From: Frigidibacter sp. ROC022
GTDB lineage: Bacteria; Pseudomonadota; Alphaproteobacteria; Rhodobacterales; Rhodobacteraceae
Reading direction: 5' to 3'
Assembly (NCBI RefSeq): GCF_024723735.1
Contig: NZ_JANQDU010000003.1
Location: 1-64,000 of the forward strand
DNA length: 64,000 bases
Shown in pieces: positions 1 to 64,000 of the stretch. The position numbers were made by a program, and so were the translations under genes. Positions within the stretch are counted from its first letter, which is position 1. Each line of letters starts with the position of its first letter. The notes below the pieces were generated by a model that saw only the letters and a program-made list of their open reading frames with translations, ran no database searches and was not told where the DNA came from.

Positions 1-4
1 AGAT

Positions 5-670
5 CTACCCCTCAGGGCCGTGTGCGAGCCGATCAAGAAGTTTGCGGAGTGCTGAAGGATACGGCTGTTTCTTAAGGTTATGCAGCCCCTTCTTCAGTTC
101 AGGGCATAAGCCGAGCAGCACAGCGGGATGGTGTGCACGCTCGCTTTCCGGAAGATCTTGGTTGGCCAGTGCTTTCTTGGCAGCCTTGCGGTCAGATTTG
201 ACCCATTCCTGAACTCGACCGAGAAGCCTACCCTCAGCATCGTGTGACTTTTGCGCGCTGCAGTAGACGTCCCGTGCGTCATCGAGCGAGATGCCATACA
301 CGTGACTGATCGTTGCTACCTGTTTGACCGCGTACCTTCGCTCCCGTCCTTGCTCAAATGTCAGTTTTGGCCCGGGCGCGAACTTGAACTCGCCACGGAT
401 TACAGCGGCCAGTCGCAGACTAATTTCCTGGCCAAATAGTCGCCCTTGCTCGATCAGTCTCGCCAAGCCCTCGGGTCCTTCCAGGTTCGGATACTGTAGC
501 CAGGTTCGATCGATGGTTTGGAGATCACCCCATCGCTCTCGTTCAATCCGGACGGAGGAGCGCCATGGGTCTGTCGAATGGGGAAGCTCGCGGGCTATTA
601 GCTCTAGTTGTGAACTCTCAGTAGGTTGTTCATCCTTCGGAATCCTCGGCTGTGGTTTGTCGATTGCAGC
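5..670 (-). pseudogene. Hypothetical protein, apparently 5'-truncated
   Basis: The frame is open from position 670 down to the stop at 5-7. From 670 to 467 it encodes a plausible hydrophilic sequence but has no ATG, GTG or TTG; the first usable start is a TTG at 466, which would give 153 aa. The protein is basic and rich in Lys, Arg and Leu, with no signal peptide or membrane segment, and I do not recognise a family. An in-frame TAG at 671-673 lies in the loop of a perfect inverted repeat whose left arm is part of this coding frame, so the original 5' end was probably lost in a rearrangement. Base composition is less GC-rich than the rest of the window, which suggests acquired DNA. Confidence 0.45.
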
Positions 671-716
671 CTAACCCCGGATCGGATGAACAACCTACTG
701 AGAGTTCACAACTAGA
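603..716. repeat. Perfect 33-bp inverted repeat with 48-bp loop
   Basis: Positions 603-635 and 684-716 are exact reverse complements over 33 bp; pairing stops abruptly on both sides (602/717 and 636/683 do not pair). The left arm is part of the open frame of the truncated hypothetical gene, so the right arm looks like an inverted copy of coding sequence rather than a usual terminator. Confidence 0.9.
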
Positions 717-1088
717 TACAGACACCCGCCATCCCCGTACCGGCCGGCAGCTTCAATGCGATTGACCTTCGAAACCGTCAGTTTGCCGATCGGCATACAG
801 CTACCATGATTGCTACCAAGAATATCGATAGCACCACCGGAACACGCAGGAAAGAGTGTGCATCTATGCCCTAAAGAAACTTGTGCGCGCCGCGACTGTA
901 GGAACCTTCAGGAAACGCTGGAGTGCTTGATCTGCCAGACCTCGGCTCCACCAATTTCCCACCCAGATACGATTGATCGTCCGGGCAAGACCGCGCCTGT
1001 CGCGGTCTGTCCCGAAGTGGGGGCGGACGAGAATGCGCGGGGATTGCTCGCCGCGCAGTCTCTGGTTCCGGTGCTGCGGAGAGCGCTG
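717..1088. other. Gene-free stretch beside the inverted repeat
   Basis: No credible gene is visible. The left half is less GC-rich than the neighbours. The right half carries a terminator-like hairpin (989-1007) facing the autotransporter gene. The long plus-strand frame that covers the right part continues antisense through the autotransporter gene and is treated as a shadow. Confidence 0.5.
989..1007 (-). terminator. Hairpin downstream of the autotransporter-like gene
   Basis: Seven-bp arms (gaccgcg / cgcggtc) enclose a 5-nt loop about 80 bp beyond the stop of the minus-strand gene at 1089. Only a short T-rich tail follows, so termination is plausible but not strong. Confidence 0.4.
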
Positions 1089-3410
1089 TCAGAAGGTCAT
1101 CTCGAACCCGACGCGGAGCGTGTGGCGCTCGTAGTCGTCATCGAACAGCGCACCGCGATACTCGATGCCGATGTTCGCGTTCTCGCCGATCTGCGCCTTC
1201 ACCCCCGCGCCCAGGTCGAAATAGCCCGAGGAGGCGCCGTCGGCATAGGTGGTCCCGGTCAGCACCGAGCCGAAGCCGAAGGGCACCGCAAGGCTGCCGC
1301 TGTCCAGGATGGCATAGCCCGCGTGGCCGTAGAGCCGGACTCCGCCGGTCCGGGTCGGGATGTCGTAGCTGCCCTTGAGCGTCAGGCTGCCGTTCAGCAC
1401 GTCGCTGCTGAACTTGTCCATGGTCACGTTGTAGAGCCCGGCCCCGGTCTCCGTGAAGCCATCGGCGCTGATGTGGTGCAGCTCGCCGGCGAAGGCCGGC
1501 CCGATCGACAGGGCGCCGAACCGCATCATCCATTCCGCCGAGGCGGCGACGAAGAAGTCCGAGGCGGTGTTGCTGGCCAGTGCGGTCGCGCTGATCCCGG
1601 CCGCGTCGATGGTGCGGGTGCTGTCGATGTCGCCGGTCTGGTAGCCGACCACGCCGCGCAGGGTCAGCCCGTTGTCGAGCTTGCGCTGGCCGAAGAACGC
1701 GCCGCCGAAATTGCGCGCCGAGAGGCTGCCGCGGTTGTCGTCGATCGTCGCGTCGGCCTCGCTGTAGCTGATCGCGAAGCCGGCCTCGATATCCGAACCG
1801 AGATCGGCAATCACGCCGGCGGTGGTGTTGAAGCCGTCGAAGGAATAGCCGATCGAATTGGCCGAGGTGCCGACCGTCCCGGTGCTTCCCGACATCGACA
1901 GGAAACCCTCCAGCCCATCGGCCAGGGCCCAGCGGGCCGCGCCGTCGTCCGGAGCGCCGTCACCGTTCTTGGTTGACAGGCCTGGCTGCGCGGGTCCGCC
2001 GAAGGCGACGCCCTTGCCCAGCGAGGTGCCGAAATACACGTTGCCGATGGTCTGCGAGCCCATCTCGTATTCCAGGTTCCGCTGCGCGCCCAGGAAGCTG
2101 TAGCCGATCCGTTCCAGCGCCTGTTGCTGTTCGGCTTCGGTCGGCAGCGCCATGATGTCGCTGATCGTGGTGAGATAGCCCGCATCCGCCCCCAGATAGG
2201 GAATGTTCGCGGCGTCGAGCGTGGCGGCCACGCCGAACTGATAGTCGGTGCCGGCGGCCGCGACGATCGGGAACAGCAGCGGGGTGATCCGGACGGTGAA
2301 GCCGCCAAGCGCGATGTCGCCCACGTCCAGCGAGAAGTTCAGGTTCAGGTTCGAGATATCCTCGATGCCGGCGACCTCCATGGCGTCGCTCGCCTGGATC
2401 AGCGCCATGATCTGGTCGGGAACCGCGACTCCCTGGGTCCCGGTATGGCCCAGATCGCCGACCGCGACGCCCAGTTCATCGGCCAGCGCCTGCAGGAACT
2501 CGGCCTGTTCGTCGATGCCGGCCGTGTCGGGATCGTCGGCGACATTGCCGTATTGCCACTCGTCGGCGCCGCTGTTGTACCAGGCGATGACCTTGGCTTC
2601 GGTGTCGGGGTCGCCATCCTGGTCCCAGAACACGCCATCGGGCAGCCGGCTGCGGTCCAGCAGGCCGTCCCCGAAGAGCGCCAGATGGTCGGCGTTGAAG
2701 AACACGCCGGTATCAAGTCGGGTGAGGTCGGCATTGGCGATCACCTCGAACCCCGCCCGGTCGGTGCTGAAGAAGCCGACGACGCCTTCCTGGCCGCCGT
2801 CACCGAACAGCCCGCCGGGGAAGAAGAACCGTTGCAGCGGGTTCTGCTCCAGATCGCCGGTCGAGACGGTCGGCCATTCCCCCGACTTGGAGGTGGCCGC
2901 GACGAGGTTGTCGAAGGACACGCCGTCGGCGCCCCCGGCCGCGACCGGCGTGAAATCGGCGCCGGAGCCGGTGCCCAGGACAAAGCTGAACCCGGCCACC
3001 CGGGCGCCGCTGAAGTTGGTCAGCTTGCCGTAGTTGAAATACTCGGTGACGCCGCCCGACGCGGCGGTCAGGAACATCATGTCGAATCCTGCCGGCCCCT
3101 GAAGCCAGGACTTCCAGCGCTTGCCGGTGCCCGAGGGGGAATCGCAGGTGTTGTCGTTGTTGGCCATCAGGCAGTTCTCCACGCCGGATGGCGAGAACCC
3201 GTTGGCCGAGGTGAAGTCGTCGTTGTTCAGCGTCCCGGTGACCGGCTTCAGCCCCGGCGCCACCACGTTTTCGCTTTCATCGATGTAGATGATGCCGTCA
3301 CCGAAGGTGCCGTCGAAGCCCGTGATCTCGCCGCCGAACCCGGGGGAAGCCCCCAGAGTCGCTGACATGACCAGCGCGGTCGATGCATGCAGCATGCGTT
3401 TGGTCGTCAT
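1089..3410 (-). CDS. Autotransporter-like outer-membrane protein
   Basis: A 773-aa secreted protein. Residues 1-27 form a signal peptide: a basic start, a hydrophobic core and a small-residue cleavage region near GFGG. The N-terminal half resembles the 'choice-of-anchor F' type of exported domain, with an Asn/Asp/Gly-rich region and two Cys near residues 80-90; I recall this family only loosely. About residues 500-773 alternate polar and hydrophobic residues with many Gly and aromatics and end in ...GFEMTF with a terminal Phe, as expected for an outer-membrane beta-barrel (autotransporter domain). The passenger is acidic, with Asp-rich stretches that may bind Ca2+. It is monocistronic, with its own upstream region at 3411-3608. 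The function of the passenger is unknown. Confidence 0.75.
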   Translation of the reverse strand: MTTKRMLHASTALVMSATLGASPGFGGEITGFDGTFGDGIIYIDESENVVAPGLKPVTGTLNNDDFTSANGFSPSGVENCLMANNDNTCDSPSGTGKRWKSWLQGPAGFDMMFLTAASGGVTEYFNYGKLTNFSGARVAGFSFVLGTGSGADFTPVAAGGADGVSFDNLVAATSKSGEWPTVSTGDLEQNPLQRFFFPGGLFGDGGQEGVVGFFSTDRAGFEVIANADLTRLDTGVFFNADHLALFGDGLLDRSRLPDGVFWDQDGDPDTEAKVIAWYNSGADEWQYGNVADDPDTAGIDEQAEFLQALADELGVAVGDLGHTGTQGVAVPDQIMALIQASDAMEVAGIEDISNLNLNFSLDVGDIALGGFTVRITPLLFPIVAAAGTDYQFGVAATLDAANIPYLGADAGYLTTISDIMALPTEAEQQQALERIGYSFLGAQRNLEYEMGSQTIGNVYFGTSLGKGVAFGGPAQPGLSTKNGDGAPDDGAARWALADGLEGFLSMSGSTGTVGTSANSIGYSFDGFNTTAGVIADLGSDIEAGFAISYSEADATIDDNRGSLSARNFGGAFFGQRKLDNGLTLRGVVGYQTGDIDSTRTIDAAGISATALASNTASDFFVAASAEWMMRFGALSIGPAFAGELHHISADGFTETGAGLYNVTMDKFSSDVLNGSLTLKGSYDIPTRTGGVRLYGHAGYAILDSGSLAVPFGFGSVLTGTTYADGASSGYFDLGAGVKAQIGENANIGIEYRGALFDDDYERHTLRVGFEMTF

Positions 3411-3493
3411 ATCCGTCGTTCCCCTGGTTCAATTCGTTCGGACAACTCTGGGCGATGGCCGGGGGGCGGATTATGCGCCAGATCAAATTCATG

Positions 3494-3509
3494 AAAACAA
3501 ATATGTTTT
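3494..3509. promoter_or_regulatory. AT-rich dyad upstream of the autotransporter-like gene
   Basis: A perfect inverted repeat, AAAACA-AATA-TGTTTT, lies 84-99 bp upstream of the ATG at 3410, in a pocket of AT-rich sequence that contrasts with the GC-rich surroundings. It could be a regulator-binding site or part of a promoter; no regulator gene is adjacent. Confidence 0.4.
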
Positions 3510-3608
3510 GCGGATCACGAAACAGCCGATTGCGGGTCCGATGCATCGCTCCGGGCCGGCGGGTCGTGACCCGGTCCGGTGCCTTGAAGACAGCTGGGCG
3601 GCGAGATG

Positions 3609-4682
3609 TCAGGCGATCACATTCGCCGCCTGCACCCGGCTGGCCGGGGCCCGCACCGGGGTCTCGATCCGGGCGCCGGTGGTCTGGTCGAAGCACAGCG
3701 CCTTGCCCGGATCGTGGGTGATCCAGACCGGCCCGGCCCCCGGCGGCAGCGCGCTGCGCGGCGCGGCCACGACCAGGCGGCCGGCATCGGTATCGCAATG
3801 CAGGACCAGCACCGCGCCGGTCATTTCCGACAGCGTCACCCGCCCGGCAATGGCGGGCCCGGCGGGGCGGCTGGCATGGACCGTCAGGGTTTCGGGTCTC
3901 AACCCGACGACGCAGCCCGAAGGGCCCTGCCAGCCCGGCAGGTCCATCGCCGGCAGCAGGTTGATCGGCGGCTGGCCCAGAAAGGCCGCCACAGCCTGGG
4001 TGGCCGGGCGGTCATAGATCGCCTCGGGCGTGTCGAATTGCAGCAGATGCCCGTCCATCATCACCGCGATCCGGTCGGCCAGGGTCAGCGCCTCGGTCTG
4101 GTCATGGGTGACGAAGATGATGGTGGCGCCGAGCTGTCGATGCAGGTCCTTGATCTCGGTGCGCATCTCGACCCGCAGCGCGTTGTCGAGGTTCGACAGG
4201 GGTTCGTCCATCAGGAAGGTCGAGCTGTCGCGGGCCATGGCGCGGCCCATCGCCACCCGCTGCCGCTGGCCGCCGGAGAGCGCGCCGGGCTTGCGGTCGA
4301 GATAGGGGCCGAGCTGCAGGGTCTGCGCCACGGCCTCGGCCCGGGCGATCCGTTCGCGCTTCGGCACCCGGCGCAGTTCCAGCCCGAAGCCGATGTTGTC
4401 GCGCACCGACATGTGCGGATAGAGCGCGTAGTTCTGGAAGATCATCGCGATGTCGCGGTCCTGCGGGGCCAGCTCGTTGGCGCGCCGGCCGGCGATGATG
4501 ATCTCTCCCTGTTCGCAGGATTCCAGCCCCGCGATCAGCCGCAGCAGGGTCGATTTTCCGCAGCCGGAAGGGCCGACGATGACGATGAACTCGCCGTCGC
4601 GGATGTCCATCGAGACGTCGTGGAGCACCTGCGGCCCGCCGGGATAGGTCTTGCGGATGCGGTCGAGGGTGATCGCGCTCAT
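3609..4682 (-). CDS. ugpC: Glycerol-3-phosphate ABC importer, ATPase subunit
   Basis: A 357-aa MalK/UgpC-type ATPase. Walker A GPSGCGKST is near residue 40, the signature LSGGQRQRV near 136, Walker B (FLMDEPLSNLD) near 157, and the switch His (FVTHDQTEA) near 191. These are followed by the C-terminal TOBE/OB regulatory region of about 120 aa that is typical of the family. It would energise uptake of sn-glycerol-3-phosphate or glycerophosphodiesters by the UgpAE permease. The start overlaps the stop of the phosphodiesterase gene by 4 bp (ATGA). It is the last gene of the minus-strand ugp operon. Specificity is inferred from the neighbouring GDPD gene and the UgpB-like binding protein. Confidence 0.88.
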   Translation of the reverse strand: MSAITLDRIRKTYPGGPQVLHDVSMDIRDGEFIVIVGPSGCGKSTLLRLIAGLESCEQGEIIIAGRRANELAPQDRDIAMIFQNYALYPHMSVRDNIGFGLELRRVPKRERIARAEAVAQTLQLGPYLDRKPGALSGGQRQRVAMGRAMARDSSTFLMDEPLSNLDNALRVEMRTEIKDLHRQLGATIIFVTHDQTEALTLADRIAVMMDGHLLQFDTPEAIYDRPATQAVAAFLGQPPINLLPAMDLPGWQGPSGCVVGLRPETLTVHASRPAGPAIAGRVTLSEMTGAVLVLHCDTDAGRLVVAAPRSALPPGAGPVWITHDPGKALCFDQTTGARIETPVRAPASRVQAANVIA

Positions 4683-5425
4683 GCCCCGGCCCCCCGATGG
4701 GCGCGGCGCAGGGCGATGGCCAGGCTGGGGCGGTCGGTGGTGAAGACCTTGACCCCGAGATCGAGCGCCTTGCCGATCCGAGCCGCGTCATGCGCCGCCC
4801 AGACCCCGAATTCCAGGCCCGCCGCCTGTGCCCCGGCCATCAGCGCCGCGTCGGCGGTATCGACATGCAGGCCGATCTCGGCCAGGTCCCGGCGCCGGGC
4901 AAGATCGAACAGCGCCGCGGGCCCAAGCTGGCGCAGGACCGGCGGGCTGACCAGCCAGAGCCTCGGCCGCGTCGTCTCGCTTCCCAGTTCGGTCAGCGTG
5001 TCGAGCAGGAAGGACGAGAAGACGGTGCGCTCCAGCATCCCTTCGCGCTTCAGCGTCGCGACCACTTCGGGCACGAAATCGCGATAGGCGAGGCCGTCGG
5101 CCCCGGGCTTGATCTCGCAGCGGAAGCCGACCCGGCCGGGCCGGAAGATCGCGCAGAGCTCGGCCAGCGAGATCGGGTGCCCGCCGGCGCCATAGTTTAT
5201 GGTCGCAGCGCGGACCTCGGCCTCGGTCAGTTCGGCGATGGCGCCGCTGCGGTCGGTAGTGCGGTCCAGGGTCGGATCATGATGCACCATGATGGCGCCG
5301 TCTCGGGTCGGGTGCAGGTCGAATTCGACCTCTTCCAGCGCCATGGCGGCGGTGGCTGCAAATCCCTGCGGGGTCGAATCCCCGAACTCCAGGGTGCCGC
5401 CGCGATGCGATGCGATGCGGGTCAT
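4679..5425 (-). CDS. ugpQ: Glycerophosphodiester phosphodiesterase
   Basis: A 248-aa GDPD-family TIM-barrel enzyme that hydrolyses glycerophosphodiesters to sn-glycerol-3-phosphate plus an alcohol. Visible motifs are the N-terminal HRG (H8-R9-G10), the metal-binding E-x-D pattern followed by HxxRDG (EFDLHPTRDG), the HHDP catalytic histidine region, and a later E-x-K (CEIKPG). No signal peptide is seen, so it acts in the cytoplasm on imported diesters. It sits between ugpE and ugpC, with a 10-bp gap upstream and a 4-bp overlap downstream. Its place inside the transporter operon is the main support for a ugp identity. Confidence 0.88.
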   Translation of the reverse strand: MTRIASHRGGTLEFGDSTPQGFAATAAMALEEVEFDLHPTRDGAIMVHHDPTLDRTTDRSGAIAELTEAEVRAATINYGAGGHPISLAELCAIFRPGRVGFRCEIKPGADGLAYRDFVPEVVATLKREGMLERTVFSSFLLDTLTELGSETTRPRLWLVSPPVLRQLGPAALFDLARRRDLAEIGLHVDTADAALMAGAQAAGLEFGVWAAHDAARIGKALDLGVKVFTTDRPSLAIALRRAHRGAGA

Positions 5426-5435
5426 GTCTTGGTCC

Positions 5436-6245
5436 TCACTTCAATGCGCCCATGGTGATGCCGCGCACCAGGTGCCGTTCGATCAGCAGGAAGCCGGCCA
5501 GGACCGGCAGGATGGTGATGGTCGAGGCGGCCATGACCAGGGGCCAGTCCACCGCGCCTTCACCGGGGTTGAGCTTGTAGAGCCGGGCCAGCCCGATCTG
5601 CAGCGTGTAGAGATCCTCCCTGCCCACCGCGACCAGCGGCCAGATGTAGTTGTTCCACTCGCCGATGAAGATGAAGAGCCCCATCGACAGAATCGCCGGC
5701 CGGGCAATCGGCACGATCACCCGCCACAGCACCTGGATCGGGCGGGCGCCGTCCATGTAGGCGGCCTCGTCCAGCGCCCTGGGGATGCCCTTGATGTACT
5801 GCCGCAGGAAGAAGGCCGCGAAGCCGTTCGAGATCGCCGGCAGCACCAGCCCGGCATAGCTGTCCAGCAGCCCGACCCTGGCCAGCGACAGGTAGTTCGG
5901 GATCAGGGTGATGTGGCTGGGGATCATCAGCGTCGCCACGGTCGCGGCGAACATCAGGTTGCCGCCGGGAAAGTCGAACCGGGCAAAGGCGTAGGCCGCC
6001 ATCGTCGCCAGGCTCAGCCCGATCAGCGTGACCAGGCCCGAGACGATCACGCTGTTCAGCAGGTAGCGGGCGAAGTCGTACTGGCCGATGGCGCGGATGA
6101 AATTGTCCAGGGTCGGGTCGAAACCGCCCTGGTAATAGCTCTGCGCGGTCTGGAACGAGACCGCGATGGAATAGAGCGCCGGCGACAGGAACAGCAGGCC
6201 GCCCAGCAGGGCGAGGGCGGCCAGCCAGCGGTTTTCACGAGCCAT
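5436..6245 (-). CDS. ugpE: Glycerol-3-phosphate ABC importer, permease subunit
   Basis: A 269-aa MalG/UgpE-type inner-membrane permease with about six hydrophobic segments. The EAA loop that contacts the ATPase reads PRALDEAAYMDGARPIQVLW near residues 160-180. The ATG overlaps the end of ugpA by 11 bp, so the two subunits are translationally coupled. It forms the transport channel with UgpA and is driven by UgpC. Confidence 0.87.
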   Translation of the reverse strand: MARENRWLAALALLGGLLFLSPALYSIAVSFQTAQSYYQGGFDPTLDNFIRAIGQYDFARYLLNSVIVSGLVTLIGLSLATMAAYAFARFDFPGGNLMFAATVATLMIPSHITLIPNYLSLARVGLLDSYAGLVLPAISNGFAAFFLRQYIKGIPRALDEAAYMDGARPIQVLWRVIVPIARPAILSMGLFIFIGEWNNYIWPLVAVGREDLYTLQIGLARLYKLNPGEGAVDWPLVMAASTITILPVLAGFLLIERHLVRGITMGALK

Positions 6246-7170
6246 AGTGGATATTCCGTCCCAGGAAACGCGACTTGATCAGCGCCAGGGCGATCAGCAG
6301 CACGAAGAGCAGCACCGCCAGCGCCGACCCGGTGCCGATGTCGAACAGGGTGAAGCCGACCCGGAACAGCATGTTGACCAGCATGTCGGTGGCGCCGGCC
6401 GGTCCGCCATGGGTCATCACGTCGACGATGGTGAAGACCTGAAAGGCGTCGATGACCGAGATCACCAGCAGGAAATAGGTCGTCGGCATGACCAGCGGCA
6501 GGGTGACCCGGCGAAAGACATGCCGGCGCCGGCCTCCGTCGATCGCGGCGGCGTCATAGAGTTCCTGCGGGATCGCCTGCAGCCCGGCGATATAGATGAT
6601 GATGTCGTAGCCGAGCTGTTTCCAGGTATTGACCAGGATCAGCACGAAGAGCGCCAGCTGCGGGTCCTGCAGCCACATGACCTTCGGCGCGCCCAGCAGT
6701 TGCAGCCCGGCGTTCATGAGCCCGTAATCGGTCGAGAAAATCCACGAGAAGACCACCGCGATGGCGACGGTCGAGGTCACCGAGGGCAGGAACAGGGCGC
6801 CGCGCAGGAAGCGCGAGGGCAGGGTCTCGCGCACCAGGTAGCTGGCGATGCCGAGCGCCAGCAGCAGCCGCAGCGGAACCGAGATCAGCGCAAAGACCGT
6901 GGTGACCTTCAGCGCGTTCCAGAACTCGTGCGAGGACAGCAGCAGCCGGTAGTTGTCCAGCCCGACGAAGGGCTTGTCGGGCGACAGGAAGTCCCACTCC
7001 CGGAAGCTCAGGTTCAGGCTGGCGGCGATCGGGATATAGGTGAAGGCGGCGATGAAGCCCATCAGCGGCAACACCATCAGATAGGGTGTCGCCCGGCGGC
7101 GCAGCCCGGCCCGGAACAGGCTGTGGCGGCCCCCGGAAGGGACCGCCGACGGATCGGTGAGGGTGCTCAA
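6235..7170 (-). CDS. ugpA: Glycerol-3-phosphate ABC importer, permease subunit
   Basis: A 311-aa MalF/UgpA-type permease with about six transmembrane segments and an EAA motif (QELYDAAAIDGGRRRHVF). I place the start at the TTG at 7168-7170, which overlaps the ugpB stop (TTGA) and has an AGGAAGAAG ribosome-binding site about 12 nt upstream. A longer frame starting at 7260 would overlap ugpB by 90 bp with out-of-frame composition and is less likely. It pairs with UgpE. Confidence 0.85.
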   Translation of the reverse strand: MSTLTDPSAVPSGGRHSLFRAGLRRRATPYLMVLPLMGFIAAFTYIPIAASLNLSFREWDFLSPDKPFVGLDNYRLLLSSHEFWNALKVTTVFALISVPLRLLLALGIASYLVRETLPSRFLRGALFLPSVTSTVAIAVVFSWIFSTDYGLMNAGLQLLGAPKVMWLQDPQLALFVLILVNTWKQLGYDIIIYIAGLQAIPQELYDAAAIDGGRRRHVFRRVTLPLVMPTTYFLLVISVIDAFQVFTIVDVMTHGGPAGATDMLVNMLFRVGFTLFDIGTGSALAVLLFVLLIALALIKSRFLGRNIHYGS

Positions 7171-8423
7171 TTTGTGCGCGCTTCTTCCTGGCGGGTCCGC
7201 TCGGCGAACGCGTCGAGGGTGTCCTGCACGCCGCGCTGGCCAAGCGCCATGGCCTGCCACATTTCGTATTCGGTGGCGCGCATCCAGGTGACGACCGGCG
7301 GGCGGGGCCGGCCCTTGGCGAAGGGCAACTGGTCGATGGCGACCCGGATGCCCGGCTTGGTCTTCAGCGCCTCGGCGGCCAGCGGTTGCTCGGCGGTGTG
7401 CTTGTTGATCGGCATGTAGCCGGTCACCGAGAACCAGAGCGCGTTCGATTCCGGCGAGGCGGCGTAGCTGATGAACTTGTAGGCGGCGTCCTGCACCTCT
7501 TTCTCGGAGGTCGAGAGGATGCCGATCCCGGCGCCCCCGATCGGCACCCGGCAGACCTTGTTGCAGGGCATCGGCCGCACCACGACATCGTCGCCCAGGG
7601 CCGAGATCGCCCCGCCGTAGTTGCCGGTGGAGTTCATCATCAGCCCGACCTTGCCGGCATAGAAGGCGTCGCGGCCGTTCTTCTCTTCGGTGACGCCGTC
7701 GGGCGAGGCGACCTTGGCCTCATGCACCAGCGAGGCCATCCAGTCGTAGGCTTCGACGGTGTTCGGCGCGTCGATCAGGATCTCCCCGGTGACCGAGTCG
7801 ATCAGGTCGCTGTCGTTCGACATGATCAGGCCCCAGCGGGCGAACTGGCCCGGCGCGGCGATGCCCGTGATGCCCTGGTCGCCCAGCTTTTCGGTGATGG
7901 TCTTGGCGACGTTCAGCAGGTCGTCATAGGTCTTGAGCGGCGGTTCCTCGTCATAGCCGGCCTGCTCGAGGATCGCCTTATTGTAGTAGAGGACCGGGGT
8001 CGAGGAGTTGAACGGCACGATGTAGTTCTTGCCGTCATAGACCCCCACTTCACGGGCGAAATCGAAGAGATCGTCCTTCAGCGGATCGGCATCGAGATAG
8101 GGCGTCAGGTCCAGCAGCACGCCACGGTCCGCGAACAGGCCATAGCGGGTCACCTCCATGATCACCGCGTCCGGCGCCCGCCGGGCCGGGATCGCCGCCT
8201 GCAGCTTGGAGACGATGTCGTTGTAGTTGCCGACGTATTGGGCATCGATGTCGATCCCCGGATTGGCGGCTTCGAATTTCTCCACGATCTCGTTCAGCGC
8301 ATCGCCCGATGCGCCGCTGAAGCTGTGCCAGAACTCGACCGTGACATCGGCCATTGCCGGTGCCGCGATCGAGCCGAGCGCAAGCGCCCCGGCCGCAATG
8401 ACGGTTCTGTTCGAGTTTCTCAT
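7167..8423 (-). CDS. ugpB: Glycerol-3-phosphate periplasmic binding protein
   Basis: A 418-aa family-1 extracellular solute-binding protein with a Sec signal peptide (residues 1-25, cleavage after AMA), followed by the UgpB-like opening VEFWHSFSG near residue 30. It delivers glycerol-3-phosphate or glycerophosphodiesters to UgpAE. The ATG at 8421-8423 is preferred over an in-frame TTG five codons upstream because it gives the normal short basic n-region. First gene of the operon; the upstream region holds a Pho-box-like triple repeat. Confidence 0.85.
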   Translation of the reverse strand: MRNSNRTVIAAGALALGSIAAPAMADVTVEFWHSFSGASGDALNEIVEKFEAANPGIDIDAQYVGNYNDIVSKLQAAIPARRAPDAVIMEVTRYGLFADRGVLLDLTPYLDADPLKDDLFDFAREVGVYDGKNYIVPFNSSTPVLYYNKAILEQAGYDEEPPLKTYDDLLNVAKTITEKLGDQGITGIAAPGQFARWGLIMSNDSDLIDSVTGEILIDAPNTVEAYDWMASLVHEAKVASPDGVTEEKNGRDAFYAGKVGLMMNSTGNYGGAISALGDDVVVRPMPCNKVCRVPIGGAGIGILSTSEKEVQDAAYKFISYAASPESNALWFSVTGYMPINKHTAEQPLAAEALKTKPGIRVAIDQLPFAKGRPRPPVVTWMRATEYEMWQAMALGQRGVQDTLDAFAERTRQEEARTN

Positions 8424-8506
8424 ATCCTCGGCCCCCAAATGATGGATTGACGCAGCGCGGGAGGCGCTGTCGCCGCGAGTCTTTGGGGCGTGGATTTGGA
8501 GGTTGG

Positions 8507-8535
8507 GTGAAGCTTTCTTGAAGCTTTCGTGAAAA
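8507..8535 (-). promoter_or_regulatory. Putative Pho box upstream of ugpB
   Basis: Read on the minus strand, three 7-mers, TTTTCAC, GCTTCAA and GCTTCAC, repeat with an exact 11-bp period. This matches the architecture of PhoB half-sites (direct 7-bp repeats ending in TCA-pyrimidine or -purine, with 4-bp spacers). The site lies 84-112 bp upstream of the ugpB ATG. ugp operons are known PhoB targets in enterobacteria and rhizobia. Confidence 0.55.
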
Positions 8536-8551
8536 CCGGCGGGTCCGCCGG
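8532..8551 (-). terminator. Rho-independent terminator of the RND operon
   Basis: On the minus strand a perfect 7-bp stem (CCGGCGG / CCGCCGG) with a 2-nt loop is followed by TTTTC, 28 bp past the stop of the RND gene. Its T-tract overlaps the distal Pho-box half-site of ugp, so termination and ugp activation share the same bases. Confidence 0.7.
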
Positions 8552-8578
8552 CCCCGGCGGGGCCGGGGCCGGATGCGC

Positions 8579-11500
8579 CTATGCGTCGGGCGCGGGTTTC
8601 TTCACCCGGAACACGGCCAGGTAGAGCGCCGGCGCGAAGACCAGGGTGATCACGGTGCCGGCGATGATGCCGCCCATCATCGCATAGGCCATCGGACCCC
8701 AGAAGATCTGCCGCGAGATCGGGATCAGCGCCAGGCTGGCGGCGGCGGCGGTCAGCAGGATCGGCCGGGCCCGCGAGTCCGAGGCCTCGAAGACCGCATC
8801 CCAGGCCGAGCGGCCCTTTGCGCGCAGGGTCTCGATTTCATCGACCAGGATGATCGAGTTGCGCATCAGGATGCCGATCAGCGCCAGCGCGCCGAGGATC
8901 GCCACGAAGCCGAGCGGCGCGCCCGAGGGCAGCAGAGCCGCCACCACCCCGATCAGGCCCAGCGGGGCGACGCAGATCACCACGAAGGCGAGCCGGAAGC
9001 TCTGGGTCTGGATCATGATCAGAGTCAGCATGACCAGCAGCATCAGCGGGACCACGGCGATGATCGGCGCCTGGCTCTCGGCCGAGGATTCGACCGTGCC
9101 GCCGACCACGACCTGATAGCCCTCGGGCAGATCGGCGTTGAAGGCCGCGATCTGGTCGGAGAAATCGTCCACGATGGTCGCCGGCTGATCCGAGGTGCGG
9201 ATCGCCGCCTTGACCGTGATGGTCGGCATCCGGTCGCGCTGATGGATCAGCGGCGCCTCGGTGTCATAGCTGAAGGTCGCGATCGAGCGCAGCGGGATGA
9301 TCGCGTTGCCGGTGCCGGCCAGTTGCAACTCGCCCAGGGCCTGGACCGATTGCCGCGATTCGGCATCGCCCCGGGCCAGGATGTCGATCAGGTATTCCGA
9401 GTCCCTCAGCTGGGTGACGCTGGTTCCGTCATAGATCGCGTTCAGCGTGATGGCGATGTCCTGCGGGCTGATGCCCAGCTGGCGGGCCTTGTCCTGCAGG
9501 ATGTCGACCCGAACCACCCGGGCCGGTTCGTTCCAGTCCATCACGATATCGTCCAGCCGGCTGTCGGTGGCGATCAGCGCGGTCAGGGCGCGGGCCTGGT
9601 CGCGCAGGGTCTCGGGGTCGGGGCCCGAGATGCGATACTGCACCGGACGCCCGACCGGCGGCCCGATCTCGAGCAGCTTCACGAAGATGTCGATGCCGGG
9701 GAACTCCCGTTCCGAAATCTCGTTCAGCTGCGCGCGCAGGGCGTCGCGCGCCTCGACCGAAGGTGTCTGGATGACGATCTGGCCGGTGTTGGGCCCCGGT
9801 GTCGGAACGTCATAGGCCAGCAGGAACCGGGGCGCACCGCGCCCGACATAGGAGGACCAGAACAGCACGTTCTCGTTGTCGTCCAGATAGGCCTCCATCC
9901 GGTCCATCTGCCGCGCGGTCTCGGTGATCGAGGCATTCTGCGGCAGGTTGAAGTCGACGATGAGTTCGGGGCGGTCGGAACTGGGGAAGAACTGGTTCTC
10001 GATGAACCGCATCCCGTAGAGCGAGACGCCGAACACCGCCACCGTGACCGTGATGGTGATCCAGCGGTGGTCCATCGCCCGGCGCAGCACCGCGTGGAAG
10101 ACCCGCCGCATGGCACCCGGCTGTCCGTCATGGTGCTTCATGGTGGCGGGCAGGAAGGTCACGCCGAGGAGCGGCGCGAAGAGAACCGCGACGATCCAGG
10201 ACACGATCAGCGAAATCAGGATGACGACGAAGAGCGAGAAGGTGAACTCGCCCGCGGCCGAGTTGTTGAGCCCCACCGGAATGAAGCCGGCGACGATGAT
10301 CAGCGTGCCCGAGAGCATCGGAAAGGCGATCGAGGTCCATGCATAGGAGGCCGCCTTTGTCAGGGTCTCGCCCTTTTCCAGCCGGGTGATCATGGTCTCG
10401 ATGGTGATCATCGCGTCATCGACCAGCAGCCCCAGGGCGATGATCAGAGCCCCCAGCGAGATCCGTTGCAGGGTGAAGCCGGTATATTGCATGATGGCGA
10501 AGGTGATCGCCAGCACCAGCGGAATGGTCAGCGACACGACCAGCCCGGCCCGCACGCCCAGTGACAGGAAGCTGACCGCCAAAACGATCAGGACCGCTTC
10601 CAGCAGCGCCCGCAGGAAATGCCCGACGGCCTCGTCCACCACATGCGGCTGGTCCGCGACCTGATGGATGTCGAGCCCGATCGGCAGCTTGGCCTGCGCC
10701 GCCGCGATCACCTCGTCCAGATGCTTGCCGAACTCGATGATGTTGGCGCCGTCCTTCATGCCCACCGAAAGGCCGACCGCTTCCTGCCCGTTGTAGCGGA
10801 ACATGGTTTCGGGCGGGTCTTCGTAGCCGCGCTGGATGTCGGCCACGTCGGTGAGCCGGAAGAAGCGGTCGCCGACGCGGAGATTGATCTTCTCCAGGCT
10901 TTCGGCGCCCGAGAACTGTCCGCCGATGCGGACCAGGATCCGTTCCGGCCCGGCCTTGATCACGCCCGAGGGCACAATCGCGTTCTGTGCCGCCAGCGTC
11001 GCCTGCACCTGCTGTTGGTTCAGGCCCAATGCGGCCAGCCGCTGGGTCGAGAACTCCAGATAGATGACCTCGTCGCGCGTGCCGAAGATCTCGACCTTGC
11101 CGGAATCGTCCAGCGCCTGCACATCGCGCCGCACCTGTTCGGCATAGTCGCGGACCTCGCGCGGGGTGAACCCGTCGGAAGTGAAGGCGTAGATGTTGCC
11201 GAAGACATCGCCGAAACTGTCGTTGTAGACGAAGCCCGCGAATTCCGCGGGAAACTCGGAACGGATGTCCTCCATCATGTTGCGGACCCGCTGCCAGATG
11301 ATCGGCAGTTCGGAGGATTTGGTCGTCGGCAGCAGCTCGACATAGACGATGCTCTGGCCCGGCCGGGTGACCGAACGGGTGAAGTCCAGCTCGTCCAGGT
11401 CCTCCAGCTTCTTCTCGATCCGGTCGGTGACCTGGGTCAGCGTTTCCTGCGTGTCGGCGCCGGGCAGGGCGGCCGAGACGATCATCGTCTTGATCGCGAA

Positions 11501-11626
11501 ATTCGGGTCTTCCTCGCGGCCGATCTCGACATAGGCAAGGGCGCCCGCCACCAGCGAGACCAGCATGAAGAACCAGACCAGCGAACGGTGCCGCAGCGCC
11601 CAGTCGGACAGGTTGAAGCTCTTCAT
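8579..11626 (-). CDS. RND efflux pump, inner-membrane transporter
   Basis: A 1015-aa HAE1/AcrB-type resistance-nodulation-division transporter. It has an N-terminal TM1 with WFFMLVS, a large periplasmic porter domain, TM2-6, a second porter domain and TM8-12, matching the usual two-fold repeat and length. The proton-relay aspartates lie in GLLVDDAM of TM4. It expels hydrophobic compounds using proton influx and works with the two membrane-fusion proteins encoded immediately upstream (4-bp overlap). No outer-membrane TolC-type gene is present, so a TolC encoded elsewhere is implied. The substrate is unknown. Confidence 0.9.
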   Translation of the reverse strand: MKSFNLSDWALRHRSLVWFFMLVSLVAGALAYVEIGREEDPNFAIKTMIVSAALPGADTQETLTQVTDRIEKKLEDLDELDFTRSVTRPGQSIVYVELLPTTKSSELPIIWQRVRNMMEDIRSEFPAEFAGFVYNDSFGDVFGNIYAFTSDGFTPREVRDYAEQVRRDVQALDDSGKVEIFGTRDEVIYLEFSTQRLAALGLNQQQVQATLAAQNAIVPSGVIKAGPERILVRIGGQFSGAESLEKINLRVGDRFFRLTDVADIQRGYEDPPETMFRYNGQEAVGLSVGMKDGANIIEFGKHLDEVIAAAQAKLPIGLDIHQVADQPHVVDEAVGHFLRALLEAVLIVLAVSFLSLGVRAGLVVSLTIPLVLAITFAIMQYTGFTLQRISLGALIIALGLLVDDAMITIETMITRLEKGETLTKAASYAWTSIAFPMLSGTLIIVAGFIPVGLNNSAAGEFTFSLFVVILISLIVSWIVAVLFAPLLGVTFLPATMKHHDGQPGAMRRVFHAVLRRAMDHRWITITVTVAVFGVSLYGMRFIENQFFPSSDRPELIVDFNLPQNASITETARQMDRMEAYLDDNENVLFWSSYVGRGAPRFLLAYDVPTPGPNTGQIVIQTPSVEARDALRAQLNEISEREFPGIDIFVKLLEIGPPVGRPVQYRISGPDPETLRDQARALTALIATDSRLDDIVMDWNEPARVVRVDILQDKARQLGISPQDIAITLNAIYDGTSVTQLRDSEYLIDILARGDAESRQSVQALGELQLAGTGNAIIPLRSIATFSYDTEAPLIHQRDRMPTITVKAAIRTSDQPATIVDDFSDQIAAFNADLPEGYQVVVGGTVESSAESQAPIIAVVPLMLLVMLTLIMIQTQSFRLAFVVICVAPLGLIGVVAALLPSGAPLGFVAILGALALIGILMRNSIILVDEIETLRAKGRSAWDAVFEASDSRARPILLTAAAASLALIPISRQIFWGPMAYAMMGGIIAGTVITLVFAPALYLAVFRVKKPAPDA

Positions 11627-12675
11627 TCCGACACGCGCGGGCCGACAAGCTGCCCGTCCTCAACCAGGTGGATTCCATGGGTCAGAACCTCGTCGCCGGG
11701 GCTGAGCCCGTCGGTCACGATGACATAGGTCCCGACACGCTCGCCCAGGGTGACCTGGCGCAGGCCGACGGTATCGGTGGTGCGGTCGATCACCCAGACC
11801 GAGGCGGGTTCGAGCACCGCGGCGGCGGGCAGAAGGATGCCGCTGTCCGCGGCCAGTTCGGGCACCACATGGACCAGCGCGCCGAGGCGGAACCCGTCCG
11901 CCGCGTCCTGCAGCCGCAGGTGCACGCGCCGGGTCCGGGTCGTGCGTTCGGCGAGCGGGTCGATCCGGTCGGTGATCGCGGTGGCGGTGACGTCGGGGTT
12001 GGCGTCCAGTACGACCGTGAATTTCGTGCCCGGCTTCAGCAGCGCCGCGTCGCTTTCCGACAGGTCGATGACGACTTCGCGGGCGCCGGTGGCGGCCAGG
12101 CGCAGGACCGGCTCTCCGGCCGACAGCGTGGCGCCCGGCTCGGCGAATATCTGCGTCACCACGCCGTCGAAGGGCGCGGTCAGGGTCGCCAGGTTGCGCA
12201 GGTCGGTCGCCCGCGCCAGCGCCGCCTTGGCCTGTTCCACCGCCGCCTCGGCGGCCACCAGCGTCCGTTCGGCATCTTCCAGCCGGGTCTCGCTGCCGAC
12301 CTCGCGGGCCAGCAGCTCGGCGGCCCGGTCGCGCGCATCGCTGGCCGATTGCCGCTGCGCCTCGGCGATGGTGACACTGGCTTCGGCCGAACGGAGATCG
12401 GCATCGAGATCCTCGGTGTCGATCCGGGCCAGCACGTCGCCCTCGGCCACCTGGTCGCCCAGATCGACGCCGCGTTCGACGATCGTTCCGATCAGGGGAA
12501 AGCCCAGGTCGGCCTCGCTGCTGGCGGTGACCGAGCCCACATAGGACAGCGGCAGGCCGGTCTGCTCTCCGACGATCACCGACATGACCGGACGTTTCAC
12601 GGGCTCGGGCGCGGTGTCCTCGGCCAGAGCCGGCAGGGCGGCCAGGCAGGCCAGCAGGATCGCAAACGGTCTCAT
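11623..12675 (-). CDS. RND pump membrane-fusion protein (second)
   Basis: A 350-aa periplasmic adaptor of the HlyD/AcrA type. It has a signal peptide (residues 1-18, ending ALA-E), then a lipoyl half-motif (GVDLGDQVAEGDVLARID), an alpha-helical hairpin of about 90 residues rich in Ala, Glu and Arg, the second lipoyl half (TAPFDGVVTQIFAEPGATL), and beta-barrel and membrane-proximal domains. There is no lipobox cysteine. It overlaps the neighbouring adaptor and RND genes by 4 bp each. Confidence 0.87.
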   Translation of the reverse strand: MRPFAILLACLAALPALAEDTAPEPVKRPVMSVIVGEQTGLPLSYVGSVTASSEADLGFPLIGTIVERGVDLGDQVAEGDVLARIDTEDLDADLRSAEASVTIAEAQRQSASDARDRAAELLAREVGSETRLEDAERTLVAAEAAVEQAKAALARATDLRNLATLTAPFDGVVTQIFAEPGATLSAGEPVLRLAATGAREVVIDLSESDAALLKPGTKFTVVLDANPDVTATAITDRIDPLAERTTRTRRVHLRLQDAADGFRLGALVHVVPELAADSGILLPAAAVLEPASVWVIDRTTDTVGLRQVTLGERVGTYVIVTDGLSPGDEVLTHGIHLVEDGQLVGPRVSE

Positions 12676-13784
12676 TCCGTCACCTCCACCTTCCGCACCT
12701 GTCGGTCGGGATACATCAGCTGTGCCCCGCGGGCGACGACCAGCGCGCCCTCTTCGAGCCCGCCGGACAGGACAATTCGGCCGTTCTCGTAGCGCTCGAT
12801 CTGGATCGGGGTCAGCCTGACCCGCATCGTTTCGGGATCCACCTGCCAGACAGCGGGGCCGGCCGCGGTGGCGGAAATGGTGGTATAGGGCAGGGTGATG
12901 CGGTCGCTGGCGACCAGCGAGGCGGTGCCGCGCACGGCCTCGCCGAAGTTCAGCCCCTCGGGCGGGTCGGGAATGTAGATCGTCACCGCGACGGTGCCCG
13001 TCGCCGGATCGACAAGCGGCGAGATTCTCTCGACCGTGCCGGCGAACTGGACCTGCGGATCGTCGAGCCGGCTGAGCATGACCGTTCCGATCGGAATGTC
13101 GCCGGTCAGCAGCACCTCGGGCACGTCGAAGATCGCCTCGATCCCGGTATCCAGCGCCAGTTCAAAGAGCGGCTGCGCAGCGCCGACGACCTGGCCCGGC
13201 TCGGCGTTCCGCTGGGTGACTATGGCGGCGGCGGGGGCCAGAAGCTCGGTATCGGCGAGCGCCTTCCTGGCCTGGTCGAGCTCGGCCTGGGCCCGGGCCA
13301 GGGTGCCTTCCGCGACGCGCAGGGCATCGTCGGCGGCATCGCGGGCGGCGCGGGTGGTCGCGCCGCGCTCCAGCAGCGCCTCGGAGCGGGACAGGTCGGC
13401 GACCGCCTGACGGTGGTCGGCCTCGGCGGTCAGCAGGCCGGCCTCGGCGGCGCGCACCGCCTGTTCCTGCTGCACCGATTCCATCCGGGCAAGAAGATCA
13501 CCCGCTGCCACCTGGTCGCCGACCTCGACCCGCACCTCGGCGATGCGCCCGCTGGCGGGAAAGGCGACCGGCAGGGTCTCGCGTGGTTGCAGTTCTCCGG
13601 TCAGCGAATAGTTGCGGATGTCGGGGGTGGCATGGGCGGTGACGATCTCGACGCCCAGCGGCTCCTGTGCCGTGGCCGGGCCCTGGCCGAGTGCCAGCAG
13701 CGCCACCGCGCCGGGCATCAGGGAACGGGCGACATGCCGCATCAGGCGTCGGACTGTGCGGGGCTTTTGAACCTGACCAATCAA
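12672..13784 (-). CDS. RND pump membrane-fusion protein (first)
   Basis: A 370-aa AcrA/HlyD-type adaptor with lipoyl halves (VRVEVGDQVAAGDLLARMES; LLAPAAAIVTQRNAEPGQVV), a coiled hairpin between them and a beta-barrel domain. I choose the TTG at 13782-13784 because an AGGA sits 5 nt upstream; an ATG at 13742 gives a 356-aa form with a cleaner signal peptide (LMPGAVALLALGQGPATAQ). Longer frames upstream lack coding character. Two different adaptors with a single RND gene recall the TriABC arrangement. Confidence 0.82.
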   Translation of the reverse strand: MIGQVQKPRTVRRLMRHVARSLMPGAVALLALGQGPATAQEPLGVEIVTAHATPDIRNYSLTGELQPRETLPVAFPASGRIAEVRVEVGDQVAAGDLLARMESVQQEQAVRAAEAGLLTAEADHRQAVADLSRSEALLERGATTRAARDAADDALRVAEGTLARAQAELDQARKALADTELLAPAAAIVTQRNAEPGQVVGAAQPLFELALDTGIEAIFDVPEVLLTGDIPIGTVMLSRLDDPQVQFAGTVERISPLVDPATGTVAVTIYIPDPPEGLNFGEAVRGTASLVASDRITLPYTTISATAAGPAVWQVDPETMRVRLTPIQIERYENGRIVLSGGLEEGALVVARGAQLMYPDRQVRKVEVTE

Positions 13785-13932
13785 GGGTTTCCTGCCTTTT
13801 CTTCGGGCATGTCGGCCTGGGGCCGCGAACAACGCTTGCCGTAGCGCAAGCCAGAGTGACACAACGGATGGCCGGGCAACTGTCAAGAGCGCCGTCGCGT
13901 CGATTCCCGGACGCGGAGCGGCGCCGGCCATC

Positions 13933-14838
13933 TCAGTTGTCCAGGCGCATCGGCGCCATGGTGCGCTGCACGGCGGCACAGAGCAGCCGCTTCGCCGGGT
14001 CGATGCCCTGGGTGGCCGAGACGAAGACCCCGATCCGGACATTGGTCAGGGTTTCCTGCATCAGGGGCACAAAGCAGAGTTCGCCGCGCATGATCTCATC
14101 GTAGAAGCCTATCTTGGTGTACAGCCCGATGCCCTGATTATCGAGGATCATCTGCTTGGCCAGGGTGAGCATGTTGGTGAAGATATGGGTCGACAGCGGC
14201 GAGGCCAGCGAGGCGATCGCCTGGTCGATGATCGAATTGCGCCCGCGCGCGTCGATGGTCCGCACCATCCGGTAGGGCGCGATATCGTCGATCCGCACGC
14301 TGCTGCGCCCGACCAGTGGATGATCGGGCCGGACCAGGATGCCGAAGGGCGCCGACTTTTCCGACAGGACCCGCGCGTCGGGGTGGGATTCGAAACTGAA
14401 GCTGATGCCGATGTCGGCACTGCCGTCGGCAACGGCCTGGATCACCTCGTCCGGCTGCGCCGTGGTCACCGAGATCGAGATGTCGGGGAAGGCGTCGCTG
14501 AATTTGCGAATCGCCTGCGGCAGGACGCTCAGCGCCACGGAATCGACCGTGTGGACGTTGATATGGCCGGTGCGCAGATCACGGGCGTCGTCGATCAGCA
14601 CCTTGGCCCGGTTGTAGTCGTGCAGGGTGGTGCGGCAGTGCTCCAGCAGGATACCGCCGACGGCGGTCAGTTCGACGCCTTCCGGAGTGCGGGTGAACAG
14701 CGATACGCCCAGCTTGTCTTCGACGCTGAGGATCTTGCGGTTGACCGATGTCGAGGAAACATTGAGCACCAGGGCCGCCTTGCGGATCGACCCCTGGCGG
14801 GCGACCTCGTCGAAATATTTCAGGAAAATCGAGTGCAT
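13933..14838 (-). CDS. LysR-family transcriptional regulator
   Basis: A 301-aa LTTR: an N-terminal winged helix-turn-helix (about residues 1-60, with the A-L-V-L-N-V-S-S-T-S-V-N-R recognition region) and a C-terminal effector-binding domain from about residue 90. It is transcribed divergently from the transport/catabolic operon starting at 15012, the usual arrangement for an LTTR and its target. The RND genes lie 148 bp downstream on the same strand, so read-through into them is possible. The inducer is probably the substrate or an intermediate of the divergent pathway. Confidence 0.88.
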   Translation of the reverse strand: MHSIFLKYFDEVARQGSIRKAALVLNVSSTSVNRKILSVEDKLGVSLFTRTPEGVELTAVGGILLEHCRTTLHDYNRAKVLIDDARDLRTGHINVHTVDSVALSVLPQAIRKFSDAFPDISISVTTAQPDEVIQAVADGSADIGISFSFESHPDARVLSEKSAPFGILVRPDHPLVGRSSVRIDDIAPYRMVRTIDARGRNSIIDQAIASLASPLSTHIFTNMLTLAKQMILDNQGIGLYTKIGFYDEIMRGELCFVPLMQETLTNVRIGVFVSATQGIDPAKRLLCAAVQRTMAPMRLDN

Positions 14839-14875
14839 CTACCGGCCCCGGTGGTCCTGCACGGATCGGAGGGGT

Positions 14876-14923
14876 GATGCAAAAAATGCCTCACCGTTGG
14901 CAGGGGTTTATTCTTCTTGCATC
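14876..14923. promoter_or_regulatory. Candidate LysR-binding region between divergent genes
   Basis: The 173-bp divergent spacer holds a 7-bp inverted repeat GATGCAA (14876-14882) / TTGCATC (14917-14923) and, nested inside it, a TGCC-N8-GGCA dyad (14887-14902). Either could be the LTTR operator. The SBP gene downstream has a good ribosome-binding site (GGAGAG) before its ATG at 15012. Confidence 0.4.
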
Positions 14924-15011
14924 GCCCCCGGTCACCGTAGAGTCAAGTATCAGGGCCACGTCAGAAGGGCCGCAGTCCCGAAAAACCCAATTCCGACTGG
15001 AGAGATAACCT

Positions 15012-16036
15012 ATGACCCGCACGCCCGCTTCCCTTGACCGCCGCGCGTTCCTGACGGCCACCGGCGCCGCATTGGGCGGCACGATGATCGGTATCCGCCC
15101 CGGCCGCGCTCAAGACCTTTACGAAGTCCGGATGCAGCTTGGCTGGCTGGCATCGAACGGCATCCTCGGCGAAATCGCCGCCGACAAGATGGGCTTCTAT
15201 GCCGACGAGGGGCTGAGCCTCGAGATCGTGCCCGGCGGGCCGAATATCGACGGCGTCGCCTCGGTCGCCTCGGGTCAGGCCAATCTGGGCTCGATCTCCT
15301 CCAGCCCCTCGCTGATGCTGGCCCGCTCGGCCGGGCTGCCGATCAAATGCATCGCGGTCGGCTATCAGCAGCACCCGTTCACCTATTTCTCGCTGAAGAA
15401 GAACCCGGTCCGCACGCCGCAGGACTTCATCGGCAAGAAGGTCGGAACCAACGGCACCGCGCGGATCCTGCTGCAGGCGCTGCTGGCGGCCAACAACATC
15501 CCCGAGGATCAGGTCGAGGTGCAGGTGATCGGCGCTGACATGTCGCCGCTGATGACCGGCCAGGTCGATGTCGTGACCGGCTGGAAGACCAACACCAGCG
15601 CGCTTGCGGTTCTGGGCGACCAGCGGGTCGATCTGTCGCTGTGGGATGCCGGGGTGCAACTCTACGCCAACCCCTATTACGTCAACGACTCGACGCTGGC
15701 CGATCACCCGGACAAGGTCGAGGCGATGCTGCGCGCCAGCGCCCGGGGCTGGGGCTATGTCCATGACAACCCCGAGAAAGCGGTGGAATACCTGCTGGAA
15801 CGCTATCCCAACATGGACCGCGACAACGAAATGGCGACGGTCGATCTGGTGAATGCCTATTCCTTCGACGAGCACACCCGCGAAAACGGCTGGGGCACCA
15901 TGACCAAGGAGAACTGGCAGCGGCAGATCGATACCTATGCGGCCCTGGGTCAGTTCCAGTCGGACCCGCCGAACGTCGATGACATCATGACGCTGTCGGT
16001 GCTGGAAGCGACCGCCGACGTCCGCCCGCACTACGG

Positions 16037-16040
<4 letters not shown>
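15012..16040 (+). CDS. ABC importer substrate-binding protein (NMT1/SsuA type)
   Basis: A 342-aa periplasmic binding protein with a twin-arginine leader (DRRAFLTATGAALGG, cleavage near GRA-Q). The mature part is of the NMT1/THI5-like class used for nitrate, taurine, alkanesulfonates and pyrimidine precursors: LGWLASNGILGEIAADKMGFY near the start, then GKKVGTNGT. Tat export suggests a protein folded before secretion. It is the first gene of an operon running to 22734. The ligand cannot be told from sequence. Confidence 0.87.
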
Positions 16041-16830
<790 letters not shown>

Positions 16831-16831
<1 letters not shown>

Positions 16832-17637
16832 TGGCCGCTCTGGATACATTATCCCCGGACGCAGACTACGAAGAGGCCGAGCGCCGCGCCATCCGCCGCC
16901 GCCGCGTGGTTTCTGTCGCGGTGCCGGTGGGAACCGCGGTCGCGCTGATCCTGCTCTGGCAGGCCGGTGTCCGTTTCTTCGAAGTGCCGACCTATATCGC
17001 CCCGGCGCCCTCGGACGTGGCCGGCGCCTTCGTCGCCAAGTCCGACGTGCTGATCATGAACTTCTGGCCGACGCTGATCGAGGCCCTGTCCGGCTTCTTC
17101 GTCGGCAACATGGCGGCGATCCTGATTGCCATCGGCTTCGTCCACAGCCGCAACATCGAGCGCGCCTTCTTCCCGATCGCGGTCTTCGTCAACACGATCC
17201 CGATCCTGGCCATCGCGCCGATCCTGGTGCTGATCTTCGGCCCCGGCCTGACGGCCAAGGTGGTGATCGCGGCGTTGATCTGCTTCTTCCCGACCCTGGT
17301 GAACATGGTCCGCGGTCTGGAGTCCGTCAGCCCGCAGGCGCTGGAACTCGCGCGGATCCTCTCGGCCTCGAAAGCCGAGGTGTTCTGGAAGATCCGGCTG
17401 CCCTCGTCGCTGCCCTTCCTGTTCTCGGCCCTGCGCATCGCCGCGACGACATCGGTCATCGGTGCCATCGTCGGTGAATGGGTCGGCGCCGATCTGGGGC
17501 TGGGGGCGCTGATCATCGACTCGACCTTCAACTTCAACTCTCCGTTGCTCTACGCCACGGTCTTCATGTCCTCCGGTCTGTCGGTGCTGCTGTTCGCGGC
17601 CGTCGCCCTGACCGAGCGGCTGGTGATCCGCTGGTAG
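16831..17637 (+). CDS. ABC importer permease (SsuC/TauC type)
   Basis: A 268-aa BPD-type permease with about six hydrophobic segments and an EAA-like loop (ALELARILSASKAEVFWKIR). The ATG at 16831 overlaps the ATPase stop; an in-frame ATG two codons upstream (16825) is possible. With the two genes before it, this completes a three-part importer feeding the enzymes that follow. Confidence 0.88.
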
Positions 17638-17710
17638 GAACTGTCCGTCCGTAACCGAAATCCGCGCGCCGTCCCGAAGGACGCGCCGCGCAACCGCAGG
17701 AGTTTGCCCG

Positions 17711-19075
17711 ATGACCGAACGCAACACCGATCACGTCACGATGAAGAGCGAGCAGGTTCCGGTTGTCGCCGACACCGATGTGGTGGTCGTCGGCGCCGGC
17801 CCGGCCGGGGTCAGCGCCGCCGTCTCGGCGGCCCGCAACGGCTGCTCGGTCACGCTGCTGGAGCGCTATCACCACCTGGGCGGCATGGCCTCGGGCGGGA
17901 TGGTCCTGGTGCTCGACGACATGGTGAACGAGGGCAACGAGGTCGTCACCACCGGGGTGGTCAACGAGTTCGTCGACCGGATGGCGGCCCAGGACGGCGC
18001 GGTGTTTCCGCCGCCCGAGGACTGCCTGACCAGCATGGAGATGTGGCAGAAGTGGTCCCGCTGGGGCTGCATCGACTTTCACAAGACCGGGCATCCGCAG
18101 CCGATCATCCATGCCGTCGCCTTCGATCCCGACGCCTGGAAGCGGGTCAGTCTCGACCTGGTGAAAGAGGCCAGTGTGAACCTGCGGCTGCATTCGTGGT
18201 TCTCGGACGCGCTGGTCGAGGATGGCCGCGTGACCGGTGTGGTCTGCCAGACCAAGCTCGGCCGCCAGGCGATCCGGGCGAAGATGGTCATCGACGCCAG
18301 CGGCGATCTGGATGTGGCCAGCGCCGCCGGGGCCGAGTTCATCCAGGGCCAGTATATCGTCACCACGGTGTTCCGGCTCTGCGACGTGGATACCGATGCG
18401 GCCGAGGCTTTCGAATATGCCAATCCCGAGGAATACAAGAAGCTCGACCGCCAGGCCCGGCGGATCATCGGCGGCGCATGGGGGATGTGGTGGCTGAAGA
18501 CGCCGCTGCCGGGGATCGTCTGGTGCAACTGCCCGCATATGCCCGGCTACGACGGCCTGTCGCCCGAGGACATGGTGGCCGCCGAATACGAAGGCCGCGA
18601 GCGGATGATGAACCTGCTGGCCTTCGCCCGCGACAACATCCCGGGTTTCGAGAATGCCAAGATGCTGGGCGCCGCCGAGCAGATGGGCGTTCGCCAGACC
18701 CGGCTGCTGAAGGGTGAGTATGTCGTCACCAAGGACGACGTGAAGAGCCGCCGGCATTTCGCAGACAGTGTCTGCCGGGGCCGCGATTACTACACGCCCT
18801 ACCGGGCGCTGCTGCCGAAGGGGGTCGACAACCTGATCGTCGCCGGACGGCATTACTCGGTCGAGAGCGAGGCCCAGAAGATGTCGCGCGAGATCCCGCC
18901 CTGCATGAGCCAGGGCGAGGCGGCCGGTGTTGCGGTGGCCCTGGCGCTGAATGCCGGCTCGGCGCTGCGCGACGTGGATGCCCGGGCGATCCAGAAACAG
19001 ATGCGTGCGCAGGGTGCCGATCCGGGCGACGTGCCCTCGGCCAATGCGCTGGTGGAAGAGAAAGCGGAGGCCTGA
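17711..19075 (+). CDS. FAD-dependent oxidoreductase
   Basis: A 454-aa flavoprotein of the FAD_oxidored type. A dinucleotide-binding GAGPAGVSAA motif lies near residues 27-36, the flavin-contacting GGMAS near 57-61, and a C-terminal FAD motif (NLIVAGRHYS) and GEAAGVAVALAL region complete the fold. It probably dehydrogenates or reduces the imported compound. The 7Fe ferredoxin encoded later in the same operon is a plausible electron partner. A 73-bp gap separates it from the transporter genes. Confidence 0.82.
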   Translation: MTERNTDHVTMKSEQVPVVADTDVVVVGAGPAGVSAAVSAARNGCSVTLLERYHHLGGMASGGMVLVLDDMVNEGNEVVTTGVVNEFVDRMAAQDGAVFPPPEDCLTSMEMWQKWSRWGCIDFHKTGHPQPIIHAVAFDPDAWKRVSLDLVKEASVNLRLHSWFSDALVEDGRVTGVVCQTKLGRQAIRAKMVIDASGDLDVASAAGAEFIQGQYIVTTVFRLCDVDTDAAEAFEYANPEEYKKLDRQARRIIGGAWGMWWLKTPLPGIVWCNCPHMPGYDGLSPEDMVAAEYEGRERMMNLLAFARDNIPGFENAKMLGAAEQMGVRQTRLLKGEYVVTKDDVKSRRHFADSVCRGRDYYTPYRALLPKGVDNLIVAGRHYSVESEAQKMSREIPPCMSQGEAAGVAVALALNAGSALRDVDARAIQKQMRAQGADPGDVPSANALVEEKAEA

Positions 19076-19077
19076 CC

Positions 19078-20253
19078 GTGACCATCGATATCAATACCCT
19101 GCCGCTGCACGGCACCCGCATCCTGGACTTCACCCAGGTCATGATGGGCCCCTGCGCGACCCAGGTACTGGCCGACTTCGGCGCCGATGTGATCAAGATC
19201 GAACGGCCCGGCGCCGGCGATCTGTCGCGCAACTTCTTCGGCGAACCCTCGGAAGAGGCGATGAACAACGCCGTCTTCGCCTCGCTGAACCGCAACAAGC
19301 GCTCGATCGAGATCGACACCAAGTCCGAGGCGGGCCGGCAGATGGTGCTGGACATGGTGCGCGAGGCCGATGTGGTGGTGGACAACTTCCGCGCCGGGGT
19401 GATGCAGCGGCTCGGCTTCGGCTACGAGGCGCTCTCGGCCATCAACCCGCGCATCATCTGCGCCTCGGGCACCGGCTACGGCGAGACCGGCCCCTATGCG
19501 CACAAGGGCGGCCAGGACGTGCTTGCCCAGGCGATGAGCGGCGTGATGGAGAAGACCCAGGACCCCTCGATCCCGAAGTCGATCTATCCGACGACGCTTT
19601 GCGACTACACCGCCGGAATGCATCTGGTGCAGGGCATCATGGCGGCGCTGTTGGCCCGCGAAAAGACCGGGCGCGGGCAGAAGGTCTCGGTCTCGCTCTA
19701 CGACTCGATGCTGGCGATGCAGATGCAGGAAGCCGCGCAGTGGAACGCCCACGGCGAGGTGCTGAACTGGGCCGCGATGCCGCTGACCGGGGTGTTCGAT
19801 ACCACCGATGGCGCGGTCTGCCTGGTCGGAGCGTTCAAGTCGAACCCGCTGCGCGACATCTGTGCGGCGCTCGAGATCGACAACCTCGAGCCGGAATATC
19901 CGACCCTGGCGCATCAGCGGAAGGCCAAGTCGTTCCTGCAGCAGACCTTCCGCGAGCGGATCGCCACCAACACCACCGCCTATTGGCTGGAACGGCTGGA
20001 GGCGCAGGACCTGCTCTGCGCGCCGGTGCGCTCGCTCGGCGAGGCGCTGGAGGATCCGCAGACCGCGATGAACGGGATGCTGGTCGAGATCGAGCATCCG
20101 TTCCTGGGCCCGCTGACCCTGATCGGCAACCCGGTGCATCTGAGCGAGGCCCCGGTCGAGGTCCGGCACCTGCCGCCGAAACTGGGCGAGCATACCGAGG
20201 AGCTGATCCGCGAGTTCAACCTGAAGCCCGGCAACAGGAGCGCGGCGGAATGA
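19078..20253 (+). CDS. CaiB/BaiF-type CoA transferase
   Basis: A 391-aa family III CoA transferase. The N-terminal motif LDFTQVMMGP is followed by GADVIKIERPGAGD, NRNKRSIEID, and the catalytic Asp region (LCDYTAGMHLVQG, about residue 178), all typical of the intertwined-dimer fold. It transfers CoA onto a carboxylate substrate. It starts with GTG 2 bp after the previous stop and has an ATGA overlap with the hydratase gene. The CaiB/CaiD-like pairing with the next gene suggests CoA-ester chemistry on a small carboxylic acid. Confidence 0.9.
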   Translation: MTIDINTLPLHGTRILDFTQVMMGPCATQVLADFGADVIKIERPGAGDLSRNFFGEPSEEAMNNAVFASLNRNKRSIEIDTKSEAGRQMVLDMVREADVVVDNFRAGVMQRLGFGYEALSAINPRIICASGTGYGETGPYAHKGGQDVLAQAMSGVMEKTQDPSIPKSIYPTTLCDYTAGMHLVQGIMAALLAREKTGRGQKVSVSLYDSMLAMQMQEAAQWNAHGEVLNWAAMPLTGVFDTTDGAVCLVGAFKSNPLRDICAALEIDNLEPEYPTLAHQRKAKSFLQQTFRERIATNTTAYWLERLEAQDLLCAPVRSLGEALEDPQTAMNGMLVEIEHPFLGPLTLIGNPVHLSEAPVEVRHLPPKLGEHTEELIREFNLKPGNRSAAE

Positions 20254-21026
20254 GCGTTCTGTTCGATGTGAAGGACCATGTCGCGCGGGTGACGATCGAC
20301 CGGCCCGAACGCATGAACGCCGTCGATCCGGCGACCGAGGTCGAACTGGAGCGGATCTGGACCGAGATCGAAGCCCGCGACGACATCCGCTGCATCGTGC
20401 TGACCGGTGCCGGGGACCGGGCCTTCAGCGCCGGGGCCGACATGAAGGCCGCCGGCGGGGCTTCGGGGCTCGATTACTGGGCCGGGCTGAACCCGAACGG
20501 CTTCGGCGGCATCGCGCTGCGCGAGAGCCTGACCGTGCCGGTGATCGCGCGGGTCAACGGGTTGGCGCTCGGCGGCGGAATGGAGATGGTGTTGGGCGCA
20601 GATATCGTCATCGCGGCCGAGACCGCCCGCTTCGGCCTGCCCGAGGCCAAGGTCGGCCGCCTGCCGCTGGATGGCGGCATGGTCGCGCTGCAACGGCTGA
20701 TCCCGCGCAACATCGCTGCCGGACTGATGCTGACCGGGCGCATGCTCTCGGCCGCCGACGCGATGCAGTACGGGCTGGTCAATGCCGTCGCCCCCGCCAA
20801 TGCGCTGGATGCCGAGGTCGATGCCTGGGTGGCCGATGTCCTGAGCTGCGCACCGCTTTCGGTCCGGGCGATCAAGGCCACCCTGCGCCAGACCGCGCAT
20901 CTGACCGCGCGCGAGGCCCGTGCCCACAGCCACCCGGCGTTGATCGCGGCGCTGAACTCGGAGGATTCCGAGGAAGGAGTCACCGCCTTCCGCGAAAAGC
21001 GCGCCCCGGTCTGGCGCGGCAGATAG
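20250..21026 (+). CDS. Enoyl-CoA hydratase/isomerase (crotonase family)
   Basis: A 258-aa crotonase-fold protein with oxyanion-hole segments AFSAGADMKA (near residue 60) and NGLALGGGMEM (near 105), and a catalytic-Glu region FGLPEAKVGRLP (near 130), as in CaiD-type hydratases. It probably hydrates or isomerises the CoA ester made by the preceding transferase. Its ATG overlaps the transferase stop. Confidence 0.9.
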   Translation: MSVLFDVKDHVARVTIDRPERMNAVDPATEVELERIWTEIEARDDIRCIVLTGAGDRAFSAGADMKAAGGASGLDYWAGLNPNGFGGIALRESLTVPVIARVNGLALGGGMEMVLGADIVIAAETARFGLPEAKVGRLPLDGGMVALQRLIPRNIAAGLMLTGRMLSAADAMQYGLVNAVAPANALDAEVDAWVADVLSCAPLSVRAIKATLRQTAHLTAREARAHSHPALIAALNSEDSEEGVTAFREKRAPVWRGR

Positions 21027-21035
21027 GCGGCTGAG

Positions 21036-21380
21036 ATGGCGCTGGTCATCAAGAGCGAATGCATCGACGTCAAGGACGGCAGCTGCACGACGGTCTGCCC
21101 GGTGGATTGCATCTATGAAAGCGAGCGGATGTATTACATCCACCCGACCGAATGCATCGAATGCGGCCTGTGCGAAACCATCTGCCCGGTCGATGCGATC
21201 CGCTATGACGACGAGCTGGAACCGGGGGAGGCCGAATTCGCCCGGATCAATGCCGAGGCGTTCTTCGACGCCCTTGGCCAACTGACCGAACCAGGAGGCT
21301 GGTCCCGGGCCGACCCGCCGATGCCGGACCATCCGCGGATCGCCGACATCGCGCCGCGCTCCGGGCGCCAAACCAACTGA
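21036..21380 (+). CDS. 7Fe-8S ferredoxin
   Basis: A 114-aa FdxA-like ferredoxin. Cysteines at 9, 17, 21 and 25 and at 40, 43, 46 and 50 match the spacing of seven-iron ferredoxins ([3Fe-4S] plus [4Fe-4S]); the C-terminal part (about residues 60-114) is an extension without Cys. It is likely the electron carrier for the flavoprotein encoded earlier in this operon. Confidence 0.88.
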   Translation: MALVIKSECIDVKDGSCTTVCPVDCIYESERMYYIHPTECIECGLCETICPVDAIRYDDELEPGEAEFARINAEAFFDALGQLTEPGGWSRADPPMPDHPRIADIAPRSGRQTN

Positions 21381-21394
21381 AGAAGGATCGACCC

Positions 21395-22270
21395 ATGCAG
21401 GGCATCATTGCCGCCGTCCCCACCCCGATCGACGCCTCCGGGGCCCCGATCCGCGAGCTGTTTGTCGAACATTGCCGCTGGGCGCTGGCGAATGGCTGCG
21501 ACGGGCTGAATGTCCTGGGCTCGACCGGCGAGGCCAATTCCTTCGACGGCGCGACCCGGGGGCGGGTGATGGGCTGGGCGGCGGAGGAACTTGGGGGCGA
21601 GCGGCTGATGGTCGGCACCGGCACCCCGTCTCTGGCCGAGACCGTGGCGCTGACAACCGAGGCCGACAGGCTGGGTTTCGCGGTGGCGCTGGTGTTGCCG
21701 CCCTACTACTACAAGCCCGCGACCGACGACGGTCTCTATCGCTGGTACATGGCGCTGCACGCGGCGCTCGGGGCGCGGCCGATCCGGCTCTACTTCTACA
21801 ACTTTCCGCAGATGACCGGGATCGTGATCTCGCAATCGGTGATCGAACGCCTGCACCGCGCGGCACCGGAACGGTTCTGCGGGATCAAGGATTCCTCGGG
21901 CGATCTCGCCTATTGCCGCGGCATCGCTTCGGCGCTGCCGGGGTTCATCGTGCTGCCCAGTTCCGAGACATCCCTGCCCGAGGCCAGGAGTTCGGGGTTC
22001 GCTGGCTGCATCTCGGCCACCGTCAACCTTTCGGCACCGCTCTGCGGCCGGCTCTGGGCCGGCGAGACCGGGCTGGCCGACAGGATTGCCACGATCCGCG
22101 GCTCGGTCTCGGCGCAGCCGCTCATCCCGGCGATCAAGTATCTGGTCGGCCGGCGCAGTGGCGATCCCAGTTGGGAAGAGGTTCTGCCCCCCTTCACGGC
22201 CCTGACCGCCCAGGCGCGGGCGGCGCTGGACGCGATCGACCTGTCCCACGCCGACAGCGCGGTGGCGTGA
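21395..22270 (+). CDS. DapA-family lyase/aldolase
   Basis: A 291-aa class I aldolase of the dihydrodipicolinate synthase/N-acetylneuraminate lyase superfamily. Seen are the GSTGEANSF carboxylate-binding loop (near residue 43), the catalytic Tyr in YFYNFPQ (near 132), and the Schiff-base Lys in GIKDSSGD (near 161). In a catabolic operon it probably makes or splits a pyruvate-type adduct rather than making lysine. The 14-bp spacing keeps it in the operon. Confidence 0.85.
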   Translation: MQGIIAAVPTPIDASGAPIRELFVEHCRWALANGCDGLNVLGSTGEANSFDGATRGRVMGWAAEELGGERLMVGTGTPSLAETVALTTEADRLGFAVALVLPPYYYKPATDDGLYRWYMALHAALGARPIRLYFYNFPQMTGIVISQSVIERLHRAAPERFCGIKDSSGDLAYCRGIASALPGFIVLPSSETSLPEARSSGFAGCISATVNLSAPLCGRLWAGETGLADRIATIRGSVSAQPLIPAIKYLVGRRSGDPSWEEVLPPFTALTAQARAALDAIDLSHADSAVA

Positions 22271-22734
22271 TGGCCGAGGAAACGCTCTGGACCCGCCGAT
22301 TTCTCGACCTGGCCGATCTGATCGCCAGCTGGTCCGACGACCGCGACCGCCATGTTGGCGCGGTGATCGTCGGCGCGGCGCATGAGGTGCGGGCTTCGGG
22401 CTACAACGGCCTGCCGCGCGGCGTCGGCGGCCATGAGGATGCCCGATATGACCGGGCCAGCGGCGAGAAGTTCCACTGGGTCGAACATGCCGAGCGCAAC
22501 GCGATCTACAATGCCGCCCGGGCCGGAACCGCGGTGGAGGGCTGCACGATCTACGTCAACCGCTTCCCCTGCGCCGATTGCGCCCGCGCCATCATCCAGA
22601 GCGGGATTGCCCGGGTCGTCTGCCCGCCGCGCCCGCAGAACGACGGCGCGCTGGACCACAGTTTCGTGGTCGCCGAAACGCTGCTGGCCGAGGCCGGCGT
22701 GGGGCTGAGCTTCTGCGAGGGGCGCGCCGAATAG
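22270..22734 (+). CDS. Zinc deaminase of the cytidine/deoxycytidylate family
   Basis: A 154-aa CDA-fold deaminase with the zinc motif HAERNAIYNAA (His plus the catalytic Glu) and PCADCARAI (two Cys ligands). dCMP deaminases and bacterial relatives share this layout, but its place at the end of a catabolic operon, overlapping the lyase stop by one base, suggests deamination of a pathway intermediate. The exact substrate is unknown. Confidence 0.83.
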   Translation: MAEETLWTRRFLDLADLIASWSDDRDRHVGAVIVGAAHEVRASGYNGLPRGVGGHEDARYDRASGEKFHWVEHAERNAIYNAARAGTAVEGCTIYVNRFPCADCARAIIQSGIARVVCPPRPQNDGALDHSFVVAETLLAEAGVGLSFCEGRAE

Positions 22735-22753
22735 GCAGGCCGGGCCGCCCGGG

Positions 22754-23095
22754 TCAGTCGGCCACCTTCTTGACGAACTGGGACTTCAGTCCCATCTGCC
22801 CGATCCCCGGCACCTTGCAGTCGATGTCATGATCGCCATCGACCAGCCGGATGCCGCGAACCTTGGTCCCGACCTTGAGCACCGTGGACGAGCCCTTGAG
22901 CTTCAGGTCCTTGATGACCGTCACGGTGTCGCCGTCCTTCAGGACATTGCCGACGCTGTCGCGCACCTCGGCGGCATCCTCGGACGCCGCATCGGGCGAC
23001 CATTCATGGCCGCATTCGGGACAGATCAGCAGCGCGTCCATCTGATAGGTGTATGCGGAGTTGCATTCGGGGCAGGGGGGCAGGGTCTCGGTCAT
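22754..23095 (-). CDS. PhnA/YjdM-like zinc-ribbon protein
   Basis: A 113-aa protein with an N-terminal zinc ribbon (CPECNS...CPECGHEW) and the C-terminal PhnA domain (DSVGNVLKDGDTVTVIKDLKLKG...). The family is named after the phosphonate region of E. coli, but its role is uncertain and it is not a C-P lyase component. It is convergent with the deaminase gene, 19 bp apart, and probably transcribed alone. Confidence 0.85.
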   Translation of the reverse strand: MTETLPPCPECNSAYTYQMDALLICPECGHEWSPDAASEDAAEVRDSVGNVLKDGDTVTVIKDLKLKGSSTVLKVGTKVRGIRLVDGDHDIDCKVPGIGQMGLKSQFVKKVAD

Positions 23096-23161
23096 GGGTC
23101 CGCCTATAGTCGGCTGGCAGGCCGATGACCAGACAGGATCGACCGCCGCCGCCCGAAGCGC

Positions 23162-24451
23162 TCAGGCCGGGGCATCCCCGGCACCGGCATGGGTTTCGAG
23201 CATCTCGATCACCATCGCGGCGGTCCAGGTGAACTGCCCGCCGCCGCAGGGCTCGGCGGTGTTCGGGTCGTAATACTCGGCAAAGCCGCTCTGCCGGATC
23301 AGCCGCAGGCTGTCGGCCTTGATCCGGCCGGCGAGTTCCACCTGCCCGGCCTGCTCCAGCCCGTCGGCGATCATGTAGTTGACCACCAGCCAGACCGGCC
23401 CGCGCCAGTAGCGCAGGCTGTCGAACTCGGGCGTGGTGGGGTCGTGGCTGGGCACCAGGTAGCGGCAATGCTCGGCCAGCGACCCGATCCGGCGGGCAAG
23501 GGCCGCGACCCGCCCTGGGGGCAGCGGCGCGAAGGCCGCCAGAAGACCGCCGACCGAGGGGCTGTCGATCAGGCGGCCGATGCTCCGGTCGAGGCAGAGA
23601 TACTGGCCGCGCGCGGCACTCCACAGGGTTTCCATCGCGGCGATCCCGCGCTCGGCCATGGCCCGCGACTCGGCCGCGATCCGCGGCTCTCCCAGTTCTT
23701 CGGCCAGGGCCGCCAGATCGGCGCAGGAGCGGATCAGGATCGCGTTGAACCCCGGATCGACGACCTGGAAGGGCGAGGCGTCATGCAGCGCGGCATTGTC
23801 CCAGCCGAGGCCGCGGAACCGCTGGACCAGCCAGATGTAGCGCTTGTATTGCTCGTCGGTCGGGCGATGCGCCGGGTCGGCATGGCTGGTGTCGCGGCGG
23901 TTGAACGGCAGCACGCCGTCGGTCGGCACCCGCTGGAAGGCGTCGTCCCAGTCAACTGAGTTGTCGCGCCCGGATTCCCAGGGGTGGATGATCGCCACCA
24001 GCCCGCTGTGCTGCGGATCGCGGCAGCGGAAGAACCACTGGTGCCAGGCATGGATGCGCGGCAGCAGCGCCCGCGCCCGCTCGGCCGCCAATGTCTTGTC
24101 CTGCGCCCGGTCGAAGATCCGCCGCACCGCAAAGCCGGCGACCGGCGGCTGGGTGATCCCCGAGGTCGGCACCTCGCGCCCGGTGTCCCAGACATCCGGC
24201 CCGGGATAATAGCCCTCGTCGCGCTGGTGGAAGATGATATGCGGCACCATCCCGTCGTCCCATTGATGGGCGAAGAGCGTGTCGATCTCGGTCCAGGCCC
24301 GGGGCTCGTCGAAATGCGCGAAGCCAAGCGCGCTCAGGGCGCTGTCCCAGTTCCACTGGAAGGGGTAGAGACCCTTGGTCGGAACGGTGTAGAAGCCGCG
24401 GTCGTTGTTGCGCAGCACCTGACGGGCTGTCTCGATCATGTCTTGTGTCAT
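23162..24451 (-). CDS. GH63-like glycosidase (glucosyl-/mannosylglycerate hydrolase type)
   Basis: A 429-aa (alpha/alpha)6-barrel glycosidase. Motifs QWNWDSALSALG, QWDDGMVPHI, HPWESGRDNSVDWDD and YWRGPVWLVVNYM are typical of GH63/MGH1-like enzymes that hydrolyse mannosyl- or glucosylglycerate, and the size fits those enzymes. There is no signal peptide, so it acts on imported substrate in the cytoplasm. The ATG at 24451 is chosen over an upstream TTG (24466). It is the last gene of the LacI-controlled sugar operon. The substrate assignment rests on resemblance and needs assay. Confidence 0.72.
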   Translation of the reverse strand: MTQDMIETARQVLRNNDRGFYTVPTKGLYPFQWNWDSALSALGFAHFDEPRAWTEIDTLFAHQWDDGMVPHIIFHQRDEGYYPGPDVWDTGREVPTSGITQPPVAGFAVRRIFDRAQDKTLAAERARALLPRIHAWHQWFFRCRDPQHSGLVAIIHPWESGRDNSVDWDDAFQRVPTDGVLPFNRRDTSHADPAHRPTDEQYKRYIWLVQRFRGLGWDNAALHDASPFQVVDPGFNAILIRSCADLAALAEELGEPRIAAESRAMAERGIAAMETLWSAARGQYLCLDRSIGRLIDSPSVGGLLAAFAPLPPGRVAALARRIGSLAEHCRYLVPSHDPTTPEFDSLRYWRGPVWLVVNYMIADGLEQAGQVELAGRIKADSLRLIRQSGFAEYYDPNTAEPCGGGQFTWTAAMVIEMLETHAGAGDAPA

Positions 24452-24458
24452 TGTGTTC

Positions 24459-25502
24459 TCAGGCAACCGCCAGGGTGGTTTCGGGGTCGAACCAGCGTAT
24501 GCGGTCCGGTTGCGGGGCCAGGGTCAGGGTCTCGCCAGGGCGCACCTTCATGTCGCTGTCCAGGATGACCCGGAACAGCTTGCCTTCGACCTCGCAGGTC
24601 ACCAGCAGATGCGCGCCCAGCGGTTCGACGACCTTGGCGAGCGCGGTCAGCCCCTGCTCTGCCGGTTGCATGTCCTCGGGCCGGATCGCGAATTGCAGCG
24701 CGGCCCTGTCGGCTTGCGGCCCGTCGAAGGTCTGGCCGGCGACGGTCCATCGTCCGGCACCCGCGGGCCGCGCCGGCAGGAAGTTCATCGGCGGATTGCC
24801 GATGAAGCTGGCCACGAATTCGGCGGACGGGTTGCGATAGACCTCGATCGGCGCCGCCGCCTGGATGATCTTGCCCTGGTGCATGACGCTGATCCGGTCG
24901 GCCATGCTCATCGCCTCGACCTGATCGTGGGTCACATAGATCGCCGTGGTCTTGCTGTCGGCCAGCACGCCCTTCAGCTCGGCCCGCATCTCCATCCGCA
25001 ACAGCGCGTCGAGATTCGACAGCGGCTCGTCCATCAGGATCACGTCCGGCTCCATCGCCAGCGCCCGCGCCACCGCGACCCGCTGCCGCTGGCCGCCCGA
25101 AAGCTCGCCCGAATAGCGTTTCAGCAACTGCTCGATATGCATCAGCGTCGCGGTCTTCTCGACCCGGCGCGTCACCTCGTCATTGGGCAGTTTCTGCATC
25201 CGCAGCCCGAAGCCGATGTTCTCGAACACGGTCAGATGCGGAAAGACGGCATAGTTCTGGAACACCATCGCGATGCCGCGATCCTTGGGCGACAGGTGGT
25301 CGATCCGCCGGCCGCCGATCCAGACCTCGCCCGTCGTGGCGGTCTCCAGCCCGGCGATGATCCGCAGCAGGGTAGACTTCCCGCAGCCCGAGGCGCCGAG
25401 AAGCACCATGAACTCCTGATCCGCGATGGTCAGGTTGATGTCATGCAGCGCCTGATAGGCGCCGAAGATCTTGGCGACGTTCTTGATCTGGATTTCAGCC
25501 AT
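24459..25502 (-). CDS. Sugar ABC importer ATPase (MalK/UgpC type)
   Basis: A 347-aa CUT1-family ATPase: Walker A GASGCGKST near residue 37, signature LSGGQRQRV near 133, Walker B LMDEPLSNLD near 156, and switch His VTHDQVEA near 189. A C-terminal TOBE regulatory domain follows. It serves the two permeases encoded just upstream. The stop lies 7 bp before the glycosidase ATG. Confidence 0.88.
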   Translation of the reverse strand: MAEIQIKNVAKIFGAYQALHDINLTIADQEFMVLLGASGCGKSTLLRIIAGLETATTGEVWIGGRRIDHLSPKDRGIAMVFQNYAVFPHLTVFENIGFGLRMQKLPNDEVTRRVEKTATLMHIEQLLKRYSGELSGGQRQRVAVARALAMEPDVILMDEPLSNLDALLRMEMRAELKGVLADSKTTAIYVTHDQVEAMSMADRISVMHQGKIIQAAAPIEVYRNPSAEFVASFIGNPPMNFLPARPAGAGRWTVAGQTFDGPQADRAALQFAIRPEDMQPAEQGLTALAKVVEPLGAHLLVTCEVEGKLFRVILDSDMKVRPGETLTLAPQPDRIRWFDPETTLAVA

Positions 25503-25535
25503 AGCGCTGGTTCCTTTGACTGGCCGCCCCTCGCC

Positions 25536-26375
25536 TCAGCGGTTGGCGATGCCCCACATGGCGAAGAGGTATTTGCGCACCGCGAAGATGAAGATCAGCG
25601 CCGGCACGACGAGGATGAAGCCGCCGGCGAATTTCAGATGCAGCGGCGAGGTGTCGAGGTTCTGCAGCAGGAAGGCGGTCAGGGTCCGGTTCTCGATGGT
25701 CAGCACCGCGGCCGCAAAGACCTCGTTCCACGAGATGACGAAGGCAAAGATCGCGCTGGCCGCGATGCCGGGCAGGATCAGCGGCAGCACCACCTTGGTA
25801 AAGGCGGTCAGCCGGGTGCAGCCCAGCGTCCAGGCCGCCTCTTCCAGCTCGATCGGAATGCCCGAAAACAGCGAGAAGGTGATCAGCACCGCGAAGGGGA
25901 TCGCCAGCGTGGTATGGACGATCGCCAGGCCGAAGGCGGTGTCGTCCAGCCCGGTGCGGATGAACAGCACCGCCAGCGGCAGCGCCAGAAGCGGCAGCGG
26001 AAAGGCCCGGGTCAGCAGGATCAGCAGCCGGAACAGCCCCTTGCCGCGAAACTCGAACCGCGACAGGGCATAGCCCGCCGGCGCCCCGATGACGATCGAC
26101 ATGACCATCGTCATGCCGGCGACGACCACCGAATTCTTCAGCGCCGTCAGGATGCCCGCGAAACCGGCAAAGAAGGTCAGGCTGCCCATGTCGAACTCTG
26201 GCAGGAAGGGTTTCGGAAAGCTGGTCACCGTCTCGGGAGAGGACAGGGTGTTGATCAGCAGGAAGTAGATCGGCACCAGCACCCAGGCGCAGAGAAAGAC
26301 CACCGCCGAGACATAGAGAAACCGTGCCGACTTGCGGGTGTCGGCGCCCGGGGCGCTTGCGACGGCATCGGTCAT
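25536..26375 (-). CDS. Sugar ABC importer permease (MalG type)
   Basis: A 279-aa CUT1 permease with about six transmembrane segments and an EAA loop (PIELEEAAWTLGCTRLTAF). The ATG at 26375 overlaps the stop of the partner permease (ATGA). A longer frame extending to 27164 is an out-of-frame shadow of that partner. Confidence 0.87.
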   Translation of the reverse strand: MTDAVASAPGADTRKSARFLYVSAVVFLCAWVLVPIYFLLINTLSSPETVTSFPKPFLPEFDMGSLTFFAGFAGILTALKNSVVVAGMTMVMSIVIGAPAGYALSRFEFRGKGLFRLLILLTRAFPLPLLALPLAVLFIRTGLDDTAFGLAIVHTTLAIPFAVLITFSLFSGIPIELEEAAWTLGCTRLTAFTKVVLPLILPGIAASAIFAFVISWNEVFAAAVLTIENRTLTAFLLQNLDTSPLHLKFAGGFILVVPALIFIFAVRKYLFAMWGIANR

Positions 26376-27217
26376 ATCGAGGCTCCTTTCGGGACCCGCA
26401 GCACGCGCAGGATGATCAGGGTGAAGCCGATCGAGATCCCCAGGATGATCAGCGCCATGGCGGCGGCGGCACGGCTGTTGAGCAGGTCGAACTGATAGGC
26501 ATAGGTCTCGCCCATCAGCACCGGGAACAGGGTGCCGCCCAGTGCGGCGACCACGGCGAAAATCTCGAAGGCCAGGATCACGCGGAGCACCAACGCGGTC
26601 TGCAGGCTGGGCCGCAGCAGCGGCAGGGTGATGCGCAGGAAACGTTTCCAGGGCGAGGCGCCAAAGACCTCGGCCGCCTCGTAATATTCCTTGGGGATCA
26701 ACCCGATGCCGGCCACCAGGATCACCAGCATGATCGCCGTCGCGCGCCAGATCTCGGCCAGGGCAATGGCCAGGAAGACCACACCGGGATGCTGGTAGGA
26801 CAGCAGGTTCAGCGGTTTGTCGATGACCCCCAGCCCGTGCATCATCGAGTTCAGGAAGCCCGACTGATCGAAGATCGCCAGCCAGATGATCCCGGCGGCC
26901 AGATCGGAAATGCCCAGCGGAATCGTCCAGATGTAGAGCACCAGATCGCGGCCCTTGCCCATCTTGCTGACCATCGTGGCCATCAGCAGCGCCAGCGCCA
27001 CCTGTATCGGCACCACCACCGCAGCCAGCAGCAGCGTGTTCTTCATCGAGATCGGGAATTTCCAGTGCGAGGTGACTTCGCGGAAATTGTCGAGCGTCAG
27101 CTCGGAGCCGTTGCTGAAGGCCTGCTGCGAGACAAGGATGAAGGGATAGAGAAAGAACAGGCACAGAAACAACGTGACCGGCAGGATCAGGACATAGGGC
27201 AATACCCGGGCGCTCAT
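26372..27217 (-). CDS. Sugar ABC importer permease (MalF type)
   Basis: A 281-aa CUT1 permease. An N-terminal hydrophobic segment (LPYVLILPVTLFLCLFFLY) and five further segments are seen, and the EAA loop reads PKEYYEAAEVFGASPWKRF. An 85-bp gap separates it from the binding-protein gene, a common place for differential expression. Confidence 0.87.
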   Translation of the reverse strand: MSARVLPYVLILPVTLFLCLFFLYPFILVSQQAFSNGSELTLDNFREVTSHWKFPISMKNTLLLAAVVVPIQVALALLMATMVSKMGKGRDLVLYIWTIPLGISDLAAGIIWLAIFDQSGFLNSMMHGLGVIDKPLNLLSYQHPGVVFLAIALAEIWRATAIMLVILVAGIGLIPKEYYEAAEVFGASPWKRFLRITLPLLRPSLQTALVLRVILAFEIFAVVAALGGTLFPVLMGETYAYQFDLLNSRAAAAMALIILGISIGFTLIILRVLRVPKGASI

Positions 27218-27302
27218 CTCTGTGCTCCTGACTGGCGCCGTGGCGCCGACTGCGATTTTGGGGGAGTCCGGGCCTTGTCGGCCCGGACAGGGTCAGTGGC
27301 GG

Positions 27303-28571
27303 TTACTCGACCGGGCAGGCGCCTTCCGAGGGCGCGTCAGGGGCCCAGCAGGGGGCGCCGGTCTCTTCCATGATCGCGGCCAGCTTGCCCTTCTCGTCGT
27401 CCAGCACCGCGCGGATGTCCTGGCGGGCCAGCACGATGCGCTCGAAGGCGTCGACGAAGACCCGGTTGAACTCGCCGCCCTTGTCGCCCAGGCCCGCGGG
27501 CAGCAGCCCGGGGTTGGCGTCGGGTGAGGCGCTCATCTTGGCGACGGCGGCCCCGGCAGCCTGCACCGAAGGCGGCAGGTCGTCGGGCAGCGCAACGTCA
27601 ACGACCGGGAAGAAGTTGGTCGCGCGCAGCGTGGCGATCTGGGTTTCGGGGGCCAGCATGTATTTCACCAGGGCCTTGGCGGCCTCCATGTCGGGCGCGG
27701 TGCGCGGGATCGCGACCCCGGCGAGCACCGGCATGAAGCCCCGGCCGGCCGGACCGGCGGGGGCCGGGAAGGCGACGAAGTCATCCGGACGGTCATTGAA
27801 GGCCTGCGCCAGGCGCGAGGTGTGATCGAAGACGATCCAGGCATCGCCGGACAGGAGCTGTTCCTGCATGAACGAGAAATTGGTCGAGGCCGGGTTGGTA
27901 TGTTCCCAGAGCTCGCGGAACTTCTCCCAGGCGACGACGGCGTCATCCGAGGCGAAGGTGCGGACCACGCCGTTGGTATAGGACGGATACAGATAGCCCT
28001 GGAAGAAGCGATGCTTCAGCCCCTTGGGGCCGGCGGGAAAGCCGAATTTCGGTTCGCCCGTCGCCTCGTGGACATTGGCCGCCCATTCGATCAGCTGGTC
28101 ATAGGTCAGCGCGTCGATATCGGCCCCCTCCGGCAGATAGGGCAGCGCCTCCTTGTTGGCGGCCATGATGTAGCTGGCCTGCATCCAGGGGATGTAGAGC
28201 ATCTTGTCGGTGCCCAGCATGGCCAGGGTGTTGAAGGTCTCGCTGGCGGAAGAGACGCCGAGGTCGCTCAGATCGACCAGGTCGTCGGGGCTCATCGCCG
28301 CGAAATCGCCATGCAGCCCGCCCAGCACGCCGATCGTGCCCGATCCGGATTGCAGCTCGGCGTTCAGGCGGGTCAGCCAGGGGCCGGCATCGTTCGGCTG
28401 GTAATCGACGCCTTGCCCGGCGCCGGCCAGGACCTGCTCGCGCATGGCCTGGCTTTCTTCCACCGGCTTGGCCTGGGTCGACCAGAACAGGACATCCGCC
28501 TGCGCCGCCATGGCCGTGCAGGAGAGGGCGACACCGGACGCAACGCCCGCGATCTTGGAGAATAGGGTCAT
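27303..28571 (-). CDS. Sugar ABC importer substrate-binding protein
   Basis: A 422-aa family-1 extracellular binding protein with a Sec signal peptide (about residues 1-25, ending AAQA-D). The mature part has the lobed architecture of CUT1 binding proteins and two Cys near the C-terminus (PCWAP, ACPVE) that may form a disulfide. A strong ribosome-binding site (GGGAGGAACC) precedes the ATG. First gene of the operon; the glycosidase partner suggests a glycoside or compatible-solute ligand. Confidence 0.85.
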   Translation of the reverse strand: MTLFSKIAGVASGVALSCTAMAAQADVLFWSTQAKPVEESQAMREQVLAGAGQGVDYQPNDAGPWLTRLNAELQSGSGTIGVLGGLHGDFAAMSPDDLVDLSDLGVSSASETFNTLAMLGTDKMLYIPWMQASYIMAANKEALPYLPEGADIDALTYDQLIEWAANVHEATGEPKFGFPAGPKGLKHRFFQGYLYPSYTNGVVRTFASDDAVVAWEKFRELWEHTNPASTNFSFMQEQLLSGDAWIVFDHTSRLAQAFNDRPDDFVAFPAPAGPAGRGFMPVLAGVAIPRTAPDMEAAKALVKYMLAPETQIATLRATNFFPVVDVALPDDLPPSVQAAGAAVAKMSASPDANPGLLPAGLGDKGGEFNRVFVDAFERIVLARQDIRAVLDDEKGKLAAIMEETGAPCWAPDAPSEGACPVE

Positions 28572-28883
28572 GGTTCCTCCCGGAAGGTGAAGTTCGAACC
28601 CGGCCTCCCGCCGGACTCGTCGTCAGTTGGCCTTTTCCGCGCCGGGCACGGTGCGGCTTCGATGGATGGCGCGCCGGTCGGACTGTCCCCGGGACAGGCT
28701 GCGAATCCGGACACCTGATGCCTAAGTGTGATATAACGATATATCACGTGTCAACAGCATTTCTTCCGACGTTTTTGTCAAGAATGGGGGCAAATCGGGC
28801 TAGGATAGCAGTTCCCCGTTGCTTTCAAAGCCGATTTCGCGCAGTTTTTGCCTAATCGATATATCTGTCGAGCAGGGAGTCAG
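28572..28883. promoter_or_regulatory. Divergent promoter region, sugar operon and lacI-type regulator
   Basis: This 312-bp spacer contains no gene. It becomes AT-rich around 28720-28870, where the operator dyad and a second half-site lie, and must hold the promoters of both the minus-strand sugar operon and the plus-strand regulator. Confidence 0.6.
28728..28747. promoter_or_regulatory. LacI-family operator
   Basis: A perfect 20-bp dyad, gtgatata-acga-tatatcac, is centred on CpG, the hallmark of LacI/PurR-family operators. The nonamer CGATATATC of its right half recurs at 28857-28865, about 20 bp before the regulator ATG, suggesting a second, weaker site for autoregulation or looping. Confidence 0.75.
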
Positions 28884-29903
28884 ATGTCAGGCAAACCGAC
28901 GTTGGGCACGGTCGCCAAACGGGCCGGTGTCTCGATTCCGACCGTCAGCCAGGTCCTGCGCGGCACTGGCCGCATTTCCGAACAGACCCGCGACAAGGTG
29001 CTGCGGGCAGCCAAGGATCTGCACTATGTGACCGACTCGCGCGCGGCCGCGATGCGTTCCGGCGAGAACCGGGAAATCGGCTTTGTTATCAACAACTTCC
29101 GGAACCCGTTCAATGCCGAGGTGGTGGGCGGCGTCGTCGATCTGCTCGAGGATGAAGGCTATATGGTCTCGATCCTCGACACCCGCGACGATGCCCGGCG
29201 CCAGAGCCGCCAGCTCGAAGCGGTGATTCGCCACGGCCGCGGCGGGCTGCTCTGGGTTCCGGCGCTGGACACGCCGGACGAGACCTTCGAGCTTCTGGCC
29301 GCGCACGGGATGCCGACCGTCACCTTCCTGCGCAAGGTGCGCCGCGACTTCGACCATGTCGGGATCCGCAATGCCGAGGCGACCGCCATCGCAACCGGCT
29401 ATCTGGCCGATCTCGGGCACCGCAACATCGGTTATTTCGGCGGCACCGACATGACCATCGTCCGCAAGGAGCGGATCGAGGGCTATCGTCAGGCGGTCGC
29501 GGAACGGCAGCTCGGCCCCTGCGTGATCTGGGATTCCGAGGACAACAAGCTCGCCGGGCTGGATGCGATGCTGGCCCTGCACCAAGCCCATCCCGAAATC
29601 ACCGCGGTGGTCTGCAACGGCGACATGGTGGCGCTCGGGGCCAGCCTGGCGCTGCTCCGGTCCGGCCTGCGCCCCGGGGCCGACATCTCGGTGATCGGCT
29701 TCGACGACATCCAGGATGCCGCCGTCGCGACCCCGCCGCTGACCACCATGGCGGTCTCGCCGCACCATTTGGGGCGCAAGTTGGCCCGGGTGTTGCTGGA
29801 CCGGATCGAGGACCCGGGAATGCCGCTGACGGTTTCGGAAATCTCGGCCGAGCTCATCGTCCGCAAGACGACCGGCGCTCCGGTGCGGCCCGGCGGCGCC
29901 TGA
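28884..29903 (+). CDS. LacI-family transcriptional repressor
   Basis: A 339-aa regulator: an N-terminal LacI helix-turn-helix (LGTVAKRAGVSIPTVSQVLRG) and hinge, then a periplasmic-binding-protein-like ligand domain ending in the usual GFDDIQDA segment. I take the ATG at 28884, which has AGGGAG upstream; an ATG at 28848 would add 12 unlikely residues. It is divergent from the sugar operon, which it probably represses through the dyad at 28728-28747. Confidence 0.9.
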   Translation: MSGKPTLGTVAKRAGVSIPTVSQVLRGTGRISEQTRDKVLRAAKDLHYVTDSRAAAMRSGENREIGFVINNFRNPFNAEVVGGVVDLLEDEGYMVSILDTRDDARRQSRQLEAVIRHGRGGLLWVPALDTPDETFELLAAHGMPTVTFLRKVRRDFDHVGIRNAEATAIATGYLADLGHRNIGYFGGTDMTIVRKERIEGYRQAVAERQLGPCVIWDSEDNKLAGLDAMLALHQAHPEITAVVCNGDMVALGASLALLRSGLRPGADISVIGFDDIQDAAVATPPLTTMAVSPHHLGRKLARVLLDRIEDPGMPLTVSEISAELIVRKTTGAPVRPGGA

Positions 29904-29912
29904 CCGGGCGGA

Positions 29913-30371
29913 TCAGGTCAGCCGTGCCAGCAGGGCCAGCAGCCGGGCTTGTTCCGAGCGGTTGAGCGGCGCCAGGGTGCGGGCCGAGACTTCCAGCGCT
30001 TGGGCCTTCGTGGCGTCGAAGACCTCGGCGCCCTTTTCCGACAGCCGCACCGTCAGCCGGCGCCGGTCGTCGGGGTCGGCGGCGCTGGTCACCAGGCCCT
30101 GCGTCCGCAGCCGGTCGACCACGCCCTTGATCGTCGCGGCATCCATCGCCGTCTCGCGCCCCAGCCGGTTCTGCGACATCGGTCCCAGCTCGGCCAGCCG
30201 CGCCAGGGCGGCGAATTGCGTGGTGGTCAGCCCGGGGATCAAGGCGGCGAAGATCGACAGGTGCCGTTGCGTGGCGCGGCGCAGCAGATAGCCGATCTGC
30301 GCATCCAGCACATAGGCGGGGCGCGTGGCAGGGTCTTTCGGCAGGTCGAGTGGTTCGTCGGTATCGTCCAC
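29913..30371 (-). CDS. MarR-family transcriptional regulator
   Basis: A 152-aa winged-helix regulator. The core (LTTTQFAALARLAELGPMSQ...DAATIKGVVDRLRTQGLV, then DPDDRRRLTVRLSEKG wing) is typical MarR. The GTG at 30371 is chosen because it gives the normal length; a GGAGG lies about 13 nt upstream, a little far. The gene is convergent with the LacI gene and divergent from the molybdenum hydroxylase array, which it probably controls. Confidence 0.85.
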   Translation of the reverse strand: MDDTDEPLDLPKDPATRPAYVLDAQIGYLLRRATQRHLSIFAALIPGLTTTQFAALARLAELGPMSQNRLGRETAMDAATIKGVVDRLRTQGLVTSAADPDDRRRLTVRLSEKGAEVFDATKAQALEVSARTLAPLNRSEQARLLALLARLT

Positions 30372-30431
30372 CCGAACGGGATAGCCTCCGGCGCCCCCGG
30401 CTGGCAAGTCCGATGCCCCGTCGCGACCCCG

Positions 30432-30480
30432 TTGACAGAGCCGCTGTCCCGGGCGCAGACTAATTTGCACGCAAACGAGT
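30432..30480 (+). promoter_or_regulatory. -35 element and MarR operator before the hydroxylase array
   Basis: A consensus -35 hexamer TTGACA is at 30432-30437. Just downstream, 30459-30480 is an interrupted dyad ACT-aa-TTTGC-ac-GCAAA-cg-AGT, matching the TTTGC-N2-GCAAA type bound by many MarR proteins. The dyad would cover the -10/start region, so binding should block transcription. No clear -10 hexamer is visible. Confidence 0.6.
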
Positions 30481-30513
30481 TTTTCCGGCACCGAAAGGGG
30501 ACGCGCGCCCGCC

Positions 30514-31359
30514 ATGCTGGACTTCAGCCGTCCTACGGCGTTGCCCGAAGCCCTGGCCCTGCTGGCCGAACACCGGCCGCTGATCCTGGCCGGCGGCACC
30601 GATCTGTTCCCCGCGACCGAGCGGGCGGGGTTGTCGGGCCGCGTGCTCTCGATCGACCGGATCGCCGGGCTTTGCGGCATCACCGAAACCGACGCGGGCC
30701 TGAGGATCGGCGCGGCGACGCCCTGGGCCGAGATCGCCCGGCATCCCGGCCCGCCCGGCTGGGCGGCGCTGGCCGAGGCGGCGGTCGAGGTCGGCGGCCG
30801 CCAGATTCAGAGCCGGGGCACCATCGGCGGCAATCTCTGCAATGCCTCGCCTGCGGCTGACGGGGTGCCGCCCCTGCTGGCCCTGGAGGCAGAGGTCGAA
30901 CTGGCTTCGGCGCAGGCCACCCGGCGGCTGCCCCTGGCCGAATTCCTGACCGGCCCGCGCCGCACCGCCCTGCAGCCGGGCGAGCTGATGACCGCCATCC
31001 ACCTGCCCGCCGACGCCCTGCGGGACCGCAGCCGGTTCCTGAAACTGGGTGCCCGCTCGCATCTGGTGATCTCGATCGCGATGGTCGCGGTGCGGGTCCG
31101 GGTCGGGGCCGGGCGGATCGCCGAGGCGGCGCTGGCGGTCGGCGCCTGCGGCCCGGTGGCGGCAAGGCTGCCGGAGGTCGAGGCGGCGCTGATCGGCGCG
31201 TCACCCGCCGAGGCACCCGACCGGATCGACCCTGCCACGGTGGCCGCGGCGCTGGCGCCGCTCGACGACATCCGCGCCACGGCCGCCTATCGCGGCGATG
31301 CCGCCGCGGTGCTCTTGCGCCGCGCTCTGGCCGATCTTCCGGACGAGGGGACGACATGA
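30514..31359 (+). CDS. Molybdenum hydroxylase, FAD-binding subunit (CoxM type)
   Basis: A 281-aa FAD-binding subunit of the xanthine dehydrogenase/CO dehydrogenase family. FAD-pyrophosphate motifs are LAGGTDLFP (near residue 27) and TIGGNLCNASPAAD (near 103). It passes electrons from the 2Fe-2S clusters of its partner to the final acceptor. It overlaps the next gene by 4 bp. First gene of the plus-strand array. Confidence 0.9.
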   Translation: MLDFSRPTALPEALALLAEHRPLILAGGTDLFPATERAGLSGRVLSIDRIAGLCGITETDAGLRIGAATPWAEIARHPGPPGWAALAEAAVEVGGRQIQSRGTIGGNLCNASPAADGVPPLLALEAEVELASAQATRRLPLAEFLTGPRRTALQPGELMTAIHLPADALRDRSRFLKLGARSHLVISIAMVAVRVRVGAGRIAEAALAVGACGPVAARLPEVEAALIGASPAEAPDRIDPATVAAALAPLDDIRATAAYRGDAAAVLLRRALADLPDEGTT

Positions 31360-34091
31360 AGGATGCCGCCGCGCCGAGCCTGGCCTTCACCCTGAACGGT
31401 CAGCCCGTCAGCTTCGACGCCGATCCGCGCCGCCGGCTGTCGGACCTCTTGCGCGAAAGCGGCGCCTCGCGCGGGACCAAGGTCGGCTGCGACGCCGGCG
31501 ATTGCGGCGCCTGCACGGTGCTGGTGGACGGCGCCCCGGTCTGCGCCTGCCTGACCGCCTGCGGCCAGGTCGAAGGGGCCGAGGTGCTGACCGTCGAGGG
31601 GCTGGCCGAGGCGGGCCGGCTCAGCCGGTTGCAATCCGCCTTTCTGCGTCATGGCGCGGCGCAATGCGGCATCTGCACGCCGGGGATGCTGGTCGCGGCC
31701 TCTGCGCTGCTGGCAGATGTGCCGCGCCCCAGCGAGGCGCAGGCGCAGGCGGCCCTGGGCGGCGTGCTCTGCCGCTGCACGGGTTATCGCAAGATCATCG
31801 CGGCGGTCTGCGATGCATGGCGCGAGGACGTGGCCGACCCGGCGCCGGAGCCCGGCGCGGCGGTCGGCGCCCGGCTGCGGCGGCTCGACGGGCCGGACAA
31901 GGTGACCGGGGCCGAGCGGTTCGGCGCCGACGACTGGCCCGAATCTGCGCTGCTTCTCAAGGCGGTGCGCAGCCCGCATCCTCATGCCCGGTTCCGCTTT
32001 GGCGATCTGGCGGAATTCGCGTCGCGGCCCGGCGTGGCGGTGGTGCTGACCGCCGCCGATGTTCCGGGCCGCAACCGGTTCGGCGTCATCCCGCCCTTTG
32101 CCGACCAGCCGGCACTGGCCGAAAGCCCGGCCCGGTTCCGGGGCGAGGCCGTGGCGCTGGTCGGGTTCGAGCCGGGCGCCGATCCGGACCTCACCGGGTT
32201 TCCGATCAGCTGGGAGGCGCTGCCCGATCTCTCCGACCCGGTCGCGGCGCAGGCCGAGGATGCACCGCTGCTTCACCACGACCGGCCCGGCAACCGGATG
32301 ATCCGGGGCTACACGCGGCGTGGCGATGCGCGGGCGGCGCTGGCCGATTCGGCCTTCAGCGTGGAAGGCTGTTTCGAGACTCCCTTCATCGAGCACGCCT
32401 ATATCGAGCCCGAGGCCGGATCGGCCTGGCTCGACGGCGATACGCTGGTGATCCGGGCCTGCACCCAGGCGCCGGTGATGGACCGCGACGATTGCGCCCT
32501 GGTGCTGGGTCTGCCGCCCGAGCGGGTGCGGATTCTGCCCACCGGGGTCGGCGGCGGCTTCGGCTCGAAGCTCGATCTCTCGGTGCAGCCGCTGCTCGGG
32601 CTGGCTGTGCTGAAGACCGGGCGGCCGGTGCGGATGGTCTATTCGCGGCGCGAGAGCCTGCAGGCATCGACCAAGCGCCACCCGTCGCGGATCACCGCGC
32701 GGATCGGCTGCGACGCCGAGGGCCATGTCACCGCGATGCAGTTTCACGGCATCTTCGACACCGGCGCCTATGCCAGCTGGGGACCGACGGTGGCGAACCG
32801 GGTGCCGGTCCATGCCTCGGGGCCCTACCGGACGCCGAACATCGAGGTCGAGGCCTGGGCAGTGCACACCAACGGCCCGGTCGCCGGCGCGTTCCGCGGC
32901 TTCGGCGTGCCGCAGGCGGCGATCGCGCAGGAACTGCTCTATGACCGGCTGGCCGATGCGGCGGGGCTGGACCGGCTGGAGTTCCGGCTGCGCAATGCCT
33001 TCCGCGACGGGGACACGACCGGATCCGGACAGGTGCTGGCCGCGACCGGAATCCATGACTGCCTGTCGGCATTGCGCGAACCCTGGACGAAGGCGCTGGC
33101 CGATGCGGCGCGGGCCAATGCGGCGGACGGCGGCGCGGCGCTGCGCGGCGTCGGCGTGGCCTCCTGCTGGTATGGCTGCGGCAATACCGCCTTGCCGAAC
33201 CCGTCGACGATCCGGGTCGGGCTGACGGCGGCGGGGGAGCTGGTGCTGCATCAGGGCGCCACCGACATCGGCCAGGGTGCGAACACCGTCATCACCCAGA
33301 TCTGCGCCGATGCGCTGGGGCTGCCGGTCTCGGACTTCCGGCGGATCGGACCCGACACGGCGCGGACTCCGGATGCCGGCAAGACCTCGGCCTCGCGGCA
33401 GACCTATGTCACCGGCCGCGCGGCGGCGGCGGCGGGGGCGGCGCTGCGCCGGGAGGTGTTGCGGCTGGCCAATGCCGGGGACGGGGCGCGGTTGCGGCTG
33501 GAGGATGGGGCGCTGATCGTCGAGGACGGCGCGGTGCGGCGGATCGAGCTGGCGGCGCTGCCCGAGGATGCGCGCGGCTACGCGCTGTCGGCGGAGGAAA
33601 GCTACGACCCGCCGACGCAGCCGCTGGACGCCGACGGGCAGGGGGTTCCCTATGCGGTCTACGGCTATGGCGCGCAGATGGTCGAGCTGGAGGTCGATCC
33701 GGCGCTGGGCAAGGTCCGGCTGCTGAACATCGTCGCGGCGCATGACCTGGGCCGGGCGATCAACCCGCTGCTGGCCGAGGGCCAGATCGAGGGCGGGATC
33801 GCGCAGGGCATCGGGCTGGCGATGATGGAGGAGTATCGCCCGGGGCGGACCGAGAACCTGCACGATTACCTGATCCCGACGATCGGCGACGTGCCGCCGG
33901 TGCGTTCGATCCTGATCGAGAAGCCGGACCCGGAGGGCCCTTTCGGAGCGCGGGGGCTGGGCGAGCATGTGCTGATCCCGACCGCCCCGGCGATCCTGAA
34001 CGCGATCCGGCACGCCTCGGGGGCCGAGCTGACCCGGCTGCCGGCGCTGCCGCATCGGGTGCTGGCGGCGCTGCGGAGGGCCGGAAAATGA
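31356..34091 (+). CDS. Molybdenum hydroxylase, fused 2Fe-2S and molybdopterin subunits
   Basis: A 911-aa natural fusion. Residues about 10-90 are a plant-type 2Fe-2S domain (CDAGDCGACTVLVDG), about 90-160 the second 2Fe-2S domain (CGICTPGM...CRCTGY), and about 180-911 the molybdopterin-binding large subunit, with GGFGSK, GAFRGFG and the catalytic-Glu motif GARGLGEH near the C-terminus. These enzymes insert water-derived oxygen beside a ring nitrogen or at an aldehyde. With the FAD subunit it forms a complete XDH-type enzyme from two polypeptides. No CoxF/XdhC-type Mo-sulfuration gene is nearby. The substrate is inferred to be an N-heterocycle from the downstream genes. Confidence 0.9.
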   Translation: MKDAAAPSLAFTLNGQPVSFDADPRRRLSDLLRESGASRGTKVGCDAGDCGACTVLVDGAPVCACLTACGQVEGAEVLTVEGLAEAGRLSRLQSAFLRHGAAQCGICTPGMLVAASALLADVPRPSEAQAQAALGGVLCRCTGYRKIIAAVCDAWREDVADPAPEPGAAVGARLRRLDGPDKVTGAERFGADDWPESALLLKAVRSPHPHARFRFGDLAEFASRPGVAVVLTAADVPGRNRFGVIPPFADQPALAESPARFRGEAVALVGFEPGADPDLTGFPISWEALPDLSDPVAAQAEDAPLLHHDRPGNRMIRGYTRRGDARAALADSAFSVEGCFETPFIEHAYIEPEAGSAWLDGDTLVIRACTQAPVMDRDDCALVLGLPPERVRILPTGVGGGFGSKLDLSVQPLLGLAVLKTGRPVRMVYSRRESLQASTKRHPSRITARIGCDAEGHVTAMQFHGIFDTGAYASWGPTVANRVPVHASGPYRTPNIEVEAWAVHTNGPVAGAFRGFGVPQAAIAQELLYDRLADAAGLDRLEFRLRNAFRDGDTTGSGQVLAATGIHDCLSALREPWTKALADAARANAADGGAALRGVGVASCWYGCGNTALPNPSTIRVGLTAAGELVLHQGATDIGQGANTVITQICADALGLPVSDFRRIGPDTARTPDAGKTSASRQTYVTGRAAAAAGAALRREVLRLANAGDGARLRLEDGALIVEDGAVRRIELAALPEDARGYALSAEESYDPPTQPLDADGQGVPYAVYGYGAQMVELEVDPALGKVRLLNIVAAHDLGRAINPLLAEGQIEGGIAQGIGLAMMEEYRPGRTENLHDYLIPTIGDVPPVRSILIEKPDPEGPFGARGLGEHVLIPTAPAILNAIRHASGAELTRLPALPHRVLAALRRAGK

Positions 34092-34329
34092 GCCGTTCAG
34101 CGGGTGTCCCCATGGGGACGGGGGGTCAAGTATTTGACCGGAAAAGAAAATCCATGGGGACGCCCGGCTTGGTTAACGAATTGTTCAGCACGGGCCGCCG
34201 CAGGCCGCGCCTGCGCCGTCCCGCGCGGGGGGCGCTGCCCCCCGCGACCCCCCGGGATATTTCCGAGGTAAAGCCGGGCCGCCGGGATGCGGGGGCGGCG
34301 TCCCGCGCCGGTGCGATGCGGGGGCGGCG
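34092..34329. other. Intergenic region with palindrome and repeat hairpin
   Basis: This 238-bp spacer holds no gene. It contains a 14-bp perfect palindrome (34106-34119) whose right half recurs at 34152-34161, and a strong hairpin followed by GGGATATTT (34224-34265). It separates the hydroxylase genes from the Fe-S/UPF0280/AA_synth genes. Confidence 0.6.
34224..34265 (+). repeat. Rhodobacteral-type hairpin repeat, copy A
   Basis: A 10-bp GC stem (34224-34233 with 34237-34246) and 3-nt loop is followed by ..CCCCGGGATATTTC. Similar hairpin or '..GGAGTATTT' sequences occur at 40063-40087 and 45553-45590, in the same orientation, just upstream of the next gene. Confidence 0.65.
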
Positions 34330-35766
34330 ATGAGCGAGAAAATCCGCTGCGATGCCTGCCCGATCATGTGCTATATCGCGCCGGGGCAGAGCGGCGCCTG
34401 CGACCGCTATGCCAACGAGGCGGGGCGGATCGTGCGCACCGATCCGGTGCTGATGCTGTCGCGCAGCCTGGAGGCGGGCGGCGCGGTGGTGCCCTTTGCC
34501 AGCGCCGACTGGCAGGACGGCATGTTGCCGGCGGATGCCTTCGTGACCGGGATCGGCGCCGGCACCACCTATCCCGACTACAAGCCGGCGCCCTTCATCG
34601 TGTCGTCGCAGGTCGCGGGCGCCGACATGGTCACGGTGGTGACCGAGGCGATCTTTTCCTATTGCGGGGTCAAGGTGAAGATCGACACCGACCGGCATCT
34701 CGGGCCCGAGGGCGCGGTGGTCCGGGCCGGCGGCGAGGCGGTGGGCCATGTCACCACCGCCGAATACGGCAGCCAGATGATGAGCCTTGGCGGGGTGTCG
34801 CATCTGACCGGGCATGGCAAGGCCGAGGGGCGGGTGACCTGCGCGACGCTGCTGGCGCTGTGCAACGGCGAGGCGGTGGAGCTGGAGATCGAGGGCGGCT
34901 CCGGCGTGGTGGTGCAGGCCGGCCGGCCGCCGGTGGTGGACGGGGTTCGGGAACGGCGGATGCGGGTCGGCTGCGGCAGCGCCACCATCGGCATGTTCGC
35001 CAGCCAGTGGCGCGGGCTGGTCGACGAGGTGGTGGTGGTGGACGATCACATCACCGGCGTGGTCAGCGAGCACCAGGCCGGCAAGGTGCTGGGCTGGGAG
35101 CCGACGGGAATCCGGATCCTCGGCCACCGCTCGACCCCGGGGCGGTATTTCCGGGTCTCGGAACCCGGGCTGGGCTGGGGCGGCACCCGGCTGACCGATC
35201 CGCTGCAGATGCTGGGGCCGTGGAACCCGAAGAAGGGCGCGCGACCGGGGCTGCGGCTGCTGATGGTCTCCACCACCGGCGAGGATCACGCCTATTACGA
35301 GCTCGACGCCGACCTGGTGCCGCAGCCGCGGCCGATGCCGGAGCAGCTGCGCGAGAGCGTCGGGATCATCGCCGAGAACTGCGAGCCGTCGCTGTGCTCG
35401 GTGCTCTTCGTCGGCGGCGCCGGCGGCTCGCTGCGGGCCGGGGTGACGCGCAACCCGGTGCGGCTGACCCGCTCGGTCCAGAGCCGCGAGACGCGGCTGA
35501 CCTCGGGCGGGGCCGAGGTCTATGTCTGGCCCGGCGGCGGCATCACCTTCATGGTCGATGTGCTGGACCTGCCGGAGGGCGCCTTCGGCTATGTGCCGAC
35601 CCCGGCGCTGGTGGCGCCGCTGGAGTTCACCCTGCCGCGGGCCGCCTATCTGGCGCTGGGCGGGCATGCCGAGGCGGTGCGCTCGGTGGAGGAGGTGACC
35701 CGGGACGGGGGCGAATATGCGACCGGGGCGCAGCTGGCGCGCTGGCCCGGGGCGGACCCGGAATGA
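34330..35766 (+). CDS. 6-hydroxynicotinate-reductase-like iron-sulfur protein
   Basis: A 478-aa protein that starts with a short Cys cluster (CDACPIMC...GACDRY), as expected for an Fe-S cluster site. I recall close relatives being annotated as 6-hydroxynicotinate reductase, the ferredoxin-dependent enzyme of anaerobic nicotinate breakdown. Further Cys residues lie at FSYCGVK, TCATLLALC, GCGSA and NCEPSLC. No signal peptide or membrane segment is seen. It overlaps the UPF0280 gene by 4 bp and is probably co-translated with it. The reductase role is known only for distant anaerobic examples; here the substrate and electron donor are unproven. Confidence 0.65.
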   Translation: MSEKIRCDACPIMCYIAPGQSGACDRYANEAGRIVRTDPVLMLSRSLEAGGAVVPFASADWQDGMLPADAFVTGIGAGTTYPDYKPAPFIVSSQVAGADMVTVVTEAIFSYCGVKVKIDTDRHLGPEGAVVRAGGEAVGHVTTAEYGSQMMSLGGVSHLTGHGKAEGRVTCATLLALCNGEAVELEIEGGSGVVVQAGRPPVVDGVRERRMRVGCGSATIGMFASQWRGLVDEVVVVDDHITGVVSEHQAGKVLGWEPTGIRILGHRSTPGRYFRVSEPGLGWGGTRLTDPLQMLGPWNPKKGARPGLRLLMVSTTGEDHAYYELDADLVPQPRPMPEQLRESVGIIAENCEPSLCSVLFVGGAGGSLRAGVTRNPVRLTRSVQSRETRLTSGGAEVYVWPGGGITFMVDVLDLPEGAFGYVPTPALVAPLEFTLPRAAYLALGGHAEAVRSVEEVTRDGGEYATGAQLARWPGADPE

Positions 35767-36623
35767 GCGTGCAGGCGGCGATCCTGCCGGGCGGGCGGCT
35801 GCATCTGCAGCAGGGGCCGATCGACCTGGTGATCGAGGCGATGCCGCTGCGGGCCGGGCCGGCCGGGGCGGCGGCGGTCCGGGCGGCCTATGACCGGGCG
35901 CGGGACCGGTTCGACGGGTTGCTGCAGGGGCTGGCGGCGGAACTTCCGGCGCTGCGCAGCCCCGAGCCGCTGCCGCTGCAGGGGCCGGTGGCGCGGGTCA
36001 TGGGCCGGGCGGTGGCGCCCTATCGGGCCGAGCGGGTGACTCCGATGGCCGCGGTCGCCGGGGCGGTGGCCGAGGCGGTGCTGGCGGCGCTGGTCGGCGA
36101 TGGCGCCGGGCTGGGCCGGGCCTATGTGAACAACGGCGGCGACATCGCGCTGTGGCTGGGCGCGGGGCAGCGGCTGACCGCGGCGCTGGCGGGCAGCGCC
36201 GACCGGGTGACGGTCCGGCAGGCCGATGCGGTGCGGGGGATCGCCACTTCGGGCTGGCGCGGGCGGAGTTTCTCGCTGGGGATCGCGGATGCGGTGACGG
36301 TGCTGGCCGGGACCGCGGCGGCGGCGGATGTGGCGGCGACGATGATCGGCAACCGGGTCGATCTGCCGGGGCATCCGGCGATCCGCCGGCGGCCGGCCTG
36401 CACGCTGCAATGCGACAGCGATCTGGGGGCGCGGATGGTGACGGTGGCGGTCGGGCCGCTGCAGCGGGCCGAGGCCGAGGAGGCGCTGGCGGCGGGGGCC
36501 GGCTATGCCGAGGCGCTGTGCCGGCGCGGGCTGATTGCCGGGGCGGCGCTGATGGTGCAGGGTCGGCGGCGGATCGTCGGGCAGGCTCTGCTGACGAGGG
36601 AACCGGAGGAGACATATGGCTGA
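35763..36623 (+). CDS. UPF0280 family, ApbE-like protein
   Basis: A 286-aa UPF0280 protein. NNGGDIALWL (near residue 125) and GIATSGWRGRSFSLGIADAVTVLAG (split here as GIATSG...SFSLGIADAVTV) match the ApbE fold, whose canonical members attach FMN covalently to Thr/Ser of target proteins. Whether UPF0280 proteins do so is not established. Four-bp overlap with the Fe-S gene and 8-bp overlap with the AA_synth gene show tight coupling, so flavin loading of a neighbouring redox protein is a reasonable guess. Confidence 0.75.
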   Translation: MSVQAAILPGGRLHLQQGPIDLVIEAMPLRAGPAGAAAVRAAYDRARDRFDGLLQGLAAELPALRSPEPLPLQGPVARVMGRAVAPYRAERVTPMAAVAGAVAEAVLAALVGDGAGLGRAYVNNGGDIALWLGAGQRLTAALAGSADRVTVRQADAVRGIATSGWRGRSFSLGIADAVTVLAGTAAAADVAATMIGNRVDLPGHPAIRRRPACTLQCDSDLGARMVTVAVGPLQRAEAEEALAAGAGYAEALCRRGLIAGAALMVQGRRRIVGQALLTREPEETYG

Positions 36624-37197
36624 GTTCAGGCTGCGGAAGACGACGCTGGTGATCGAGGAGATCGCGCATGACGGCGGCCCGGCGCCGGAGAAGCCGCGGC
36701 TGCGCGGGGCGATCCTGGCGCTGGTGCAGAACCCCTTTGCCGGGCGCCATGTCGCGGATCTGCAGGGCGCGATGGATGACCTGAAGCCGCTGGGGCTGCA
36801 GATGAGCGCAAGGCTGATCGCGGCGCTGGGCGGCAAGGAGGCGGTCGACGGCTATGGCAAGGGCGCCATCGTCGGCAGCGCCGGCGAGATCGAGCATGGC
36901 GCGATGTGGCATGTGCCGGGCGGCTATTCGATGCGCGAGCATCTGGGCGAAAGCCGGGCGATCGTGCCCTCGGCGATGAAGGTGGGCGGGTTCGGCGACC
37001 AGCTGGACGTGCCGCTGGGCCATGTCAATGCGGCCTATGTGCGGAGCCATTTCGACGCGATGACGGTGGGGATGCCGGACGGGCCGCGGCCGGACGAGAT
37101 CGTCTTCGTGCTGGCGATGGCCTGCGGCGGCCGGGTGCACAGCCGGATGGGCGGGCTGGAGGCCTGGCAGGTCAAGGGCGAGGACGGGTTGCGGTGA
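36616..37197 (+). CDS. AA_synth (DUF1185) family protein
   Basis: A 193-aa member of Pfam AA_synth (PF06684); structures of family members show a variant of the Bacillus chorismate-mutase fold. Recognisable stretches are QNPFAGRHV, GKGAIVGSAGEIEHGAMWH and RPDEIVFVLAMACGGRVHSR. The biochemical role is unknown; its constant company in catabolic clusters suggests amidohydrolase- or isomerase-like chemistry on a small ring-derived acid. A clear ribosome-binding site (GGAGGA) precedes the ATG. Confidence 0.8.
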   Translation: MAEFRLRKTTLVIEEIAHDGGPAPEKPRLRGAILALVQNPFAGRHVADLQGAMDDLKPLGLQMSARLIAALGGKEAVDGYGKGAIVGSAGEIEHGAMWHVPGGYSMREHLGESRAIVPSAMKVGGFGDQLDVPLGHVNAAYVRSHFDAMTVGMPDGPRPDEIVFVLAMACGGRVHSRMGGLEAWQVKGEDGLR

Positions 37198-38531
37198 CCG
37201 GCCCGGCCCGGACGCCCTGGCTGACGGCGGCGCTGGCCCTGGCGCTGGCGGGGCCGGCCCATGCCCATGCCTCGGAGCGGATGGTGATCCTGACCCTGCC
37301 GACCGGGCCTTTCCTGGTCGGGGCCGGGCTGGCGGTGTTGCTGGGCGTGGTCGCCGGCAGCCTGGGCGGGCGCCTGCCGGGCTTTGGCGCCCGGCGGCTG
37401 GCGGACTGGCCGGGCGAGGGCGTGGCGCTGAGCTGGCTGGGTTTCGCGGCGCTGCTGGGGCTGCTGGCCGCGGGCACCTGGGGCGATCGCGATCCGCTGG
37501 AGAACCCCCTGCCGCTGGTGCTGTGGCTGGGAATCTGGGTGGCGCTGGTGCTGGCGAGCTCGGTGCTGGGCGATCTCTGGCGGCCGATCGCGCCCTGGCG
37601 CGGGCCGGTGCGGCTGGTGCGGCGGCTGCTGGGGCGCCGGGGCGGGATCGGGCTGTCGCGGTTGGGTCACTGGCCGGCGGTGCTCGGGCTGCTGGCGTTC
37701 TCCTGGTTCGAGAATGTCTCGCTGGCGCCGTCGGACCCCTGGGTGCTGGCGCGGGTGGCGGGGCTCTACTGGCTGACGATCTTCCTGCTGGCGGTGGCGG
37801 AGGGCGAGGACTGGCTGGACCGGGGCGAGGCGCTGACCGCGTCCTTCGCGCTGTTCGCCAGGGTGGCGCCGCTGTGGCGCGACCGCGAGGACGGGCGCTC
37901 GGTGCTGAAGATCGGGCTGCCGGGGGCGCAGATCGTCGCCATGCCGGTGCTGAGCGCCGGGGAGGTCGGGCTGGTGACGCTGCTGATCACCAGTGTCACC
38001 TTCGACGGGCTCAGCGAGAGCTTCTGGTGGCTGGGCCGGATCGGGATCAACCCGCTGGAGTTTCCCGGGCGTTCGGCGGTGATGGGCATCCACTCGCTGG
38101 GGCTGGTGGTGGCCTGGGGGCTGGTCACGGCCTCGATCCTGGGGGCGGTGGCACTGGGCGGCGCCGGCCGGACGGTGCTGCTGAGCTTCCTGCCGATCTC
38201 GGCGGGCTATCATGTCGCGCATTACCTGGTCGCGCTGCTGAGCCAGGGGCAATACGGGATCGCGGCGCTGAACGATCCGCTGGGCCGCGGCTGGGCGCTG
38301 CTGGGACTGCCGGACCACTGGGCCTCGTTCGGCTTCCTCACCGACCGGGGCTGGGTCTGGGCGATCTGGGGGACCCAGTTCACCCTGATCCTGGGCGCGC
38401 ATCTGCTGGCCGTGGTGCTGGCGCTGAAACTGGCCGGGCGGAAGCTGCGGGCGCATCTGCCGGTGACAGTGTTGATGATCGGCTATACGGTATTGGGGTT
38501 GTGGCTGCTTGCCACCCCGACGGCCGGGTGA
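37194..38531 (+). CDS. Polytopic membrane protein, function unknown
   Basis: A 445-aa protein with a signal-like start (ALALALAGPAHAHA) and about ten further hydrophobic segments. Motifs NPLPLVLWLGIWVALVLASS and GDLWRPIAPWRGP, followed by a GHWPAVLGLLAFSWFE region, remind me of proteins annotated as fenitrothion hydrolase (FedA-like), a membrane family of unclear natural role. It starts with GTG overlapping the AA_synth stop (GTGA), so it belongs to the same operon and may carry electrons or substrate for the pathway. It is not an ABC or MFS permease. Confidence 0.55.
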   Translation: MTGPARTPWLTAALALALAGPAHAHASERMVILTLPTGPFLVGAGLAVLLGVVAGSLGGRLPGFGARRLADWPGEGVALSWLGFAALLGLLAAGTWGDRDPLENPLPLVLWLGIWVALVLASSVLGDLWRPIAPWRGPVRLVRRLLGRRGGIGLSRLGHWPAVLGLLAFSWFENVSLAPSDPWVLARVAGLYWLTIFLLAVAEGEDWLDRGEALTASFALFARVAPLWRDREDGRSVLKIGLPGAQIVAMPVLSAGEVGLVTLLITSVTFDGLSESFWWLGRIGINPLEFPGRSAVMGIHSLGLVVAWGLVTASILGAVALGGAGRTVLLSFLPISAGYHVAHYLVALLSQGQYGIAALNDPLGRGWALLGLPDHWASFGFLTDRGWVWAIWGTQFTLILGAHLLAVVLALKLAGRKLRAHLPVTVLMIGYTVLGLWLLATPTAG

Positions 38532-38562
38532 GGCGGATGGCGACAACCGTGGACGAATCGTT

Positions 38563-38574
38563 TGTATGTCTACA
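38563..38574. promoter_or_regulatory. Dyad TGTA-TGTC-TACA before the binding-protein gene
   Basis: A perfect 4+4 inverted repeat in an AT-richer patch of the 112-bp gap, 70-80 bp upstream of the ATG at 38644. It resembles GntR/FadR-type operators more than TetR or MarR sites. A separate promoter for the transporter genes is likely here. Confidence 0.35.
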
Positions 38575-38643
38575 TTCTTTTTCCAAGGTCCGGGCGCCGT
38601 CGAATAGCCCAGGACTGCCAGCCAACAGTGGAGAACATCAGAG

Positions 38644-39927
38644 ATGACCAAGCTTCTCGGGCTTCAACCGTCGCGGCGCTCGGTTCTGGGCGGCCTCGCC
38701 GCCAGCGCGGCCATGACCGGACTGGCCACAAGATTTGCACAGGCGCAGTCCTCGGCGCCGATCAAGCTGGGCTTCCAGCTGCACCGGACCGGCATCGGCG
38801 CCGCCTATGGCCGCTGGTACGAACGCACGGCCATGGCCGCGCTGGAGGTGGTCAACGCCGGCGGCGGGATCAACGGGCGGCCGGTGGAAATCCTGTTCGA
38901 GGATGACGGCACCGACCCGGCCCGCGGCGCGCAGGCGATCGACAAGCTGGTCAGCCAGGATGGCTGCGAACTGGTCTTCGGGCCGCTGTTCAGCCATGTC
39001 GTCGTCGGTTCGGCGCCGCGTGCGGGCGAGCTGAAGGTGCCCTATCTGGTCTGTTCCGAAGGCCACCATGTCGCCAGCGGCATTCTCAACCGCTGGACCC
39101 TGCAACCGGGCATCACCGATGTGAAGAGCCAGGTCCTGGCGATGGCGCCCTGGGTTTCCGACACGCTGGGCAAGAAGGTCACCATGATCTATCCGGACTA
39201 CGCCTTCGGCTATGATCACCGCGACAATTTCGTGCCGGCGATGGCGGCGGCGGGCGGCGAGGTGGTGGCGCAGATCGCGATCCCGCCGACCGAGACCTCC
39301 TTCACCCGCTATTTCCCGCAGATCCCGCGCGACACCGACGTGATCTATCACGTCATGGTCGGCCCGGCGGTCCTGACCTTCGTCAAGGAACTGGGCGAGT
39401 TCTACGGCTCGGGCGCGCGGCCCGAGATCTTCGGCTTCATCGACTCGCTGGAAGCCGTCGACATGGCCTCGCCGGGGCTGGAATTCCTGGAGGGCACCCA
39501 TTTCTGGGAAGGCGACTGCCGCTATCTGCAGGCCGATGCCACCGAGCACACCAAGGCCTATCGCGCCGCGGTGGGGATCGACGACAACGGCGCCTCGATC
39601 ACGGATTCCAAGGAAGTCGCCACGGTGGCGCATATGTTCTCGGTCTGGGAGACGCTGTTCGTCATCAAGGCGGCGATGGAGACGGTGGACTATCAGGGCC
39701 CGGCCGACCGGCAGGCGCTGGTCGAGGCGGTCGAGGCGATGACGATCATGGCGGAATCGGCCGAGCATCCGCAGGGTGACAAGGTGTTCAACGGCAAGAC
39801 CCACCAGGTCTTCGGGCATCAGAACATCTCGAAGGTCGAGGGTGGCCGGATGAACCGGGTCTACCGGACCGAGATCGCGCTCGGGGATTACCCGGACGAG
39901 GTCGATTACACCACGATGTCGTTCTGA
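38644..39927 (+). CDS. ABC importer substrate-binding protein (branched-chain amino acid/amide type)
   Basis: A 427-aa periplasmic binding protein of the LivK/AmiC-UrtA class with a Tat leader (SRRSVLGGLAASAAMTGL, cleavage near AQA-Q). The two-lobed body shows INGRPVEILFEDDGTDPARG and LVFGPLFSHV. The twin-arginine leader and divergence from LivK suggest amides, urea or heterocycles rather than leucine. It is followed by a strong hairpin before the permease genes. Confidence 0.85.
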   Translation: MTKLLGLQPSRRSVLGGLAASAAMTGLATRFAQAQSSAPIKLGFQLHRTGIGAAYGRWYERTAMAALEVVNAGGGINGRPVEILFEDDGTDPARGAQAIDKLVSQDGCELVFGPLFSHVVVGSAPRAGELKVPYLVCSEGHHVASGILNRWTLQPGITDVKSQVLAMAPWVSDTLGKKVTMIYPDYAFGYDHRDNFVPAMAAAGGEVVAQIAIPPTETSFTRYFPQIPRDTDVIYHVMVGPAVLTFVKELGEFYGSGARPEIFGFIDSLEAVDMASPGLEFLEGTHFWEGDCRYLQADATEHTKAYRAAVGIDDNGASITDSKEVATVAHMFSVWETLFVIKAAMETVDYQGPADRQALVEAVEAMTIMAESAEHPQGDKVFNGKTHQVFGHQNISKVEGGRMNRVYRTEIALGDYPDEVDYTTMSF

Positions 39928-39946
39928 TCGCAGTGGCGGAAGGGTC

Positions 39947-39964
39947 GGGGGCCTGCGGGCCCCC
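39947..39964 (+). terminator. Intercistronic hairpin after the binding-protein gene
   Basis: A 7-bp GC stem (gggggcc / ggccccc) with loop tgcg begins 19 bp after the stop, followed by gtt rather than a T-run. It probably acts as a partial terminator or 3'-end stabiliser that raises binding-protein mRNA over permease mRNA. Confidence 0.5.
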
Positions 39965-40062
39965 GTTCGAGGGACCGGGCGCTTGTCTGAGCATAGCAGA
40001 ATGATCCGGCGCCCCGGCGGGCGGTGGCGCGGCCCGTCGGGCGTTGCGCGCGTTTCGGGCGC

Positions 40063-40087
40063 GGGAGCCTCCGGCGGGAGTATTTTT
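40063..40087 (+). repeat. Rhodobacteral-type repeat, copy C
   Basis: GGGAGCCTCC-GGC-GGGAGTATTTT: the stem part is shorter than in the other copies, but the GGGAGTATTT tail is shared. It lies about 50 bp before the permease GTG. Confidence 0.5.
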
Positions 40088-40134
40088 GCCCCGAAGATGG
40101 CGGGCGCGCGGCGCCTTGCCGGAGGGGGCGCGCG

Positions 40135-41016
40135 GTGAGTTTCGGACCCTATCTGCTGCTGGCGGTGCTGGAGGGGCTGGTCTCTGCGGCGGTGCTGGCG
40201 CTGACCGCGGTCGGGCTGGGCCTGGTCTTCGGCGTGATGCGGGTGGTCAATGTCGCGCATGGGGCCTTCTTCATGCTGGGCGCGGTGATCGCCTGGATGG
40301 TGGCCGATGCGCTGCCCGGGCCGCCGGCGCTGGGCTTTGCCGCGGCGCTGGTGGTGGCGCCGCTGGCGGTTGCGGCGCTGGCCGCGGCGGTGGATTTCGG
40401 GGTGCTGAAACGGCTCGGCTATGATCCCGACGCGACGATCGTGGCGACGATCGGGGTGCTCTACATCGTCGAGCAGGCGGCGCTGAGCCTGTTCGGCCCC
40501 GATGCCCGGCCGGTGCAGGCGCCGTTCAACCTGCGCCTGCAACTGCCCTGGTTCGGCTATTCCGGCTACAAGCTGGCGGTGGTGGCGGCGGCGGTCGTGG
40601 TGCTGCTGGCGGTCTGGCTGGTGCTGTCGCGGAGCCGCGCCGGGCTGGTGATGCGGGCGACCCAGATCGACGGCGAGACGGCGCGGGCCTTCGGGATCGA
40701 CACCGACCGGGTCTATGCCGGTGTCTTCGCGCTGGGCGCCGGGCTGGCGGCGCTGGCGGCGGTTCTGGTGGTGCCGATCCAGCAGGCCCATTACCTGATG
40801 GGCGGCGACCCGCTGCTGCTGAGTTTCATCGTGGTGATCATCGGCGGGCTCGGCAGCCTGCGCGGTACGGTGATCGCGGCGCTGCTGATCGGGGTCTCCG
40901 AGGGCGTGGTGTCGGTGTTCTTCTCGCCCACGCTGGCGAAGATCCTGGCGACGCTGCTGGTGGCGCTGGTGCTGGTGTTCCGGCCGCAGGGCCTGTTCGG
41001 GCGGCGTGCGGCATGA
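40135..41016 (+). CDS. ABC importer permease (LivH type)
   Basis: A 293-aa branched-chain-type permease with about eight hydrophobic segments and the LivH signature GLGLVFGVMRVVNVAHGAFFM near the N-terminus. I use the GTG at 40135 because GGAGGGGG lies 9 nt upstream; the frame open further upstream covers the repeat region. Four-bp overlap with the LivM-type gene. Confidence 0.87.
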   Translation: MSFGPYLLLAVLEGLVSAAVLALTAVGLGLVFGVMRVVNVAHGAFFMLGAVIAWMVADALPGPPALGFAAALVVAPLAVAALAAAVDFGVLKRLGYDPDATIVATIGVLYIVEQAALSLFGPDARPVQAPFNLRLQLPWFGYSGYKLAVVAAAVVVLLAVWLVLSRSRAGLVMRATQIDGETARAFGIDTDRVYAGVFALGAGLAALAAVLVVPIQQAHYLMGGDPLLLSFIVVIIGGLGSLRGTVIAALLIGVSEGVVSVFFSPTLAKILATLLVALVLVFRPQGLFGRRAA

Positions 41017-41957
41017 GCGATACCGGCCGCATCCTGTCGCTGCATCTGGCGGTTCTGGCGGCACTGCTGGGGCTGCATTTCGTGGCACCGCCCTATCACC
41101 ATGCCAATCTGGCGCGGGTGATGGTGCTGGCGGTCTATGCGATGGGCTACAACATCGCCTTCGGCTATACCGGGCTGCTGTCGCTGGGCCATGCCTTGTT
41201 CTTCGCGGCGGGGCTCTACGGCACCGGGCTGACGATCCAGCTGGCCGGCTGGCCGGCGGGGCCGGCGCTGATCACCGGGCTGCTGGCGGGCGCTGCGGTG
41301 GCCGGCGGGCTGGGGCTGCTGGCGCTGCGGACGGCCGGGGTCTCGTTCATGATCGTGACCCTGATGTTCGCCCAGGCGGGCTATCTGACGATCCTCTATT
41401 TCACCGGCTACACGCGGGGCGAGGAGGGCTTTGTCCTGCCTGCCGCGGCGCGGAGCATCGGCGGGCTCGACCCGACCGGGGAGGCGGCGCGCTATCTGCT
41501 GGCGCTGGCCCTGTTCGCGGTGGCGCTGGCGGTGAATCTGGGGCTGGTGCGCTCGGGCCTCGGTCGGGTCATGGTGGCGATCCGCGAGAACGAGGAACGG
41601 AGCCGGATGCTGGGCTACGACCCGTTCCGGGTGAAGCTGGCGGCGCTGGCGATCTCGGGCCTCTACGCGGGCGCGGCGGGGGCGGCCTGGGGCTGGCTGT
41701 TCGGCTATGTGGGGGCCGGTTTCGCGACGATCCAGTATTCGATCCTGCCGCTGCTCTACGTGCTGCTGGGCGGCGCCGGGACGGTTCTCGGGCCGTTCCT
41801 GGGGGCGCTGGCGATGTTCTATCTGATCGACATCGCCTCGGGGCTGACCGACGCCTATCTGATGGTGGTCGGGGTGGCGCTGGTGGTGCTGGTGCTGTTC
41901 GCGCCGAAGGGGATCCTGGGCAGCCTGCGCGAGAGGTGGTTGCGATGGCTGCCGTGA
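41013..41957 (+). CDS. ABC importer permease (LivM type)
   Basis: A 314-aa LivM-type permease with about nine hydrophobic segments and the family motif YNIAFGYTGLLSLGHALFFA near residue 45. It forms the channel with the LivH-type subunit. Its end overlaps the next gene by 13 bp. Confidence 0.87.
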   Translation: MSDTGRILSLHLAVLAALLGLHFVAPPYHHANLARVMVLAVYAMGYNIAFGYTGLLSLGHALFFAAGLYGTGLTIQLAGWPAGPALITGLLAGAAVAGGLGLLALRTAGVSFMIVTLMFAQAGYLTILYFTGYTRGEEGFVLPAAARSIGGLDPTGEAARYLLALALFAVALAVNLGLVRSGLGRVMVAIRENEERSRMLGYDPFRVKLAALAISGLYAGAAGAAWGWLFGYVGAGFATIQYSILPLLYVLLGGAGTVLGPFLGALAMFYLIDIASGLTDAYLMVVGVALVVLVLFAPKGILGSLRERWLRWLP

Positions 41958-42651
41958 CCTTGCTGGACGCGCGCGGCCTGGTGCGGCATTTCGACGGGCT
42001 GAAGGCGGTGGACGGGGTCGATTTCGACCTGGCGCCGGGCGAGGTGCATGCGCTGATCGGGCCGAACGGGGCCGGCAAGACGACCTTCGTCGGCCTGCTG
42101 TCGGGCCGGGTCGCGGCGCAGGCCGGGACGATCCGCTTTGCCGGCGAGGACATCACCCGGCTGCCGGCGCATCGCCGGGTGCGGCGCGGGATCGCCTATA
42201 CGTTCCAGATCACCTCGGTCTATGCCCGGCTGAGCCTGGCCGAGAATGTCGGCCTGGCGGTGCAGTCGCGCGGTGGCGACCGGCGCCGCGAGGTGCCCGA
42301 GGCGCTGGCGCGGGTCGGGCTGGAGGGCGAGGCCGGGACATTGGCGGGCAGGCTGAGCTATGGCCATCAGCGGCTGCTGGAAGTGGCCATGGGGCTGGCG
42401 CTGCATCCGCGGCTGCTGATCCTGGACGAGCCGACCCAGGGCCTGGCCGAAGGCGAGATCGCGGCCTTCAAGGAGCTGGTGGCGGGGCTGGCCCCGGCGA
42501 CGACGGTGCTTCTGATCGAGCACAACATGGATGTGGTGATGGACCTGGCGCAGCGGATCACGGTGCTGAACTTCGGCAAGGTGCTGGCCCGTGGCTCGCC
42601 GCAGGAAATCCGGGCCGACAGGGCGGTGCAGGCCGCCTATCTGGGGGACTG

Positions 42652-42652
<1 letters not shown>
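41945..42652 (+). CDS. ABC importer ATPase (LivG type)
   Basis: A 235-aa ATPase: Walker A GPNGAGKTT near residue 38, signature-like LSYGHQRLLEV near 139, Walker B LLILDEPTQGLA near 157, switch His IEHNMDVV near 195. The LSYGHQ form replaces LSGGQ, as in many LivG/UrtD proteins. Translation is coupled to the permease. Confidence 0.88.
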
Positions 42653-43347
<695 letters not shown>

Positions 43348-43348
43348 G

Positions 43349-43498
43349 ATGGGCCGGGTCGTCCAGTTTTCCGACCGCGGCGCTGCCGGATGCGGTGGCG
43401 GTCTCCGGCGGGGATATCTGGAAGGTGAAGCGGGATGCGGGCGCGCCGATGGCCGGGCGCGGGCCGGCGCGGCGACGGTTCGGGAGGGGCGCGGATGA
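43349..43498 (+). CDS. Possible 49-aa protein between livF-type and hyuA-type genes
   Basis: An ATG two bases after the livF-type stop opens a 49-codon frame rich in Gly and Arg whose TGA overlaps the hyuA-type ATG (ATGA). The position fits a coupled small gene, but the composition is also what random GC-rich DNA gives. Unrecognised. Confidence 0.2.
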   Translation: MGRVVQFSDRGAAGCGGGLRRGYLEGEAGCGRADGRARAGAATVREGRG

Positions 43499-45522
43499 CC
43501 GGGCGGGTTGCGGGGGTCGATGTCGGGGGCACCTTCACCGACCTGCTGGTGGTCGACAGTGCCGGCGGCGCGGTGCGGCTGGCCAAGGTGCCGACGACGC
43601 TGCCCAATCAGGCGGGCGGGGTGCTGGCGGCCTTCGAGGCGGCGGGCGAGGATCTGGCGGGCATCGACCTGATCGTGCATGGCACCACGACCACCACCAA
43701 CGCGGTGCTGGAGCGCAAGCTGGCGCGCTGCGGGCTGATCACCACCGAGGGCTTCCGCGACGTGCTGGAGCTGGGGCGGCGGACGAGGCCGCAGCCCTAT
43801 GGCATGACCGGCAGCTTCACCCCGGTGATCCCGCGCGATCTGCGGCTGGAGGTGCCCGAGCGGATGGATGCCGGGGGCCGGGTGCTCACGCCGCTGGACG
43901 AGGGAGCGGTGCGGGCGGCGGTGGCGCGGCTGCTGGAGGCGGGTTGCGAGGCGCTGGTGATCCATTTCCTGCATGCCTATGCCAATCCGGCGCATGAGCT
44001 GGCGGCGCTGGAGATCGCGCGGGAGCTCTGGCCCAACGGCCATATCACCGCCGGGCATCAGCTGCTGAGCGAGAGCCGCGAATTCGAGCGCGGGGTGACG
44101 GCGGCGGTCAATGCCTCGGTCCAGCCGCTGCTGGAACGCTATGTCGCGCGGCTGGCCGGGCAGCTGGCCGAGCGCGGCTATGCCCAGGACCTGCTGGTGA
44201 TGAACGGCAATGGCGGCATGGTTTCGGCCGACCGGGTGGCGCGCGAGGCGGTGAAATCGGTGATGTCGGGGCCGGCCTCGGGGGTGATGGCGGCGGTCGA
44301 GACCGGGCGCCGGGCCGGGCTGGGCAATCTGATCACCTATGACATGGGCGGCACCTCGACCGACGTGGCGTTGATCCGCGAGGGCCGGGCCCCGGTCTCG
44401 AACGAGATCGAGGTCGAATATGCGATGCCGATCCATGTGCCGATGGTCGATGTGCGGACCGTGGGCGCAGGCGGCGGCTCGATCGCCTGGGTCGATGCCG
44501 GCGGCATGTTGCGGGTCGGGCCGGAGAGCGCCGGAAGCGATCCGGGGCCGATCTGCTACGGGCGCGGCGGGACGCGGGTGACGATCTCGGACGCCAATCT
44601 GCTGCTCGGTCGGTTGCCGCCGGAGCGGTTCGGCGGCGGCATGCTGGAGCAGGTGCGGCAGGCCATGGCGGAGCAGATCGGCGGTCCGCTGGGGCTGGCG
44701 CCCGAGGCGGCGGCCGAGGCGGTGCTGCGGCTGGGCAACACCCATATGGCCGGGGCGATCCGGATGGTCTCGATCTCGATGGGCGCCGATCCGCGCGACT
44801 ATGCGCTGTTCGCCTTCGGCGGCGCCGGGCCGCTGCATGCCCGCGACCTGGCGGCGGAACTGGCGATTCCGCGGGTGCTGTTGCCGGCGCGGCCCGGGAT
44901 CACCAATGCGCTCGGCTGCGTGGTCGCCGATCTGCGGCATGACTTCGTGCGGACGCTGAACCGGCCGCTGGACAGCGTCGACATGGCGCTCGTGGCCGGG
45001 GTCATGGCGGAGCAGGAGGCGGAAGGGCGGCGGCTGATCGGCCGCGAGAAGGTCGCGGTGCCGGAGGTGACGGTCGAGTTCTCGGCGGACATGCAATTCG
45101 TCGGCCAGACCCATCTGCTGCGGGTGGCGCTGCCGGGCCGGGGCGTGACCCGCGACGAGATGCAGGCGCTGTTCGAGGCTGCCTATCATGCCCGGTTCCA
45201 CGTCAGCCTGCCGACGATCCGGGCCAATCTGGTGAACCTGAACTGTTCGGTGATCGGGCGCCGGGCGCCGCTGGACCTGGGGCTGCTGATCGAGGCCGCG
45301 GGCCGGCGCGACAGCCTGGAGGCGGCGCGGAGCGGACGCCGCCGGGTCTGGTTCGGCGGCTGGGTCGAGACCCCGGTCTACTGGCGCGACCACCTGCCCG
45401 CCGGGGCCGGGCTGACCGGGCCGGCGGTGATCGAGCAGATGGATTGCACCACGGTGATCGCGCCGGGGGACCGGGTGGCGCAGGACCCGGACGGCAATCT
45501 GATCGTCGAGGTGGCGCGGTGA
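43495..45522 (+). CDS. hyuA: Hydantoinase/oxoprolinase A subunit (HyuA type)
   Basis: A 675-aa ATP-dependent enzyme subunit of the N-methylhydantoinase/5-oxoprolinase/acetone carboxylase A superfamily. The ASKHA phosphate-binding loop VDVGGTFTDLLVVD is at residues 8-21, HGTTTTTNAVLERK near 61, and GGTSTDVALI and GAGGGSIAWVD later. With HyuB it hydrolyses a cyclic amide or imide bond at the cost of ATP. The ATG at 43495 is taken; an in-frame ATG 20 codons upstream is less likely. It is the natural ring-opening step of this array. Confidence 0.87.
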   Translation: MTGRVAGVDVGGTFTDLLVVDSAGGAVRLAKVPTTLPNQAGGVLAAFEAAGEDLAGIDLIVHGTTTTTNAVLERKLARCGLITTEGFRDVLELGRRTRPQPYGMTGSFTPVIPRDLRLEVPERMDAGGRVLTPLDEGAVRAAVARLLEAGCEALVIHFLHAYANPAHELAALEIARELWPNGHITAGHQLLSESREFERGVTAAVNASVQPLLERYVARLAGQLAERGYAQDLLVMNGNGGMVSADRVAREAVKSVMSGPASGVMAAVETGRRAGLGNLITYDMGGTSTDVALIREGRAPVSNEIEVEYAMPIHVPMVDVRTVGAGGGSIAWVDAGGMLRVGPESAGSDPGPICYGRGGTRVTISDANLLLGRLPPERFGGGMLEQVRQAMAEQIGGPLGLAPEAAAEAVLRLGNTHMAGAIRMVSISMGADPRDYALFAFGGAGPLHARDLAAELAIPRVLLPARPGITNALGCVVADLRHDFVRTLNRPLDSVDMALVAGVMAEQEAEGRRLIGREKVAVPEVTVEFSADMQFVGQTHLLRVALPGRGVTRDEMQALFEAAYHARFHVSLPTIRANLVNLNCSVIGRRAPLDLGLLIEAAGRRDSLEAARSGRRRVWFGGWVETPVYWRDHLPAGAGLTGPAVIEQMDCTTVIAPGDRVAQDPDGNLIVEVAR

Positions 45523-45552
45523 GCCGGTTTCGCCGCCTGCGGCGCCGACCGG

Positions 45553-45590
45553 GCGAGGGGCTCTGCCCCTCGCGCTCCCCGGAGTATTTG
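45553..45590 (+). repeat. Rhodobacteral-type hairpin repeat, copy B
   Basis: A 9-bp stem (45553-45561 with 45565-45573) and 3-nt loop are followed by CTCCCCGGAGTATTTG. It lies in the 88-bp gap between hyuA and hyuB, 20 bp before the hyuB ATG. Confidence 0.65.
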
Positions 45591-45610
45591 CAAGGCAAAG
45601 AGGGCAGGAC

Positions 45611-47311
45611 ATGAGCCTCGATCCGGTGACATTGGCGGTGATCCAGGCCGGGTTGCAGCAGGTCTGCGACGAGATGGATCTGACCTTCTCGCGGGCGGCC
45701 TTCTCGCCGGTGATCGCCGAGGCCGACGACCGCTCGGACGGGATCTACGGCGCCGAGGACGGGGCGCTGATCGCCCAGGGCGCGCGCGGGCTGCCGGTCT
45801 TTGTCGGGACGATGCAGTTCTCGACCCGCCATATCATCGAGCGGATCGCGCGGGGCGAGACAGGGGCGCCGGAGCCGGGCGACATCTATATCGTCAACGA
45901 TCCCTATCTGGGCGGGACCCATCTGATGGATGTGCGTTTCGCCACGCCGTTCTGGCGCGACGGGAAGATCTTCTGCTGGCTGTCGAACACCGGGCATTGG
46001 CCCGATACCGGGGGGGCGGTGCCGGGCGGGTTCTCGGCCAGCGCGATCTCGGCCGAACAGGAGGGGCTGCGGCTGCCGCCGGTGAAGCTGTTCAAGAAGG
46101 GCGTGCTGGACCCGGAGATCTACCAGATCATTGCCTCGAACATCCGGGTCGCCGAGCAGCGGATCGGCGATGTGCAGGCCCAGGCCTCGGCGCTTCTGGT
46201 CGGGGCCGAGCGGTTGCGGGTGCTGCTGGACCGTTACGGCGACGCCACGGTGGCCGAGGCGATCGCCGAGATGCGGGCGCTGGCGGCGCGGCAGATGCGG
46301 GCGGCGGTGGCGCTGATCGGGCCGGGGCCCTGGGTCTCGGAGGCGGTGGTGGATTCGGACGGGGTGGTGGATGCCCCGCTGGTGATCCGTCTGCAGCTGC
46401 GGCGCGAGGGCGAGGCGCTGGTCTTCGACTTCGCCGGCAGCAGCGCGCCCTGCGCCGGGCCGATGAACTCGGTCCGGGCGACGACGCTGTCCTCGGTCTA
46501 TCTGGCGATGCGGCATGTGTTTCCCGACGTGCCGCTGTCGGCGGGGGCCTTCGAGCCGCTGCGGGTGGTCGGGATCGAGGGAACCTTTCTGGACGCGCAA
46601 TATCCGCGCCCGGTGTCGGGCTGTGCCGCCGAGGTCAGCCAGCGGATCGCCGAGGCGGTCTTTGCGGCGCTGGTCCAGGCGCTGCCCGACCGGGTGACGG
46701 CGGCGCCGGCGGGGACCAGCGGCAATTTCGGACTGGGCGGGCATGACCCGGAACGCGGCCGCGACTACGTGATGTACCAGATTTCCGGCGGCGGCTATGG
46801 CGGTTCGGCGCAGGGCGACGGGCTGTCGAATGGCTGCTCGACGATCGGGATTTCCAAGGCCCCGCCGGTGGAGATCATGGAGCAGAATTTTCCGGTGCTC
46901 TACCGGCGCTATGCCCTGCACGAGGGGTCGGGCGGGGCCGGGGCGCAGCGCGGCGGCTTCGGGCTGGATTACGAGGTCGAGCTGCTGCGCGGCACGGCGC
47001 GGGCCAGTTTCGTGATGGATCACGGCCGGGTCGGGCCGCAGGGCGCCCTGGGCGGCGCGGCGGGCGGGGTGAACCGGGTCGAGGTGATCCGCGCCGACGG
47101 CAGCGTGACGGTGCCCGAGCATCTGTCGAAGGCGCAGGACATTCCGATGGCGCCGGGCGACCGGGTGCGGGTGCGCACCCCCGGCGGCGGCGGCTATGGC
47201 GATCCGGCGCAACGCGATCCCGCCGCGGTGGCCGAGGACGTGCGGCTGGGCCGCTATTCCGAGGCCCGGGCGCGGGCGCTGTTTCCGGGCTGGACAGGCG
47301 ATCCGGACTGA
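45611..47311 (+). CDS. hyuB: Hydantoinase/oxoprolinase B subunit (HyuB type)
   Basis: A 566-aa partner of HyuA. Family motifs are NDPYLGGTHLMDV near residue 97, FDFAGSSAPCAGPMNS near 275, and a C-terminal TPGGGGYGDP. It is the last recognisable enzyme of the array. The subunits are separate genes, as in N-methylhydantoinase, and are split by a repeat hairpin. Confidence 0.88.
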   Translation: MSLDPVTLAVIQAGLQQVCDEMDLTFSRAAFSPVIAEADDRSDGIYGAEDGALIAQGARGLPVFVGTMQFSTRHIIERIARGETGAPEPGDIYIVNDPYLGGTHLMDVRFATPFWRDGKIFCWLSNTGHWPDTGGAVPGGFSASAISAEQEGLRLPPVKLFKKGVLDPEIYQIIASNIRVAEQRIGDVQAQASALLVGAERLRVLLDRYGDATVAEAIAEMRALAARQMRAAVALIGPGPWVSEAVVDSDGVVDAPLVIRLQLRREGEALVFDFAGSSAPCAGPMNSVRATTLSSVYLAMRHVFPDVPLSAGAFEPLRVVGIEGTFLDAQYPRPVSGCAAEVSQRIAEAVFAALVQALPDRVTAAPAGTSGNFGLGGHDPERGRDYVMYQISGGGYGGSAQGDGLSNGCSTIGISKAPPVEIMEQNFPVLYRRYALHEGSGGAGAQRGGFGLDYEVELLRGTARASFVMDHGRVGPQGALGGAAGGVNRVEVIRADGSVTVPEHLSKAQDIPMAPGDRVRVRTPGGGGYGDPAQRDPAAVAEDVRLGRYSEARARALFPGWTGDPD

Positions 47312-47493
47312 GACCGCGGGCCGGGCTCGGCGGCATTTCATTCGTCCGATTAGAACATGCGTTTGGCAGCGCCGGTGCAGGCGCTAGCATGGCCCGGTCG
47401 GCCGGGCGCCGAGACCCATGAAAGAGGCGGGAATGGCGAGGATCGCGGGGCGGATGGCGTGACGATGCATGGCAAGGTGAGCGATCTCGGCGC

Positions 47494-47612
47494 CGGGCGC
47501 TTGTCGAGTTCGGGGATGAAGAAATCGTGCAGCAGCGAGACGCCCTTGGTCACCGGCGGGTGGCCGGAGGCGATGGTGATCGACCAGTTGTCGGCGCCGG
47601 CCAGTCCGGTCA
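47494..47612 (-). pseudogene. Fragment of a TRAP transporter substrate-binding protein gene
   Basis: In a minus-strand frame just past the TetR stop, about 35 codons read ALTGLAGADNWSITIASG then HPPVTKG...HDFFIPELDKR. That is the end of a signal peptide plus the first strand and helix of a DctP-type binding protein. Similarity is lost after ELDKR and the rest of the gene is absent. The TetR gene ends inside the fragment, so a deletion probably joined the two. Confidence 0.5.
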
Positions 47613-48302
47613 GGGCTCGGGGAAGGGGCGGAAGCCCCCCTGCACCGGGGCGACAATGCCGCCCACGACGAAACGCACCAATGCGTCGCGGGTTGCGGCG
47701 CGGTCGCTGATCGAACGCTTGCCCCGCGAAAGCGTCGCGATCCGGTCCCTGGAGCGGTCTTCGGTGGCGGTCAGGACGACGGTCGAGGCCATCAGCAGAT
47801 AGCGCCATGTCATCTCGTTGGCGGGAATCTCGGGGCAGGCCAGGCTGAAGGCGGCGATGTAGTCGGCGGCCAGGGGGTTGAGATGGGTCTTCACGATCCG
47901 CTGCGTGGCCTCGCTGGGCGAGAGCCGGTGCAGCAGGATGAACCGCGCCATGAGCGTGCCCTGGGCGTCGTTGCCGTCGCCCAGATAGGGCTCCACGAAG
48001 GTCGAGACGATGGCCGTGAGTTCCGGCCGCTCGCCGCGCTCCCTGGCCTCGGCCAGCACGCCGGCCAGGTCGCGGCGGCGCTTTTCGGTGACCCGGGCCA
48101 CGGCACGTTCGAAGACCGCTTCGGCCAGGTTCTCCTTGCTGCCGAAATGGTAGTTGACCGAGGCCAGGTTGACCTCGGCCGCCTGGGTGATCTGTCGGAT
48201 CGAGGTGTCCTGCAACCCGTGTTCGGCGAACAGCGCCTCGGCGGTATCGAGGATCCGGCGGACGGTGCCGCGGTCGGAGTCGGGATCACGTTTCAAACTC
48301 AT
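47610..48302 (-). CDS. TetR-family transcriptional regulator
   Basis: A 230-aa regulator. The N-terminal HTH (ILDTAEALFAEHGLQDTSIRQITQAAEVNLASVNYHFGSKENL, seen as consecutive helices about residues 16-58) is canonical TetR; the C-terminal ligand domain is about 160 aa, and the tail after about residue 220 (APVQGGFRPFPEP) may be altered by the deletion that left the TRAP fragment. The ATG at 48302 follows an imperfect TTGA...TCAA dyad (48309-48338). It is convergent with hyuB and lies downstream of the kinase/GTPase genes on the same strand. Its target is uncertain. Confidence 0.85.
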   Translation of the reverse strand: MSLKRDPDSDRGTVRRILDTAEALFAEHGLQDTSIRQITQAAEVNLASVNYHFGSKENLAEAVFERAVARVTEKRRRDLAGVLAEARERGERPELTAIVSTFVEPYLGDGNDAQGTLMARFILLHRLSPSEATQRIVKTHLNPLAADYIAAFSLACPEIPANEMTWRYLLMASTVVLTATEDRSRDRIATLSRGKRSISDRAATRDALVRFVVGGIVAPVQGGFRPFPEP

Positions 48303-48358
48303 GTTCGATTGAGTGCGCGGGAAAGCCGCATGAGTCAAGCGTTGCGGTGCCGGGCCGG

Positions 48359-49171
48359 TCAGCCCGCCACGGCCCGCCATGCGTCGGTGATCTGGGGCAG
48401 CCGCTCTGCCGGGACCAGCAGGACCAGCGCCGTCGGGCCGTCCTGGGCGATGATCAGATTGCCGGAGTCGCCCTGCCGGCTGAGGACGGTGAAGCGCGGC
48501 CCGGCGGTCGGATCGGGGTCGGGCGCCAGCAGGTTGGCCCGGGTTTCGGCGGCAAAGCGGGTGAGCCGCGCCACCCCGTCCTGAGCGCCGCCCCATTTGT
48601 CGGCAGTCTTGTCCGAGACCTGCAGCCAGGCCAGGGCCAGCGGCGCGGCGGCGCTGTGGAACAGCTCCAGCGGCGGGCCGGCCGGCGGCGCCGCATCCAG
48701 CGTCAGGTCCCATGCGGCGGCCAGGGTGCTGGCCGCGGTTCCCAGCACTGCCGGGTTGCGGCCGCCGGGCAGTTCGGAACTCGATGCAAAGAGCCGCGTC
48801 GCCCCGTTCAGGACCGTCTCGAAGATCGTGCGGAGCTGCGCCATGCCCTGGGCATCCAGCGCGCCCAGCGGCTTGTCGATCAGGGTCTCGGCGCCGGGCA
48901 GCGTTTCCACCCCCTCCGGAACCGGCGGCCGCAGGGCCAGCAGGCGCCGGCCGTAGACATCGCAAAACAGCCGCAGGCCGGTGTCGGTGGTGAAGCCGAG
49001 CCGGCGCGCCAGAACGGTCTCGTCGATCTCGTTCAGCAGCGCCGCCAGCAGCCCTGTGCCGGAGCCGACCAGCCGCCCTTCGGCCATGATCGGGCCGGGC
49101 GCCGACGCCAGCCGGGTCAGCTTGCGCTCGATCCGGTGCAGGTCCTTGTCGTCGTCCCGGTCCTGGCTCAT
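48359..49171 (-). CDS. Uncharacterised protein, last gene of the kinase/GTPase cluster
   Basis: A 270-aa protein with an acidic/basic N-terminus (SQDRDDDKDLHRIERK), no signal peptide and no clear membrane segment. It is mostly Ala/Leu-rich helix with a C-terminal beta-like stretch (GPRFTVLSRQGDSGNLII) and I do not recognise a family. The ATG overlaps the stop of the preceding gene (ATGA), so the two are co-translated and may form a complex. Confidence 0.7.
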   Translation of the reverse strand: MSQDRDDDKDLHRIERKLTRLASAPGPIMAEGRLVGSGTGLLAALLNEIDETVLARRLGFTTDTGLRLFCDVYGRRLLALRPPVPEGVETLPGAETLIDKPLGALDAQGMAQLRTIFETVLNGATRLFASSSELPGGRNPAVLGTAASTLAAAWDLTLDAAPPAGPPLELFHSAAAPLALAWLQVSDKTADKWGGAQDGVARLTRFAAETRANLLAPDPDPTAGPRFTVLSRQGDSGNLIIAQDGPTALVLLVPAERLPQITDAWRAVAG

Positions 49172-49575
49172 GTCTGCGCCTCGATCCCGGCGAGGGTCTG
49201 GCGCAGGGCGGTTTCCGCGGCGCCGAGGTCCATGGCGGTGCTGCCGATGCAGCAGAGCGCTTCGACCGGATCGGAGGCGGACCGCAGGAACAGGTAGCTT
49301 TGGCCGGCGGGCATCGCGATGGCGCGGTCGACCGGTGCGACCGCGGGATCGTCCGGGCCGGGGTGCAGAACCCGCACGGCGCTTTGGGCGGCGGCGCCGT
49401 TCAGCAGGTCGTTCGCCATGTCGCAGAGCCGGTCCAGCACTTCCTGCGCCGGGCGACGGGTGGCGCTGACGCAGAGCACCAGCCCGGCCGAGAGATCGGC
49501 GAAGGCAACGACGGAGCAGCCCGGGAGCGCTTCGCGCACCGTGTCGAGCTGATCGGTCATGCACCCGTAAGCCAT
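49168..49575 (-). CDS. Small protein, possibly roadblock/LC7-like
   Basis: A 135-aa protein. An alternating pattern, SVVAFADLSAGLVL, then a helix (EVLDRLCDMANDLLNG), then strands (YLFLRSASDPVEALCCIG) and a final helix, resembles the roadblock/LC7 fold that often partners small GTPases. This is a fold impression, not a firm match. Start at 49575 or at an in-frame ATG at 49560. A 221-bp gap separates it from the upstream GTPase gene, so it may have its own promoter. Confidence 0.5.
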   Translation of the reverse strand: MAYGCMTDQLDTVREALPGCSVVAFADLSAGLVLCVSATRRPAQEVLDRLCDMANDLLNGAAAQSAVRVLHPGPDDPAVAPVDRAIAMPAGQSYLFLRSASDPVEALCCIGSTAMDLGAAETALRQTLAGIEAQT

Positions 49576-49796
49576 ACTGCCGCCTGTTCTTTCTGCTCTA
49601 GCCAACAACCGTTGCGGCGCGGGTCGGTTCCGGGGCGGGCCGCGCGCCGTCGACCTGCGCTAGCATGATGCCCGCCCGGCGCCAATGCCCGGCCGTCGAG
49701 GTCAGACTAGGGCTTTTGGCTTCCGATTTGAACGGGTTTGCGCGAGGCGGGCGACGATCCTGGCCGGGACGGTGCCTTTCGGTCCGGGGCCGGGCG
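49576..49796. other. Gap inside the kinase/GTPase cluster
   Basis: No gene is seen in these 221 bp. The sequence GCGCTAGCATG near 49660 also occurs near 47384. A promoter for the last two genes of the cluster is the most likely content. Confidence 0.35.
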
Positions 49797-50936
49797 CTAG
49801 CCACGCGGGCGGGGCGGGCGCCGGGTGGCACCGCTGGGCGCCACGCGGCGGGGCATGGCCACCAATGGCGCGGGCTCGGGGCTGTCGGCCGGCGCCGGTT
49901 CCGGGCCGGCCTGCATCTCGGGATGCGGGGCACCTTCGTCCGGCGGCGACACGACCCGCAGCCCGGTGGTCGGGCGCGGTGCCGGCGTGTGGTGCAGGGC
50001 GGCGCGCAGGGCGTCGCCGGGGTTGGGCGGGGTGAGGCCGTCGGGCTCCACCGCGCGCAGCATCGGCCGGCCGGGTCCGGGCTCGGCGTCCTCGGCGGGG
50101 GCCTCCTGCGGCATGTCCCCGGCCGGAGCGGGCGCCACGGCAACCTCCGGGCGCCGGACCCGTTCCAGCACGCCCTCGGTGCGCAGCCGCTGCTCGATCT
50201 CGCCGATCAGCTCCAGCAGCGCGTCCGAAAATGCCTCGCCGCCGCTGTCCGCCCATTTGCCGCTGTCGTCGCCTGCGGCCAGCGCCTGGGTCAGCGAGAT
50301 CGGCAGCACGGCGCGGAACAGGCCGGCGGTCTCGCGGCTGGCGCGGTGCAGCACGCGGTCGCGGTCATGCTGGTTCAGCAGCTTGTCGAACCGGGTCACC
50401 AGAAGCAGGCTGCGCGGGCGCAGGCCCTCGGGCATCTCGTCCCAGACCGCCGCCTCGCTTTGCCGCCAGGCCTGGGTGGCATGGGTCAGCCAGATGACGC
50501 CGTCGGCCTCGTCGGCAGCGCGTTGCCAGACTTCGGGCGGCATGTTCGGATCGGAAATGCCGGGGGTGTCGATCAGATCGCAGACCTCCAGCACTTCGGT
50601 TTCCAGAAACAGCCGGATGAAGGCGGTGTCGTGCAGCGGCACCTCGTCCAGATGTTCGGGGTCCACCGGGTGCCGGTTGCCGGCCAGGTCCTCGCGCCAG
50701 GGCGCCGAGTCGCCATAGGCGATCCAGACCGGCGGCAGCTGCGTGGCCGTCACCTTGGTCGGCACCGCCGGGCGGCCCAGCATCAGGTTCATCAGCGTGC
50801 TCTTGCCGGCGGAGAACTCGCCCATCAGCGCGATCCGGGGTTTGCGGACCGGCATCTCTTCCCGCGTGTCGGGCGCGGCGTCGCCAGCCGGAGCGGTCTG
50901 GTTGGCCTGCGGGAAATCGTTGCTGTCATAGGTCAT
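49797..50936 (-). CDS. Dynamin-type GTPase C
   Basis: A 379-aa P-loop GTPase. G1 is GEFSAGKS (39-46), the G2-like segment PTKVTATQLPPVWI follows, G3 is DTPG (123-126) and G4 TRFD (181-184), all intact and of the dynamin/GBP style. The GTPase domain is followed by a Pro/Ala/Glu-rich low-complexity tail (about residues 270-379) ending in basic residues. There is no membrane segment. The start is set by GGAG 8 nt before the ATG at 50936; the gene lies 13 bp after GTPase B. Confidence 0.85.
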   Translation of the reverse strand: MTYDSNDFPQANQTAPAGDAAPDTREEMPVRKPRIALMGEFSAGKSTLMNLMLGRPAVPTKVTATQLPPVWIAYGDSAPWREDLAGNRHPVDPEHLDEVPLHDTAFIRLFLETEVLEVCDLIDTPGISDPNMPPEVWQRAADEADGVIWLTHATQAWRQSEAAVWDEMPEGLRPRSLLLVTRFDKLLNQHDRDRVLHRASRETAGLFRAVLPISLTQALAAGDDSGKWADSGGEAFSDALLELIGEIEQRLRTEGVLERVRRPEVAVAPAPAGDMPQEAPAEDAEPGPGRPMLRAVEPDGLTPPNPGDALRAALHHTPAPRPTTGLRVVSPPDEGAPHPEMQAGPEPAPADSPEPAPLVAMPRRVAPSGATRRPPRPRG

Positions 50937-50949
50937 CGGCGGGGCTCCG

Positions 50950-52992
50950 TCATTCGGCAAAGGCGGCAAGGGCATCCTGGAGGCGATCCAGCTGCGCGGC
51001 CTTGCGGGTTGCGGCGTCGTCGGCCTCGGGTTCGCCGCCCGAGCGGTCGGCCAGGTTCATGATCAGGCTGCGTTGCGTGGCCAGGAAATCCTGCATGACC
51101 GAGTCGGCCTCGGTGCCGATCGATTGGACCAGCCCGGCCGACAGGTCATCGACCATCGGCTTGGTTTCAGCGGCGATCATGCCGGCGAAATCCTCGGCAT
51201 AGGCGTCATAGCCGCGCCGGCGTTTCCACCAGCGGCGCCACCAGCTGCCCTTGAGATCGAGCGCGATGGTCTGGCCGATCTGCACCGGCGGAGGCACCCG
51301 CGGCGCGGTCGGCGGTTCGACGCGGAAGCCGTATTCGACATGGTCGAAGCCTTCGCGCCAGAGCGTGCCGAGGGTTTCGGCCAGCTCGTCATAGGCGGCC
51401 TGGACCTGACGGTGGGTATTGGCCGAGAAGACCTGATAGGCCGTGCGCAGCAGCATCCGCAGCGCCGAGGGGTCGTATTGCCAGACCTCGTTCTCGCCCC
51501 AGGTCTCCAGATGCCCGATCAGCGAGGCCGTGGCGCGGTCGAGGAAGCTGGCATGGGCCCGTTCGAGGCGGCGGTCGAATTCGGTCTCTATCCTGGAGAA
51601 GCGGTCGCGCAGATCGGCGCGGGCCGCGCTCTCGATCTGATCGAGCCGGGCCGCCAGCGTCTCGGCCGGCAGCCGGGCCTCGGTAGACTGGCCGTCGCCC
51701 TGGGGGCCGGTCACGGTGGCCCGCATGGCGCGCAGCAGGTTCTGCGCCTGGGCCGCGGCGCGGTTCATGGCTTCGGCGCCTTCGCCTTCGACGATCCGTT
51801 CGGACAGGGCGCGCATCAGCGTCGGCACGCCGGACAGTTCCCAGATCATCGATTCGGTCGAACTGCCGCGCTTGGCGGCCTTGGCGGCATGTTGGGCCCA
51901 GTTCACCAGTGCGTCGGCGCTGGCGCGGGCCATGCCCTTCAGCTCTCCGGTCAACGCCCGGTTCGCCCAATAGGCCGAGCCGAAAACGATCTGCGCGTTC
52001 TCCGGCCCCTGATGCGTGGCAAGGGTGGCGCGGATCGAGGCTTCGATCTCGGGCACCTGCTTGCCCGGGTCGGCCAGTTCGTCGATCCGGTTGACGAAGA
52101 TCACCACTTCGCGGGACTTCACGTTCGAGATCAGCCGGACCAGCGCCAGATCGACATCCGACAGGGCCTGATGCGCCGACAGGACGACGACGCAGAGCCG
52201 GCTGTCGCGGATCGCCCGGATGGTGATCTGCTCGCGGATCATGAAGGTGTCGTTGACCCCCGGCGTGTCGCGGATGCAGAGACCCGTCGGCAGGTCGGGG
52301 CGCTCGATGAAAAGGTCGGCCGACTGGGTGATGTCGGCAAAGCGGCCCTGATTGCGGCTCGTATCGGTCTCGGTCTCGAAATCGTCGCCGAGGATCACGT
52401 AGCGCTCGATCAGCTGCCGGTCGAAATAGCCGTAGTCGTGTTGCTGGCTGAGCAGCATCTCGAAGCGGCGGCCCAGGCGGCGGCGCGATTTCTCGCGCAT
52501 CTCGGTCAGCTGCGCGCGGACCTTTTCCAGTTCGTCCTCGGCCCCGGCGCGGGCGGCAAGCTCGCCGATCCGGCCGCCGCGGTTGAACAGCCGCTGCCAG
52601 TCATCCTCGCCGAAGAACTTGAAACGGGCCCGGGTGGCATCGGGAAAGCCGGCTGCCGAGAGATGCAGCGAGGTGACCACCGAGGTCCAGGGGTTCACGT
52701 CGGCGGGCAGGATGTCGGGCATCCCGGTCATCGCGTTGACCAGGCTGGTCTTGCCGGCCTTGACCTGACCGATCATGGTGACGCTCGGTTCCAGGGAATC
52801 CAGATGCGAGCTCAGCCGTTCGGCGACTTTCGAAGTCACCTCGTCGCCGATGTCGGCCAGCTTCTCCAGGGCATCGGTCAGCCGGTCGCGGCGCTCGGCA
52901 AAGTCTGACAGCGCTTCGATGCCGATCCGGGTCAGATAGGCGTTGGGCGGCGGCGTCAGGCCCGGCTCATTGGCTTTTTCGAGCGCGCTCAT
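50950..52992 (-). CDS. Dynamin-type GTPase B
   Basis: A 680-aa dynamin-family protein. G1 GQVKAGKT (75-82), switch threonines PWTSVVTS (101-108), G3 DTPG (242-245) and G4 NRID (301-304) are intact. After the GTPase domain come long helical stretches and a Trp/Arg-rich patch (GSWWRRWWKRRRG, about residue 580) that could act as a membrane-contacting paddle. Long helices before the G domain (about 20-65) fit a dynamin neck. The ATG at 52992 is preferred over a TTG four codons upstream. It is probably the membrane-acting member of the cluster. Confidence 0.87.
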   Translation of the reverse strand: MSALEKANEPGLTPPPNAYLTRIGIEALSDFAERRDRLTDALEKLADIGDEVTSKVAERLSSHLDSLEPSVTMIGQVKAGKTSLVNAMTGMPDILPADVNPWTSVVTSLHLSAAGFPDATRARFKFFGEDDWQRLFNRGGRIGELAARAGAEDELEKVRAQLTEMREKSRRRLGRRFEMLLSQQHDYGYFDRQLIERYVILGDDFETETDTSRNQGRFADITQSADLFIERPDLPTGLCIRDTPGVNDTFMIREQITIRAIRDSRLCVVVLSAHQALSDVDLALVRLISNVKSREVVIFVNRIDELADPGKQVPEIEASIRATLATHQGPENAQIVFGSAYWANRALTGELKGMARASADALVNWAQHAAKAAKRGSSTESMIWELSGVPTLMRALSERIVEGEGAEAMNRAAAQAQNLLRAMRATVTGPQGDGQSTEARLPAETLAARLDQIESAARADLRDRFSRIETEFDRRLERAHASFLDRATASLIGHLETWGENEVWQYDPSALRMLLRTAYQVFSANTHRQVQAAYDELAETLGTLWREGFDHVEYGFRVEPPTAPRVPPPVQIGQTIALDLKGSWWRRWWKRRRGYDAYAEDFAGMIAAETKPMVDDLSAGLVQSIGTEADSVMQDFLATQRSLIMNLADRSGGEPEADDAATRKAAQLDRLQDALAAFAE

Positions 52993-53092
52993 CACAAAAT
53001 CCAATCTTCAATAGTCACATGAGGTCCGTCAGAATGGGCGGACGCGGGTTTCCGGCTTCCGGGCCGGCCGGAGAACAGGCGGATGGGAAGGG

Positions 53093-54355
53093 TCATGCGG
53101 CGATCCTCGTTTCAAGGTCGCGGCGCAGTTGCAGCAACAGGGTGACGGAATCGGCAGCCTGCGCCACCCCGCCTTCGCCCTGAAGCAGGACGATGGCGTC
53201 GGCGGTGTCGAGCACCAGGTCCGAGAGGTCGGGCACCCCGGCGGAGGACACCCGTTCGACGAGCGCCTCCATGGTCTCCATGCAATGTCCGAAGACCTTC
53301 GGCGCCGGCTTGGGGCCATAGCTGGGCAGGGCCTTGGACAGGTCGCGGGCGCGGTCGCGGAGCAGGGCGACGGCGGTGTTGCAGACCTGCGAGAGGTCGG
53401 GGACCGGGCCCTTTCCGGCGCTCGGCAGCGGCTTGGAGGTGGGTTTCGGATAGGGTTTCTGGCCGGCGGGCGGGGCGGAGCTGCGGCTGGGTCTGGCCGG
53501 CGCCGCGGCGCTGTCCGAGGGCGCCGCCGCGCGGTTGGCGGGGGCGTCCGAGCGTGCCGTCTGCTCCGGCGCTTCGGCCGCGGGAGCGGGGGCCCTGGCC
53601 GGCGTGCGGCCGGCGCTGGCCGGGGCGTAACGGTTCAGGAACAGCAGCGCATGGTCGAGATAGGCCCGGCGGCCGGCATCCGAACGGCGCTGCAACTCGG
53701 CCAGCAGGGTTCTTGCCCCCGCGGCCCCGTCTTCGCCGGGCGCGATGGTGAAGCTGCCGAGGAAATCGACGGCCGGGGCCAGAGGCGCTTCGGCCCGGGT
53801 CATGACGAGGTAGGAATTGTGGCGCAATCCCTCCGGGGCCGAGGCCCAGAGCGCGGCCTCCTCGCTGGTGAAGGCGCGGCTGCACCAGAGCGCGATATCG
53901 GTCTGCCGGGCGGCCCAGTTCATGGCGGCTTGCTGATCCGCGGCGGTGTCGTCGGCAGCGATACGCATCAGCGTCAGGTCGGTCAGCGCGGCATCGGTGG
54001 CGAAGATCTCGACCAGCGCCGGGTTGAGCAGGGCGATCTTGTGGAAGGGGGCCCCGCGCCAGCGTTTCTGGCTGCCGTCGGGCAGGGTGGCGCGGCTGAT
54101 GTCGGATTCGCCCCGCGCCAGCGCCGTGGTGGGCAGCTCGATTCCCGGAGGCAGCAGGTCGCGGCCCAGAAGCAGGTTGATGATCCGGGTCTTGCCGGAC
54201 TGCGGCAGGCCGAAGACCGTGACCCGGACCGCCGCGTCGATCCGGTCGCGCAGCGCCGCGCCGGCCTCGGCCACGGTGGCCCGCAGCCCGCCGTCGTCGA
54301 GCAGGCGCCGCAGCCTTTCGCGGATCGCTTCGGGGCTGTCGGGGGCCGTGGTCAT
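53093..54355 (-). CDS. Dynamin-like P-loop protein A, degenerate GTPase
   Basis: A 420-aa protein with a good P-loop GLPQSGKT (49-56) and threonines in ELPTTAL (73-79), but no DTPG at the expected G3 position and TRAE (186-189) in place of a G4 TRxD/NKxD. It may bind nucleotide without hydrolysing it, or act as a pseudo-GTPase partner for GTPases B and C. A Pro/Ala/Ser linker (about 245-310) joins the head to a helical C-terminal domain. Four-bp overlap with the phosphatase gene. A link to SrfC-type virulence factors is conceivable but unproven. Confidence 0.75.
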   Translation of the reverse strand: MTTAPDSPEAIRERLRRLLDDGGLRATVAEAGAALRDRIDAAVRVTVFGLPQSGKTRIINLLLGRDLLPPGIELPTTALARGESDISRATLPDGSQKRWRGAPFHKIALLNPALVEIFATDAALTDLTLMRIAADDTAADQQAAMNWAARQTDIALWCSRAFTSEEAALWASAPEGLRHNSYLVMTRAEAPLAPAVDFLGSFTIAPGEDGAAGARTLLAELQRRSDAGRRAYLDHALLFLNRYAPASAGRTPARAPAPAAEAPEQTARSDAPANRAAAPSDSAAAPARPSRSSAPPAGQKPYPKPTSKPLPSAGKGPVPDLSQVCNTAVALLRDRARDLSKALPSYGPKPAPKVFGHCMETMEALVERVSSAGVPDLSDLVLDTADAIVLLQGEGGVAQAADSVTLLLQLRRDLETRIAA

Positions 54356-55374
54356 TCCAGCGCCTCCCGGGTGTTGTCGCCCGAGCGCAGTCGGCGGGTC
54401 AGCGCCGTCAGCCCGGACCAGCGGGTGGTGGATTTCATCGCGGCGGGGGCATCGGCGGCCGTCCCGGGGCTCTCGGCCATCGTCGCCAGCAGGCCCTTCG
54501 CCTCCTGACCGGCCTTGCCGCGCGCAGCCTTGCGCCGCCCGAGCCGGCGCCGCGGCGCATGGGCCCGGCGCACGGCGCCGGCACGGCTTTGCAGCACCGC
54601 GAAGGAGACATTGTCCTGGTGCGGATCGGCCAGGGCCTGAACCGCCTCCAGGAGCACGCTGGCGATATCGGCGCTGGACATCGGGCCCAGCTCAGCCAGA
54701 AGCGCGGAGATCGCGTCATTCGAGAGGAACTGCAGCCCGTCGCTGGCCACCACGATGATGTCGTCGGGGCGCAGGGCGAAGGCGGTGTCGGGGCAGTCGG
54801 TGCGATCGACCTCGCGGCCCATCAGGACCGAGGTCAGGCAGTTGCGGTCGGGATGGGTGGCGCCGACCTCGGCATCCATCTGGCCGCTCTCGACCATGTA
54901 GTCGATCTGCGGCGCAAGCGAGTGATCCTCGTTCAGCTGGGTGAGCTTGCCGTCGCGCCAGAGGAACAGCGGCGAGTCGCCGACCGAAATCCAGTGCAGC
55001 GCATTGCCCTGGGCCACCAGGGCCACCAGCGTGGCGCCCATGCCCTCGGTGCCCGGATTGGCCGCAACATGCGCCGCGACGCATCGGTTGGCGGCATCGG
55101 CGGCATTGCGCAGGGTGTCGGTCAGGGTTTCCGGCGACTCCGCGAATCCGGCGCTGCGCAGCTTCAGATCGGCAAAGACCTCGGTCACCACGATGGTCGA
55201 GGCGACGTCGCCCGCGGCATGGCCGCCCATGCCGTCGGCCAGCACCACGAGGCCGATGTCGCTGCCCAGCGGCGCATCTATGGCCAGGGCATCCTCCTGG
55301 GTCTCGCGCTTGCCCAGCCAGACGGCCGAGGCGATGTCGAAGCCGGTCCTAGCCTGCGATTGCATTGGCATCAC
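54352..55374 (-). CDS. PP2C-type protein Ser/Thr phosphatase
   Basis: A 340-aa PPM/PP2C phosphatase. Metal and phosphate motifs in order: GKRETQEDAL (near 22), LADGMGGHAAGD (near 46), GMGATLVAL (near 110), ISVGDSPLFLWRDG (near 128), VVASDGLQFL (near 208) and DNVSFAVL (near 252). A basic C-terminal tail of about 80 aa follows. It would reverse phosphorylation by the kinase encoded two genes upstream. It overlaps the FHA gene by 26 bp; GTG 55374 and ATGs 55371 and 55365 are possible starts. Confidence 0.9.
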   Translation of the reverse strand: MMPMQSQARTGFDIASAVWLGKRETQEDALAIDAPLGSDIGLVVLADGMGGHAAGDVASTIVVTEVFADLKLRSAGFAESPETLTDTLRNAADAANRCVAAHVAANPGTEGMGATLVALVAQGNALHWISVGDSPLFLWRDGKLTQLNEDHSLAPQIDYMVESGQMDAEVGATHPDRNCLTSVLMGREVDRTDCPDTAFALRPDDIIVVASDGLQFLSNDAISALLAELGPMSSADIASVLLEAVQALADPHQDNVSFAVLQSRAGAVRRAHAPRRRLGRRKAARGKAGQEAKGLLATMAESPGTAADAPAAMKSTTRWSGLTALTRRLRSGDNTREALE

Positions 55375-56476
55375 GCCCCGGTTCCTCGGTCCAGCTGAAG
55401 CCGTCGCCGCAGAGCGCCACGAATTTCAGGATGGTCTCGCCGATCCGGATCTTGTCGTTCGTGGCCAGTTCCTCGGTCGAGAGCACCGGACGGTCGTTCA
55501 GCCGCACCAGGTTCAGCTTGCCACCATGGCCGAGGTAGAAGCGGCCGACCTCGTCGTCATAGGCGATGGCGGCGTGGTTGTTGCGCGAGATCGACTGATC
55601 GCCGAAATCGAGCCGGATCGCCTGACCCTCGCCGCGGCCGATCTGGCTGACTCCGCCCTGCAGGGTGAAGCAGGTGCCACGGCCCGGACCCTCGATCACC
55701 ACCACCCAGCCGGTCGGGAACTTGGTCGATCCGGTGGCGGGGGCGATGGCGTCGGTATCGAACGGGTCGCTCGGCACCGCGCCGGGGTTGTGGAAGCCCA
55801 GCAGCCGGGTCTTGACCCGCCCGGCGGGGCGCGGGTTCTGCCCCCGCGGCGGTTCGGCCGAGGTTTCGGGCTGAACGGGTTGGGTCGCGGGGCCGGGCGC
55901 CGGGGCCGCAGCCTGGGGCGCAGGTTGCGGGGCTGGCGCCGGTGCAGGTGCGACCTGGGCGGCGGGTTCGGGCCTGGGCCGTGCCCGGGCCTTGGCCGGG
56001 GCGGCGGCAGGCGCCTGGGCCGGCGCGGCGGGGCCGACATTCATTTCCCAGATTTTCGGCGGTGTCGCCGACTGCACGACCTTCACCCCGTCGGCCTGGG
56101 TGGCGCGGGCCGCGTTTCGCTGGGCGACGCGGTTCAGGATGTCGTCAACATCGACGCTGTCGACATGGTTGTGCGACGGTTCCGGCTTCTCGCGCTTCGG
56201 CGCGGCAGCCCGCGCGGCGGCGGCAGCCTTGACCGGCGGGCGGGCCGGGGCAGGATCGACATCGTCGAGCACGCCGAGGTCTTCCTCGTCGAGTTCGTCC
56301 TCGTCAAAGTCGTCTTCGTCGAAGTCGTCCTCGTCGAAATCGTCGTCGTCCCAGTCATCCGCATAGTCGGCATCCTCGGCGCCGGTCTCGAAGTCCAGGC
56401 GGTCGTCTTCCGCGTCATGGGCGGCAGCCCGGTCGGGGCGCGCCTTCCAGGCGATCAAATCCTTGATGAAGCTCAT
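55349..56476 (-). CDS. FHA-domain protein with acidic repeat
   Basis: A 375-aa protein. Residues about 33-67 are extremely acidic and include a 5-residue unit DFDED repeated three times; about 90-255 are Ala/Pro-rich and disordered. The C-terminal about 100 residues form an FHA phosphothreonine-binding domain (QIGRGEGQAIRLDFGDQSIS and then RNNH, with the Gly-Arg, Ser and Asn-His core residues). It probably reads kinase output and recruits the GTPases. The start at 56476 lies 19 bp after the kinase stop. Confidence 0.87.
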   Translation of the reverse strand: MSFIKDLIAWKARPDRAAAHDAEDDRLDFETGAEDADYADDWDDDDFDEDDFDEDDFDEDELDEEDLGVLDDVDPAPARPPVKAAAAARAAAPKREKPEPSHNHVDSVDVDDILNRVAQRNAARATQADGVKVVQSATPPKIWEMNVGPAAPAQAPAAAPAKARARPRPEPAAQVAPAPAPAPQPAPQAAAPAPGPATQPVQPETSAEPPRGQNPRPAGRVKTRLLGFHNPGAVPSDPFDTDAIAPATGSTKFPTGWVVVIEGPGRGTCFTLQGGVSQIGRGEGQAIRLDFGDQSISRNNHAAIAYDDEVGRFYLGHGGKLNLVRLNDRPVLSTEELATNDKIRIGETILKFVALCGDGFSWTEEPGRDANAIAG

Positions 56477-56495
56477 CTCGTCACCGTTCCTGTGT

Positions 56496-57767
56496 TCACT
56501 TCGAGAAAGAAATCCGGCGCCTGGCAAAGCGCCACAATGCCGCTGTCAACGGCAGTCCGAACTGGATTTTCCGCCGCGAGGCCCTGGCGGGCTTGGAGGC
56601 GGAGGCCGGGGCAGGCGCCGGGGGTTTCCGGCGCGCGGCGGCGCGTTTGGCCGCGGTCTTGGCCTTCGGTCTGGTCTTGGGTCCGGGCGAAGGCTGAGCC
56701 GCGGCCGGGGGCGGAGGTGGCGGAGCCTCTTCGGTGGCCTTGTCGGCCAGCACCGCCTGGTTGGTTTCCGCGACCAGACGGAAGATCGAATCCTCGACCG
56801 TCTTGTCGTGCTTGGCGCGGTCCAGTGCCGCGGCCCTTCGTTTCTCTTCGTGAATCTGCTCGATCCAGTCCTTTGCCGACTGCAGCCGGTTCTTCGGGAA
56901 TATTTCCAGTGCCTGATTGATCGCGCTGACGAAGAAGCGGTCGAAGCGCTGATCGAAATCGGACAGCGGCACATAGGGGTCGGCGCGGCCCTCGGCCACG
57001 GCGGCGACCCGGGCCTGGCTGTCCGGCGGCGCATTGCCGGTGATCAGGTGATAGATCGTCGCGCCCAGGGCGTAGAGGTCGCTCGACGGCCCCTGCGGGC
57101 TGCCGGCCACATAGAATTCATAGGGGGAATAGCCATCCTTGACGGTGTGCATCGAGGACAGAACCCGGCTGGTCCGGATCGCCTCTTCGCGGGCGGCGCC
57201 AAAGTCGATCAGGATCGGCGACCCGGTCGAATCGATCAGCACGTTGTCCGGCGAGATGTCGCGGTGCAGGATGTCGCGGGCGTGGATATAGGCCACGGCG
57301 TCCAGCAGGGAGAGAAGGATCGACTTGATCTGCGGCGGCTCCAGCGGCTCGGTCTCGCCCTCGACGGTGGACAGCAGGTCATGCCCGCGGATAAGGTCGA
57401 GCGCCATGTAGGCGGTCTCGTTGTCCTCGAAGACCTGGTGCACGCCGACGATATTGGGATGATCCAGCTTGGCCAGCCGCCGCGCCTCGGTGCCGAACAT
57501 CTTCACGATCGAGGCGAAGTCACCCTGGTTGCTGCGCGATCGCACCTGCACGGTGTTGGACCGCCGGAAGCACATCGACGAGGGGAAGCATTCCTTGATG
57601 ACGACCATCCGGTCGAGGCTGTCCTTGGCCAGGTAGGTGATTCCGAAACCGCCCGAGGAGAGAAAGCCGACAATGGTGTACTGGCCGCGCAGCAATGTGG
57701 TGCCGGGCCTGAGCACGTCGGCATAGCCTTCGCGTCCTGCGGCTGGGTTTGAGAGGTCGCTCTTCAT
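56496..57767 (-). CDS. Serine/threonine protein kinase
   Basis: A 423-aa Hanks-type kinase. The Gly-rich loop SSGGFGITYLA (37-47), catalytic Lys K58 in VVIKE, helix-C Glu E94, catalytic loop HRDISPDN (168-175) and DFGAARE (188-194) are all present. The activation segment ends in GYSPYEFY (212-219). The variant 'HRDISPDN' is typical of bacterial kinases of this class. A helical segment and a Pro/Ala/Lys-rich tail follow from about 290, ending in a short hydrophobic-basic patch; there is no clear membrane segment or PASTA domain. First gene of the cluster. Confidence 0.9.
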   Translation of the reverse strand: MKSDLSNPAAGREGYADVLRPGTTLLRGQYTIVGFLSSGGFGITYLAKDSLDRMVVIKECFPSSMCFRRSNTVQVRSRSNQGDFASIVKMFGTEARRLAKLDHPNIVGVHQVFEDNETAYMALDLIRGHDLLSTVEGETEPLEPPQIKSILLSLLDAVAYIHARDILHRDISPDNVLIDSTGSPILIDFGAAREEAIRTSRVLSSMHTVKDGYSPYEFYVAGSPQGPSSDLYALGATIYHLITGNAPPDSQARVAAVAEGRADPYVPLSDFDQRFDRFFVSAINQALEIFPKNRLQSAKDWIEQIHEEKRRAAALDRAKHDKTVEDSIFRLVAETNQAVLADKATEEAPPPPPPAAAQPSPGPKTRPKAKTAAKRAAARRKPPAPAPASASKPARASRRKIQFGLPLTAALWRFARRRISFSK

Positions 57768-58071
57768 CTCATTTCCACTCGGCTGCTGGCGAACCCCGAC
57801 GATCCGCCACTCGACAAACTTCCACCTTTATTCCCGCAGAATTCAGGCCGAAGAATGGTCCTTTTCGGACTTTCCAAGGTCGATTGTTTCTTCAATGGCA
57901 GGCTCCGACCCGGCTCTGTGGGACCGATCACGGAGATTAGGCCGCAAATGTGGCAGCAAACGGGCATGGGGCGGGAGCGCCCTGCGCAGGGCGCGTGGCG
58001 GGTCTGCGGGGGCCTTGTTCCGCGGGCTCGGGATGCCCCGGTGCCGGCCCGGCCGAGGTCCGCGGGAGCGG
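57768..58071. other. Gap between phnM and the kinase cluster
   Basis: These 304 bp contain no gene. The part next to the kinase start (57768-57900) is AT-richer and should hold the kinase promoter. Positions 57977-57994 form an 18-nt perfect palindrome that may terminate phnM transcription. Confidence 0.5.
57977..57994. terminator. Palindromic hairpin downstream of phnM
   Basis: GCGCCCTGC/GCAGGGCGC is a perfect 18-nt palindrome about 80 bp after the phnM stop. There is no T-run, so it may be a weak or Rho-assisted stop. Confidence 0.35.
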
Positions 58072-59253
58072 CTATCCGACCCGGCGACCCTGCACCCAGC
58101 AGCCGCGCAGCGCCGCGGCGCTACCGATCCGGGCGACCCGAATCACGTCGGCCCTGGCGCCTATGTCCAGATGACCGCGATCAGTCAGCCCGGCGGCCCG
58201 GCCCGGCGCCGAGGTCACCGTCGCCACGCCGCGCGCCAGATCACCCCAGAGGTCGCCCAGCATCAGACCCGCCGACAACAGCGCCGCCGGAACGTAATCG
58301 GACGAGACGATGTCCAGCAGTCCCTCCTGCGCCAGAGCCTCGGCGGCGACATTGCCGGAATGCGAGCCGCCGCGGATCAGGTTCGGCGCCCCCATCATCA
58401 CCGCGATTCCCGCTGCCTTGCAGGCCTCGGCGGCCTCGGCGGTGGTCGGGAATTCGGCAAAGGCGACGCCGTGCGATTTCGAGACCCCGACCTGCGCGGC
58501 GGTGGTGTCGTCATGGCTGGCCAGCACCGCGCCATAGCGCCGCGCGGCGGCCACCGCGGCGGCCTCGTGCTCGGCCCCCAGCCTTTCGCGCATGGCCCGC
58601 TTGTCGGCGACATGGGCGACGAATTCCTCGGCGCTCAGCCCGTGCTTGCCGCGCACATAGGCTTCGAGCTTGGAGACATCGCGGAACTGCCGTTCGCCCG
58701 GGGTGTGATCCATGAGGCTGACGATGCCGACCCGGTCCTCGGGGCCGAACTTGGCCAGTTCCCCGGTCAGGGTTTCCGAGCAGATTTCGGCCCGCAGGTG
58801 CAGGAAATGGCTGATCCTCAATGCGCCCTGGCGGCGCAGGTCGAGGATCTCGTCGGCCAGCGGACGGGCGTATTCGCCGTAGCCGGTGTTGGAAAAGACG
58901 ATCGAGCCGACGCGGAGCGCGTCGAAGACGGTGGTGATTCCGGTCGAGGCCAGTTCGGCGTCATGCGCGATGATCGCCGCCGCATGGGGCCAGTTGACGC
59001 CGGGGCGCGGCTGCATGTGGCGTTCGAGATTGTCGGTATGCAGCTCGATCAGGCCCGGCATCACCAGGTCGCCTTCGCAGTCCAGCGCGCCGCGGGGCAG
59101 CGCCGCGCCGCTTGCGATGTCGGCAATCCGGCCGTCCTTCAGCCGCAGCGACCCGGTGATGACCTCTCCGGGCAGGACCAGCCGGGCGTTGCCCAGCAGG
59201 ACCTCTTCGGTCTGGGCGGCGGCGGGCTGCGGTTTCGTCTGGGGCGCGGTCAT
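58072..59253 (-). CDS. phnM: Alpha-D-ribose 1-methylphosphonate 5-triphosphate diphosphatase
   Basis: A 393-aa amidohydrolase-superfamily enzyme that removes pyrophosphate from the RPnTP intermediate of the C-P lyase pathway. Metal-site motifs are MPGLIELHTDNLERH (near 65), HDAELASTGITTV (near 97), SLMDHTPGERQF (near 180) and ASHDDTT (near 245), with SSDYVPAALL near the end. The ATG at 59253 gives the family's length; a longer frame to 59433 is Pro/Arg-rich and unlikely. It is separated from phnN by the opposite-strand DUF1045 gene, so it needs its own promoter. Confidence 0.92.
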   Translation of the reverse strand: MTAPQTKPQPAAAQTEEVLLGNARLVLPGEVITGSLRLKDGRIADIASGAALPRGALDCEGDLVMPGLIELHTDNLERHMQPRPGVNWPHAAAIIAHDAELASTGITTVFDALRVGSIVFSNTGYGEYARPLADEILDLRRQGALRISHFLHLRAEICSETLTGELAKFGPEDRVGIVSLMDHTPGERQFRDVSKLEAYVRGKHGLSAEEFVAHVADKRAMRERLGAEHEAAAVAAARRYGAVLASHDDTTAAQVGVSKSHGVAFAEFPTTAEAAEACKAAGIAVMMGAPNLIRGGSHSGNVAAEALAQEGLLDIVSSDYVPAALLSAGLMLGDLWGDLARGVATVTSAPGRAAGLTDRGHLDIGARADVIRVARIGSAAALRGCWVQGRRVG

Positions 59254-59405
59254 GGCTGGGGTCCGGGGACAAGGGGACGGGGCAGAGCGGGGCTCGGTTC
59301 GGGGCGTGGCGGATCGGCGGGCCGGCTTGACGCCGGCGGCGGGGCAGGGCGGTATGGCCCGGTTGTGACACACTGGTGCGACGGATGGCAGGCAGGACGG
59401 GCGGC

Positions 59406-60086
59406 ATGGAGCGATATGCGATCTACTACACACCCGGACCGGGTGCCCTGGCCGAATTTGCCGCGGCCTGGCTGGGCTGGGACCCCGAGGCCGGGGTCGC
59501 GCCGGCGCATCCGGATGTGCCGGGCCTGCCGGCGCCGGTGGCCGAACTGACCGAGACGCCGCGCAGATACGGTTTCCACGGCACGCTCAAGGCGCCGTTC
59601 CGGCTGGCCGAGGGGTGCAGCAGGGAGGGTTTGCGCGACGAGCTGCTGTCCCTTGCCGCGCGGCTGGCGCCGGTCACGCTGCCGGGGTTGCGGTTGCAGC
59701 CGCTCGGCGGGTTCCTGGCGCTGGTGCCCGAGGGCACGCAGGATGCGCTGGCGGCGCTGGCGGGCACGGTGGTCCGGGCGCTGGACGGGTTCCGCAGGCC
59801 GCCGGATGCGGCCGAGATCGCCCGGCGCAATCCCGAGCGGCTGAGCCCGCGCCAGCGCGCCAATCTGGACCGCTGGGGCTATCCCTATGTGTTCGAGGAC
59901 TTCCGCTTTCACCTGACCCTGACCGGCAATATCGGCGCCGAGGCGGTGGCGGCGACCGCCGCGGCGCTGGAGCCGGTGCTTGCGCCGTTGCTGCCGCGCC
60001 CGTTCCGGGTCGGCGAACTGAGCCTGTGTCATCAGTCCGAAGGACAAAGGTTCCGGGTGCTGGAACGGGTTCCGCTGGGCGGCTGA
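59406..60086 (+). CDS. DUF1045 2H-phosphoesterase-like protein of phosphonate operons
   Basis: A 226-aa protein of the DUF1045 / 'phosphonate operon protein' family. Two HxT motifs, FHGTLKAPF (near 57) and FHLTLTGN (near 175), are the catalytic pair of 2H phosphoesterases, which suggests hydrolysis of a cyclic phosphate such as the ribose cyclic phosphate left by C-P lyase. The ATG at 59406 is chosen over one 10 codons upstream. It is divergent from phnM, with a 152-bp spacer, and convergent with phnN. Confidence 0.83.
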   Translation: MERYAIYYTPGPGALAEFAAAWLGWDPEAGVAPAHPDVPGLPAPVAELTETPRRYGFHGTLKAPFRLAEGCSREGLRDELLSLAARLAPVTLPGLRLQPLGGFLALVPEGTQDALAALAGTVVRALDGFRRPPDAAEIARRNPERLSPRQRANLDRWGYPYVFEDFRFHLTLTGNIGAEAVAATAAALEPVLAPLLPRPFRVGELSLCHQSEGQRFRVLERVPLGG

Positions 60087-60229
60087 GGGCGGCGCGTCGC
60101 CGAAATCCTTGGCGCGTGAATCGGCGCCGGGGTGCAAGGCGAATTGGCCGGCCGCCGCACGGCCTGCGGCAGGGCAAGACCGGCGGACTTCCACTATGGC
60201 GGCAGGCACTCGCAAGGGGACGCTCTGCC

Positions 60230-60808
60230 TCATGACTGCGGCTCCGCCCCGATGGCGGCCAGCAGCCGTGCGATGCCCTGTTCCGGCTCGGCGTCATTGA
60301 CCACCTCGCGCGCCTCGATCCCCGGCGGAAGCTCGAAACTGGCGCGCCGCAACCGCGCCTCGATCTCGGCGCGACCTTCGCGGCCCCGCGCCGCCAGCCG
60401 TTCGGCCAGCACCTCCGGCGGCGCCGTCAGCAGGATGACCCGCAGCGCCGGAAACCGCTCTCTGGCCGGGGCGAGGGCCGCCCGCGAGCCGTTGAACAGC
60501 ACGTCGCGGCCCGCCGCAAGCGGGGCCAACTCGGCCCGTGGTATGCCGTAACGCAGCCCGTGCGCGGACCAGTCGAGCGCGAAGTCGCCGGCGGCCTTGC
60601 GGGCGGCGAATGCCTCGGGCGTCACGCCCTCGAACCGCTCGCCGCCAGCCGTCTCGGGGCGGGTGATGACCCGGCGCACCAGATGCAGATCGGGGCGCCG
60701 CGCCCGCGCGCCTTCCATCAGGGTGTCCTTGCCGACGCCCGAGGGCCCGACCACGGCGAAGAGCCGCCCCTGTGGTTTTCGATCTCTGGCGGGGGGCGGC
60801 AGGCTCAT
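60230..60808 (-). CDS. phnN: Ribose 1,5-bisphosphate phosphokinase
   Basis: A 192-aa P-loop kinase with GPSGVGKDT (near residue 21) that phosphorylates ribose 1,5-bisphosphate to PRPP, the last salvage step after C-P lyase. Also seen are the substrate region RRVITRP and DWSAHGLRYG. The ATG at 60808 overlaps the phnL stop (ATGA). Confidence 0.9.
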   Translation of the reverse strand: MSLPPPARDRKPQGRLFAVVGPSGVGKDTLMEGARARRPDLHLVRRVITRPETAGGERFEGVTPEAFAARKAAGDFALDWSAHGLRYGIPRAELAPLAAGRDVLFNGSRAALAPARERFPALRVILLTAPPEVLAERLAARGREGRAEIEARLRRASFELPPGIEAREVVNDAEPEQGIARLLAAIGAEPQS

Positions 60809-61506
60809 GCGGCAGAGCCCTCCGGGCGGGCGGCCCCGGGCGTGAAGTCGCCGACATCGACCAGCCGGTCGCAAACCTGTTCCCGCGCCGCCTCGTCATG
60901 GAAGATGCCGAGGATCGCCGAGCCGGCGGCCTTGGCCTCGGCAATCAGGGCGAGCACCACGGCGCGGTTGGCGGCGTCGAGGCTGGCGGTCGGCTCGTCG
61001 ATCAGCAGCGCCGGGTAGCGATGGACGAAGCCGCGGGCCAGGTTCACCCGCTGCTGCTCGCCGCCCGAGAAGGTGGTGGGCGACAGGGCCCAGAGCCGCC
61101 GTGGGATGTTCAGCCGGGCCAGAAGGGCGCCGGCCCGGTCGCGGGCCTCGGTTTCAGCCGTGCCGAGTGCCAGCAGCGGTTCGGCCACGACATCCAGCGT
61201 CGGCACCCGGGGGATCACCCGCAGGAATTGCGAGACATAGCCCAGGGTCCGGCGGCGCAGGGCGAGGACCTGGCGCGGCTCGGCCCCGGTCAGTTCCAGT
61301 CCGCCGACCCTTATCCGGCCCGATACACTCAGGTAATTGCCCCAGATCATTCGCATCAGGGTGGACTTGCCGGCCCCCGACGCGCCGGTCAGCCCGACGT
61401 ATTCGCCGGGCCGCACCCACAGGTGGGCGCCCTGCATCACCGGGATCGTCACGCCGCCCTGATTGTGCAGGGTGAAGCTCTTCGACAGGTTCTCGACCTC
61501 GATCAT
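60805..61506 (-). CDS. phnL: C-P lyase ABC-type subunit
   Basis: A 233-aa ABC-type ATPase. Walker A GASGAGKST (near 42), signature FSGGEQQRV (near 150) and Walker B ALLIDEPTASLD (near 168) are present. Needed for phosphonate breakdown, together with PhnK. The ATG at 61506 is the first plausible start, with AAGG about 10 nt upstream; a 155-bp gap separates it from phnK. Confidence 0.9.
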   Translation of the reverse strand: MIEVENLSKSFTLHNQGGVTIPVMQGAHLWVRPGEYVGLTGASGAGKSTLMRMIWGNYLSVSGRIRVGGLELTGAEPRQVLALRRRTLGYVSQFLRVIPRVPTLDVVAEPLLALGTAETEARDRAGALLARLNIPRRLWALSPTTFSGGEQQRVNLARGFVHRYPALLIDEPTASLDAANRAVVLALIAEAKAAGSAILGIFHDEAAREQVCDRLVDVGDFTPGAARPEGSAA

Positions 61507-61661
61507 CGCAACGCGCCTTTCGGGATTGGTCCGGCTCCGGTCACGGCCACCTCCGCCAGCGAAAGTCCAGCCGGGGGCCGCCGGCAAGCGCATGGGCACC
61601 GTTCATCGCGGGCTCCGCTGTTGCGCCGGTCGGGGTGGAAAGGGGGCGGGTCCGGCGCATA

Positions 61662-62468
61662 TCAGACCTGCAGCACCGACGAGACCAGCAACTGCGTATA
61701 GGCGGCCTGCGGATCGTCCAGCACCTGGTCGGTCAGGCCCTGTTCGATCACCCGGCCGTCCTTCATCACCATCAGCCGGTCGGCCAGCAGCCGCACCACG
61801 GCGAGGTCATGGGTGACGATGATGGCGCTGAGGCCCATCTGCCGGACCAGCCCGCGCAGAAGGTCGAGCAACCGCGCCTGCACGCTGACATCGAGCCCGC
61901 CGGTCGGCTCGTCCATGAAGACCAGCCGGGGATTGGTGACCAGGTTGCGGGCGATCTGCAACCGCTGCTGCATCCCGCCCGAGAACTGCCGGGGCCGGTC
62001 GTCGATCCGGTCGGCGGCGATCTCGACCCGGCCGAGCCAGTCGGCCGCCTCGGCGCGGATGTCGCCATAGTGCCGGGCGCCAACCGCCATCAGCCGTTCC
62101 CCGACATTGCCGCTCGCCGAGACCCCCATCCGCAGCCCGTCGCGCGGGTTCTGGTGGACGAAGGCCCAGTCGCCGCGCATCAGGCGGCGGCGTTGCGGCT
62201 CGGACATGGTCAGCGTGTCCTGCGGCCCCTCGGCCGTGTCGAAGATCACCTGGCCCCGGTCCGGCGCCAACTGGCCCGCCAGGCAGCCCAGCAGCGTCGA
62301 TTTCCCCGATCCGCTCTCGCCGACGATGCCCAGCACCTCGCCGGGCCAGAGATCGAAGGAGACATCGGCGCAGCCGATCCGGCCGCCGTAGGACTTTCCC
62401 AGCCCTGCGACGCTCAGCAGCGGTCGGGCCGGGGCCGCCGGTTCGGCGAGGTTCCGGGCCGGGCTCAT
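61662..62468 (-). CDS. phnK: C-P lyase ABC-type subunit
   Basis: A 268-aa ABC-type ATPase that binds the C-P lyase core. Walker A GESGSGKST (near 48), signature FSGGMQQRL (near 164) and Walker B VFMDEPTGGLD (near 184) are intact. It overlaps phnJ by 4 bp; the ATG at 62468 is used, since the longer frame is antisense-like. Confidence 0.92.
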   Translation of the reverse strand: MSPARNLAEPAAPARPLLSVAGLGKSYGGRIGCADVSFDLWPGEVLGIVGESGSGKSTLLGCLAGQLAPDRGQVIFDTAEGPQDTLTMSEPQRRRLMRGDWAFVHQNPRDGLRMGVSASGNVGERLMAVGARHYGDIRAEAADWLGRVEIAADRIDDRPRQFSGGMQQRLQIARNLVTNPRLVFMDEPTGGLDVSVQARLLDLLRGLVRQMGLSAIIVTHDLAVVRLLADRLMVMKDGRVIEQGLTDQVLDDPQAAYTQLLVSSVLQV

Positions 62469-63340
62469 GCCGGTTCTCCCAGGCACCCGACATGGCCGGC
62501 AGCTCGGCGCCGGGTGCAGAAATCCGTGTCGGAGCACACGAACATCCGTCCCCCCCGATCATCGAGGATCACCTCGTCCAGATAACTGTCCGAGGCGCCG
62601 CAGAGATCGCAGTCATGCTCGGCCTTGGTGGCCTGGAACGGGTGGTCCTCGAAATCGAGGCTGACCACTTTCGTGTAGGGCGGCAGGGCGTAGATCCGCT
62701 GCTCGCGCCCGGCGCCGAAGAGTTGCAGCGCGGCGTTGTCCGAGAGTTTCGGATTGTCGAATTTCGGGATCGGTGACGGGTCCATCACATAGCGATCCCC
62801 GACCCTGACCGGATAGGCATAGGAGGTGGCGATGGCGCCGTGCCGGGCGATGTCCTCGTAAAGCTTCACATGCATCAGCCCGTAGTCTTCCAGCGCGTGC
62901 ATCTTGCGGGTCTCGGTCTCGCGCGGTTCGAGAAAGCGCAGCGGTTCCGGGATCGGCACTTGATAGACGAGGATCTGGTCTTCGGTCAGCGGGGTCTCGG
63001 GAATCCGGTGCCGGGTCTGGATCAGGCTCGCCTCGGTGGTGGTCTCGGTGGTGGCAATCCCGGCGGTCCTTTCGAAGAACTTGCGGATCGAGACCGCGTT
63101 GGTGGTGTCGTCGGCGCCCTGGTCGATGACCTTCAGCCGGTCCTCGGGCACCAGACAGGCGGCGGTGACCTGCACCCCGCCGGTGCCCCAGCCGTAGGGC
63201 ATCGGCATCTCGCGGCTGGCGAAGGGCACCTGATAGCCCGGCACCGCGACGCCCTTCAGGATCGCCCGGCGGATCATCCGCTTGGTGTCCTCGTCGAGAT
63301 AGGCGAAGTTGTAGGGGCTGTCGCTGTCGCCGGGGCTCAT
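62465..63340 (-). CDS. phnJ: C-P lyase catalytic subunit
   Basis: A 291-aa radical SAM enzyme that cleaves the carbon-phosphorus bond of ribose 1-alkylphosphonate 5-phosphate. The cysteines CDLC...C...C follow exactly the CX2CX21CX5C spacing known for PhnJ (near residues 244-275). The N-terminus begins with SPYNFAYLDEDTKRMIRRA, typical of the family. Four-bp overlap with phnI. Confidence 0.95.
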   Translation of the reverse strand: MSPGDSDSPYNFAYLDEDTKRMIRRAILKGVAVPGYQVPFASREMPMPYGWGTGGVQVTAACLVPEDRLKVIDQGADDTTNAVSIRKFFERTAGIATTETTTEASLIQTRHRIPETPLTEDQILVYQVPIPEPLRFLEPRETETRKMHALEDYGLMHVKLYEDIARHGAIATSYAYPVRVGDRYVMDPSPIPKFDNPKLSDNAALQLFGAGREQRIYALPPYTKVVSLDFEDHPFQATKAEHDCDLCGASDSYLDEVILDDRGGRMFVCSDTDFCTRRRAAGHVGCLGEPA

Positions 63341-64000
63341 TCGGCGGTCTCCTCCGCGGGGCTGTCCGCCCGCGCCGGCGCCGCCTGCGCCTCGGCCCTG
63401 AGCTTGCGGATCAGTTCCAGTTCGGACTGGAAATCGACGTAATGCGGCAGTTTGATATGTTCGAGGAACCCGGTCGCCTGCACGTTGTCGGCATGCATCA
63501 GCACGAATTCCTGATCCTGCGCCGGAACGCCCTGACCTTCCTCGCCCAACTCCTGCCAGCGCAGCGCCCGGTCCACCAGAGACAGCGAGATCGCCTTGCG
63601 CTCGGACTGGCCGAAGACCAGCCCGTAGCCCTTGGTGAACTGCGGCGGTTCGGTTTTCGAGCCCTGGAACTGGTTCACCGTCTCGCATTCGGTCAGCTCG
63701 ATCTCGCCTACGGTCACCGCAAAGCCAAGCTCGGGGATCTCCATCTCGACCTCGACCATGCCGATCCGCAGCTCTCCGACAAAGGCATGGGTGCGGCCAT
63801 AGCCCCGCTGGGTGGAATAGGCGAGCGAGAGCAGGAAGCCTTCGTCACCCCGGGTCAGCGCCTGCATCCGCAGCGCCCGGTCGGCGGGAAGCTGCATCGG
63901 GTTGCGGGTCAGGTCGCCGGGTTCGGCGTCCGAGGGCGCGTCGGTCTCGATCAGCCCGTCGCGGTTCAGGAACTCGGCGATATGCGGCATCGGCGCCGGG
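63337..64000 (-). CDS. phnI: C-P lyase core subunit PhnI, 5' end outside window
   Basis: At least 217 residues of PhnI, which with PhnG, PhnH and PhnJ forms the C-P lyase core and acts as the nucleosidase coupling phosphonate to ATP. The reading frame is open through the last base of the window and continues upstream of the ATG at 63990, as expected since full PhnI is about 350-370 aa. It ends in an Ala/Glu-rich tail overlapping phnJ. phnG and phnH probably lie just beyond the right edge. Confidence 0.9.
   Translation of the reverse strand, partial: PAPMPHIAEFLNRDGLIETDAPSDAEPGDLTRNPMQLPADRALRMQALTRGDEGFLLSLAYSTQRGYGRTHAFVGELRIGMVEVEMEIPELGFAVTVGEIELTECETVNQFQGSKTEPPQFTKGYGLVFGQSERKAISLSLVDRALRWQELGEEGQGVPAQDQEFVLMHADNVQATGFLEHIKLPHYVDFQSELELIRKLRAEAQAAPARADSPAEETAE

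Follow-up and report, generated by a model that had tools for sequence, protein, structure and literature searches.

UPF0280 as a candidate maturation factor for 6-hydroxynicotinate reductase in a nicotinate-type reductive catabolic locus of Frigidibacter

Reductive degradation of nicotinate is known from the gene clusters of Eubacterium barkeri and of the Azorhizobium, Bradyrhizobium and strain SG-6C type. Alhapel and colleagues are reported to have found, in 2006, a covalent flavin in the 6-hydroxynicotinate reductase (Hnr) of the anaerobe E. barkeri, an enzyme that was reportedly purified as an active single subunit with its own flavin. A cluster related to the one described here was published already in 2012 (PMC3511419); strain SG-6C, which has the cluster, degrades nicotinate via the tetrahydro-oxonicotinate route, and its Hnr shares 42% identity with that of E. 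barkeri. The UPF0280 family (COG2122), whose members accompany Hnr in clusters of the latter type, is required for homocysteine synthesis in methanogens and sulfate reducers.

The window analysed here is a stretch of 64,000 nucleotides from Frigidibacter sp. ROC022 (contig NZ_JANQDU010000003.1, positions 1 to 64,000). The locus within it is a nicotinate-type reductive catabolic cluster, comprising a NicR-like MarR regulator, CoxM, CoxSL, the Hnr gene set, LivKHMGF and HyuAB:

29913-30371, minus strand: MarR-family regulator, NicR/BpsR-like (PDB matches 2nnn, 5e-37, and BpsR 6pcp, 1e-20)
30514-31359, plus strand: CoxM-type FAD subunit of a Mo hydroxylase (PF00941, PF03450)
31356-34091, plus strand: CoxSL-type fused [2Fe-2S] and Mo-binding subunit, presumed ring hydroxylase (PF00111, PF01799, PF02738, PF20256)
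34330-35766, plus strand: hnr-like 6-hydroxynicotinate reductase, 478 aa (family annotation in public records; alignment)
35763-36623, plus strand: UPF0280 / COG2122 / PRK04334.1-2 protein, 286 aa, proposed Hnr maturation (flavin-attaching) factor (NF003322, fold, co-occurrence)
36616-37197, plus strand: AA_synth protein, 193 aa (PF06684, DUF1185)
37194-38531, plus strand: polytopic membrane protein with a signal-like N-terminus (GTG start overlapping the AA_synth stop; livK linkage)
38644-43347, plus strand: livK-livH-livM-livG-livF ABC importer (PF13458 for LivK; conserved block)
43495-45522, plus strand: HyuA-type ATP-dependent (oxo)lactamase subunit (nearest NCBIfam caprolactamase alpha NF050156, 484 bits, below the cut-off of 1000)
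45611-47311, plus strand: HyuB-type (oxo)lactamase subunit (nearest NCBIfam caprolactamase beta NF050157, 289 bits, below the cut-off of 1000; PF02538, E 2e-150)

Inspection of the sequence upholds the first-pass annotation's description of the Hnr, UPF0280, AA_synth and membrane protein genes as four overlapping genes in series between 34330 and 38531; all four lie on the plus strand. The Hnr gene ends at 35766 and that of UPF0280 starts at 35763 (4 bp, ATGA); UPF0280 ends at 36623 and AA_synth starts at 36616 (8 bp); AA_synth ends at 37197, sharing 4 bp (GTGA) with the membrane protein gene, whose first usable start is the GTG at 37194 because the codon at 37188 is GTT. The order CoxM-CoxSL-Hnr-UPF0280-AA_synth recurs across the 80 nearest named loci and is therefore not a product of chance.

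The substrate and the electron route of the pathway, like the flavin role of UPF0280 discussed below, are inferred. The locus would represent an aerobic form of reductive nicotinate degradation, in which the CoxM/CoxSL Mo hydroxylase would presumably form 6-hydroxynicotinate and Hnr, a putative multi-cluster Fe-S flavoenzyme, would reduce it to 1,4,5,6-tetrahydro-6-oxonicotinate with electrons from ferredoxin and ferredoxin-NADP reductase, while the ATP-dependent lactamase HyuAB would probably open the ring in place of the enamidase. AA_synth, whose assignment to PF06684 is clear (E 2e-65; 219.8 bits against a gathering score of 27), may have the reduced ring, or the product of its opening, as substrate; its solved relatives 3byq and 2qtp are without assigned function, and it is a frequent though non-universal neighbour, no copy having been found in a few loci (L040, L053 and L090 among them).

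Hnr is 59-80% identical to Hnr-annotated plasmid proteins and matches no Pfam family above cut-off. Nine cysteines, at positions 7, 10, 14, 24, 112, 171, 178, 215 and 351, are invariant in an alignment of 52 sequences, as would be expected of an enzyme predicted to hold several Fe-S clusters. A solved relative was found neither by sequence nor by fold, the structure model being of moderate quality (pLDDT 74) and giving no PDB match at E < 0.001. The GCV_T_C barrel is weakly matched by 38 of the 52 Hnr members (best E 2e-4). No match pointing to homology of Hnr with DUF39/HcyBio was obtained with Pfam profiles, to which this comparison was confined.

The distribution of UPF0280 is strictly linked to that of Hnr in the genomes examined. 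Both proteins are encoded in exactly the same 32 of 398 Pseudomonadota genomes in the phylum set and in exactly the same 44 of 289 genomes of the class, and their genes adjoin each other save where contig ends separate them, contig breaks accounting for the apparent exceptions L056 and L096. One further apparent exception, plasmid pBPS33-1, owes its state to an IS1071 insertion that cut Hnr and left only its C-terminal end. Mirror-tree comparison leans weakly, and not decisively, towards the same partner, with r 0.79 for Hnr and UPF0280 against r 0.72 for Hnr and AA_synth. The pairing of an ApbE-like protein with an Fe-S reductase, as originally proposed, is thus supported by shared genomes and by adjacency.

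What kind of protein is UPF0280? The match to NF003322 (332 bits, cut-off 290) is shared by all 52 of its relatives, and the confident structure model (pLDDT 95) shows the ApbE-superfamily fold that the first-pass annotation had supposed. Against the PDB the model finds 2o34 first and then ApbE, FmnB and Ftp, with 4xgx, 7esc and 3pnd retrieved by Foldseek at a probability of about 1; a comparison of profiles links the protein to ApbE at E 9e-5, and the Pfam ApbE family (PF02424) has no match at E up to 0.5. Shared with ApbE, Ftp and FmnB are the NGGD, ATSG and ADxxxT motifs, the Ser-Asp of the triad and the metal (Mg) ligands. The residues kept are N123/N124-G-G-D, S163 of ATSG, R168, D189 and T193, with N123/N124, S163, D189 and T193 invariant; S163 and D189 correspond to Ser241 and Asp285 of ApbE, and R168 matches Arg262 of FmnB by spacing. 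The catalytic His of the ApbE HxIDPxTG segment, in contrast, is missing: an 18-residue gap stands in its place, the IDPxTG loop is gone, and S163 and D189 are 26 residues apart against 44 in V. cholerae ApbE, in which the mutation H257G abolishes FMN transfer (PMC5655446). Also lost are the Lys and Asp of the ApbE DLxAIAKG segment and part of the flavin-contact residues. The FAD site, whose absence the first-pass annotation had named as evidence against its proposal, is therefore half preserved, the Ser/Asp/metal half being kept while the catalytic His and the DLxAIAKG Lys and Asp are gone.

The earlier impression, gained by eye, that a classic ApbE target motif is lacking agrees with a motif search in which D-x-x-[ST]-G-A-[ST] was absent from all cluster proteins. 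The nearest string is GCGSAT in Hnr, and its T219 was rejected as a flavinylation site, the residue being Ala in 12 of 137 Hnr sequences, all of which retain UPF0280. Unlike ApbE systems, then, UPF0280 has a partner without the target motif, and no signal peptide is seen in UPF0280 itself. The proposal of covalent flavinylation remains reasonable for the Hnr/UPF0280 pair, because of the strict linkage, the ApbE-type fold with its partial active site and the covalent flavin reported for E. barkeri Hnr. The loss of the ApbE His, the AIAKG Lys and the DLxA Asp, the unmatched PF02424 and the absent motif all speak against a flavin role.

The first-pass annotation had also raised the possibility that all four genes make up a single redox module with a membrane electron input in place of ferredoxin; in the full form of this model, quinol or respiratory electrons would reach Hnr through the membrane protein. 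Such a module could draw on the Rhodobacter-like clade, where the membrane gene overlaps AA_synth or comes closely after it, and on the few invariant His residues in the membrane segments of its product (YHxAH), a protein with no Pfam match. However, in every scorable locus livK immediately follows the membrane gene, at a distance of 69-321 bp, whereas AA_synth can be as far as 14 kb away; the membrane gene belongs to the livK transporter operon. Many clusters are without it, and distant homologues occur on haloarchaeal and actinobacterial plasmids on which Hnr was not found. Genes for ferredoxin-NADP reductase are found near Hnr instead, in 13 of the 80 named loci as well as in several further clusters, which fits the retention of a ferredoxin-type donor. 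We consider the four-gene module, and with it the substitution of ferredoxin by a membrane electron input, highly improbable; the membrane protein was rejected as electron donor of Hnr, since its gene travels with livK.

More serious is the suggestion that UPF0280 serves Hnr in sulfur trafficking or Fe-S maturation and resembles ApbE in fold only. For the COG2122 relatives of homocysteine synthesis the flavin-binding homology has been questioned and a sulfur-trafficking, persulfide role proposed, Desulfovibrio needing COG2122 together with DUF39 and a NIL/ferredoxin protein (PMC5764234); MA1715 has likewise been termed a sulfur-trafficking protein (PMC12068725), and Hnr is a Cys-rich Fe-S enzyme. 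Yet no Cys is conserved in the Hnr-linked UPF0280 subfamily, in contrast to the cluster of Cys at the C-terminus of the Methanococcus homologue (PMC9431491), and conservation in the subfamily is concentrated on the ApbE nucleotide and metal motifs. Trafficking through conserved UPF0280 cysteines was rejected for the former reason, and the broader suggestion appears unlikely, if not negligibly so. Instead of maturing Hnr, UPF0280 could also belong to it as a subunit or exchange electrons with it, holding a flavin or nucleotide of its own, as one-to-one co-occurrence and translational coupling fit a complex equally well. The missing flavin-contact residues count against this, as does the reported activity of E. 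barkeri Hnr as a lone subunit with its own flavin, and we regard such a partnership as less likely still.

The reading we favour, held with roughly even confidence, is that of an aerobic reductive nicotinate locus in which Hnr has UPF0280 as its dedicated maturation factor, most likely for the flavin, and the membrane protein is the transporter's. UPF0280 would be an ApbE-fold protein of the cytosol whose conserved motifs, NGGD, TSG...R and ADxxAT, hold a metal-nucleotide, probably FAD. Flavin attachment to Hnr probably takes a non-canonical route; the flavin would most likely be attached or inserted with neither the catalytic His nor the classical DxxSGAT target motif involved.

We tentatively extend this to the notion, rather doubtful at present, that UPF0280 forms a second, His-independent class of flavin-attaching enzymes, cytosolic and acting at a non-canonical site on Fe-S reductases, namely Hnr and, if the idea is carried over to methanogens and sulfate reducers, their DUF39 enzyme of homocysteine synthesis. 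If true, His-independent flavinylation would give one account of both COG2122 phenotypes; flavin attachment without the ApbE His or motif would add a new chemistry to protein modification and put the mechanism of the DUF39 enzymes back in question. The link to Hnr, a family with a reported covalent flavin, provides COG2122 with a defined and testable client, and the Hnr pair would still be the simplest assay of COG2122 function should UPF0280 attach no flavin.

Compared with the reductive nicotinate clusters of the Azorhizobium, Bradyrhizobium and strain SG-6C type, the locus has in common Hnr with UPF0280 and AA_synth beside it, the adjoining Mo hydroxylase, the ABC importer and the NicR-like regulator. 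The hydroxylase differs, being CoxM/CoxSL here and NicAB, with a NicB-type subunit bearing cytochrome c, in the other clusters, as does the ring-opening slot, where HyuA takes the position held by the amidohydrolase in NicAB-type clusters. The regulator, with 2nnn and 6pcp as best solved matches, appears from its sequence to keep three of the four 6-hydroxynicotinate contacts of BpsR (Tyr15, Arg26 and His32), His23 being Tyr here. The COG2122 proteins of homocysteine synthesis (MA1715, DvMF_0044 and, as a Desulfovibrio member, 2o34) belong to the same UPF0280 family but to other subfamilies (NF003321/3/4), and have DUF39/HcyBio rather than Hnr as partner; in both settings the protein is the dedicated partner of a ferredoxin-supplied reductive enzyme.

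Four genes overlapping in series, as the first-pass annotation had described, do occupy this part of the window (overlaps of 4, 8 and 4 bp):

34330-35766, + strand, Hnr, family labelled 6-hydroxynicotinate reductase in public records
35763-36623, + strand, UPF0280, family NF003322/PRK04334.1-2
36616-37197, + strand, AA_synth, family PF06684
37194-38531, + strand, membrane protein, no family matched in a Pfam search; start placed at GTG 37194, since GTT stands at 37188

They belong to a 4.4-Mb genome whose nearest Hnr relatives are those of Rhodobacter-like bacteria (Frigidibacter, Tabrizicola, Rhodobacter). The four genes are flanked 5' by genes for a MarR regulator, for CoxM and for a fused [2Fe-2S]-Mo subunit, and 3' by LivKHMGF followed by a HyuAB pair.

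We observe an exact pairing of Hnr with UPF0280, which is new as far as the literature searched shows. A strong Hnr match is present in 32 of the 398 genomes of the phylum sample, and UPF0280 exceeds the cut-off in the same 32, adjoining Hnr; in the class sample both occur in the same 44 of 289 genomes, a few of which have UPF0280 split across contig ends or on a different contig. The remaining UPF0280 matches in these samples are few, weak and under the cut-off. Among the 137 scored loci, two without UPF0280 were looked at: one has it on another contig and one is cut by a contig end. The sole plasmid UPF0280 without Hnr is that of pBPS33-1, where IS1071 took all of Hnr except its C-terminal end. 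AA_synth is a frequent neighbour but is absent at a few loci (e.g. L040, L053, L090). Among individual loci, pBPS33-1 (L178) carries its UPF0280-MarR-Rieske segment in four near-identical copies with IS1071 adjoining; L190 (9823-11246) has hnr in two overlapping frames, through frameshift or sequencing error, and an intact UPF0280; and a tandem AA_synth pair replaces the single gene beside UPF0280 in L172, L174, L184 and L185.

Is UPF0280 an ApbE? Its confident AlphaFold model (pLDDT 95.1) matches first 2o34, from the Desulfovibrio member of the family, followed by structures of ApbE, FmnB and Ftp, among them complexes with FAD, AMP and ADP, and profile comparison relates it to the genome's own three ApbEs (E 9e-5). 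On the FAD site, whose loss was to tell against flavin chemistry, the outcome is divided. Ser241, Asp285 and the metal-site Thr of V. cholerae ApbE correspond, counted on the alignment, to S163, D189 and T193, all invariant among 52 sequences; the Asn of NGGD is also retained, and the invariant R168 stands five residues past the TSG Ser, the spacing of Arg262 from Ser257 in FmnB (PMC8906456). The profile alignment, however, has an 18-residue gap exactly at the HxIDPxTG segment of ApbE, and contains no equivalent of the catalytic His, whose change to Gly leaves V. cholerae ApbE able to bind FAD but unable to transfer FMN (PMC5655446); also gone are the AIAKG Lys and the Asp that precedes it. 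UPF0280 is therefore not classed as an ApbE, and what it appears to possess, judged by alignment, is a partial ApbE active site, also new to the literature searched. The same genome holds three true ApbE genes (L001, L002, L003), one of NosX type and two that adjoin, respectively, an NqrF-like gene and a flavodoxin/ferredoxin-reductase-type flavoprotein, so that the cell has normal ApbEs in addition to UPF0280.

Alhapel et al. reportedly found in 2006 that E. barkeri Hnr has a covalent flavin, one [2Fe-2S] and two [4Fe-4S] clusters. No classic ApbE target had been seen by eye, and our search agrees: the flavinylation motif D-x-x-[ST]-G-A-[ST] (PMC12052999) matches no cluster protein, an exclusion of an obvious motif that is likewise new within the literature searched. 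The closest Hnr string, GCGSAT, was rejected as a flavin site; its Thr is Ala in 12 of 137 loci, all with UPF0280 retained. If a flavin is attached to Hnr, its site would be another of the protein's many invariant residues. For Hnr no solved relative was detectable; in 38 of 52 relatives, residues 113-149 (window 34666-34776) weakly resemble the C-terminal barrel of GCV_T/CAF17, with a best E of 2e-4.

The proposed membrane electron input to Hnr, replacing ferredoxin, did not hold up. The membrane gene lies 69-321 bp upstream of livK in all loci with a match and a visible livK (28 of 29 matches; the 29th, L041, ends before livK) and is present in all 19 loci with 1.7 kb upstream of livK visible, while AA_synth may overlap it or lie as far as about 14 kb away. 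The membrane gene is best assigned to the transporter operon; excluding this electron route is new, as far as the literature searched shows. Hnr more likely receives electrons via ferredoxin and ferredoxin-NADP reductase, of which the genome has two, both away from the cluster. Distant membrane-protein homologues occur on haloarchaeal and actinobacterial plasmids, one of them (L179 3620-5020, a Haloferax plasmid) adjoining a heavy-metal P-type ATPase and a HiPIP gene.

In most relatives CoxSL is followed immediately by hnr. In the window a 238-bp gap 5' of hnr contains a GC-rich hairpin repeat (34228-34252), whose core GGGGGC-N-GCCCCC-N-ACCCCC has 16 genome copies versus 0 for the reversed control. 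At 34105-34160, nested inverted repeats GGGTGTCCCCATGG...CCATGGGGACGCCC surround the palindrome GGTCAAGTATTTGACC, a pattern of two genome sites only; with a fold z of -2.9, they are possibly an operator or RNA hairpin.

The cluster is already known in outline, and we take proteins in a published description to be UPF0280 and AA_synth. The MarR regulator has 2nnn and BpsR as its closest structures and keeps three of the four residues with which BpsR holds 6-hydroxynicotinate (Tyr15, Arg26 and His32; His23 is Tyr); we infer nicotinate as the substrate. The core Hnr-UPF0280-AA_synth recurs in L183, a large-genome alphaproteobacterium, and in L172, L184 and L185, non-alphaproteobacterial Pseudomonadota including a Comamonadaceae plasmid, but there it is joined, NicAB-like, to a [2Fe-2S] subunit and a Mo subunit bearing cytochrome c domains, together with an amidohydrolase and often a ferredoxin-NADP reductase. 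HyuAB is closest to the caprolactamase model but scores far under its cut-off; no surveyed locus holds both HyuAB and the amidohydrolase, and this mutual exclusion suggests that they perform the same ring-opening step.

UPF0280 by name is absent from the literature searched, where COG2122 is found under homocysteine synthesis, sulfur assimilation and gut surveys. COG2122 is the same family as UPF0280; homocysteine synthesis in Desulfovibrio requires it together with DUF39 and a NIL/ferredoxin protein (PMC5764234), and the member MA1715 is called a sulfur-trafficking protein (PMC12068725). No Cys is conserved across the alignment of Hnr-linked UPF0280 proteins, in contrast to the Methanococcus protein with its C-terminal Cys cluster (PMC9431491). 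Both the homocysteine and the Hnr cases would be accounted for if the family matured the cofactors of reductases fed by ferredoxin.
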